Positions 1-38,044 of a stretch of DNA of 38,044 nucleotides are shown one piece after another. The notes under the pieces were generated by a model. It saw only the letters and a program-made list of their open reading frames with translations, was not told the origin of the DNA and did not search any database. Position numbers and translations under genes: made by a program. The stretch lies in contig CADCFC010000007.1 in NCBI GenBank assembly GCA_902800645.1, positions 1 through 38,044 of the forward strand, written 5' to 3'. Numbering within the stretch: the first letter of the stretch is position 1; the number at the start of each line of letters is the position of its first letter. The stretch is from an uncultured Erysipelotrichaceae bacterium (lineage in GTDB: Bacteria > Bacillota_I > Bacilli_A > RFN20 > CAG-826).

Positions 1-269
1 AGTCCATTTTTTACAGACTTTTGCCTTGAGAATCCACCTGGGAAAATAGCCTTAACTTTTTTATATTTTTCTTTAGAAACTAATTCACCAACATAGCATA
101 AAAAATCAACTGCGGTGACTAAAATAATCTCATCGATTAAAGGGTGCTTTTCAAAAGCGTCAATCGTATAACAAACGATATCTCTATTTTTAACTTTAAT
201 AAATTGTTTTGGGGTAGAAGAAGAAATCCTACTACCGCTTCCCGCAAAGACAATAAGCGCAATATTCAT
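1..269 (-). CDS. IspD/TarI-family cytidylyltransferase, 5' part only
   Basis: This is the first 89 or so codons of a gene that runs off the left edge of the window. The translation starts MNIALIVFAGSGSR and continues with a TPKQF motif. Together these form the nucleotide-binding G-rich loop and PKQF signature of the IspD (2-C-methyl-D-erythritol 4-phosphate cytidylyltransferase) and TarI (ribitol-5-phosphate cytidylyltransferase) families. A later RQKSVKNGL matches the family RQ-S-V-NGL motif. These enzymes join a sugar alcohol phosphate to CTP, giving a CDP-linked precursor for isoprenoids (IspD) or teichoic acid-like polymers (TarI). The visible part cannot separate the two. The loop reads FAGSGSRIS, slightly off the usual AAGxGxRM. 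The ATG has no ribosome site and lies 6 bases after a TAGAAT -10 box, so the mRNA may be leaderless. Confidence 0.8.
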   Translation of the reverse strand, partial: MNIALIVFAGSGSRISSSTPKQFIKVKNRDIVCYTIDAFEKHPLIDEIILVTAVDFLCYVGELVSKEKYKKVKAIFPGGFSRQKSVKNG

Positions 270-275
270 ATGTAA

Positions 276-304
276 ATTCTAATTTATTTAATAATGTTTA
301 GCAA
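276..304 (-). promoter_or_regulatory. Promoter of the cytidylyltransferase gene (leaderless candidate)
   Basis: On the minus strand TTGCTA (299-304), a 17-base spacer and TAGAAT (276-281) form a sigma-A-like promoter. Only 6 bases separate the -10 box from the ATG, so transcription would start at the start codon itself. Its -35 box overlaps the -35 box of the divergent ferredoxin promoter. Confidence 0.5.
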
Positions 305-327
305 AACAACTTATTCCGTAATATAAT
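298..327 (+). promoter_or_regulatory. Ferredoxin promoter
   Basis: TTAGCA (298-303), an 18-base spacer and TATAAT (322-327) precede the ferredoxin gene, whose TAGGAGG ribosome site lies at 341-347. The -10 matches consensus fully and the -35 matches four of six positions. Confidence 0.5.
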
Positions 328-356
328 AACTACACAAACCTAGGAGGTAAATATCG

Positions 357-536
357 ATGGCTAAAAAGAGAGTCAAGGTCGATCAAGGCTTATGCATTGG
401 TTGCGGATGTTGTGCAGGAACATACCCAGATGATTTCCAAATCGGCGATAGCGGATTAGCAGAAGTCGTTACTGGTGAAGGCGAAGAAGAAGCCGTTAGT
501 GTCTGCCCAGTTGGTGCAATCTCTGTTGAAGAGTAA
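357..536 (+). CDS. fer: Small single-cluster [4Fe-4S] ferredoxin
   Basis: A 59-residue protein too short for a usual ORF cut-off, but clearly real. It has a consensus TAGGAGG ribosome site and a terminator right behind the stop. Cysteines C13, C16 and C19 lie in CIGCGCC and a fourth, C50, in CPVGAI. This CxxCxxC...CP layout is that of Bacillus-type monocluster ferredoxins, which bind one [4Fe-4S] cluster and pass low-potential electrons in the cytoplasm. C18 is an extra cysteine next to C19. The usual CP after the first motif is replaced by YP, so the second cluster of clostridial ferredoxins is absent. The middle of the protein is acidic (EGEEEA), as expected for docking to redox partners. 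It is monocistronic; the partner enzyme cannot be told from context. Confidence 0.93.
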   Translation: MAKKRVKVDQGLCIGCGCCAGTYPDDFQIGDSGLAEVVTGEGEEEAVSVCPVGAISVEE

Positions 537-545
537 AAATATAAG

Positions 546-576
546 AAAACCAGGTTACTAATTGACCTGGTTTTTT
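546..576 (+). terminator. Intrinsic terminator of the ferredoxin gene
   Basis: AAAACCAGGT (546-555) pairs perfectly with ACCTGGTTTT (565-574) around a 9-base loop, followed by more T. It starts 9 bases after the ferredoxin stop and also faces the end of the convergent ribU gene at 584, so it may serve both strands. Confidence 0.85.
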
Positions 577-583
577 GTGCCTT

Positions 584-1345
584 TTATTCTTTATTTTCTT
601 CGGTTTCTTCACTAGAAGGATTAGGTTCTTCTACTTCTTTTAAGAAGATATTTCCAACAAAGTATTTCTTGAAAAATTCTGATTTTCTCATAAAGACAAA
701 TATCAGTCTATTGAATAATAATTCATATCCAAAGCAGCATATACCAGCTTTCATTAAATTAAATGGAATATATATAGTACACATCGCCCCTAAATATATC
801 CCTCCGTTAGCGACGATTTCTTTATTTCCTGTTAACTGTTTAGTAACTGCTTGAATAACACCTTCATCAAAACATGTTGAAAATCTAGGAGAAGGAGTCA
901 TTGTTGTTAAGAATGTCGGAGTGATAAATAAAGCGTTGAGTCCAGTCATAATAACACTAACGAAAACGGCAACAAAAATATAGGATATTACTCTAAAGAG
1001 TAGTCCTTTTTTAAACCATTTAAATACATGACTAGTTAAGAATAAGGAAAGTATAAATAAGCAACTAGTAATAAACGCGGTTGCATCTCCAACTCCATAC
1101 CCAACTAGTCCATTAACTGCGATATTCAATAACGTTTTAACGATTGCGACAATTAATCCACCAGGAAGTCCATAAAGCGCATACGCTAAAATGACGACAA
1201 GTTCACTCACTTCAATTTTTAGCCAAGGCGCCATTGGATAAGGGAATTTTGCAAATGCCATTAAAACAAAACCCAATGCCGATAAAACTGCTAATGTTGA
1301 CATTCTCGTGATTGTCTCACGAACATCTCTTCGTTCTCTTTTCAT
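584..1345 (-). CDS. ribU: Riboflavin ECF transporter substrate-binding subunit RibU
   Basis: A 253-residue integral membrane protein of the RibU family, the S component that binds riboflavin and works with the shared EcfA/A'/T energising module (not in this window). The N-terminal segment LAVLSALGFVLMAF followed by a short proline-rich loop (FPYPMAPWLK) and a SELVVILAYALYGLPGG helix is typical of RibU. The substrate call is strengthened by an FMN riboswitch directly upstream. The protein is longer than common RibU (about 190-210 residues). It has an extra soluble loop (around residues 145-175) and a charged C-terminal tail rich in Glu. The ribosome site AGAAGG (1356-1361) lies inside a terminator-like hairpin, so expression should fall when FMN is plentiful. 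The ATG at 1343-1345 is the first codon after the hairpin U-tract. Confidence 0.9.
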   Translation of the reverse strand: MKRERRDVRETITRMSTLAVLSALGFVLMAFAKFPYPMAPWLKIEVSELVVILAYALYGLPGGLIVAIVKTLLNIAVNGLVGYGVGDATAFITSCLFILSLFLTSHVFKWFKKGLLFRVISYIFVAVFVSVIMTGLNALFITPTFLTTMTPSPRFSTCFDEGVIQAVTKQLTGNKEIVANGGIYLGAMCTIYIPFNLMKAGICCFGYELLFNRLIFVFMRKSEFFKKYFVGNIFLKEVEEPNPSSEETEENKE

Positions 1346-1373
1346 AAAAAATAGCCCTTCTCTTCAGGGGCTA
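1346..1373 (-). terminator. Riboswitch expression platform: hairpin with U-tract over the ribosome site
   Basis: On the minus strand TAGCCC (1368-1373) pairs with GGGCTA (1352-1357), followed directly by six T (1346-1351) and then the ribU ATG. The hairpin contains the AGAAGG ribosome site. It could therefore end transcription and hide the ribosome site at once. No clear antiterminator was worked out. Confidence 0.7.
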
Positions 1374-1402
1374 CAATATAAAGAAATATAAATATTTCAT
1401 TT

Positions 1403-1506
1403 ACTTCTATCATCCAGACTTTACTGTCGCCACTTGAATCTCACAATTTCATGCCTATCGGCTCGCGGGGTATACCGCCGGTCGCGTTAATTCGCTGCCC
1501 TGAAGT
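1403..1506 (-). ncRNA. FMN riboswitch (RFN element)
   Basis: The minus strand carries the conserved blocks of the RFN aptamer in order: an outer stem arm ACTTC with AGGGCAG, GACCGGCGGTATA, CCGCGAGCC, GCGACAGT, AGTCTGGATG, and the closing GAAGT that pairs with the first arm. Known RFN elements bind FMN and lower expression of riboflavin synthesis or uptake genes. Here it controls ribU. The predicted transcription start from the upstream promoter falls at about 1506, exactly at the start of the aptamer. Confidence 0.95.
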
Positions 1507-1512
1507 GTTTAT

Positions 1513-1541
1513 ATAATAAATCAATTAAAGAGGTTTGTTAA
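1513..1541 (-). promoter_or_regulatory. Promoter of the FMN riboswitch-ribU transcript
   Basis: TTAACA (1536-1541), a 17-base spacer and TATTAT (1513-1518) on the minus strand, lying inside and just after the 3' end of rsmG. No terminator is visible between rsmG and the riboswitch, so read-through from the suf-mnmG-rsmG operon may also feed ribU. Confidence 0.55.
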
Positions 1542-2214
1542 TAATATCCTTATAGATACGAGGATATTTTTTGTTAGCCTCTTTATTTTTTGTTATTACA
1601 ATATTAATTCTTTCTTCTCCGCTTTCCGGCAAAATCGACTTATTAATAGAAGCAATTTCTCCACCTAAAAGCGCAAGAGCTCGCTTACTTTGACTAATTT
1701 CTTCTTCTCCTTGTTTTCCTTTCATCGCGATAAAAACACCACCGACTTTAACAAAAGGAAGAGCGAGTTCAAGTAGTACATTCAAAGAAGAAACCGCGCG
1801 AGCAATAACGACATCAAATTCTTCTCGATGATCTTTAACATAATCTTCCGCTCTAGTAGATATAGCGGTTACATTCTTAATGTTATGAGTAGAAACATAA
1901 TCATTTATGTGATCAATCTTCTTTTTTGTAGAATCAAGTAAAGTGAATTCACCTTTAGAAGCAATAGCAAGTGGTAAGCCAGGATATCCAGCGCCCGTAC
2001 CAATATCTAATACTTTCTTGTTATCTAAATTAATAAAAGAAAGAGGAATTAAAGAATCTAAAATCATAAGCTCTCTAAATTTCTCTTTATCTTTAATCGC
2101 CGTTAAATTGAATTTCTCATTCGTGAGTAAAGTATCCTCCATTAAGGATTCAAGTTCATCAATACAATTCAAATTGTATTTCTTAAGTTCAATCTCTAAT
2201 TGTTCTTTAGTCAT
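1525..2214 (-). CDS. rsmG: 16S rRNA m7G527 methyltransferase RsmG
   Basis: A 229-residue class I SAM-dependent methyltransferase (GidB/RsmG) that makes 7-methylguanosine at G527 of 16S rRNA in the 530 loop. The SAM-binding motif VLDIGTGAGYPGLPLAI sits at residues 65-85 or so, and the later ARAVSSL segment and KGKQGEEEI are family signatures. Length fits the family (about 230-240). It overlaps the end of mnmG by 8 bases, the usual gidA-gidB pairing, so it is translationally coupled and last in the suf-mnmG-rsmG run. Loss of RsmG gives low-level streptomycin resistance in other bacteria (family knowledge). No odd residues were noticed. Confidence 0.96.
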   Translation of the reverse strand: MTKEQLEIELKKYNLNCIDELESLMEDTLLTNEKFNLTAIKDKEKFRELMILDSLIPLSFINLDNKKVLDIGTGAGYPGLPLAIASKGEFTLLDSTKKKIDHINDYVSTHNIKNVTAISTRAEDYVKDHREEFDVVIARAVSSLNVLLELALPFVKVGGVFIAMKGKQGEEEISQSKRALALLGGEIASINKSILPESGEERINIVITKNKEANKKYPRIYKDIINKPL

Positions 2215-4081
2215 GATTAAGAATCTTCTTTATATTTAATATTAGCATAGAGATATCACTAGGATTTACTCCGCTAACTCTACTAGCCTGACCAACTGTT
2301 AAAGGTCTTACTTTATTAAGTTTTTCTCTAGCTTCTAATCTAAGACCATTCATATTTAAATAATCAACATTCTCAGGAATCTTGAGTTCTTCAAGTTTGA
2401 TAGAGTTCATCATATCTCGTTTTTGCTTAACGATATATCCTTCATATTTCTCTATGATCTCAATTTCTTCTACTGTTTGTTCATCTAAGTCATATTTATC
2501 AAGTTCAGGAATAAATTTACGAATCTCTTCTAATTTAACTAGAGGACGCTTAAGCAATTCACTTGCTAAAATACCACCTTTTAGTTCGTTAAAGCCTAAA
2601 GAAACCACGTATTTTTCAATTTCTGGTCTTTTTCCTAAATAGGTATTTTCTAAGATATTGCATACTTCTTCAATGTTCTTTTTCTTAGTTAAAAAATAGT
2701 TATATCTCTCTTCACTAATTAAACCGATTTGGTGTCCGATTTCAGTTAATCTTAAATCTGCATTATCGTGACGAAGAAGAAGTCTAAACTCCGCTCGAGA
2801 AGATAATAACCTATAAGGTTCTTCTGTTCCTTTAGTCACCAAATCATCAATCATAACACCAATATAAGATTGATCTCTTCTTAAGATTAATGGTTCTTTA
2901 CCTTGTATCTTTAGCGAAGCATTAATACCCGCCATTAGCCCAAGAGCGGCAGCTTCTTCATATCCAGAAGTACCACAAATTTGTCCAGCGATATATAATC
3001 CAGGCCATTTCTTAAGTTCTAATGTCGGTTTATATTCTTCGGTTCTAATCGCATCATACTCAATTGCATATGCATATTTAAGGAATACGGCGTTTTCAAA
3101 TCCTGGAAGAGAACGAACCATGAGTTCCTGAACTTCTTCACTCATTGAAGTAGAGAATCCTTGTAGATAAATAGAATCAGTATATCTACTTTCTGGTTCT
3201 AAAAAGAGTTGATGTCTTTCTTTATCTTTGAAAGTCATGATTTTGCTTTCAATAGAAGGACAATATCTAGGACCAACTCCAACGATATTTCCACTATAAA
3301 GAGCAGTTTCATCTAAATGTTCACGAATAATATCATGAGTATTTTTATTAGTATAAATTAAATAGCATAATTCTTGTTCTTCTAAAGGAATAAATTCCTT
3401 TGTCATAAATGAGAACGCTAAATTGCCTTTAGTACCTGGTTCTTTTTGAGCTTTAGAGAAATCAATAGAATCTCTTTTAATTCTTGGAGGAGTTCCAGTT
3501 TTAAGTCGATATGTTTCTACCCCCATCGTTCTTAAACATTCAGAAAGACCAATAGAAGGATTTTCTCCATCTGGGCCAGCAGAAGTTTTGTTATGTCCTC
3601 TAAAGATATAACTTTCCATATAAGTTCCAGTAGAAAGAATGACAGCCTCACTAGTGAAACTTTCACCACTTTCTAAAATAACACCAGTAACTTTAGAGTC
3701 GTCATGTAATAAACCAGTAACATGGCCATCTTTAACAGTTAAATTAGTAGTAGCTAAAGCTAAATCTTGTAAGTATTTAGGATATTCAAGCTTATCTTGT
3801 TGTGCTCTTAAACATTGAACACCAGGTCCTTTTCCAGTATTGAGCATCTTCATTTGTAAATAATGATGATCAGCAGCAATACCCATCATTCCACCTAGAG
3901 CATCTATTTCACGGACAACAATACCTTTGGCGCTTCCTCCAATAGAAGGATTACATGGCATGTTACCCATCATTTTTATATTTAAAGATATTAAAAGAGT
4001 GCGCATGCCCATATGGGCCGCACTAAAAGCAGCTTCAAGTCCAGCGTGTCCTCCACCAACAACGATAACTTGGTAATCCAT
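2207..4081 (-). CDS. mnmG: tRNA uridine-34 carboxymethylaminomethyl-modifying enzyme MnmG
   Basis: A 624-residue FAD enzyme (GidA/MnmG). With the GTPase MnmE (not in this window) it installs the carboxymethylaminomethyl group at C5 of the wobble uridine of several tRNAs. The N-terminal Rossmann motif VVGGGHAGLEAA binds FAD. PCNPSIGGSAKG and AGQICGTSGYEEAAALG are strongly conserved family blocks, and the C-terminal helical domain (from about residue 550) that contacts MnmE and tRNA is present. Length matches the family (about 620-630). The ATG is 3 bases after the sufB stop, with a weak AGGA ribosome site in the sufB tail, so it is probably co-transcribed with the Fe-S cluster genes. That is an unusual location, since mnmG usually follows mnmE. 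Confidence 0.97.
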   Translation of the reverse strand: MDYQVIVVGGGHAGLEAAFSAAHMGMRTLLISLNIKMMGNMPCNPSIGGSAKGIVVREIDALGGMMGIAADHHYLQMKMLNTGKGPGVQCLRAQQDKLEYPKYLQDLALATTNLTVKDGHVTGLLHDDSKVTGVILESGESFTSEAVILSTGTYMESYIFRGHNKTSAGPDGENPSIGLSECLRTMGVETYRLKTGTPPRIKRDSIDFSKAQKEPGTKGNLAFSFMTKEFIPLEEQELCYLIYTNKNTHDIIREHLDETALYSGNIVGVGPRYCPSIESKIMTFKDKERHQLFLEPESRYTDSIYLQGFSTSMSEEVQELMVRSLPGFENAVFLKYAYAIEYDAIRTEEYKPTLELKKWPGLYIAGQICGTSGYEEAAALGLMAGINASLKIQGKEPLILRRDQSYIGVMIDDLVTKGTEEPYRLLSSRAEFRLLLRHDNADLRLTEIGHQIGLISEERYNYFLTKKKNIEEVCNILENTYLGKRPEIEKYVVSLGFNELKGGILASELLKRPLVKLEEIRKFIPELDKYDLDEQTVEEIEIIEKYEGYIVKQKRDMMNSIKLEELKIPENVDYLNMNGLRLEAREKLNKVRPLTVGQASRVSGVNPSDISMLILNIKKILNHD

Positions 4082-4084
4082 ATC

Positions 4085-5485
4085 TTATCCTACACTACCT
4101 TCCATATCCATCTTGATTAATTGGTTGAGTTCAACCGCATATTCCATTGGTAATTCACGAGAGAATGGTTCGATGAATCCCATAATAATCATTTGTGTTG
4201 CATCCTTTTCAGAAATGCCTCTACTCATTAAATAGAAGAGTTGATCTTCGTTGATTTTACTAACTGTTGCTTCATGTTCAATATAAGAAGTATTATTTCT
4301 AACTTCATTATTAGGAATTGTGTCACTTTTAGAAAGATGATCAAGGATTAAAGTGTCGCACTCAACATGGCTTCTACAGTTATGAGCGTTTTCCATATGC
4401 CTAACTGTTCCACGATAATTAGCCACACCACCATTTTTTACAATTGATTTAGAAATAATGGTACTTGTTGTGTCATCAGCTTCATGAATCATTCTTGCTC
4501 CAGCGTCTTGAAATTGACCCTTACCAGCTACCGCAATTGAGATGCAAGTTCCCTTAGCTCCACGCCCTTTTAAAATACAGGCTGGATACTTCATATTTAC
4601 TTGGCTTCCGATATTGCCATCAATCCATTCCATTTGCGCATTTTCATAACAAACTGCCCGTTTTGTCACTAAATTTACAATATTCGTGCTCCAATTTTGT
4701 ACAGTTGAATATCTGCACTTGCCACCTTTATGGACAATGATTTCGACTACCGCAGCGTGTAAAGATTCTTTAGAGTAAGTAGGGGCAGTACAGCCTTCAA
4801 CATAGTGAACGTCAGCCCCCTCATCAACAATAATTAAAGTACGTTCAAATTGACCGCTCTTTTCATTATTAATTCTGAAATAAGATTGTAGAGGCTTATC
4901 TAGATGAACACCTTTAGGAACATAAATAAATGAGCCCCCACTCCAAACCGCTCCATTAAGTGCAGAGAACTTATTATCTGCAACAGGAATAACAGTGCCA
5001 AAATATTTTTTAAATAAGTCTGGATATAGTTTAAGTGCCATATCAGTCGATAAGAAAATAACTCCCTTATCTTCTATTTCTTTTAACATATTATGATAGA
5101 CGACTTCGCTCTCATATTGGGTAGAAACACCACTTAAATATTTCTGTTCTGCTTCAGGGATTCCTAAGCGATCAAAAGTGTTCTTAATAGTCTCAGGTAC
5201 TTCATCCCAGTTTTTAACCTCTTTTTCGCTTGGTCTAGTGAAGTAAGTATATGAATCAAAATCTAGATCAGATAAGTCTGGTCCATATTTTGGTAAAGGC
5301 ATCGCATTAAAACTTCTTAAAGCCTTAAGTCTAAATTCAAGCATCCATTCAGGTTCATTTTTGTACTTTGAAATTTGACGAATTGTTTCTTCGGTTAAAC
5401 CTTTTTCGGTTTTTAAGATAGAAACATCTTCATCTTTAAAGCCATATTTATAATCTTCTTGGAACTTAATATCGTCTTTGCTCAT
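4085..5485 (-). CDS. sufB: Fe-S cluster scaffold subunit SufB
   Basis: SufB (466 residues, normal length) forms with SufD and the ATPase SufC the SufBCD scaffold on which Fe-S clusters are assembled in the cytoplasm. Recognisable parts are the family N-terminus ([11 protein letters not shown]), the beta-helix core with [16 protein letters not shown] and [12 protein letters not shown], and the C-terminal segment [17 protein letters not shown] that meets SufC. The cysteine in VEGCTAP is the conserved sulfur-accepting region of the family. The ATG overlaps the sufU stop in TAATG, giving tight coupling, with an AGGTGAT ribosome site. It is the last suf gene; mnmG follows after 3 bases. Confidence 0.97.
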
Positions 5486-5919
5486 TATTTATCACCTTTT
5501 AAAATTTGGCTAGCAGCATTCCAGCCAATAGTCGCGCATCTAATTCTAGCAGCTTGTTTAGATGTATTGATAAATACAATCGCGTCTTCAAGCACTTCAT
5601 CATCAAATGGTTCTTCATGCATCATGTGATTATATTGCTCAATCATATATAATGCTTCACTTTTGCTTTTGCCTTTCATTAAATCGCACATAATATCAGT
5701 GCTACTTAATGAAATTGTACATGCAATGCCTGTAAAACAGGCATCAGTCACTTTATCGTTTTCAACTTTTAAATAGATATCTAAATCATCAATGCAGTTA
5801 TCTGAATGCATATGAACTTTTTGATATCCTTCTCCTTTAGGTTCTCTTTTATTCAAAGGATTAGAGGAGTGATCCATAATAATCGCTCTCATCATTTCGT
5901 TAGTTAAAGAAATAGGCAT
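5485..5919 (-). CDS. sufU: Zinc-dependent sulfur transfer protein SufU
   Basis: A 144-residue SufU protein. In Gram-positive bacteria it takes persulfide sulfur from SufS and hands it to SufBCD, using a zinc site. The three cysteines and aspartate that bind zinc in the family line up as C42, D44, C67 and C128. C42 and D44 are in NCIDD where most SufU have CGD, C67 is in [10 protein letters not shown], and C128 is in RIRCATIGW. The change of the glycine between C and D to isoleucine is a mild oddity. The gene starts within sufS (20-base overlap), with a strong GGAGGAG ribosome site inside the sufS tail, and overlaps sufB by one base. Confidence 0.95.
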
Positions 5920-7135
5920 CTAAAATATCTCCTCCGTTAATTAAATTTTCAACAAATATATCAATTTCTTCTTTAGAAGTATAGAAATATGTAGACATTC
6001 TAACTGTTGCGGGTTCACCAATGACTTCATCAATCATTTTTGCGCAGTGTTGACCACTACGAACTGCAATACCCTTAGAATTGAGTAAAGTTGCCTCGTC
6101 TTGAGCAAATACACCCTTAATATTAAATGTTAAGATTCCACTAGTCGCATCTTCGTTATAAATAATGATATTATCATGACCTTTCAGCTTATTTCGCACG
6201 TAAGAGCTCAACTCTTTTTCGTGTTTAACAATATTTTCCATTCCGATATTATTTAGATATTCAATGGCTTTTCTAAAGCCCATAATCGCACTTAAATTTA
6301 GTGTTCCAGCTTCAAATTTACTAGGGGCGTCTAAAGGAATGATTTCACCGAGCTTATTAAACTTAACGTTCATTCCTCCACCTAGATGGAAAGTAGACAT
6401 CTTTTGTAAGAGGTCATATTTACCGATTAAACAGCCAATTCCAGTAGGCCCGACCATCTTATGAGCTGAGAAAGTTAAGAAATCAATATCTAAATCTTTA
6501 AAATCGATAGGCATATGTGGCACTGATTGAGCACCATCACATAAAACTAATGCATTATTAGCGTGCGCTATTTTTGTAATTTCTTTTATATCAATGACAT
6601 ATCCTAAAACATTAGAAACATGCGCGAGAGCGACTAATTTAATATTTTTATATTTCTTAAATGCTTCTTTAACAGTGTTAGGAGTCACTCTTTTGTTTTC
6701 TAAATTAGCAAAAACTACTTCAGCCCCTGTTAATTCACAAATTCTATACCAAGGAAGAACATTAGAAGCGTGTTCATAAACACTAATTAAGATTTGATCT
6801 CCTTTTTTGAGGTTATCTAAACAATATCCATAAGCAACTAAATTTATTGCTTCTGTATCTCCAGAAGTGAAAACAACTTCATTAATCTCAGAATTAATAA
6901 ATTTAGCGACTGTTTCACGAGTTTTACTAACTTCGACATCCATGTTATAGCAAAGATCATAGTCTCCACGATGACTATTCGCATTGGTTTCTAAATAATA
7001 ACGATTAATCTCATCAATAACACATTGAGGTTTAAAGGTAGTAGAAGCGTTATCTAAAAACACCAATGGTTTATTTTGCATTGTCTTGTTATTTAACATT
7101 GGGAAATCTTTACGAATTTTTTCAATATCGTACAT
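5900..7135 (-). CDS. sufS: Cysteine desulfurase SufS
   Basis: SufS is a PLP enzyme that takes sulfur from L-cysteine as an enzyme persulfide, the sulfur source of the Suf pathway. The start is taken as MYDIEK (ATG 7133-7135), giving 411 residues, a normal length. An AAGGGAG ribosome site lies 8 bases before it. The longer reading frame (from 7153) would put that ribosome site inside the gene. K226 in SAHKMVGPTG is the PLP lysine and C364 in VRSGQHC is the active-site cysteine on its mobile loop. H121 in VYEHASN is the conserved PLP-stacking histidine region. The start is one base after the sufD stop and the end overlaps sufU, in line with one operon and the known SufS-SufU partnership. Confidence 0.97.
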   Translation of the reverse strand: MYDIEKIRKDFPMLNNKTMQNKPLVFLDNASTTFKPQCVIDEINRYYLETNANSHRGDYDLCYNMDVEVSKTRETVAKFINSEINEVVFTSGDTEAINLVAYGYCLDNLKKGDQILISVYEHASNVLPWYRICELTGAEVVFANLENKRVTPNTVKEAFKKYKNIKLVALAHVSNVLGYVIDIKEITKIAHANNALVLCDGAQSVPHMPIDFKDLDIDFLTFSAHKMVGPTGIGCLIGKYDLLQKMSTFHLGGGMNVKFNKLGEIIPLDAPSKFEAGTLNLSAIMGFRKAIEYLNNIGMENIVKHEKELSSYVRNKLKGHDNIIIYNEDATSGILTFNIKGVFAQDEATLLNSKGIAVRSGQHCAKMIDEVIGEPATVRMSTYFYTSKEEIDIFVENLINGGDILDAYFFN

Positions 7136-7136
7136 C

Positions 7137-7904
7137 CTATAATCTCCCTTCAATTAAGGCATTAATTTTCTCACCGATGGAGTCGTTAAAACCCTTTAAA
7201 ATTGGTTTAAGATAGCCAAGAGTAATTAATAATTTTGCCTCTTCTTTAGTTAGGCCTCTAGAGGTTAAATAGAAAATGTGGTCATCACTCACTTTTCCAA
7301 CCACTGCTGCGTGAGATGCTTCTATGTCGTTTTCGTCAATTTTTAATATTGGTTTAGCAATTGCTTTACACTCATTATCAAAGACCACAATTTTAGCGTT
7401 TTGATGAGATGTAGATTGATGGCATCCTTTGATAATATGGCTGATTCCAGAGAAGAGTAATTTACTGTTATCTTTACACACTCCATAATTATCAATTCTT
7501 CCATTAGTCATAGGAGAATTATGATAAATAGAGACTGCGATTTCTTTATCGTCATTCTTACTAGAAAGAGAGGCTAAATGCCACTCGCAATACGCGTTTC
7601 TATTATTTAAATTGATAGAGGCATCAAGTTTATTTTTATCAACACTAAAATCAGCGTAATAGGTAATAATTTGAGAATTTTCACCTAAATTTGCAGTTAT
7701 TTTTTGAGAATTCACTGGATTTTGAGCAAAGATCGCTAATCGTAAAATCGCGTTATCACTTAGCTCAAAATGAATAGATGACACTTCCTCAATGTTCAAA
7801 AGAGTTAAACTGACTTCTTTGTTTTCTAAAACATTAAAAACCAACTCTTCTTTTTGAGAGAAGAAATCTAGCTCATAAGTCTCTTTATCTAATAAGTAAT
7901 TCAT
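7137..7904 (-). CDS. sufD: Compact SufD scaffold subunit
   Basis: A SufB/SufD-family protein of 255 residues, far shorter than usual SufD (about 400-430). What remains is the right-handed beta-helix core and the C-terminal SufC-contact segment (DDHIFYLTSRGLTKEEAK, like the SufB end). The N-terminal helical domain is missing. The ATG at 7902-7904 follows the sufC stop by one base. A TTG start further up (7938-7940) would overlap sufC by 35 bases and has no clear ribosome site, so it is less likely. No frameshift remnant is visible upstream, because sufC fills that space, so the short form looks native. SufD is thought to form the heterodimer with SufB that receives sulfur and iron. The family conserved EAxH-type segment reads IEASHAAVVGKVS here. 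Confidence 0.9.
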   Translation of the reverse strand: MNYLLDKETYELDFFSQKEELVFNVLENKEVSLTLLNIEEVSSIHFELSDNAILRLAIFAQNPVNSQKITANLGENSQIITYYADFSVDKNKLDASINLNNRNAYCEWHLASLSSKNDDKEIAVSIYHNSPMTNGRIDNYGVCKDNSKLLFSGISHIIKGCHQSTSHQNAKIVVFDNECKAIAKPILKIDENDIEASHAAVVGKVSDDHIFYLTSRGLTKEEAKLLITLGYLKPILKGFNDSIGEKINALIEGRL

Positions 7905-7905
7905 A

Positions 7906-8724
7906 TTATTTAATTGAATCTTTAACAGCGCAGCTACCAATAGAAACAGTGTTCATTGAAGCATCTTCTTTTTCAATTTCAATTCCTAATTCAGTTTTAA
8001 TAAATTCATATCCAGTTTGATCGATGCGTTTAATGAGCTCTGGAGAGCCATCTAAAACGATTCTTCCATTAATCATTACAATTGCTCTTGTAGGTTGAAT
8101 TAAATCGAACAATCTAGCGTAGTGAGAAATAACTAAAAAGCTTCTCCCATTTCCTTTTTCTTTTTTAATCACATCAGCAACGATTTGAATCGCATCAACA
8201 TCTAAACCTGAATCAATTTCATCAAGCATTGCGATTTTAGGATTGAGTAAGAGAAGTTGAAGAATTTCATTTCTCTTCTTTTCTCCACCTGAAAATCCTT
8301 CATTAAGTGATCTAGTTGCTAAGTCAAAAGGCATCTTGAGTTCTTTAGTCGCGTTATCAAGCATCTTATAAAATTTATAAGTCGACACTCTTTCTTCACT
8401 TGTTGCGTTAACAGCAGCGCGTAAGAAATCACTATTAATAACACCAGGAACTTCACTAGGATTTTGTAAGGCTAAAAATAAACCCGCTCTCGCTCTTTCA
8501 TCAGTGGTCATATTTGTTAAATCAACATCGTCTAAATAGATTTTTCCTTCAGTGATTTGATATCTTGGATGACCCATGATTACATTCAATAAAGTGGATT
8601 TTCCATGTCCATTAGGACCGAGTAAAGCAACTGTTTCGTTTTCTTTAATTGAGACAGTTACTCCCTTTAATATTTCTTTTCCTTCTACTGTTACATGTAG
8701 GTTTTCAATTCTAAGTGTCGCCAT
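7906..8724 (-). CDS. sufC: Suf pathway ATPase SufC
   Basis: An ABC-type ATPase of 272 residues that drives conformational change in the SufBCD scaffold. Walker A is GPNGHGKST (residues 36-44, lysine K42), the ABC signature is FSGGEKKR, Walker B is IAMLDEIDSGLD, and the switch histidine is in VISHYARL. These have the typical SufC spacing. A tail of roughly 20 residues after the usual SufC end (about 247-252) contains MNTVSIGSC and is not something I recognise. First gene of the suf run, with a GAGG ribosome site 9 bases before the ATG and a good promoter 25 bases further up. Confidence 0.97.
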   Translation of the reverse strand: MATLRIENLHVTVEGKEILKGVTVSIKENETVALLGPNGHGKSTLLNVIMGHPRYQITEGKIYLDDVDLTNMTTDERARAGLFLALQNPSEVPGVINSDFLRAAVNATSEERVSTYKFYKMLDNATKELKMPFDLATRSLNEGFSGGEKKRNEILQLLLLNPKIAMLDEIDSGLDVDAIQIVADVIKKEKGNGRSFLVISHYARLFDLIQPTRAIVMINGRIVLDGSPELIKRIDQTGYEFIKTELGIEIEKEDASMNTVSIGSCAVKDSIK

Positions 8725-8748
8725 AACATTTTTCCTCAGTGCCGTTAT

Positions 8749-8778
8749 ATTTTAAAACCACTCTAAAACAGACTGCAA
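8749..8778 (-). promoter_or_regulatory. Promoter of the suf operon
   Basis: TTGCAG (8773-8778), an 18-base spacer and TAAAAT (8749-8754) on the minus strand, just ahead of the sufC ribosome site. No operator palindrome was recognised, so how iron or oxidative stress acts on it is not visible. Confidence 0.5.
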
Positions 8779-8849
8779 TCAATATGATAATAAAAATAAA
8801 ATAATGTCTCGCACATCCCTATTGCATATGTAAATAATTAAAATTATTA

Positions 8850-8878
8850 TTGCGTGCGCTTTCGTATGTGAGTAAAAT
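8850..8878 (+). promoter_or_regulatory. Promoter of the paired foldase-like lipoprotein genes
   Basis: TTGCGT (8850-8855), a 17-base spacer and TAAAAT (8873-8878). The -10 box lies between the arms of a short inverted repeat, GAGT (8870-8873) and ACTC (8881-8884), which could be part of an operator. The AT-rich block 8833-8848 is also a near-perfect inverted repeat. Confidence 0.5.
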
Positions 8879-8914
8879 AAACTCGCTATGTATTTTAGAA
8901 AAGGAGACTTAAAG

Positions 8915-11041
8915 ATGAAAAAAAGTAAACTATCTCTAGGTTTAGTTACTAGTTTCATCGGTGCACTCGCTTTAACTGCTTGTGGTACTACCACTCCAGC
9001 AGTAACTGCAAAAGATGGTTCAATCCTTGACTTTGTCGGATACAACGGTTCAACCGACACTATCACTATTGACACCAATAAGTTCTATAGCGAGTACGGC
9101 GATAGCGATGACGGCACAACTAAGTTCTATAACGCTATTCTCGAAGCCTTAATCAGATACGAATACAAACCATTAAGTGAAGAAAAACCAAACTTAAGAT
9201 CGTATTCCGCAATCGAAAAGGAAGCTAGAGAAAAGACAACCGCGCAAAGACAAGTTGCTTCCGACAACGCAAAATCAAACGGCACTACTTTTGATGCCGA
9301 ATGGGATAAAATCCTTGCTTCATTTAATGTCAAAGATGAAAACGGATTATTCCAACACTTCTTATATGATTTAGAAAAAGAAGCTATCACAGATTGGTAT
9401 TACAAGGAGAATTCCACAACTACTCTTGATCCAGCTCAACCAGAAAAGAATGTCTATTCCTTACAAGACCAATATATTGGTATTGATAAGAACTGGGAAT
9501 TAGTTAACAAGAGTGAACAATACGATTCTGTGTTCCCATATCATATCCTTCACGTATTAGTGAAATTAGATGCTTCTGCAGATGATTATTCCCGCGCTAC
9601 CTTAACAGCGGCTCAAGCTAAAAAACTCTGGCTTGTCGTCCGTCAATTAATCGACGCTAAATATTCATTTGAAGATGTTGCCAAAAACTTAAGTGATGAT
9701 GGCTCTAAAGACGAATACGGTGATGTTGGTATCATGAGTAAGAAAACAAGTTTCTATAACGAATTCAAACTTGGTATCTATGCTTATGACACACTTCTCT
9801 CTGGAATGAACGTCGATAAAGATACTGCTACAACAACCGACGAAAAAACTGTCAAAGGAATTTCAACTGCCTTTGGTCTTAATTACGATGCAACATTTGA
9901 AGGCACCACAACCGAAGATCAAACTGGAACAGGTGGAACCGGATTAGTAAGTCTAAGAAAAGTTGTTAATGAAATCGATTCACAAATGGTCGAAGGAGTC
10001 CAAACCGCTGTAACAGGTTATTCTAAGACAAGTAACTTCACAGCGTATGAAGGAATCCCAATGATTCCATATGATGTCTTCAGAATGATGGCGAATATGG
10101 CCGATGAAGAAAAAGTTGGTAATGTTGCTCCAGAAAGCGGTGATATTGCTTTCCCACGTAACGTCTTATTCAACCAATTCTTAAACTTCCGTTCCCCATT
10201 CATCATTACTTCTGATGATATTTCATTAGCGGATGGTGAAGATGACAAAGTCACCCTTACCGCTCATGACTTCGTAACAAAGAAAGAAAAATCAGAACAA
10301 ACAGATAAGTATTTATATATTCCTAATAACCACTTTGTTAGTGGAGCTGACAAGTTAGCTAAATATATTCCTTCTGTTAAAGATTCTGGCAAAGGTGTAT
10401 TAACTGATGGTCAAGGTAATGTCATCATTGGAGTTCGCTCCACTGCTGGTATTCACTTCATGATCATGAGAAAATCCATCTTCAAAGCCACCAACGCTAA
10501 TAGAGAACAAGTATTAGCAGAAATATACGGTGGACCAGTACAAGACGTCACTTTACAAGATTATTACATCGCTAAAGAACCAGGCGGTGATGATTATCCA
10601 ACAAGTACTTACGTTAATATGCGTAAGGAAAACGATCCTTCCTACTATACAAAGAGAGTTGATACTATCAAAAACAAATACAAAGGTGCAGATGCTTCTG
10701 ATGTCTATGATGCTGCATATGACTATAGAATCTATGAAATGCTCCTTAATAAACTCGGCAACAAAGTTAAATTCTTTGACGAGAAAGAAGGTAGCACCAC
10801 TACTTACGTTAGAAGTAACATCGCTCAAAAGATTAAACTCTTAAGAGAGAAACAAGCTTATGATAACCAAAAGGATATCAACGATAAGTGGGCGGAATAC
10901 CTCGCACAATTAAATCATCAAAATACGATGAGAGCCTTAAAAGGTATATTACCAAGTGTATGTGCCTTTAAGTGGAACGATGAATCCTTCGCGAACAACT
11001 ATAAAAAAGGAGAGGGGGCAAAGTGTTATGTTGAAAAATAA
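8915..11041 (+). CDS. PrsA-like parvulin-domain lipoprotein
   Basis: A 708-residue exported lipoprotein. The start at 8915 (MKKSKLSLG) is chosen because an AAGGAG ribosome site lies 8 bases upstream and a lipobox LTAC follows, with the lipid-carrying cysteine at C23. A longer frame from 8888 adds nothing recognisable. Residues about 206-296 read like a parvulin peptidyl-prolyl isomerase: YHILHVLVKL, then a helix with FEDVAKNLSDD, then GDVGIMSKK...YNEF. This matches the family ASHIL...FAxLAxxxSxD...GDLGxF...F pattern. A second, weaker copy may lie near TAGIHFMIMRKS. PrsA foldases help exported proteins fold outside the membrane; that role is inferred. At more than twice PrsA length (about 290), it has long unassigned regions. 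Codon use is richer in C-ending codons than neighbouring genes, suggesting high expression. Confidence 0.75.
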   Translation: MKKSKLSLGLVTSFIGALALTACGTTTPAVTAKDGSILDFVGYNGSTDTITIDTNKFYSEYGDSDDGTTKFYNAILEALIRYEYKPLSEEKPNLRSYSAIEKEAREKTTAQRQVASDNAKSNGTTFDAEWDKILASFNVKDENGLFQHFLYDLEKEAITDWYYKENSTTTLDPAQPEKNVYSLQDQYIGIDKNWELVNKSEQYDSVFPYHILHVLVKLDASADDYSRATLTAAQAKKLWLVVRQLIDAKYSFEDVAKNLSDDGSKDEYGDVGIMSKKTSFYNEFKLGIYAYDTLLSGMNVDKDTATTTDEKTVKGISTAFGLNYDATFEGTTTEDQTGTGGTGLVSLRKVVNEIDSQMVEGVQTAVTGYSKTSNFTAYEGIPMIPYDVFRMMANMADEEKVGNVAPESGDIAFPRNVLFNQFLNFRSPFIITSDDISLADGEDDKVTLTAHDFVTKKEKSEQTDKYLYIPNNHFVSGADKLAKYIPSVKDSGKGVLTDGQGNVIIGVRSTAGIHFMIMRKSIFKATNANREQVLAEIYGGPVQDVTLQDYYIAKEPGGDDYPTSTYVNMRKENDPSYYTKRVDTIKNKYKGADASDVYDAAYDYRIYEMLLNKLGNKVKFFDEKEGSTTTYVRSNIAQKIKLLREKQAYDNQKDINDKWAEYLAQLNHQNTMRALKGILPSVCAFKWNDESFANNYKKGEGAKCYVEK

Positions 11042-13085
11042 AAAATACGGCAAACTCGCAGTCTTATCCTTATTAGGAGTTCTTGGTTTAACTGCTTGTG
11101 GATCTTCTTCTACTGATGCAATTTATTCCAAACCAAGCAATTATAACGATAATATCGTTGATATTGTTGAAGGAGAAGGACAAACTCCTGCCACAATTCA
11201 CAATAACCTCTTAAACATCATCTATGACACAATTCATGATGGTTCATTTGGTAGCCAAGTCTTAGAAGAAGTCTTATATAAATATGCTGAAAGTATTTAT
11301 GGTGGCTATAGCCAAAAGACTATCAAAGACACAAGTAAAACTTCCTTAAAAGAAGCTTACGATATCGCTAAAAAGATTAATTTACACGAAACAGATAATA
11401 CCCAACCAAACGCTTCTGAAGAAGAAGTAACAAAACTTAATGATTTCATTAAAGGTCATAAAGTTTACTGGGTCTATAACTTAAGTGGTAAACACATCGA
11501 TAGCGGTACAGGTGAAGAAGTTAAAGACGAATCAGCCTGGACTCCAGGAGTTGCTGAAAGAGCAAACGTCGTCTCAACATTTGAAAACGCGATTGAAAAT
11601 AGAATCGCTGAAAATATGTACTCCAAGATTTCTAGCGGTACATATTCCAGAAAGAAATTCTTTAGAGAATTTGAATTCATTCAATCTCTCTATTTCTCTG
11701 GAAAGAAAGTTGACTACACTTTAGCAAGAGATAATTTCTATAACTTCAAGCCAACTCTCATCTCCTATCAATTAGAAGGCGAAGATGTCTTCGACACCGC
11801 TAATCTCGGTGTTCTCCATAAAGAATATTATCAAAGTGATAACGCGACATATATCGAAGATGAAGTTGTCCCAGAAGTCTATAAAGACTTACTCGTTGAA
11901 CAATATCTCTTAGATCAAGAAATCACCGCTGTTAGAAACTCAAGGGCGAGAAAAATCAATGTCTTAAAGATTGAAAAATACTCTTCTTGGCCAATTAACG
12001 CGGACGTCTTACTCGATTCCTTAATCGATGAAATTTATTCTGAAGAATATGAAAGCACTCACGTTAGATATTTCGCTGAAGATAGAGGAACAGCGTTAGG
12101 CAATGAAAATTACATCAATAATCTCTTTAAGAAATATGAAATGGTTTCTAAAGGTTTATATGATAAGATCAACGCCGACCCAACTTCCCCTGCTGCTAAA
12201 TTAGTTCAAAAACTCCAAGCTGCAGGAAGTGATATCTATCAAGAAGAAGAATTCAAATTCAATAATCCTCATTACGATCCAAGTGATCCAACATCTAAAG
12301 AAGTCTTATACGACTACAAGTACTATAAGAACACTGCGTATGGTGATCTCGTTGAAGAATTTGAAAAGTTCAACAAATCCCTTGAAAAGAACAATTACGA
12401 CGCTTTAGACACAACTTTATATAATAAGTTCACATCTAACGGCACCGTTTCCGTTGAAGAAGGATTTGACCAAGCAAGAATCGATATCGCTGAAACCAAA
12501 AACATCACTAAAGGATGGTTCATCAATTCATCTCAACCAACTTTAGATAGTAACGGAAAGATTAATGAAAGACTATTCACTATGTCTGTTGCTACTGCTA
12601 AAAAAGAAATCAAAGATGATAATGATACTGCCTTAGCAGATTTAGAAGCTCTCGATAGATTTGCCTACGATAGCAATACCGGCAAAGTCAAATATCGTGG
12701 TGCGCCAGTTAGTGGCGAAGATACATTCTTAGCCTCCATTAACGGAGCCTACTTCCTCAAATTTGACGGACAAAGCACTGGAAGCGATGAGAGACATGAT
12801 ATCGTCTATGACGATGGAAGTGCCTACTATATCGTTCACGTCGTTGAAGCTGTCAAAGATAGCAAGCTTAAGAGAACTGGTCAAGAAGGCGATTCAAGCT
12901 ATGCGACCACTAGAGGTGATGACTTCTATAACGAAGTTATCGACGCAGTTAGTAAGAAAGTCGCTGAAACTGGTAGTTATGCTTCCTTAAGCAAAAACTA
13001 CTGGATCAAGAAAATGGTCTTAAGTTTCCACGATCAAAAAGTCTACGACTACTTCAAAGATAACTATCCAGATATCTTTCAATAA
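11028..13085 (+). CDS. Large lipoprotein, probable partner or paralogue of the PrsA-like protein
   Basis: A 685-residue lipoprotein starting MLKNKKYGKL, with lipobox LTAC and modified cysteine C24. The ATG at 11028 has a GGAGAGGGGG purine run just upstream, inside the end of the preceding gene (14-base overlap), so the two are coupled. A frame starting at 10956 is rejected because it would bury the signal peptide. The body is acidic and helix-rich. The segment VYKDLLVEQYLLDQEI resembles the N-terminal chaperone helix region of SurA/PrsA, and the region near AYYIVHVVEAV resembles the last strand of a parvulin fold. Both likenesses are weak and no full isomerase motif was found. It may be a degenerate foldase working with its neighbour. 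A strong terminator follows. Confidence 0.6.
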   Translation: MLKNKKYGKLAVLSLLGVLGLTACGSSSTDAIYSKPSNYNDNIVDIVEGEGQTPATIHNNLLNIIYDTIHDGSFGSQVLEEVLYKYAESIYGGYSQKTIKDTSKTSLKEAYDIAKKINLHETDNTQPNASEEEVTKLNDFIKGHKVYWVYNLSGKHIDSGTGEEVKDESAWTPGVAERANVVSTFENAIENRIAENMYSKISSGTYSRKKFFREFEFIQSLYFSGKKVDYTLARDNFYNFKPTLISYQLEGEDVFDTANLGVLHKEYYQSDNATYIEDEVVPEVYKDLLVEQYLLDQEITAVRNSRARKINVLKIEKYSSWPINADVLLDSLIDEIYSEEYESTHVRYFAEDRGTALGNENYINNLFKKYEMVSKGLYDKINADPTSPAAKLVQKLQAAGSDIYQEEEFKFNNPHYDPSDPTSKEVLYDYKYYKNTAYGDLVEEFEKFNKSLEKNNYDALDTTLYNKFTSNGTVSVEEGFDQARIDIAETKNITKGWFINSSQPTLDSNGKINERLFTMSVATAKKEIKDDNDTALADLEALDRFAYDSNTGKVKYRGAPVSGEDTFLASINGAYFLKFDGQSTGSDERHDIVYDDGSAYYIVHVVEAVKDSKLKRTGQEGDSSYATTRGDDFYNEVIDAVSKKVAETGSYASLSKNYWIKKMVLSFHDQKVYDYFKDNYPDIFQ

Positions 13086-13093
13086 TGGATATT

Positions 13094-13123
13094 AACCGGG
13101 TGAGAAATCATCCGGTTTTCTTT
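13094..13123 (+). terminator. Terminator after the foldase-like pair
   Basis: AACCGGGTGA (13094-13103) and TCATCCGGTT (13108-13117) form a 10-bp stem with one G-T pair and a GAAA tetraloop, followed by a T-rich run. It starts 8 bases after the stop. Confidence 0.9.
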
Positions 13124-13133
13124 ATCCTTTCAA

Positions 13134-13162
13134 TTGAACTCTGTTCAATATAAAACTACAAT
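13134..13162 (+). promoter_or_regulatory. Promoter of hit-msrA
   Basis: TTGAAC (13134-13139), a 17-base spacer and TACAAT (13157-13162). An AGGAG ribosome site and the hit gene follow. The -35 region is part of a TTGAAC...GTTCAA inverted repeat (13134-13148) that could bind a regulator. Confidence 0.6.
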
Positions 13163-13186
13163 TAAATAAAAGGAGAGATGTAAATT

Positions 13187-13600
13187 ATGGAAAAAGACAT
13201 TTTTTGTAAAATCATCGATGGAGAAATTCCATGTCATAAACTCTACGAAGATGATGATGTCCTCGCGTTTTTAGATATTTCTCAAGTTAGTAAAGGTCAC
13301 GCTTTAGTAATTAGTAAAAAACATTACGATAATTTTTTAACAACACCACAAGAAGAGATGCATAAAGTTATGGATGTCGCTCAAAGAATCGGTCAAGTAG
13401 AAATAAAGCTACTCGGCGCTCGCGGAGTTAATATTCTAACTAACTGCTATCCAGCAAGTGGACAAACCGTAATGCATTTCCACGTCCACGTTATTCCTCG
13501 TTATGATGGAAACGAAGGCTTTATCTTAGAGATGAAGAGTAATGAAGGAGAATTGAACCTTCCTGCTCTCGCTAAAGAAATTCATAACAATCTTAAATAA
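13187..13600 (+). CDS. hit: HIT-family nucleotide hydrolase
   Basis: A 137-residue histidine-triad protein of the Hint branch. The N-terminal FCKIIDGEIPCHKLYED block and the triad HFHVHV (H97, H99, H101, with H99 the expected nucleophile) are both intact. Hint proteins cleave phosphoramidate and adenylated compounds such as AMP-lysine; the natural substrate in bacteria is unclear. Two cysteines in the N-terminal block (C7 and C16) resemble the zinc site seen in some family members. It has its own promoter and an AGGAG ribosome site, and msrA follows after 3 bases. Confidence 0.95.
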   Translation: MEKDIFCKIIDGEIPCHKLYEDDDVLAFLDISQVSKGHALVISKKHYDNFLTTPQEEMHKVMDVAQRIGQVEIKLLGARGVNILTNCYPASGQTVMHFHVHVIPRYDGNEGFILEMKSNEGELNLPALAKEIHNNLK

Positions 13601-13603
13601 TTA

Positions 13604-14098
13604 ATGGAAAAAGTAATCTATTTAGCAGGTGGCTGCTTTTGGGGAGTCGAAAAATATTTTTCTCTTCTTAATGGAGTTATTTCAACTTGCGTTGGTTACG
13701 CTAACGGGAAAATGAATAACCCAAAATATGAAGACCTTAAAAGCGGAAGAGCGGATCACGCAGAAACAGTAAAAATTAATTACGATGATAAAATCATTTC
13801 TTTAAGAACTTTATTAGAACACTTCCTTCGTTTTGTTGATCCATATTCACTAGATAAACAAGGAGAAGATATAGGCCATCAATATCGAAGTGGAGTCTAT
13901 TATATAAATAAAGAAGATAAAGAAATAATCCTCTCTTATTTTGCTCAAGAACTCAATAAAGATTATAAGATTGAAGTAAAAGAATTAGAGAATTTCTTTT
14001 TAGCGGAAGAATATCATCAAAAATATCTCGATAAAAATCCAACAGGTTATTGTCACGTTAATTTAGCATTAATTAAGCAAAACGAGCGTAAAAAGTAG
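13604..14098 (+). CDS. msrA: Peptide methionine-S-sulfoxide reductase MsrA
   Basis: A 164-residue MsrA that repairs S-methionine sulfoxide in proteins, using thioredoxin as reductant. The catalytic GGCFWGVE block has the nucleophile C11, and a second cysteine near the end (GYCHVN) is placed like the resolving cysteine of the family. GHQYRSGVYY and AEEYHQKYL are conserved substrate-pocket motifs. The gene has no ribosome site of its own and begins 3 bases after the hit stop, so it probably depends on translational coupling. Position next to a large lipoprotein pair may be chance. No MsrB domain is fused. Confidence 0.96.
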   Translation: MEKVIYLAGGCFWGVEKYFSLLNGVISTCVGYANGKMNNPKYEDLKSGRADHAETVKINYDDKIISLRTLLEHFLRFVDPYSLDKQGEDIGHQYRSGVYYINKEDKEIILSYFAQELNKDYKIEVKELENFFLAEEYHQKYLDKNPTGYCHVNLALIKQNERKK

Positions 14099-14108
14099 AA
14101 AGAAACCC

Positions 14109-14152
14109 ACTATTTTAACTAAACTAAACCGTTAGTTGAGTTGAAAAATAGT
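14109..14152. promoter_or_regulatory. Long inverted repeat between msrA and the XRE-membrane gene
   Basis: The arms 14109-14127 and 14132-14152 pair over about 18 positions with one mismatch and a 2-base bulge, around a 4-base loop (14128-14131). It starts 10 bases after msrA, but no T-run follows on the plus strand, so it is a poor intrinsic terminator. It could be an operator for the regulator encoded next, or an mRNA end-protecting stem. Confidence 0.5.
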
Positions 14153-14226
14153 TGATTAACAGACTAGTTATACAATTCAACTTGCAATAATTCTAAATTA
14201 ATTACGTCAAAACGGAGGACACAAAA

Positions 14227-15036
14227 ATGAATGAAACATTTGGTCAAAGATTATCAAGAATAAGAAAAGAAAAAGGAATGACTCAAGAAGATATCGCTAA
14301 AAGAATCGTCATCTCTCCTCAAGCAGTAAGCAAATGGGAGAACGATGTCTCTTCTCCAGATATCTTAGTTCTATCTTCTTTAGCGGACATATTAGGTGTC
14401 TCAGTAGATGAACTACTCGGAAGAGAAGAATCAGCTGCATCTAGCTCTAATAATTCATATAAAGAGGAAAAGAAAGAAGAAGAAATCAAAAGCGAAGTGG
14501 TCGATGATGAAGAAAGAATAAACGAAGAAGGAGTTAGAATCGATCACACCGGTATCCATATCCACGATAAAGATGGAAGTCATGTCGATATCGATTCTCA
14601 TGAAGTTCACGCGACTGACCACAAAGGTCAAAAAGTCGATAAAAAGAAATTTGAACACTCTAAACATATCATCCCACTCGGCTCATTAATGGGTTTAGCG
14701 ATTATCGGATATATCCTTATGGGGTTACTTTGGACCGATCAAGGAATGGGATGGAAAACTGGATGGACACTCTTCTTATTTGCGATCGCCTTTGATTCAA
14801 TATTTGAAGCCATCTATAACCGCAAAATCTGTGCGTTTGCGTATCCTGTATTTATCGTTGCTATATATTGCTTGCTTGGATTTTTAGGACTATATCATAA
14901 CTTCCCAGGATTTGGATTTTATTGGTTTTTATTCTTAACTATTCCAGCTTTCTATATGATATTTGGACCAATTGATAAAAATATTCTTCATAGTAAAGAT
15001 GAAGATGAAGACGATGATGATGAAGATGATGATTAA
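14227..15036 (+). CDS. XRE-family regulator fused to a four-helix membrane domain
   Basis: A 269-residue protein with a clear N-terminal helix-turn-helix (residues about 5-65; GMTQEDIAKRIVISPQAVSKWEN is the recognition region). A Glu/Lys-rich linker (about 75-105) follows, then a segment rich in His and Asp (RIDHTGIHIHDKDGSH and following, about 100-145), four predicted membrane helices (about 150-255) and a strongly acidic tail (DEDEDDDDEDDD). A DNA-binding domain tied to the membrane suggests a one-component sensor. The His/Asp stretch could bind a divalent metal, which is inference. The ribosome site CGGAGG precedes the ATG. The gene stands alone, between a long inverted repeat and a terminator shared with yhaM. 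No target gene can be named. Confidence 0.8.
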   Translation: MNETFGQRLSRIRKEKGMTQEDIAKRIVISPQAVSKWENDVSSPDILVLSSLADILGVSVDELLGREESAASSSNNSYKEEKKEEEIKSEVVDDEERINEEGVRIDHTGIHIHDKDGSHVDIDSHEVHATDHKGQKVDKKKFEHSKHIIPLGSLMGLAIIGYILMGLLWTDQGMGWKTGWTLFLFAIAFDSIFEAIYNRKICAFAYPVFIVAIYCLLGFLGLYHNFPGFGFYWFLFLTIPAFYMIFGPIDKNILHSKDEDEDDDDEDDD

Positions 15037-15040
15037 CTGA

Positions 15041-15066
15041 AAAAGGTGGATTGATTTCCACCTTTT
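15041..15066. terminator. Bidirectional terminator between the XRE gene and yhaM
   Basis: AAAAGGTGGA (15041-15050) pairs perfectly with TCCACCTTTT (15057-15066) around a 6-base loop, with A-runs and T-runs giving a U-tract in both directions. It lies between two convergent genes. Confidence 0.88.
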
Positions 15067-15082
15067 AATTTACTTTGAAATG

Positions 15083-16015
15083 TTATTTCATTTTATAGAA
15101 GCTTCGTCCATCAAGTGGATAAACCTTTTGAGTAAATTCACCGGGTTTAACTTCTTCATACGCTTTATCTAGCACTAGCATCTTACTATCAAGATTATCA
15201 ATCATCGAGATTAATAAAGCTTCTCTAGTTAATGGAAGAACAGGTGAACCGAATTCCATTTGCCCGTGATGAGATAAAACGATATGTTCAAGAAGTAGAG
15301 GTATTTCACTAGTGATACCAAGCTCTTTTGCGGCTATTCTAAGTTCTCCGCACATAATTGATATATGGCCTAATAGTTTGCCTTCTAATGAATAATGGAA
15401 GACAGCAGGACCTTCTAGCTCAATCATCTTTCCAAAATCATGGATTAAGGCGCCAGTAACAATTAAATCTCGATTAATATCAGGATAATAGTGAGAGAAA
15501 TAATCCGCGTGCTCTGCTAGAGCTACAGAATGCATTAATAAACCACTAGAAAATTCATGATGAACAGAGCTCGCTGCGGGAGAGACATAAATCTTTTCTC
15601 CAAACTTATTAATAAAGTAATCTAATATCGCTTTACAGTCTTTATCTTTAACTGAGTTAACTAGTTTATTAAATCTTTCAATTAAGATTTCTTTTTTAAT
15701 TGGAGGAGCTTTAATAAAGCGTTCAACATCAATTTCATCACTATTTAATAGTTTCGCATTAATTATCTTTCCTTGAAGCGCATCATTATATTTAATGACT
15801 TCTATCATCACTTCAACAATATTACCAGTTACAAAGATGTCTTTGTCTTCATCTTCAACTTCCCATTTCTTTGAAGGAAGCGCTCCACTAGAATCTCTTA
15901 ATTCCACATTTAAATATGGTGAGCCACTCTTATTAGTGCCTTGAGAAACTTGTCCAACAAGAGCCTGGATGATGAGGCGATCCCCATCAAATAATTCTTT
16001 AATTAACTTTAACAT
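15083..16015 (-). CDS. yhaM: 3'-5' exoribonuclease YhaM
   Basis: A 310-residue protein with an N-terminal OB-fold (residues about 12-90, KSGSPYLNVELRDSSG) and a C-terminal HD phosphohydrolase domain. The HD metal site shows as H162 (LMHSVALAEH), H192-D193 (GALIHDFGKM) and later histidines in LEHIVLSHHG. This is the YhaM architecture of Firmicutes, an exonuclease that trims RNA 3' ends and can also act on single-stranded DNA; usual length is about 314. The ATG directly follows the recX TAA, so it is coupled to recX. End of the ybhN-recX-yhaM unit. Confidence 0.95.
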   Translation of the reverse strand: MLKLIKELFDGDRLIIQALVGQVSQGTNKSGSPYLNVELRDSSGALPSKKWEVEDEDKDIFVTGNIVEVMIEVIKYNDALQGKIINAKLLNSDEIDVERFIKAPPIKKEILIERFNKLVNSVKDKDCKAILDYFINKFGEKIYVSPAASSVHHEFSSGLLMHSVALAEHADYFSHYYPDINRDLIVTGALIHDFGKMIELEGPAVFHYSLEGKLLGHISIMCGELRIAAKELGITSEIPLLLEHIVLSHHGQMEFGSPVLPLTREALLISMIDNLDSKMLVLDKAYEEVKPGEFTQKVYPLDGRSFYKMK

Positions 16016-16783
16016 TTATTCTTCTTCCTCCATTAATTCATTAATGTCACTATATTTATAGCCTTTAAGGCACATAGAGGCATATAATTTCTCTTTTAAT
16101 TCATTTCCCTTATATTTTCTCATTAAACGAGTTTTCGCTCTTAAATAGTCCTTTTTGAGCTTTTCTTTTTCTTCTCTCGGCGTACTCTTTTTTATTTTGT
16201 TAGAAAGTGAAGTTGCTATTTCGCTAGAGAACCCTAAATCAATATAAGCTTTATAGATATGATCCTTCCTAGAAGAATAATTATATTTATCATATTTCTT
16301 TTCAAGTTTAGGAAGTAAATTATTCGCCTTTTTGATCTCGCCTAATTCACTAAATTTAAGTTTAGAAATATTCTCTTCAAATATTCCTTTTTCTTTAAGC
16401 TTACTAATAATCTTATTCTTCCCATAATTTAAGGAATCATAATAACTAACTAAATCAAGAGTAAACGCATTATCGTCAATCAAGTCATAACTCTTAAGTG
16501 TTTTAATAACTTTATCAACTTCTTTTTTATTCGCTCCTTTGTTATAGAGCTTTTCTCTCATCTTAAATTCACTATAGGTGACTTTGTTTCTGATTCTAAG
16601 TGCATAAGTTAATAAAGAAGAGACATTATTATATTCTTTAATTTCATTAAATTCTTTTTTAGATACGTCTTTTCCAACATATAAATAAAAATTAGGATAA
16701 GTTTCTTTACTAAGTTCTAACATCTCTTTATCAAAATAAACTTTAACTTTATTCTTGAGGATTTTGATTTTCGTGATTGTCAC
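16016..16783 (-). CDS. recX: RecA regulator RecX
   Basis: A 255-residue RecX, which binds RecA filaments and limits recombination and SOS activity. The family repeats of three-helix units are seen: ALRIRNKVTYSEFKMREKL, then LKSYDLIDDNAFTLDLVSYY and GKNKIISKLKEKGI. The start is GTG at 16781-16783, supported by an AGAGGTG ribosome site 7 bases upstream; this puts the first 35 bases inside the end of the preceding ybhN-like gene. Lysine-rich, in line with its AT-rich coding. No LexA box was recognised. Confidence 0.9.
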   Translation of the reverse strand: MTITKIKILKNKVKVYFDKEMLELSKETYPNFYLYVGKDVSKKEFNEIKEYNNVSSLLTYALRIRNKVTYSEFKMREKLYNKGANKKEVDKVIKTLKSYDLIDDNAFTLDLVSYYDSLNYGKNKIISKLKEKGIFEENISKLKFSELGEIKKANNLLPKLEKKYDKYNYSSRKDHIYKAYIDLGFSSEIATSLSNKIKKSTPREEKEKLKKDYLRAKTRLMRKYKGNELKEKLYASMCLKGYKYSDINELMEEEE

Positions 16784-17879
16784 TATTACTCACCTCTTTT
16801 CTTGGTCGATAAATTAAAACAAATATTAATGAGATAATAAGTGGGAAGATAAACATTAATCCTCTCCAGAGTAGTAAAGACGCACTTGCGATTTGTTCGC
16901 TGCTATAAAAAACTGGTCCACTAGTTGGATAAAAAAGTCTAAGGAAAAATAATTCAGAAACAACACTTCCTCCAGGAAGAGGAACGACACAAGTGACCAT
17001 CTGATGGAAATTAGAAAGAAGTACACTATCCCAGAAGTTCGCATATATCGAAGTATTACCTAACGCTAAACCACAAATATAAGGAACAGAATAACTAATC
17101 GTGATATAGATAAAAAACATCACTAAAGAAATGATTAAAGTTGGAATATGTTTAAATAATAACTTTAAGTTATTTCTAAAATTAACCACTGCAATATCTA
17201 AAGAATTTCTTTTACTTTCAACATCCTTAAATAATTTCATCTTTCCAATTAATCCATATATTGGACCTCTAATGAATTTATAGAAAGGATTCCAGTAGGA
17301 AATAAGAAGAATAAAACCAATTGTTAAAACGTTAAAAGTAAAACCGATAACAATTAAAGCGACAAGAGGAATAGCGAAATTCCCACTAATAGGGATATAA
17401 CCAATCTGACTAATTAAGTCTCTTTTTAAAATAATGGTGATAATTCCGTAAATTATTAAAACGATTTGATAAATGATTGAATATAATGCTAATACACTTA
17501 AAGCGTTACTAACTTTTACACCTTGCTTACTATAGGCATAAGTCTCCATTACGTGAGATCCAACCCCAGCGGGAGTGACCATACGATATAAACTACCAAT
17601 TTGATCAATTGCAATCGCTCGATGAAACATATATTTCTTTTCAAAGATACGAGTTAAAACAAAGATTACAATTGAGCGGGCAATAATAATTCCTACTACT
17701 ACCGCTAATATAGCGATAACATAACCAACATTCGCACTTTTAAGAACATCAATAATTGAATTGATTTTATTGCCGATTGTTAAATAAAACGCTAAAGCAG
17801 TCAAACCTAAAACAACGACTAAATAAATAACGTAACGAATAATATGATTTTTAATAGTTTTACTATTTTCGCTCTGCAT
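16749..17879 (-). CDS. YbhN/MprF-like flippase-fold membrane protein
   Basis: A 376-residue membrane protein of the lysylphosphatidylglycerol synthase transmembrane (UPF0104/YbhN/AglD) family, with about eight hydrophobic helices. Motifs such as RMVTPAGVGSHVMETYAYSK and VPLPGGSVVSELFF are typical of the family. Members move or modify lipids; the soluble aminoacyl-transfer domain of MprF is absent. A role in moving a lipid or lipid-linked sugar is inference; the UDP-FucNAc genes upstream may be only neighbours, since a terminator lies between. An extended -10 box (TGTTATAAT) sits 8 bases before the ATG and there is no ribosome site, so the mRNA may be leaderless. Confidence 0.8.
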   Translation of the reverse strand: MQSENSKTIKNHIIRYVIYLVVVLGLTALAFYLTIGNKINSIIDVLKSANVGYVIAILAVVVGIIIARSIVIFVLTRIFEKKYMFHRAIAIDQIGSLYRMVTPAGVGSHVMETYAYSKQGVKVSNALSVLALYSIIYQIVLIIYGIITIILKRDLISQIGYIPISGNFAIPLVALIVIGFTFNVLTIGFILLISYWNPFYKFIRGPIYGLIGKMKLFKDVESKRNSLDIAVVNFRNNLKLLFKHIPTLIISLVMFFIYITISYSVPYICGLALGNTSIYANFWDSVLLSNFHQMVTCVVPLPGGSVVSELFFLRLFYPTSGPVFYSSEQIASASLLLWRGLMFIFPLIISLIFVLIYRPRKEVSNSDNHENQNPQE

Positions 17880-17887
17880 CGAAATTT

Positions 17888-17896
17888 ATTATAACA
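17888..17896 (-). promoter_or_regulatory. Extended -10 promoter of the ybhN-recX-yhaM unit
   Basis: TGTTATAAT on the minus strand is a full extended -10 element with no good -35 box. It ends 8 bases from the ATG. An 8-bp inverted repeat (AATCAATG/CATTGATT, 17898-17925) lies just upstream and could be an operator. Confidence 0.5.
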
Positions 17897-17925
17897 CAAT
17901 CAATGTAAATAAATATTCATTGATT

Positions 17926-17953
17926 GAAAAAGAGGAACTGCTTAAAGTTCCTC
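17926..17953 (-). terminator. Terminator of the capE-capG-capF unit
   Basis: GAGGAACT and AGTTCCTC (17932-17939 and 17946-17953) form a perfect 8-bp stem, followed on the minus strand by a T-run. It ends the UDP-FucNAc operon before the ybhN-like gene. A further AT-only palindrome lies at about 17960-17979, overlapping the capF stop. Confidence 0.85.
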
Positions 17954-17978
17954 ATTATTCAATATTTATTAATAAATA

Positions 17979-19079
17979 TTATTTATCTACTGGTTCACGG
18001 TAAGTATCGTGAGTGTCAGGGTTATAAATCTCACTAATCCACATAATAGTGTGTGATAAATCTTTTCCAATATTAGTAATCTCATGAGTGTAGCCAACTC
18101 TGATATTAATCGGATTAGGTTTATCTCCACTAACGATATCAGTAATCATCTCATTAGTCTTGATATCTCTTTGTCTAACTTCACAAGATCCAATCACTGT
18201 ATAAAAGATTTCTTTTTTATAGGTATGATAATGTCCACCTTTAGTGATTCCAGGATAAGAAACGTTATCGCTTATTTGACCCCACTTTTTACTTTTATAT
18301 AGTTCTTCAAACCATCCGCGATCATCTTTCGCATAGTTATAGTTATATCCATCTTCAGTTAAATAAGCACAGAAGGTTTTAAATAGCTTGAGTTCAAACT
18401 CATCATGGATAATAGGAAGATGCCTATCGCTTTCAATTTCACTCTTAAAATAATATAAGAGGTCGCTTAATTTACCTAAAGAACAATCATAAATTGGATA
18501 AACACTTAATGTATCTTTGCTACCTTTATGTTCTTTTTCTTCCACTACTTTTAGGAATGACTCAGCGATATCATCGACATAGTTATAGTGAACGACATAT
18601 TCTCTATCTCTAATAGTGATATCAAGATTATGAGCAATGTTATAGCAAAATGTCGCAGCCGCACTATTATAGTTAGGTCTACACCATTTACCAAACACAT
18701 TAGCGAGTCGATAAATATATACAGTTAAACCGCTAGAGAAAAGATAATCTTCACCCATCTTTTTACTCTTCCCGTAATCATTATCTAAACTAGCTTGAAT
18801 AGAGCTAGACATGATAATAGGAGAAGATGGTTTTATCTCTTTTACTAAATCAGCGAGTTTCTTTGTAAAATTAGTGTTTCCGTTATAAAACTCTTCAGTG
18901 GTTAATGGACGATTTATACCCGCTAAATGGATAATGAAATCAGAATTAGAGATATAATCTCTTAATTCTTCATCGGTAGAATCAATATCGTATTCAAATA
19001 CTTCGTGGTTATTTCTTTTTAAAAGTATTGATACATGTTTACCAATAAAACCTTTAGCCCCAGTAACAAGTACTTTCAT
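17979..19079 (-). CDS. capF: CapF-type UDP-FucNAc pathway reductase (epimerase plus cupin)
   Basis: A 366-residue bifunctional protein of the CapF/WbjC/FnlB type. The N-terminal extended SDR domain has VTGAKGFIGKH (dinucleotide loop, G7, G10, G13). The C-terminal cupin domain (from about residue 265) has GGHYHTYKKE as metal-binding motif. In S. aureus and Pseudomonas this enzyme epimerises and reduces the 4-keto sugar made by CapE, giving UDP-2-acetamido-2,6-dideoxy-L-talose. Length matches the family (about 370). It starts directly after the capG stop, so it is coupled, and ends in a terminator. No glycosyltransferase for the product is in the window. Confidence 0.93.
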   Translation of the reverse strand: MKVLVTGAKGFIGKHVSILLKRNNHEVFEYDIDSTDEELRDYISNSDFIIHLAGINRPLTTEEFYNGNTNFTKKLADLVKEIKPSSPIIMSSSIQASLDNDYGKSKKMGEDYLFSSGLTVYIYRLANVFGKWCRPNYNSAAATFCYNIAHNLDITIRDREYVVHYNYVDDIAESFLKVVEEKEHKGSKDTLSVYPIYDCSLGKLSDLLYYFKSEIESDRHLPIIHDEFELKLFKTFCAYLTEDGYNYNYAKDDRGWFEELYKSKKWGQISDNVSYPGITKGGHYHTYKKEIFYTVIGSCEVRQRDIKTNEMITDIVSGDKPNPINIRVGYTHEITNIGKDLSHTIMWISEIYNPDTHDTYREPVDK

Positions 19080-20225
19080 CTACTCTTTTCTCCACACCAT
19101 TTTGTTAACGACACCAACATAGCTTTGGATAAGTTTAACAACTTTATCACTCACATTAGTGTCAACATAATCTCTAACAGGTTTACAGCCACTCTTATTC
19201 ATAACAGCGACTTCAACAGCCTGTAATAAATTCTTTTCATCGATTCCCGCTAAAACGAAGCAAGCGTTATCAAGAGCTTCTGGTCTTTCAGTAGAAGTTC
19301 TAATGCAAACCGCGGCAATTGGTTTACCAAGTGAAGCATAGAAAGATGATTCTTCAGGAAGAGTGCCGCTATCACTAACAACTGCATAAGCGTTCATTTG
19401 TAAATTGTTATAATCATGGAATCCTAATGGTTCATGCATTATTACTCGTTTATCGAGTTTAAATCCAGTCGCCTCAAGTTTCTTTCTACTTCTTGGGTGA
19501 CAGCTATAAACAACAGGCATATCATATTTTTCCGCTAAAGCATTAATCGCATTAAATAAGGAATAGAAATTTTTATCAGTGTCGATATTCTCTTCTCTAT
19601 GAGCGGAAAGTAAGATATATTTGCCTTTCTTTAATCCTAAAGTATCAAGCACTTTACTATTTTCAATATTCTTTAAGTTAGCGGTAAGAACTTCCGCCAT
19701 AGGAGAACCAGTGACATAGGTTCTTTCTTTTGGAAGACCACAATCAGCGAGATATCTTCTCGCATGTTCACTATAAGCGAGATTAACATCAGAGATGATA
19801 TCAACGATTCTTCTATTAGTCTCTTCTGGAAGACATTCGTCTTTACATCTATTACCAGCTTCCATATGGAAAATTGGAAGATGTAAACGTTTAGCGCCAA
19901 TAACACTTAAGCAGCTATTGGTGTCTCCAAGAACTAAAACTGCATCAGGTTTAGTTTCTACCATCACCTTATAGCTTTTAGCGATGATGTTACCCATCGT
20001 TTCACCTAGATCATTTCCAACCGCATCTAAATAGATATCAGGATCTTTAATTCCTAAATCTTTAAAGAAGATACCATTAAGGGTGTAGTCATAATTTTGT
20101 CCAGTATGGACAAGAAGAGTATCAAAATACTCTCTACATTTATGGATGACTGCCGCTAATCTAATGATTTCTGGACGTGTACCCACGATAATCATTAGTT
20201 TAAGTTTTCCGTTATTTTTAAACAT
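19080..20225 (-). CDS. capG: CapG-type UDP-N-acetyl sugar 2-epimerase (makes UDP-L-FucNAc)
   Basis: A 381-residue non-hydrolysing UDP-GlcNAc 2-epimerase-fold enzyme. Signatures are VGTRPEIIRLA, LGDTNSCLSVIGA, HMEAGNRC, LSAHREENID and SDSGTLPEE. Next to capF and capE it is best read as CapG/WbjD/FnlC, which turns UDP-N-acetyl-L-pneumosamine/talosamine-type intermediate into UDP-N-acetyl-L-fucosamine, rather than as MnaA for UDP-ManNAc. An AGAGG ribosome site lies 9 bases upstream. The gene begins 15 bases after the toxin gene and abuts capF, so toxin, capG and capF are probably on one mRNA. Confidence 0.92.
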   Translation of the reverse strand: MFKNNGKLKLMIIVGTRPEIIRLAAVIHKCREYFDTLLVHTGQNYDYTLNGIFFKDLGIKDPDIYLDAVGNDLGETMGNIIAKSYKVMVETKPDAVLVLGDTNSCLSVIGAKRLHLPIFHMEAGNRCKDECLPEETNRRIVDIISDVNLAYSEHARRYLADCGLPKERTYVTGSPMAEVLTANLKNIENSKVLDTLGLKKGKYILLSAHREENIDTDKNFYSLFNAINALAEKYDMPVVYSCHPRSRKKLEATGFKLDKRVIMHEPLGFHDYNNLQMNAYAVVSDSGTLPEESSFYASLGKPIAAVCIRTSTERPEALDNACFVLAGIDEKNLLQAVEVAVMNKSGCKPVRDYVDTNVSDKVVKLIQSYVGVVNKMVWRKE

Positions 20226-20240
20226 AATGCATACCTCTCA

Positions 20241-20558
20241 CTAATCAAGTAAATCCAATAATCGATTGTTGTTTTGTCTATAGTCGATAAACATATTTAC
20301 GTAAATATAGTCTTCTTTTAATGAATAGATAACAGCGTATCTTCCATTAATCAAATTTGCTTTTCTGTAATTAATGCCTGCAATGGTATTTCCTAGAAAT
20401 CTAGGGAATGCAGTTGGAAACATTTTTATTTTCTCAATGGTTACTGAAATATTTTCTAATAAATCTTTAGCGGCTTGATATGATACGTTTGAAAGAAAAA
20501 TAGCCGCTTCATTAACTTGATCAAAAAATCTTTTAGAAATAACTACTTTCATAATCAT
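20241..20558 (-). CDS. RelE/ParE-superfamily toxin
   Basis: A 105-residue toxin-like protein of the RelE/ParE fold: N-terminal strand KVVISKRFFDQV, a long helical pair with AAIFLSN and IEKIKMFP, then RKANLINGRYAVIYSL and YIYVNMFIDYRQN strands. Typical length is 90-105. RelE toxins cleave mRNA on the ribosome and ParE toxins act on gyrase; the sequence does not settle which. The ATG overlaps the antitoxin stop as ATGA, the standard coupling of antitoxin-first modules. Oddly, it lies inside a sugar-nucleotide operon. Confidence 0.88.
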   Translation of the reverse strand: MIMKVVISKRFFDQVNEAAIFLSNVSYQAAKDLLENISVTIEKIKMFPTAFPRFLGNTIAGINYRKANLINGRYAVIYSLKEDYIYVNMFIDYRQNNNRLLDLLD

Positions 20559-20818
20559 TTATTAATATTCTTTTCCCAAAGCGCCATAGCTTCTTCAAGC
20601 GAATATGTCTTTTCGCCAGTAATTCTAGCGATTTCGGTTTCTAAAAGTTGTTTGACAATTTCGTTTAATTTCTTTTGCTTCTCAAAAGCATCGATAGATA
20701 GAACAACCAAATCTCCTTCACCGTTTTTAGTTAAATAAACAGGTTCCCCGGTTGATTTGCATAGTTCAGAAATTTCATTATATTGATTTCGTAAAGAAGT
20801 AGATGATTTAATAATCAT
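20555..20818 (-). CDS. Phd/YefM-family antitoxin
   Basis: An 87-residue antitoxin. The N-terminal part (IIKSSTSLRNQYNEISELC, then EPVYLTKNGEGDLVVLSIDAFEK) is the Phd/YefM DNA-binding fold. The charged C-terminal half (about 55-87) should wrap the toxin and block it. Such antitoxins also repress their own operon together with the toxin. A perfect TAGGAGG ribosome site precedes the ATG. The 61-base gap upstream of it, after capE, carries repeats suited to an operator. Its stop codon is TGA, evidence for the standard genetic code here. Confidence 0.92.
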   Translation of the reverse strand: MIIKSSTSLRNQYNEISELCKSTGEPVYLTKNGEGDLVVLSIDAFEKQKKLNEIVKQLLETEIARITGEKTYSLEEAMALWEKNINK

Positions 20819-20832
20819 TTTATGTGACCTCC

Positions 20833-20877
20833 TATAATTCTATCAATATTCTATCATAATTATATACGATTGTATAT
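20833..20877 (-). promoter_or_regulatory. Operator/promoter region of the Phd/RelE module
   Basis: The short gap after capE holds an inverted repeat ATATAC/GTATAT (20862-20867 and 20872-20877), two direct copies of ATTCTATCA (20837-20845 and 20848-20856) spaced 11 bases apart, about one helical turn, and outer arms TATAATT/AATTATA. On the minus strand a TATAAT -10 match lies within it, without a good -35 box. Autoregulation by the antitoxin is expected from the family; the repeats are the likely sites. Confidence 0.55.
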
Positions 20878-20879
20878 CT

Positions 20880-22073
20880 TTATTCGTGTTGTTTCACTGG
20901 TCCACCGAATAGTTCAAGTTTCTTGAGTAGTTCTTTCATTCCGTTAACATCAAGTCTACCAGTGTTATGGGATGTATAACTTTCTCCAAGATTAAGTTTC
21001 TTATTTCCTTTAGAGAAATATTTGTCATAGTTAAGGTCACGATTATCAGCTTTAACACAGAAGAAGTTACCTAAATCAATTGCCTTAAGCATTTCTTCTT
21101 GAGTAACTAAAGTTTCATATAATTTCTCACCGTGACGAGTGCCAATATAAGAAATACCAGTTTTACTATTAGTTAATTCAATAACGGCTTTCGCTAAAGT
21201 TTCAATTGTAGCCGCTGGTGCCTTTTGAACGAATAAGTCACCTTGTTCACCGTGTTCAAAAGCGTAAAGGACTAAATCAACCGCGTCATCTAAAGTCATC
21301 ATGAATCTCGTCATATCTGGATTAGTAATAGTAATTGGTTTACCTTCACTAATTTGATTCAAAAATAGAGGGATGACACTACCACGAGACGCCATAACGT
21401 TTCCGTATCTTGTTAAACAAAGCACTGTATCTCCTGGAAGAAGTTGTCTACTTCTAGCGATAACATTCTTTTCCATTAAAGCTTTAGAAATACCCATCGC
21501 ATTAATTGGATATGCTGCTTTATCTGTAGAAAGGAAGATAGCCTTTTTAACTCCATTACGGACACAGGCAGTAATAACATTATCACTACCGATAACATTA
21601 GTTCTCACCGCTTCCATTGGATAGAATTCACAAGAAGGAACTTGTTTAAGCGCAGCAGCGGAGAAGACATAATCAACTCCTTTAAAAGCGTCAATGATCG
21701 AATCAAGATTTCTCACATCTCCAATATAGAATTTAAGTTTAGAGTTGTTATACGCTTTACGCATATCATCTTGTTTCTTTTCATCACGAGAAAGAATTCT
21801 AATCTCTTTAATTTCGGTATTTAAGAAACGATCAACAACCGCATGACCAAAGCTACCAGTTCCTCCAGTAATAAGGAGAACTTTATCTTTTAAGATTGAT
21901 GTGTCTTTCGCCATAAATTCCATTAAGCGATCTTTAATACCTTCGAGTTTAAGTTGATCCACTCCACTTTCATTATTTTCATATTCAACATATGTTCTTA
22001 AAGGAACTCCAACAATATTTGAGACTTCCTTTTGAGTTAATTTGCAATTTTTGCGTAATTCTTTAAGTGTCAT
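20880..22073 (-). CDS. capE: CapE-type UDP-GlcNAc 4,6-dehydratase with N-terminal HTH domain
   Basis: A 397-residue fusion. Residues about 60-397 are an inverting UDP-GlcNAc 4,6-dehydratase/5-epimerase (CapE/WbjB/FnlA): NAD loop ITGGTGSFG (G70-G76), STDKAAYPINAMGISK with M193-xxx-K197 in place of the SDR Y-xxx-K (reported for CapE/WbjB relatives), and GTRHGEKLYETL. It makes the first intermediate towards UDP-L-FucNAc. Residues 1 to about 55 are a helix-turn-helix domain (LTQKEVSNIVGVPLRTYVEYEN) not found in standard CapE. The fusion looks genuine: an AGAGGTG ribosome site precedes the first ATG, the frame is continuous, and no ribosome site is seen before the internal ATGs at the domain border. 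The HTH may let the enzyme regulate its own operon (inference). Confidence 0.93.
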   Translation of the reverse strand: MTLKELRKNCKLTQKEVSNIVGVPLRTYVEYENNESGVDQLKLEGIKDRLMEFMAKDTSILKDKVLLITGGTGSFGHAVVDRFLNTEIKEIRILSRDEKKQDDMRKAYNNSKLKFYIGDVRNLDSIIDAFKGVDYVFSAAALKQVPSCEFYPMEAVRTNVIGSDNVITACVRNGVKKAIFLSTDKAAYPINAMGISKALMEKNVIARSRQLLPGDTVLCLTRYGNVMASRGSVIPLFLNQISEGKPITITNPDMTRFMMTLDDAVDLVLYAFEHGEQGDLFVQKAPAATIETLAKAVIELTNSKTGISYIGTRHGEKLYETLVTQEEMLKAIDLGNFFCVKADNRDLNYDKYFSKGNKKLNLGESYTSHNTGRLDVNGMKELLKKLELFGGPVKQHE

Positions 22074-22095
22074 ATTTGCACCTCTTTCGATTTAT

Positions 22096-22124
22096 ATTAT
22101 ATATATTTATATGTATAAGTAAAA
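22096..22124 (-). promoter_or_regulatory. Promoter of the capE operon
   Basis: TATAAT (22096-22101) with a weak -35 TTTTAC (22119-22124) and a 17-base spacer, in a strongly AT-alternating tract. The leader to the ATG is short, about 15 bases, and contains the ribosome site. Confidence 0.4.
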
Positions 22125-22149
22125 GAAAAAATGCAATTATTGCACTTTT
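22125..22149 (-). terminator. Terminator overlapping the higA stop codon
   Basis: On the minus strand AAAAGTGCAA, the stop TAA as the loop, and TTGCATTTTTT form a hairpin of about 10 pairs followed by T. The stop codon of the HigA-ImmA gene (22137-22139) is the 3-base loop. Confidence 0.65.
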
Positions 22150-23225
22150 CTAAATGAATCTCTTAGATCCGCTTCATCGTATTTCGCGTACAAATTTGGG
22201 AAAGATTTGTTATAAGAAACATATCCATCTTTTTGAAGTCGGCCTATAACAATCATCGGTAAGATTCCTTCTTCTTTAGCAAAAATAGATATAGAAGCTT
22301 CGCTAAAGACATTTCGCTTAACAAATTCTTGATAATTAATATTGTCAATTAAGAAGTCTTGCGCTAAAGCGTCAGCCCTTTCATCTTTAATATCCGCTCC
22401 TTGAAATAGATAATAACGTTTATGTTCAAATATGACATGCGCCATTTCGTGAAATAATGTAAACCAGAAAACATCCGCTCTTTCGTTTCGATTAGATATA
22501 GCAAGCATCACTTTATCGCTAGAAAGCCACTTAGTAGCCCCATAGATATTGCTTTGCTTTAGATATGGAATATAAACAAAACTAATACCACATCTAGTAA
22601 AGATTTCCTTTAATCTAGGAATAAAATCCTTAGGAGATAAAGTTGTTAGTCTTCTAATTTCTTTAATACTCATAAATAGTTCATTTTTATTAAATGGAGG
22701 CGTTTCAATTTTTCTTGCTTCAGTTAAGGCATATGCAATCCAAAAGTTCTTTGCGAAAGGATCCCCTTTTTGATTCTTTTGTTCTTTATATACCACTCCA
22801 AAATCACAATTATATAAGGCGCACAATTGATTAACACATATATTCCTTCTAACGGAATCGACCATTTCCTCGTTAGACTCGTTTCCGTTAATTAAATTAT
22901 TGTCAATTAAATAAGCTTTGTATTTCTTAATCGCATTATAATCGTTTTCTCTTTCAATATTGTTTTCTTCTTCGCACAAATAATTATCATAAGCAGTTTG
23001 TAAGGCCATCCAAGTTTCAGCGGATATATTAAAGTAATCTTCTAATTTTTTAGCGATATTAAAAGTCATATTCCCTTTACCGGCTAATAAATCTGAAAGC
23101 GTTCTTTCAGAGATACCGGCTCTAAGAGAAAACTCTTTAATCGACATATTGAGGTCTTCTAAATCTTCTTTTATGTATTTGCCAGGATGGCATACTCTAT
23201 TAAATCTATCACTCATAATGATCAC
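22137..23225 (-). CDS. higA: HigA-type antitoxin fused to an ImmA/IrrE metallopeptidase
   Basis: A 362-residue two-domain protein. Residues about 12-82 are a HigA-like XRE domain (HPGKYIKEDLEDLNMS, ERTLSDLLAGKGNMT, and the family ending AETWMALQTAYD). Residues about 195-350 are an ImmA/IrrE (COG2856) zinc protease with HEMAH (H259, E260, H263) and a downstream ERADALAQDFL helix giving the third ligand. Such antitoxins are known fused to this protease; the protease may destroy the antitoxin or another repressor under stress, which is inference. The start is uncertain: a GTG at 23223-23225 lies 4 bases after AGGAGG, while an ATG at 23214-23216 lies 13 bases after it. It overlaps the toxin gene. 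Confidence 0.9.
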   Translation of the reverse strand: MIIMSDRFNRVCHPGKYIKEDLEDLNMSIKEFSLRAGISERTLSDLLAGKGNMTFNIAKKLEDYFNISAETWMALQTAYDNYLCEEENNIERENDYNAIKKYKAYLIDNNLINGNESNEEMVDSVRRNICVNQLCALYNCDFGVVYKEQKNQKGDPFAKNFWIAYALTEARKIETPPFNKNELFMSIKEIRRLTTLSPKDFIPRLKEIFTRCGISFVYIPYLKQSNIYGATKWLSSDKVMLAISNRNERADVFWFTLFHEMAHVIFEHKRYYLFQGADIKDERADALAQDFLIDNINYQEFVKRNVFSEASISIFAKEEGILPMIVIGRLQKDGYVSYNKSFPNLYAKYDEADLRDSFRKVQ

Positions 23226-23565
23226 TTATCCTCCTTAGTCTAAAGATTTTAATGTTTTTTAGAAATTCTGCTTCGTTACCAATAGGCGCTACTTCTTTAC
23301 CCTCATCATTGATGCAAATTGCAATCACTCTCCATTTCGTTTTTTTGTTGTCAGGAGACAAAGAATAAGCGCCTTGCAATTCTCCTTTTAACATGTGCAT
23401 CTTATAATGCACTCGATTTAATGCGTCATAAGCATTCTTTGCAAAAGATATGAAGTTAAGCATATCGTTGAGTTCTTCGGCAAAGTGCTTACCAAAGCGC
23501 CTTATATTACTGCGATAATCGCAATATTCAAATTTTAATTTTTCGGGATCGTATTCAATTCTCAT
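23209..23565 (-). CDS. higB: HigB/RelE-superfamily toxin
   Basis: A toxin-like protein of about 118 residues, paired with the HigA-ImmA gene in toxin-first order as in hig modules. The N-terminal strand RIEYDPEKLKFEY, the helix FAEELNDMLNFISFAKNAYDAL, and KMHMLKGELQGAYSLSPDNKKTKWRVIAI fit the RelE/HigB fold with its basic RNA-facing surface. The start is taken as MRIEYD (23563-23565), 10 bases after a TAAAAT -10 box. The frame stays open to 23646, where an AAAGGAG site precedes an ATG. That longer form would add 28 mostly hydrophobic residues and cannot be excluded. The stop is TGA. Confidence 0.82.
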   Translation of the reverse strand: MRIEYDPEKLKFEYCDYRSNIRRFGKHFAEELNDMLNFISFAKNAYDALNRVHYKMHMLKGELQGAYSLSPDNKKTKWRVIAICINDEGKEVAPIGNEAEFLKNIKIFRLRRISDHYE

Positions 23566-23575
23566 ATTTGATTTC

Positions 23576-23604
23576 ATTTTACATTTTTCGTAATTTGAAA
23601 TCAA
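23576..23604 (-). promoter_or_regulatory. Promoter of the higB-higA module
   Basis: TTGATT (23599-23604), 17-base spacer, TAAAAT (23576-23581). The -10 box ends 10 bases before the preferred toxin ATG, giving a leader of only a few bases. It lies inside the longer open frame, which argues for the shorter toxin. Confidence 0.5.
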
Positions 23605-23655
23605 TATAAAAGAACAAGAAAAAACACTTCTTAAAAGTGCCATCATTCTCCTTTA

Positions 23656-24321
23656 TTAAATGGCCTTAATAAGCTTAACTAGTAATACCCCAAATATCGG
23701 TCCAATAGAGTTAAATAATATACAGAATAATAAGTTAATAAATGTATAAGTATTAATGTGATTACCAAAACCAAAATAATACATATTTGCGATGCAGTGT
23801 TGAAAGCCTGAATAGACAAATATAAAGACAAATAAAACAAGTAAAATAATTCCAATAGGCTTAAGTCTATTTAAGTTAAATGCCTTAACCGCTAAATAGA
23901 CACAAAGACCACAAAGCATTGATTTAATGAATAAAGATAAATAATCATTAAATGTATATAAAGTAGTTCTACTTAAACATACTGAATTAACTGTATTCAT
24001 TACTTCAGTATTTCTAAATATAGCAAAGCATATATAACCAAGAGAAAACGCTCCAAGTGCGTTTCCTATTAGCATGATTGGTAAACATATATAAAACTCT
24101 TTGCTTTGTTTTCCTTCATAGATGGCACCGATCTTTCCAGTATATAGATGTAAAGAGAAAGTACACACAATAAATAAACCAACTGCAAATAAAATAGAAC
24201 CAAGTACTTTACCAAGTTCACCACTTACGTAATGAATCATTAATATATAAAGAAATCCGCCTAACCCAATTGCTAAGCCTGCTAATATACCTTTAAAAAA
24301 AGAAGCCAGGTACTTTTTCAT
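23656..24321 (-). CDS. Formate/nitrite (FNT) family channel
   Basis: A 221-residue membrane protein of the FNT family, pentameric channels for small monovalent anions such as formate, nitrite, hydrosulfide or lactate. Six helices are predicted. Family marks are the first helix KGILAGLAIGLGGF, GSILFAVGLFIVCTF-LHLYTGKIG, and the central SGFQHCIANMYYFGFG block. FNT proteins carry a conserved pore histidine in this last block (usually GFEHxxANM), present here as H in FQHCIANM. At 221 residues it is a little shorter than common members (250-280). It begins 2 bases after the M6-protease lipoprotein stop, so they share an mRNA. The transported ion cannot be told. Confidence 0.88.
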   Translation of the reverse strand: MKKYLASFFKGILAGLAIGLGGFLYILMIHYVSGELGKVLGSILFAVGLFIVCTFSLHLYTGKIGAIYEGKQSKEFYICLPIMLIGNALGAFSLGYICFAIFRNTEVMNTVNSVCLSRTTLYTFNDYLSLFIKSMLCGLCVYLAVKAFNLNRLKPIGIILLVLFVFIFVYSGFQHCIANMYYFGFGNHINTYTFINLLFCILFNSIGPIFGVLLVKLIKAI

Positions 24322-24323
24322 AA

Positions 24324-25799
24324 TTAAATAAGTTCAAATTCGATAACAGCCTTATTCATGTTTACTTCTTTAAAAGTAATGCGATATGGGAAATCAATAC
24401 CATTATGGAATTTTCCATTAAAGAAATAGAATTCATAATCACCACTCGTGAATATTTGTCCTGTTTTAAATAAAGCGTTATCGTTAGCGACATAAGTTCC
24501 ACTAGTTTGATAACCAGTTAAATTATTCGCAGGAATAATATTCACTAAATCATATTTTGCTTTATTACCACTCACTCGGACATAGCTCTTACTAGGAGTG
24601 TTACTACACATTTGATAAACACTAGGAACATCATTAAAAGTAGAGACAATTCCTTTAGAAGAATTACATCTTGCATCAACATGAATCATTCTCACTCCAG
24701 GAAGCTGGAATGTTTTTTGACTAACGTTTGGATAAGGGTAATTTGAATCATGAGTCCAAAGTCCATTAGGAGTTAAAAGCTCAAGCATTAAATATTCATC
24801 AAAAGCTGAATTAGAAAATGGAGTTTTAGGATTTCTAACGATAATACTTTCTCCAGAAAAAGAAGAAGGAGTAATTGTAATCTCAGAGTTACCAGTAACT
24901 AAATATGGAGTAGTCCAACCAAACGCATATTTAGAATAAGCGTTATGATCACCAACGTTATAATCTTGCATATCAAAACATCCTAAAGGTGAATGAGTGT
25001 TATCGTAATCATAATAATCTTCTAACCCTAATATATGCCCATATTCATGTATATAGGTATGCGCGTCAATATCAATAGAAATTGCTTTACCTTTATCCAT
25101 TAAGTCATAGCTACTCCAAGAATACATATGAGGAATTGGATTACTATGAGAATGTGGATTATCCATATTTGGAATATCTGCATAAGTTATCGCCCAGAAT
25201 GGATTAAGAGGATCACTACTCGTTACATCACTAAACGCGATACGTGTTTCACATGAAAAAATCATATATATTGAGTCAATATATCCGTCATTATTTAAAT
25301 CGTAATCAGAAAAGTTAAATGAATTAGCCTTTAAAACATCATAAACACGGTTAATAACGGTGAAAGTGCCATAGTCGACATATTGACTGTTGTTACTATC
25401 ATAGATTTCTTTAGGGGTCATATTGATATCAACCCAATCGGTCACTACTCCACTAATTTTCAAATTAGAAAAAGATGACTTCTCAAAATAGGAAGAAACT
25501 GATTCAAAACCAGTAGACTCACTATTGCCAAAGAATGCTTTGTTTATCTTTTCTTTATTTTCACTAGTCGCGTTACTCTCATACCCTTTAATAACAACTG
25601 GCACTACTAAAAGCTTTTGTTCGCCATTAGAAGGAGAATATCTTTTTCTACCAGCAAATTTTTGGCCATAAGAATAATAAGTCTCAACACTTCTAGAGAG
25701 TTTAACATATCCATTATCAATAATAGATGGAGATGAACCACATCCACTCAAAGAAAATGGAATTACAAATAATAAAGAAACGAGTTTTAATCTTTTCAT
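24324..25799 (-). CDS. M6-family metalloprotease lipoprotein
   Basis: A 491-residue exported lipoprotein (lipobox LSGC, modified C20). The catalytic zinc motif HEYGHILGLED gives H251, E252, H255 and third ligand D261, as in M6 (immune inhibitor A-like) peptidases. Before it stand the M6 N-terminal segment KLLVVPVVIKGYE...SSYFEKSSFSNLKISG and a DLNNDGYID loop (about 167-175) that looks like a calcium-binding site. A C-terminal beta-rich part (about 300-491) may bind substrate. It likely cuts host or environmental proteins at the cell surface, which is inference. No ribosome site precedes the ATG. TATAAT lies 7 bases before it, so the mRNA may be leaderless. It is separated from the lipoprotein operon upstream by a terminator. 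Confidence 0.85.
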   Translation of the reverse strand: MKRLKLVSLLFVIPFSLSGCGSSPSIIDNGYVKLSRSVETYYSYGQKFAGRKRYSPSNGEQKLLVVPVVIKGYESNATSENKEKINKAFFGNSESTGFESVSSYFEKSSFSNLKISGVVTDWVDINMTPKEIYDSNNSQYVDYGTFTVINRVYDVLKANSFNFSDYDLNNDGYIDSIYMIFSCETRIAFSDVTSSDPLNPFWAITYADIPNMDNPHSHSNPIPHMYSWSSYDLMDKGKAISIDIDAHTYIHEYGHILGLEDYYDYDNTHSPLGCFDMQDYNVGDHNAYSKYAFGWTTPYLVTGNSEITITPSSFSGESIIVRNPKTPFSNSAFDEYLMLELLTPNGLWTHDSNYPYPNVSQKTFQLPGVRMIHVDARCNSSKGIVSTFNDVPSVYQMCSNTPSKSYVRVSGNKAKYDLVNIIPANNLTGYQTSGTYVANDNALFKTGQIFTSGDYEFYFFNGKFHNGIDFPYRITFKEVNMNKAVIEFELI

Positions 25800-25806
25800 A
25801 TATGAA

Positions 25807-25812
25807 ATTATA
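25807..25812 (-). promoter_or_regulatory. -10 box of the M6-protease/FNT unit
   Basis: TATAAT on the minus strand, 7 bases from the ATG, with a weak TTTAAA (25830-25835) at 17 bases as possible -35. Transcription would start at or one base before the start codon. Confidence 0.4.
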
Positions 25813-25832
25813 TTTGAATTAATCTATTTTTT

Positions 25833-25863
25833 AAACAAAGGACTAGGGTGTCTTGCACCCTAG
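25833..25863 (-). terminator. Terminator of the five-lipoprotein operon
   Basis: CTAGGGTG (25843-25850) and CACCCTAG (25856-25863) form a perfect 8-bp stem with a 5-base loop, followed on the minus strand by TCCTTTGTTT. It is the only strong terminator between 36020 and 25894. Confidence 0.88.
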
Positions 25864-25893
25864 CCCATAGTTTTATTCCATTAATACAAAGTA

Positions 25894-28422
25894 TTAGATG
25901 TGGAAGTCTGAATTGGTTGCTTCCGCATTTTTAGTGGTATAAAGTCTAGAATCAATGTCATCATTGATCTTGATCTTAGTATCACTAACGGTTGCGGTAA
26001 TATCTTTTTCATATGTGGTTTCACTACTTCCAGCAACATCTTTGTAAATATGAATCGACAAGATGTTTGTAGAACCATCATAAGTTGCAGTAAACACAAA
26101 TTTATGAGCAGAAGAACCTTCACCGCATTGGACATATCCTGAAATATCACCACTATCTTCGTCAAATACGATTAATAATTTAGAATTTGTTTCCCACCAT
26201 CCATCATAGTAAGTACCAGTAAATGTTAAACCAGAGAAGATTGAGGCGGTGTAAGGAACTTCTTCATGAGAAACAAGTGTATATGTTCCTTCACCTAATG
26301 TAACTAAATAGGTATGAACAAATTCACCAGAAACACCACTAATAACTACGTTACCTTCATTAACGGTGTATTTAAAGGCAACACCATTAACTGTAGCTCC
26401 GCCATTACCGTCTAAGACGATATCGCCTTCACTACCAGTATAAGTGCCTTGTAATCCATCGAGGACAAAGTATTTTAAGTTGGATTTTCCTCCATTAGCA
26501 CCATTAGTACCACTAAATGAGCAGATGTAATTACCGTTTGCATCACTTAAATCAACATTAACTTCAGAATCAGTAATCTTAGTGCCGGTTATAAAGTCAA
26601 ATTGAACTCCAGTAATGACACTATTGTCACTCGCGTTAAGTAAGATGCCATCAACCATCACTCCACTTCTTTCGAGTTGACCAACATAGTAATTCTTATC
26701 TTTTGTTTGAATCAAATAGATGAAGTAATCACTAACAGTAAATCCTTCTTCAACCTTGAAATATAAATAGATATCTGAAGTAATTGGGTCACTACTAAAG
26801 TTGTAATGATGGAAGATCCAATTGCTTGCGTAGCCAAAGACGTTGTTATTTGTTAAGGTAGCAACTTTGTTGGTTTCATCAACTGATGCAATTTCATAAG
26901 TGGAACTACCTCTAGTAATAATACCAGCAGAATTAATGCTCATCTGTTGAGAACTACCTTTACGGATATAGACATTATTATTCCAGAATTCTGCTCCACC
27001 ATATTGACCGACAAATTCTTTGCCAGCGTATTTACTTGGATTCATTTCAGTAACTGTAATATTAAGAGTAGCAGTTGCTTTTGGCATCACAAATGAATAA
27101 TATCCATCAGAGTTAGGTCCACTAATAGTGACACTAGTAGTAGAGTATTTTGCAGTAATTGTGTTAACTTCAAATGTAGTGCCTTCGGCAATAGTTGGTT
27201 TTAAATAAACTGTATCACCATAAACGGCTTTATTATCACTTAACGCGACATATTCGTCATCAACTTTTTCATAAGCTGATAAAGTAATATGCTCAGAATT
27301 AACGAACGCAAATTCGCGATATACTTTTTCATAAGTTAAAGTAGCAACAACAGAGTGATAAGGCATAATGAAGCCAATGTTTCCATCAACCGCTTCATAA
27401 GTCACTCCATCAACGACCATTCCGTTAACTTTAACAACGTCCGCATAAGAACCATAGGATAAATTAATGGTTATTGCGGTTCCGTATCTTACGTGTCTAG
27501 TATTACCTTCAACAGTATAGATAGTCGCTCCACTAGCAGCTTTGACGGTATTAACTTGTTTAACCGCATCTTCGTGATCACTAACAAAGTCAAGAGTGTA
27601 CGCTCTTAATTCAGTTTTGATTTCCACTTCAACAGCTTCATCAGGCATAGTGAATGATAATACGCCATCAGCGAATGTAGAAGGAACGATAGTACGATCT
27701 TCTGGGTCAAACGCACTAATGTTTCCATATACTTTAGCGTTAGTAGCGATATAACCTGGATTCACATATAAATGTGCATTTACAGTTGCGCCTACTTCAG
27801 CTTCGTCAACATCAATAGAAGCGACCGATGCAGATTTATTAGTAATCGCATATTTTTCTTTAACTGGGGAAGGTGTAGCAGGAGTAAAAGTTATAGTTAC
27901 TGCTTGATTTGGCATATAGAAATAGTATTTTCCGCCTTTTCTACCACATTCATTTCCATTAGCTTTCATGGATTCAATTGCGGTATTTGAGAGAACACTA
28001 AATTCTACGTATTCACCTTCTTGTGCTTTAGTTGGTCCTTCGACTTCTAATGCGCTTGGATAAGTGATTGAGAAGTTTTCAGTAACACTAACAGTATAAG
28101 AAGCACTGATTTTACTATCAGCTTTAGATGTGGCTTTAATAGTTGCACTTCCTTTACTAATAGCGGTTACGACACCTTCTTCACTAACGCTAGCAAAATT
28201 AGGAGTCTCGCTAGACCATGTAATTTCTTTATTTGTTGCATCACTAGGAGAAACAGTTGCAGTTAATGTAATTGTTTGTCCTTTTTCAACAGTGGTTGGT
28301 CCACTGATAGTAATGCTTTCTACAGGGATTACGATTGGTGCAGGAGCGTTTCCTCCACAACTAGCAATTCCCATTGATAAACCCACTAATGTGGTTACAA
28401 AGAGTAAATTATTCTTTTTCAT
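25894..28422 (-). CDS. Lipoprotein with Ig-like (BIG2) and F-x-MP repeat domains (842 residues)
   Basis: An 842-residue exported lipoprotein (lipobox IASC, C22). Residues about 33-115 are a clear bacterial Ig-like group 2 domain (VESITISGPTTVEKGQTITL, SPSDATNKEITWSS, VVTAISKGSATIKATS). Four beta repeats follow, each ending in an aromatic-x-MP motif then alternating hydrophobics (YFYMP, LSFTMP, IGFIMP, YSFVMP), as in divergent InlB-type B-repeats. From about residue 490 (NPSKYAGKEFVGQYGG) comes a module resembling the duplicated one in the preceding gene. The C-terminal third has Gly-rich turns and TFTGTYYDGWWET. No catalytic motif was found; a surface adhesin or glycan-binding role is inference. 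GGAGGG ribosome site; last gene of the operon, before a strong terminator. Confidence 0.8.
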   Translation of the reverse strand: MKKNNLLFVTTLVGLSMGIASCGGNAPAPIVIPVESITISGPTTVEKGQTITLTATVSPSDATNKEITWSSETPNFASVSEEGVVTAISKGSATIKATSKADSKISASYTVSVTENFSITYPSALEVEGPTKAQEGEYVEFSVLSNTAIESMKANGNECGRKGGKYYFYMPNQAVTITFTPATPSPVKEKYAITNKSASVASIDVDEAEVGATVNAHLYVNPGYIATNAKVYGNISAFDPEDRTIVPSTFADGVLSFTMPDEAVEVEIKTELRAYTLDFVSDHEDAVKQVNTVKAASGATIYTVEGNTRHVRYGTAITINLSYGSYADVVKVNGMVVDGVTYEAVDGNIGFIMPYHSVVATLTYEKVYREFAFVNSEHITLSAYEKVDDEYVALSDNKAVYGDTVYLKPTIAEGTTFEVNTITAKYSTTSVTISGPNSDGYYSFVMPKATATLNITVTEMNPSKYAGKEFVGQYGGAEFWNNNVYIRKGSSQQMSINSAGIITRGSSTYEIASVDETNKVATLTNNNVFGYASNWIFHHYNFSSDPITSDIYLYFKVEEGFTVSDYFIYLIQTKDKNYYVGQLERSGVMVDGILLNASDNSVITGVQFDFITGTKITDSEVNVDLSDANGNYICSFSGTNGANGGKSNLKYFVLDGLQGTYTGSEGDIVLDGNGGATVNGVAFKYTVNEGNVVISGVSGEFVHTYLVTLGEGTYTLVSHEEVPYTASIFSGLTFTGTYYDGWWETNSKLLIVFDEDSGDISGYVQCGEGSSAHKFVFTATYDGSTNILSIHIYKDVAGSSETTYEKDITATVSDTKIKINDDIDSRLYTTKNAEATNSDFHI

Positions 28423-28439
28423 ATTTCTTTACCCTCCTA

Positions 28440-31193
28440 TTATGCTTTGGTGTAGACACGATCAGTTACAGTGCCAATCGTGTTACTTCCAACTTTGACT
28501 ATAAATGAAGTCGCTTCACTTAATTTATCTTTATCGCCAGTAAATTCAAACGATAATCCAGTACCATAGAATTCTTTGTTTTGAATATCAAAGAATGCAC
28601 AAGCATACATACTCTCAACTTCACTAACAGTTCTTGTAACTTGAACCGCCATAAAGCCGTTATAAACTATCAAATAATAGAACTTATACATATTGTTTGT
28701 ATCAGTAGCTTCTTGCATTTTAATAAAGACATCAAGATCGCTACCAATCTTATCTTTAGTTGTATCTAGTCCATAATCACCGACGATAAATTTATTTCCG
28801 TAGAAGAATTGGTTTCCATTTTTAAATGTTGCATAGCCATCTCCTTCTTGAGAAGATACTTCATTAATAACAGTTTTAGTCATTTTGTTGAAGTTGCCTT
28901 TTTGATCAATTGTGTAGCCAGATGAACCAGTGCCACTGCTTTGTGAATATCCGGTAGAAGTCTTATAAATATTTTTATATATATAATTACCAACAAGGTC
29001 ATGATCTTTAAGAGGATTTGGATTTCTCTCTTTAACAGTCATCGTGACATTAGTCTTAGGCATTTTGAAAGAATAATATCTGTTTTTCTCAAGGAAATTG
29101 ACCGCAACATCTACTGGATTTCCTTCTTCATCAGTAAAGATAAGAGAATCATATTCGAAGTTTTCATCTTCAACTGCACCATCGCCAATATCTTTAGGTG
29201 TTAAAGCAGCAACGATAGTTTGTCCTGCATTAATGCTAGTCAAATCAGCAATTGGTTCATAGAATGATGGTTCACAAATTTGAACGCTGTAATGGGTACT
29301 ACCAACTGGAACGATGGTTTGTGGATGAGGTATTAAATTAGTAAAGCTAGTGCCATCAGTAACAGTAGCAATGACTTGATTTTTAATCATGACATTATAT
29401 GCTGCTGAAGCATCGCTGACTTTTACACCATTACTAAACTCAAACGTGACATCGTTAGAATATATTTCCTTATTGACGATGTCATAGATCATATTCGCAT
29501 AAGGTGTTTCTACACTATCAACAATTCGATATGCTTGAACTGCTAAGAAAGAAGTTTTAACAGTGCGGTAATAGAATTTGTAATTTGCTTTAGTATCGCC
29601 CGCTTCTGCTAAAACAGAAACATGCCAATCGGTACCAAATCCACCACTATAGCCAGTAGAGAATGAATAGTGGCCAAAGAGGAATTTTCCACTATAAGCA
29701 ATATCTTTAGGTGTACTATCAGTAGTAGTCATAACGCCAAAGGAGTTTTCGTTATAGAGATTGATTGATCCGATTGTGTATTTACTAGCGGAATAACCAG
29801 TTCCTTTAGTAATTTCACCATCACCAGTAATAACAACTTGATGGCTATCACTCACAGAAATAGATTTATCAGGTCCTTCATATGCAATATTCGCTCCAAA
29901 GTGAGTGCCTAAGAATGGTTGGCCTTTATATTTAGTCATGTCTTTTTCATTAACTGTAACAGAGACATCATCTCTATTAGGCATTGTGAAGTGATATAAC
30001 TTACCTTCTTCATCAGTATAAACAGAATAAGAAGAAACACCATTAACGGTAATACCGTTAAAGACATAATCTTCACCTGGTTCACCAACTGAAGAAATCT
30101 TTACGTAAATTACATCTCCTGGAAGGATTTCATCAACATTTTGAATATCGACATCCTTTGGACATTGAAGTGTCGCATTATAGTGAGCGGAATTAATGAC
30201 TTCAATTCCTTTATAGTTCATCGTGCCATAGGCAGTGACTTCAAAATCATCCGCTGGCATTTGGAAATATCCATAATAATAATCTTCGTCTACAACAGGG
30301 GTAAGATTATCAACTTCAATAACCGAATCAAATGAACCAGAGAGTCTAACACCAGTCATATTAGAAACTCGATCACTAGATTTTCTTACTTTGACTCTAA
30401 TTTCTTGTCCATATGGAACGTGATAAGTAGTATAGTCGCGTCCATAATAGTAAGAGCCAAATGATTCACCAGTAACGTTAGTGAATTCATCAGTAGTAGT
30501 AACTTTAGTGGCAAATGGAGAAGAAGCAAAGTTTGCGTTTTTTTCGCTACTTCCAATAGTTAAACGATATAAGTTAGCTTCAAGTTCTACATCAACACTA
30601 ACTTCTTCATTTGGCATAACAAAACTATATTCGTTATTAGTAAAACTTACATCTACCGGATCATCGCCTTTAGTAATTGAGACTTTTCCAGTAAATGAAT
30701 AAGGTGAATTATAAGCAAATTTAATTTGGAATCTTACTGTTTCTCCTGGAGCGACATATTCATCAGCTCCAAAAAGAACAACACCTTTATCTTTGTTGAC
30801 GTTATTGATTTTCACTTTTCCATGTGTAGGATCATTATATTTACCTGTTACTCTTACCGATACCGCTTCTTCAGGCATCTTAAAGGTAAATTTGTTGTTT
30901 CCTTCTGAAAATGGAAGTTCGTTATTAACTGTAACACTATTAATAGTATAGACACTGCTATCGTATGAAATGGTGAATGTCACTTTACTACCTTTAGTTG
31001 CGCTACTAGGACCAGTAATAGTAACAGCGTCATCTTTAGTGTAAGTGATGTCGTAGTTACCAGTACTTGGTTCGTGGTTAGCTCCTGGAAGGTAATCGTT
31101 ATTAGTACTATTAACGTTACTTTCAGGTGTTCCACACGCTACTAAAGAGAATAATGTAGCAGTTAATAAGAGTGATCTTGTGATTTTTTTCAT
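28440..31193 (-). CDS. Lipoprotein with F-x-MP repeats and a duplicated module (917 residues)
   Basis: A 917-residue lipoprotein (lipobox LVAC, C20) with five F-x-MP repeats, the MP at residues 106, 193, 312, 404 and 711. After the fourth and the fifth comes a module of about 190 residues, at about 419-616 and 727-917. The two copies share KFYY at the centre, F-x-AVQ, R-x-V, VE-x2-(P/M)YA, D-I-x-NKE-x-Y and FEF, and both end in (A/G)TVTD. The repeats resemble divergent InlB B-repeats; I do not recognise the module. No catalytic motif seen. An AAAGGAG ribosome site precedes the ATG. Gaps of 21 and 17 bases to the neighbours point to co-transcription. Probably an elongated surface protein, binding something unknown. 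Confidence 0.8.
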   Translation of the reverse strand: MKKITRSLLLTATLFSLVACGTPESNVNSTNNDYLPGANHEPSTGNYDITYTKDDAVTITGPSSATKGSKVTFTISYDSSVYTINSVTVNNELPFSEGNNKFTFKMPEEAVSVRVTGKYNDPTHGKVKINNVNKDKGVVLFGADEYVAPGETVRFQIKFAYNSPYSFTGKVSITKGDDPVDVSFTNNEYSFVMPNEEVSVDVELEANLYRLTIGSSEKNANFASSPFATKVTTTDEFTNVTGESFGSYYYGRDYTTYHVPYGQEIRVKVRKSSDRVSNMTGVRLSGSFDSVIEVDNLTPVVDEDYYYGYFQMPADDFEVTAYGTMNYKGIEVINSAHYNATLQCPKDVDIQNVDEILPGDVIYVKISSVGEPGEDYVFNGITVNGVSSYSVYTDEEGKLYHFTMPNRDDVSVTVNEKDMTKYKGQPFLGTHFGANIAYEGPDKSISVSDSHQVVITGDGEITKGTGYSASKYTIGSINLYNENSFGVMTTTDSTPKDIAYSGKFLFGHYSFSTGYSGGFGTDWHVSVLAEAGDTKANYKFYYRTVKTSFLAVQAYRIVDSVETPYANMIYDIVNKEIYSNDVTFEFSNGVKVSDASAAYNVMIKNQVIATVTDGTSFTNLIPHPQTIVPVGSTHYSVQICEPSFYEPIADLTSINAGQTIVAALTPKDIGDGAVEDENFEYDSLIFTDEEGNPVDVAVNFLEKNRYYSFKMPKTNVTMTVKERNPNPLKDHDLVGNYIYKNIYKTSTGYSQSSGTGSSGYTIDQKGNFNKMTKTVINEVSSQEGDGYATFKNGNQFFYGNKFIVGDYGLDTTKDKIGSDLDVFIKMQEATDTNNMYKFYYLIVYNGFMAVQVTRTVSEVESMYACAFFDIQNKEFYGTGLSFEFTGDKDKLSEATSFIVKVGSNTIGTVTDRVYTKA

Positions 31194-31214
31194 AAGTTTT
31201 AACTCCTTTTCTTC

Positions 31215-32534
31215 TTATTGGTTATATAGATAATGAATTGCGTCTAATACTGAATAATTACTACTTCCAAAACTTCTTAAAGGGATTGGCATCGCGTATG
31301 TAGACCCATACGTGAAGTAATATATAAAGGTAATAGAGGATTCACTATCACTAGCACCGATATTAATGTCAATCCCAACCGCTTCAGGAACATAAGTACT
31401 TGTGTCATATGCTTGATCAATTGAGAAATTACTCACAAAATCTAAAACGTATTTAGAATTGTTGAAATAATATGGAGTACCAGTATAGGTATAACCAGTA
31501 GATGAATATGCACCTTCATTAACAAACTGCATATTATCTAAAATTTTGAGATAAGTTGGATAATGATAATATTCAACGATATTAGCCTTAGGATAAATCG
31601 GAGTATTACTCGCTATACCGAAGGTATAGTTTTCAGGATCTGATAAATCTCCACCAGCTTGGAAGAAATAACATCCATTCATGTCGTTTGAGTGATATTC
31701 ATTAGCTTTAGCGTTAACTACCATCGCGCCAGAACCAGATTCACTATTATTCATCCGACTATAGAAATATTTATTTGTGAACACTTCAATACCGCTATAA
31801 GATTCGGTAGAGAAATCATAAATATCTCTAGTGAAGTTATTGCTGCGAATTAGGGAACGCGCTTTCCCTAGAGAAGCTTCTAAATCTTTTGCCATTCCCC
31901 CGTTAGCGAGGAAGGTATCAACTTCAGAAAACTTACTCTTATTAACATTTGTGAGTCGATAAGTGTAATTCTTATTTCCAGTCATCTTAATCACAAAGTT
32001 AACTGATCCGTTAATGTAAGTAGCACCCATCGATTCAACATCGAGATAGACACTACTAGAGAAACCGAGAGTGGTTAATAGTTTCATCTTGTAATCTTTC
32101 TTAGAGAAAGATATTGAAGTAAGCGAATCGCTAATACTATTAACATAATCAGTTTCTATGTTATACATAGTGGACATCACCTCTCCACTATATAAATCAG
32201 TGATTTTGTTTCCTAGACTATTGAGACAATATTCTCCGGATTTAAGTCCGCTCTCGTAATTAAGCGGATATATTCCATTACTGTCTTTGATATAAGCCTG
32301 TAAACCACTTGGTCTTTTGCTCATATTCACACCGATAGAGTTCTCTAAGAATATATATGAGACTCTACCATAAGAAGCATGTTCGGTTTCTAATGTGTAA
32401 TTCTTGCTTCTATTTAAAACAATAAGACCATCTTTTAATGAATTGACTTCTACAACAGGTGATTCAGTATTTTTTTGGCAGCCACTAATTAGTAGCACAC
32501 CAATTAAAGTTAATACTTTAATATTAAATTTCAT
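31215..32534 (-). CDS. Lipoprotein of unknown function (439 residues)
   Basis: A 439-residue lipoprotein with lipobox ISGC (C19). I do not recognise a family. The body is beta-rich with many Tyr, Ser and Asn, for example VMSTMYNIETDYVNS and YTYTGTPYYFNNSKYVL, and no F-x-MP repeat or catalytic motif is visible. Long stretches of alternating polar and apolar residues could form a beta-sandwich or a LolA/LppX-like lipid-binding half-barrel, but this is only an impression. It has no ribosome site: the ATG lies 2 bases after the stop of the preceding lipoprotein gene, so translation is likely coupled to it. That coupling suggests the two proteins are made in equal amounts and may form a complex. 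Confidence 0.75.
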   Translation of the reverse strand: MKFNIKVLTLIGVLLISGCQKNTESPVVEVNSLKDGLIVLNRSKNYTLETEHASYGRVSYIFLENSIGVNMSKRPSGLQAYIKDSNGIYPLNYESGLKSGEYCLNSLGNKITDLYSGEVMSTMYNIETDYVNSISDSLTSISFSKKDYKMKLLTTLGFSSSVYLDVESMGATYINGSVNFVIKMTGNKNYTYRLTNVNKSKFSEVDTFLANGGMAKDLEASLGKARSLIRSNNFTRDIYDFSTESYSGIEVFTNKYFYSRMNNSESGSGAMVVNAKANEYHSNDMNGCYFFQAGGDLSDPENYTFGIASNTPIYPKANIVEYYHYPTYLKILDNMQFVNEGAYSSTGYTYTGTPYYFNNSKYVLDFVSNFSIDQAYDTSTYVPEAVGIDINIGASDSESSITFIYYFTYGSTYAMPIPLRSFGSSNYSVLDAIHYLYNQ

Positions 32535-32536
32535 TT

Positions 32537-35161
32537 TTAAGCTTGTTTTACAAATGAAGTGTAGCTATATGGCTCGCCATCTTCAGCTTCGCCATAGATT
32601 GGATACCATACACGATCTTCAATATCAGAATCGTATTCCCATTCTGCTAAATAGACACCGAGTTTTCCTGTGATGAAATCCGCGCAGAATGCGATATCCC
32701 AATAGCTAGGATCAGTCGCCCAACCACTAGTGTTAGGCGTAATGCTGATTCTTGTCACTCTTGCAAGAATTTCTCCTCCTTTGTATTCATAGTAGAAGTC
32801 AACGCTTAACGAAGAAGAGAATGTACCATCATCTTGATATCCATCATCAACGATGTGTCCAATTAAAGGATTAGTAAATTTACTACTTGTTTCTCCTGTA
32901 TATGCTTCGCTTGTAAATGTAACAGAAGCATGCTCTTCATAACCTTCCATATTCCATGTCGTTCCAGTTGGATTAGCGGAACTTGGAACAATATAGAAAG
33001 TAAACATGACGTATTTATTAGGATCATCAAACCAATCAGAAGTAATCTTAACTCTTACGGTTTTGTTTTCAGTGATACTACTAGCGCCGGTACAATCAAT
33101 TCCAAGTTTTTCTCCAGTAGAAGAAATAGTTAATAAGCTTGGATCTTCACTTTGAGCGTTATAAACAACTGGAGCTTTATCTGGTGTGACTGCAACCTTG
33201 AAATAAGTTACTTCTCCCGCCATTACTTTAGCACTTTCAGAAGTTTCAACTCCGACTGATGGCTGTTCACCCCATCTAGAATATAAATAAACACTTCTAA
33301 ATTTAGCGGTTGCACTAACATTAATATTTAAATTGAATGTTGGACTATTTTTAGTGTAGTTACCAAAGGTAACTGTAGCGTCTCCAATACCAACACAACT
33401 CATCGAATAAGAATAATCACCTTGTCCTTTGCTAATGACATTGGTGTTACTTGAGGCAGTTGGACCAAATTGCCATGCATCTAAAGCGGTAAGAGGAGAA
33501 TAAGAAAATTCTTTTAAATAAGGAATAGAATCATTATCTCCCATCTTATATAAATTGACATGGTCTAAATAATGTAAATAACTATTGCCGTCATCAGGTT
33601 TAGCGGTCGCACTATTATAAAAACGAATATTAGAAATATTGGAGATAAAATATTTACTCTTATCAAAAGTAGGCGCACCGCTATATGGTTCACCATATTC
33701 AAAACTACCTTCAATCTTTTTGACTAAGGTTGGTTCGGCTCCAGGATTAGGAACGTTATTAGTCATATCCCAATCAGCAAGTTTATATGAATTTAAAACG
33801 TAATCAATTGATAATGGTTTTCCATCACTAGTGAAAGTTAAAGTTAAATCATAAACAATAGCTTCATGTCTTTCAGCGACATAAGTAGAAGCGCTTTGAT
33901 CATAAACGATATAGCTATCAACATTAGTGGTAATCACTTTGGTTTCACTATCTTGTTCAGATTCGATCTTAATGGAATATCCACTTTCAGGGAATCCCCA
34001 GCGATAGCTTTGCGCCCATTCATCTTCAAACACTTTTCCGTAGTGTGCTCCGTGAGTTAAACTATGTTTAACTGCTCTAATAGGATAAGTACCTCTTCCA
34101 GATACTTCACCTGGATCGTTATTGTTTTTGAAATCATATTCGCTATCACTAGCGACATCATATCTAGCGCTTACTGCATTAGATGCACTATTGATACGAT
34201 ATTTTTCGTTATTTCCTCTATTAGTAGGGAAAGTATCAACGATTTCATATGTCATATTAGTTTCATCAAAGTGTTTATATTGGTAATAGGTCTTATCATC
34301 AATAACATCTTCAACAACGTTATACATAACATTGCCTTCATACATCTTCATCGTTTCTTGTGTTTTGAAGGTATTATCTGGGTTACTACGATCAGTAACT
34401 CTATATGTATAACCTTTTAAATCATCATAGTTAACTGTAGATTCAGAACGATAGCTTCCAGAGAAAAGAGCCTCTAATCCACTAACAGTGTTTGGTAAAT
34501 AATCAACAGACACTCTTTTAACGTAGCAAGGTAAAGGAGCGGTTGGATCATAATAGAAATCATAAGTAAAGCCTCTAGCGATACTAAATTTCTGTGTAGA
34601 TGAACTTCCCGAAGTAAAAGTGATATCAGCAAAGCATTTATCTTCATCTAATTCTTTACTATCTAAAATAGATGATGCTCCAACTTTATAAGAGAAAAAC
34701 GCTCTAGGAGAACTGCTTAAAGGAACGGAAACGTTTCTTGCAACATAGATCTCTCCTTCTTTTACTAAATTAGCAGCAACTTCACCAGTTAGCACCACTT
34801 CACCACTAACTTCGACAGTAATCTTAATAAACGCACTTTGATTTGGCATTTTAAAGTTATAAGTAACTCCATCAGTGCTACTTAATGCGGTAGAGTTCAT
34901 CGTAACACTAGTAATAGTAACACCAGTCTCAAGACGAGTAATGGTTAAGGTGACATCTTCACCTTTAGCGGCCTTAGTCTTATTTAAGGTATATTCCACT
35001 CCTGCTGGAACAGAGACATTAATCGTATATTTTTCTGTTACAGGATCTCCACCTGGATCAACAGGTGAAATAGGATCAGTAGGTGCATTAGCGTTACCAC
35101 ATCCGGTAAGAACAAGTCCACCTAGAAGAACTGCTACTGATAATAATTTAACTTTCTTCAT
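32537..35161 (-). CDS. Lipoprotein with an F-x-MP repeat and Ig-like region (874 residues)
   Basis: A lipoprotein of 874 residues (lipobox LTGC, C21) from the ATG at 35159-35161. An upstream in-frame ATG (35165-35167) is only 3 bases from the GGAGG site and adds MN, so the second ATG fits better. After a Pro/Asp-rich spacer (PTDPISPVDPGGDP) comes one beta repeat ending in YNFKMPNQSAF, close to the repeats of the other operon proteins. The large central region (about 150-500, rich in Tyr, Asp and Thr) is unrecognised. Around residues 620-740 an Ig-like strand pattern (VMAGEVTYFKVAVTPDKAP) appears. The N- and C-terminal parts each contain a DFYY...V-x-R-(V/I)-S segment, hinting at an internal duplication. 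No catalytic motif noticed. Confidence 0.78.
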   Translation of the reverse strand: MKKVKLLSVAVLLGGLVLTGCGNANAPTDPISPVDPGGDPVTEKYTINVSVPAGVEYTLNKTKAAKGEDVTLTITRLETGVTITSVTMNSTALSSTDGVTYNFKMPNQSAFIKITVEVSGEVVLTGEVAANLVKEGEIYVARNVSVPLSSSPRAFFSYKVGASSILDSKELDEDKCFADITFTSGSSSTQKFSIARGFTYDFYYDPTAPLPCYVKRVSVDYLPNTVSGLEALFSGSYRSESTVNYDDLKGYTYRVTDRSNPDNTFKTQETMKMYEGNVMYNVVEDVIDDKTYYQYKHFDETNMTYEIVDTFPTNRGNNEKYRINSASNAVSARYDVASDSEYDFKNNNDPGEVSGRGTYPIRAVKHSLTHGAHYGKVFEDEWAQSYRWGFPESGYSIKIESEQDSETKVITTNVDSYIVYDQSASTYVAERHEAIVYDLTLTFTSDGKPLSIDYVLNSYKLADWDMTNNVPNPGAEPTLVKKIEGSFEYGEPYSGAPTFDKSKYFISNISNIRFYNSATAKPDDGNSYLHYLDHVNLYKMGDNDSIPYLKEFSYSPLTALDAWQFGPTASSNTNVISKGQGDYSYSMSCVGIGDATVTFGNYTKNSPTFNLNINVSATAKFRSVYLYSRWGEQPSVGVETSESAKVMAGEVTYFKVAVTPDKAPVVYNAQSEDPSLLTISSTGEKLGIDCTGASSITENKTVRVKITSDWFDDPNKYVMFTFYIVPSSANPTGTTWNMEGYEEHASVTFTSEAYTGETSSKFTNPLIGHIVDDGYQDDGTFSSSLSVDFYYEYKGGEILARVTRISITPNTSGWATDPSYWDIAFCADFITGKLGVYLAEWEYDSDIEDRVWYPIYGEAEDGEPYSYTSFVKQA

Positions 35162-35186
35162 ATTCATTTACCTCCAATTCAATTAA

Positions 35187-36020
35187 TTAATATAAGAATC
35201 CGTTCTGATAATATTTCGCATATTTAGCAGCGACGAAGATCGAGAATATGTGATCTTCCCCTCCTACTCTATAGAAGGACTTGATTTCACTAGCGGTGCT
35301 ATTGATATATAAGTAGGTGATCTTAGTTTGAGAACCATTTGGATTATCAGTTATTTCGCAGCTATATTCATATAAGTCACTTGCCTCGATATATCCTTGA
35401 TATGTCGCAGAGAATATAAGATTAATGTTTTGTTCATAATCATCATTTCCTCTTAATTGAACACTACTAACTGTTTCACTATTTAAGAAGGTCATACGGT
35501 GATTACCACACATCTTATATCCGCGATATACGTCATTGTCGTAACAAGCTTTAATCACTTCGCTAGAAGAATAAGCTTTTCTCACTCTAATGATATTTCG
35601 ATAGACTAAGTTCTCCATTGAATCATATATTTGAAGAACGCTATCTCCGATTGCTTTGCCATGTATCTTAAATTCGGTTCCATTAGATTCAATGATTGAA
35701 ATTGAATCCCCCTTAGCGACTCTAAATGTTATTTGTCCATCGCTTGTGGTGCTTGGAGAAAAAGAGCATAAATAATCGTGATTCTCCGCTAAAAGTAAAT
35801 GGGCGTCAATATCGATTAGAAATCCTCCAAGAGAACCATGTGAAACAAAATCGCTTTCATCAAATTCTACTGTAGGGATATCTTTATCCGGATCATCTAC
35901 TTCTGGAAGAGGAATATCTCCACCTGTATTGCCATTAGGAGTTGATCCACAAGAAGCAACACCCAAAGTAAAAAGAGCGCTTAATATCGGTAGTAATAAT
36001 AATTTTGAATGTTTTTTCAT
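35187..36020 (-). CDS. Lipoprotein of unknown function, first gene of the operon (277 residues)
   Basis: A 277-residue lipoprotein (lipobox VASC, C24) with a linker rich in Gly, Pro and Asp (about 27-60). Residues about 85-150 have an Ig-like (BIG2-like) strand pattern: ITFRVAKGDSISII, FKIHGKAIGDSVLQIYD and a closing NIIRVRK. The C-terminal half is unrecognised, with two cysteines (KACYDNDVYRGYKMCGNH, then YSCEI) that might form a disulfide outside the cell. GAGG ribosome site 8 bases from the ATG. It is first in the operon, 19-25 bases before the next gene, and preceded by a leader with two palindromic elements. A small protein beside four large ones could be an anchor or regulator of the assembly, which is inference. 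Confidence 0.75.
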   Translation of the reverse strand: MKKHSKLLLLPILSALFTLGVASCGSTPNGNTGGDIPLPEVDDPDKDIPTVEFDESDFVSHGSLGGFLIDIDAHLLLAENHDYLCSFSPSTTSDGQITFRVAKGDSISIIESNGTEFKIHGKAIGDSVLQIYDSMENLVYRNIIRVRKAYSSSEVIKACYDNDVYRGYKMCGNHRMTFLNSETVSSVQLRGNDDYEQNINLIFSATYQGYIEASDLYEYSCEITDNPNGSQTKITYLYINSTASEIKSFYRVGGEDHIFSIFVAAKYAKYYQNGFLY

Positions 36021-36049
36021 ATTTTTTACCTCGACTTGTTGTAAATACG

Positions 36050-36063
36050 TATACGCGCGTATA
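36050..36063. promoter_or_regulatory. 14-bp perfect palindrome in the lipoprotein operon leader
   Basis: TATACGCGCGTATA is a perfect, unspaced palindrome with a CG core in an otherwise AT-rich genome, 30-43 bases upstream of the first ATG and downstream of the predicted start of transcription. It could be an operator for a dimeric repressor, or part of an RNA structure. Confidence 0.6.
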
Positions 36064-36069
36064 ACGCAA

Positions 36070-36089
36070 ATTCGCCCGTATGAGCGAAT
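36070..36089 (-). promoter_or_regulatory. Leader hairpin of the lipoprotein operon
   Basis: On the minus strand ATTCGCTC and GGGCGAAT pair over 8 bases (one G-U) with a 4-base loop ATAC. It lies close to the predicted transcription start and just before the 14-bp palindrome. No T-run follows, so it is not a terminator; it may stabilise the mRNA 5' end. Confidence 0.5.
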
Positions 36090-36102
36090 AAAATATGCCG
36101 TT

Positions 36103-36132
36103 ATTATATAAATTTATTTATTCTACATTCAA
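36103..36132 (-). promoter_or_regulatory. Promoter of the five-lipoprotein operon
   Basis: TTGAAT (36127-36132), an 18-base spacer and TATAAT (36103-36108) on the minus strand, giving a leader of about 76 bases that holds the two palindromic elements. Confidence 0.6.
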
Positions 36133-36144
36133 GTTTTTTGAAAT

Positions 36145-36186
36145 AAAAAAAGATAGATATATCCAATCTTTTTGGATTTTTCTATC
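36145..36186 (-). terminator. Terminator of the eight-helix membrane protein gene
   Basis: On the minus strand GATAG, AAAA, ATCC pair with GGAT, ATAT, CTATC across an internal loop, followed by a run of seven T. It isolates the membrane protein gene from the lipoprotein operon. Confidence 0.7.
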
Positions 36187-36215
36187 ACTTTTTTTAACAA
36201 TATAATTATAAATAA

Positions 36216-36974
36216 TTATGCTGTCTTTCTTTTTTTAATCAATAAAGAATAACACAAATTAATTAAATAAATGAGAATGGTTAAAGAAGAGAATATTAAA
36301 ACAAAATAATTAATCTCTTCGTTCCATCTCATGATAATAATCTGAGTGTTAAATACAATTAACAATAGAACCACGCCTAGAGAAACAATATTGGTATATT
36401 CTTGGAATATTAATATTAGTAAGTACGTAAATATCGCTACTAAAGCAAATGATCCAACTCCTTCAAGAACATGGAATACCACATGATGTTCAATTAATGA
36501 ATAATACATCACTGGTATAGCCATAGAGAAAGAAACAATAAAAGCAAATGAAAGCCATAAAGAAAATCTTTCATTCTTTTCATAGCTCACTAAAATGATT
36601 TTAAGTAAAATACCCACTATTAATATTCCATAAGAAATAAACTGGACTACTAAAGTTGTATATTCAGTATGTACCATTCCACTTAATAGTAATAATCCAC
36701 TAGCGATACATAAATAGAAGTAAGACACACCTTCTTTATTAGGATTAAATAAGTATTTAATGTTATCTCTACATTTTAAAACTAAAAATACAATAAAGGA
36801 GAATATAGATATAAATGTTAATAGATATACATATCCAGTAAATCCATTAGAGAACATCACTAGTCCATGAATAAAAGATAAAGATACACTAGAAAGTCTT
36901 TCACATAAAAGAATAATGAAATATAAAAAGAAACTGAGATTAATTAAATAATTAAATAACTTAGCCTTTTTCAT
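36216..36974 (-). CDS. Eight-helix membrane protein of unknown function
   Basis: A 252-residue, very hydrophobic protein with about eight membrane helices and a short basic C-terminus (LIKKRKTA). I recognise no family motif. Charged residues in the membrane part are few (HTEYT near 102, RWNEE near 215). Members of unknown sensor or transport families look like this, but no function is claimed. The ATG has no ribosome site. A TATAAT lies 10 bases upstream of it, so the mRNA would have a leader of a few bases. It is monocistronic, ending in a terminator before the lipoprotein operon promoter. It is divergent from the tocopherol-cyclase-like gene. Confidence 0.7.
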   Translation of the reverse strand: MKKAKLFNYLINLSFFLYFIILLCERLSSVSLSFIHGLVMFSNGFTGYVYLLTFISIFSFIVFLVLKCRDNIKYLFNPNKEGVSYFYLCIASGLLLLSGMVHTEYTTLVVQFISYGILIVGILLKIILVSYEKNERFSLWLSFAFIVSFSMAIPVMYYSLIEHHVVFHVLEGVGSFALVAIFTYLLILIFQEYTNIVSLGVVLLLIVFNTQIIIMRWNEEINYFVLIFSSLTILIYLINLCYSLLIKKRKTA

Positions 36975-36984
36975 ATGTAATTCA

Positions 36985-36990
36985 ATTATA
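36985..36990 (-). promoter_or_regulatory. -10 box of the eight-helix membrane protein gene
   Basis: TATAAT on the minus strand, 10 bases from the ATG; a TTGTTA (37010-37015) at 19 bases is the best -35 candidate. The intergenic stretch 36975-37107 otherwise shows a TTCTTA/TAAGAA inverted repeat and no ribosome site for either gene. Confidence 0.4.
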
Positions 36991-37107
36991 AGCTTATATC
37001 TATTCTAATTAACAAAAAATATGATTAATATTGATGTAATCAAAGAAAAATTCTTATATTTAAGTTGTAAGAAGACTAATAATAATCTAAATTAACTTCA
37101 TAAACAT

Positions 37108-37920
37108 ATGAATAATAAGAAAAAGAATAGATTTTTTGGAATCTACTATAAGCATCAATCAGTAAGTGGGTACACTCTTTCAGTCATTGATTCCTTTTCT
37201 AATGAAGGAAAGATGGTCCAAATAATCACTAGCGATAAAGCGTATCTACTTAAAGACACTAGTCAAATAAATATATCTAAAGAAGGAATAGAATTCTCCA
37301 TTAATCAAGAAGATCTAAAGATAAGTGGATCAATTAAATATCAAAATCTATCTAAACCAAATAAAGATATTATGAGTTACTTTAGATATCTTCCAATTGA
37401 ATGTAAACATAATATCTATTCAATGCACCACGATATCTCTGGAAATCTCTTAATAAATAATGAATCCATATCTTTTGATAATGGAGATGGATATATGGAA
37501 GGAGATGAAGGAAGAAACTTCCCTAAAGAATATCTTTGGTTCAACGCTTCTAAAAGCGATAGTAGTATCACTCTCGCTATCGCAGATATACCTTTAGGAT
37601 TATTCCATATATTAGGAAATACATGTCTAATTAAATACAAAGATAAAGAATATCGCTTTGGTACATATAACTTCTCTAAAGTTAAGAAATTAAGTAGAAA
37701 AGAAATAATCCTTAAAAAGGGCTCATATACATTAGAAATAAATATCTTAGATGATTCTTCCTTTCATCCTTTAAAAGCTCCTAAAAAAGGAGATATGATA
37801 TGTTATATCCACGAATGTCCATCTTTACCCGCTAGATATATATTAAAAAAGAAGAATGATATCTTAATTGATACCACTCATCCATTCGCATCTTTTGAAT
37901 ATATGTTTAAAGATAAGTAA
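37108..37920 (+). CDS. Tocopherol-cyclase-like protein
   Basis: A 270-residue soluble protein that resembles the tocopherol cyclase-like family (PF14249 type). The family start, normally (Y/F)FEGWY-K-Q, appears as RFFGIYYKHQ. A central block runs from SMHHDISGNLLINNE through FDNGDGYMEGDEGRNFPKEY to LW (about 105-144), matching the bacterial G-GYIE-D-G-(S/N)FP-(E/R)YIW pattern. IADIPLG and EYRFGTY follow as in relatives. Plant members close the chromanol ring of tocopherol; bacterial members have no known substrate, and this organism type does not make tocopherol, so a different lipid-like substrate is likely. No signal peptide and no ribosome site. AT content of its codons is very high. Confidence 0.75.
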   Translation: MNNKKKNRFFGIYYKHQSVSGYTLSVIDSFSNEGKMVQIITSDKAYLLKDTSQINISKEGIEFSINQEDLKISGSIKYQNLSKPNKDIMSYFRYLPIECKHNIYSMHHDISGNLLINNESISFDNGDGYMEGDEGRNFPKEYLWFNASKSDSSITLAIADIPLGLFHILGNTCLIKYKDKEYRFGTYNFSKVKKLSRKEIILKKGSYTLEINILDDSSFHPLKAPKKGDMICYIHECPSLPARYILKKKNDILIDTTHPFASFEYMFKDK

Positions 37921-37953
37921 TTAATTATTCTCTTATATAAACAAAGGTTCTCT

Positions 37954-38008
37954 AAAATCTAACGTGGGGTGAAAAAAATACAATACCCCGTTAAATTTGA
38001 TAGATTTT
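37954..38008. repeat. Inverted repeat near the window end, possible mobile-element terminus
   Basis: Nested arms AAAATCT (37954-37960) with AGATTTT (38002-38008), AAC with GTT, and GGGGT (37966-37970) with ACCCC (37985-37989) pair around an A-rich loop. The preceding GGTTCT (37946-37951) recalls the ends of some insertion sequences, but this is an impression only, and no transposase is in the window. The last 124 bases contain no gene I can support. Confidence 0.35.
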
Positions 38009-38044
38009 GGATTATCGATAAGAAAAGGCCTCTTATAATTTAGG

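Follow-up and report, generated by a model that had tools for sequence, protein, structure and literature searches.

Several described systems resemble the locus analyzed here in one respect or another. InlB B-repeat and List_Bact_rpt proteins of Firmicutes (Pfam PF18998, PF09479) are large, repeat-rich surface proteins, and modules resembling theirs occur in A1, A2 and the N terminus of C, three of the five lipoproteins considered below. The window proteins are lipid-anchored, however, rather than sortase- or wall-anchored, and the remaining two, B and D, have no counterpart in those systems. InlB-type adhesins are set apart further by a leucine-rich repeat (LRR) ligand-binding domain, which Pfam does not detect in any of the five window proteins, or by a sortase anchor, no sortase match having been found in the genome. 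The S-layer proteins EA1 and SbsB (PDB 8opr, 4aq1) are the best structural matches for the beta-sandwich chain of C, but C has a lipobox and a patchy distribution, aligns with a TM-score of about 0.1 and gave no match to an S-layer family by sequence. Sus-like lipoprotein systems of Bacteroidetes (PMC5080379) also co-encode several surface lipoproteins in gut bacteria; unlike them, our five genes contain no SusC/SusD match and no glycan hydrolase, and the organism carrying them is a member of the Bacilli. M6 peptidases (immune inhibitor A family) are represented by the product of a downstream gene, which lies outside the five-gene unit, is far from characterized members and scores below the TIGR03296 cut-off.

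The Mycoplasma MIB-MIP pair cleaves immunoglobulins and is made up of a surface protein and a DUF31-type serine protease, closely encoded in wall-less host-associated bacteria. Our locus likewise brings surface protein and protease genes close together in an apparently wall-less bacterium, but there is no DUF31-type Pfam match in the five proteins or in the neighboring peptidase, which is of the M6 type and separately transcribed. A preliminary description of the locus had recognized no described system with this gene set, and we agree: no family library that we searched, and no open-access paper found in a limited literature search, names it. The bacteria of this group inhabit human and livestock guts, are uncultured and have lost most wall genes and sortases. 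For studies of how they attach or feed at their surface, B-C-D, a set without a described family that is inherited all or none and has moved between families, is a clear target.

Layout of the five-gene unit

The window, the whole stretch of 38,044 nucleotides that was analyzed, is the entire contig C7 of a 1.3-Mb metagenome-assembled genome (MAG) that is about 90% complete. We re-found the five minus-strand open reading frames described earlier (277, 874/876, 439, 917 and 842 residues, 36020 to 25894) and named them B, C, D, A1 and A2 in transcription order. The features of the region are as follows.

36103-36132, minus strand: candidate promoter TTGAAT-18-TATAAT, a consensus match only
36022-36100, minus strand: 5' leader (about 80 bases) containing two hairpins (-21.2 kcal/mol, z -2.1)
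35187-36020, minus strand: B, 277-residue lipoprotein with a single Ig/Big2-like domain; its gene opens both the operon and the conserved core
32537-35167, minus strand: C, 874/876-residue lipoprotein; one MP (B-repeat-like) module followed by a beta-domain chain that includes two Ig-like domains
31215-32534, minus strand: D, 439-residue lipoprotein with two homologous lobes
28440-31193, minus strand: A1, 917-residue lipoprotein; repeated B-repeat-like (MP) modules and a beta domain common to A2
25894-28422, minus strand: A2, 842-residue lipoprotein; Big_2, four MP modules, the shared beta domain and a C-terminal domain with a TYTG..GDIVLDG motif
25840-25866, minus strand: intrinsic terminator of the five-gene unit, 11-bp stem with 7 GC pairs (-22.8 kcal/mol, z -4.8)
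24324-25799, minus strand: M6-type metalloprotease lipoprotein (HEYGHILGLED; Peptidase_M6 E 1.4e-6), a separate transcription unit just downstream

The intergenic gaps are as short as had been reported (19, 2, 21 and 17 bases), and the folding energy of the terminator bears out its description as strong. All five products combine the signal peptide and lipobox cysteine of bacterial lipoproteins, with the lipobox following a hydrophobic stretch in each case (VASC, LTGC, ISGC, LVAC and IASC from B to A2), again in line with the earlier reading. The lipobox cysteine is invariant in our alignments of B and C and conserved to at least 90% in that of D. For C, the first ATG yields 876 residues, and a second ATG at 35161, which is better spaced from a GGAGG element, yields 874. 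The D gene indeed has no Shine-Dalgarno sequence (..GCTTAAAAATGAAA). The C-D junctions of relatives mostly lack a clear one too, and a downstream D usually starts a few bases from the C stop codon; D is thus probably translated by coupling to C.

The single promoter proposed for the operon has a plausible candidate in TTGAAT-18-TATAAT, but the scan yields fewer promoter-like sites than shuffled sequence (36 versus 62), and a single promoter is therefore only putative. Both hairpins of the minus-strand leader (36022-36100) are GC-rich in an otherwise AT-rich intergenic region, and they are absent from every other locus that we fetched. A known riboswitch was rejected here, as the leader has no Rfam match.

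Co-inheritance and movement of B, C and D

We compared the gene content of 279 genomes of the order, which is probably RFN20 in GTDB. Full-length relatives of C were found in 48 of these (one of the 48 partial) and full-length relatives of B also in 48, the two genome sets being identical; D has relatives in 51, comprising all 48 and three more. The co-occurrence of C with D corresponds to a hypergeometric probability of 8e-51, a value that treats relatives as independent, which they are not. Counts for B and C are from six-frame searches, since a simple ORF caller missed genes lying under long antisense ORFs in GC-richer relatives, and the B profile was built from positionally chosen sequences. 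Judged by coordinates, B immediately precedes C on the same strand at 49/53 C loci. The four exceptions are two contig breaks, with B on another contig, and two second copies of C (in genomes G109 and G080). D is found within 4 kb of C at 46/53 loci: it follows C on the same strand at 21, precedes it on that strand at 9 and is encoded opposite to it at 16. The linkage of C and D has thus been kept despite changes in gene order, which argues for a joint function.

These counts also bear on the simplest alternative, namely that the five lipoproteins are merely co-transcribed and act separately. The genomes in question do contain many large lipoprotein genes, often in tandem, yet the exact co-occurrence of B and C, with D accompanying them through rearrangement and apparent horizontal transfer, makes separate action highly improbable. 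The three core genes stay together in related genomes, and all five do so less widely. What had been described as one five-gene unit resolves into two modules, with B-C-D as an obligate core (48/279) and A1-A2 as a smaller module within core-bearing genomes; we saw the exact five-gene arrangement in just one other genome, that of relative G136.

Among the named relatives that encode C, all uncultured gut Bacilli, are Candidatus Alloenteromonas pullistercoris, Candidatus Scatoplasma merdavium and an 'Erysipelotrichaceae' MAG. The C tree is at odds with taxonomy and mixes genera and families: genus g46 is scattered over at least four positions, and g52, which belongs to another family, is paired with g23 in one place and with g46 in another. 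As the C tree does not track taxonomy, the B-C-D set moves between families and remains complete as it does so. Within the genus of the window, the set is present in only 2 of 19 sampled genomes, and together with the placements in the C tree this indicates that B-C-D is gained and lost as a unit. The full-length set was detected only inside the order; the wider class yielded no more than fragments related to the N-terminal D lobe. Searches with tblastn gave no match for C in plasmid records and none for D in phage records, and viral contigs held no relative of D; phage or plasmid cargo was rejected on these grounds. An anti-phage defense system was also rejected, as no PADLOC model matched.

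Between the close species G026 and G038, B, C and D are 97, 94 and 96% identical, and flanking genes 89-98%. The core genes thus diverge no faster than their flanks and give no hint of the fast change often seen in immunity-facing adhesins, and we rejected fast antigenic variation accordingly. Because genomes retain or lose B, C and D jointly and their translation is closely coupled, the three most likely form one complex on the membrane's outer face.

Core proteins and the host envelope

B matches no Pfam or NCBIfam family. The Ig-like pattern noted earlier in this 277-residue protein corresponds to a weak profile hit (E 5e-4), spanning profile positions 82-152, on a surface protein of known structure. 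For C, an AF2 model was obtained with a pLDDT of 85, and its best PDB matches in Foldseek are cadherins in addition to the two S-layer proteins, with TM-scores near 0.1. The modeled likeness appears to be a general one between chains of beta-sandwiches, and a search of PDB sequences with the C profile gave no match at E<=0.1, so C has no sequence homology to a characterized S-layer protein in that search. A Mfa2-type fimbrial family was rejected as well, having no match in the window's own genome.

The same genome (about 90% complete) contains no penicillin-binding transpeptidase domain and no sortase match, in agreement with a published prediction that several RFN20 families are peptidoglycan-deficient and that sortases are missing from the order (PMC10868615), and the host bacterium is apparently wall-less. 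For a cell that lacks peptidoglycan transpeptidases and sortase, lipid anchoring is the obvious route of surface display. One may ask whether an S-layer-like C, together with B and D, provides a lipid-anchored S-layer substitute that stabilizes wall-less cells. EA1 and SbsB as best structural matches would fit such a coat, as would the missing transpeptidases of the host and the peptidoglycan deficiency predicted for several RFN20 families (PMC10868615). We nevertheless consider a structural coat quite unlikely. Nearly all members of the family lack transpeptidases, but the set is present in only 48/279 genomes and in 2/19 of the same genus. Transpeptidase-bearing genomes, moreover, carry it (5/30) about as often as the order average. 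As five of the 48 set-bearing genomes do have transpeptidases, the set is not tied to wall loss, and we rejected cell-wall replacement as its general function, since few wall-less relatives have it and some walled ones do.

D is an internal duplication, its two halves matching each other at 95.7% over 174 columns in a profile-profile comparison. It has no Pfam or NCBIfam family, and its AF2 model (pLDDT 92) has no PDB match at E<=1e-3 in Foldseek. Matches of D to sliding clamps and viral proteins were discarded, as they have low probability and TM-scores of about 0.1. A different function would follow if D and the middle of C were LolA/RseB-like half-barrels with lipids or other small hydrophobic compounds as their ligands at the cell surface. 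Both D lobes and C residues 250-490 have a helix-strand topology in the models, and RseB and siderocalins are among the weak Foldseek matches of D, with probabilities of about 0.4 (0.41 for RseB). This LolA-like reading, which we do not claim, relies on what we take to be the topology of the LolA fold and on these weak matches. We judge a hydrophobic-ligand carrier very unlikely, given that no significant structural match to a LolA/RseB-like fold was found for D in the PDB, that TM-scores stay below 0.3 and that the D lobes and the middle region of C share no profile similarity.

Proteins of about 640-730 residues that consist of tandem units akin to the N-terminal D lobe are encoded at G026:C5:110404-111600, G079:C14:7034-8380, G028:C5:94637-95965, on G393:C24 and elsewhere. 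Such tandem proteins also occur outside the order and point to a wider family that has no Pfam entry.

Repeat-rich partners, a neighboring protease and the proposed complex

The A2 family (E below 1e-200) is present in 11/279 genomes of the order, all of them among the 48 with B-C-D, which has a probability of 1.4e-9 if the two were independent. A shorter A1-like match adjoins A2 in relatives. In nine of the 11 genomes A2 is located at the B-C-D locus; it lies about 110 kb away in G028 and on another contig in G058. At loci with A2 beside the core, C belongs to a single subclade, the one containing the window. In two genomes a single A1-A2 pair is flanked by two different C genes, the second of which has neither B nor D next to it (G109:C1:77394-90347, G080:C39:45846-58397).

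An aromatic-x-MP motif had been assigned to three of the proteins. We found F-x-MP four times in the 842-residue A2 and five times in the 917-residue A1 (0.02 and 0.09 expected after shuffling), whereas the 876-residue form of C has a single copy (0.07 expected, P 0.07). The beta module shared by C, A1 and A2 is confirmed by profile-profile comparison, in which the C module matches A2 at 99.0% and A1 at 97.9%; the beta domain common to A1 and A2 matches at 99.8%. The BIG2 domain of the 842-residue protein is likewise recovered (Pfam Big_2, E 1e-16). Flg_new_2 was detected in the 917-residue protein (E 8e-6, 26.2 bits versus a cut-off of 23.6) and in 22 of 42 relatives of C at E<=0.01, and a search of B and D for repeats of this type found none. 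The repeat architecture once attributed to all five proteins is thus mainly a property of A1, A2 and the N terminus of C and, by profile-profile comparison, does not extend to B or D. In other lineages, large proteins near the core contain List_Bact_rpt, collagen, Big_2, Big_3 or BspA-type LRR domains.

We infer, with about evenly balanced confidence, that the operon encodes a surface lipoprotein complex of B, C and D together with an exchangeable, repeat-rich ligand-binding partner. The reading draws on what we observed: the genes and their lipoboxes, co-occurrence, linkage that persists through rearrangement, transfer from family to family, shared domains and the internal duplication. The five lipoproteins would form a membrane-anchored surface assembly with B-C-D as its core. 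C, as a beta-sandwich chain, could serve as stalk or scaffold, the small Ig-like B may cap or brace it, and the two-lobed globule D may be a functional head or an assembly partner. A1 and A2, with their B-repeat-like modules, would contribute an exchangeable, adhesin-like extension that binds ligands, and other lineages encode different repeat-rich lipoproteins near the core (List_Bact_rpt, collagen, Big_2, BspA-type LRR). On a cell without peptidoglycan transpeptidases or sortase, such a lipid-anchored structure would be directly exposed, and the M6 protease encoded nearby may process it.

The structure would most likely serve to bind something in the gut; no ligand-binding domain of known specificity was found in the proteins. 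Of the surface complex for host glycan or protein binding that was suggested previously, the co-inherited set of surface lipoproteins is supported; the complex itself is putative, and a host glycan or protein is a candidate ligand. More tentatively, B-C-D may be an obligate surface machine of a new type, built from three lipoproteins, that uncultured gut Bacilli exchange horizontally as one unit and on which interchangeable, repeat-rich A1-A2-like mounts bind different ligands. The B-C-D set offers a trait marker and a putative three-protein complex to reconstitute, and the natural series of partners (A1-A2 versus others) allows what the complex presents to be probed.

The product of the M6-type gene at 24324-25799 scores 28.2 bits against Pfam Peptidase_M6 (cut-off 22), contains the HExxH zinc motif that defines M6 members and matches TIGR03296 with an E of 2.6e-27. 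This neighbor raises the main rival to our preferred reading, in which B-C-D and a repeat-rich partner hold a polymer such as mucin or dietary protein and the M6-type lipoprotein cleaves it for uptake. In 20/43 core-bearing genomes, C has an M6-type gene at a distance of no more than 10 kb, with 3.1 expected from gene number and genome sizes (uncorrected for relatedness). Most of these neighboring copies have an intact HExGHxxGxxD active-site motif, and collagen, LRR or subtilase domains are present at some partner loci. Against this reading, 23/43 genomes have no M6-type gene within 10 kb, its position varies, and in the window it is separately transcribed. Every one of the 43 core-bearing genomes examined has M6-type genes, nearly always in several copies (1-10 per genome), and no peptide transporter turned up in the window operon. 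Surface proteolysis for nutrient capture is therefore unlikely in our view, and we retain a ligand-binding surface complex as the best explanation.

A second lipoprotein locus in the window's genome (G000, contig C2, L022:5699-14841) has three genes in a row, which encode a 707-residue M6-type lipoprotein, a 906-residue protein with MP motifs and a C-like N terminus, and a 1374-residue protein related to the start of A2. Elsewhere in the window, nucleotide-sugar and polysaccharide genes at 15083-22073 (polysaccharide epimerase, UDP-GlcNAc 2-epimerase and an LPG-synthase-like membrane protein) suggest a surface polysaccharide, and a 270-residue protein encoded on the plus strand at 37108-37920 has a sub-threshold match to tocopherol cyclase (24.3 bits, cut-off 26.6). 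An FMN riboswitch (Rfam RF00050, E 5.8e-15) is located on the minus strand at 1398-1511, just upstream of the minus-strand gene at 584-1345.
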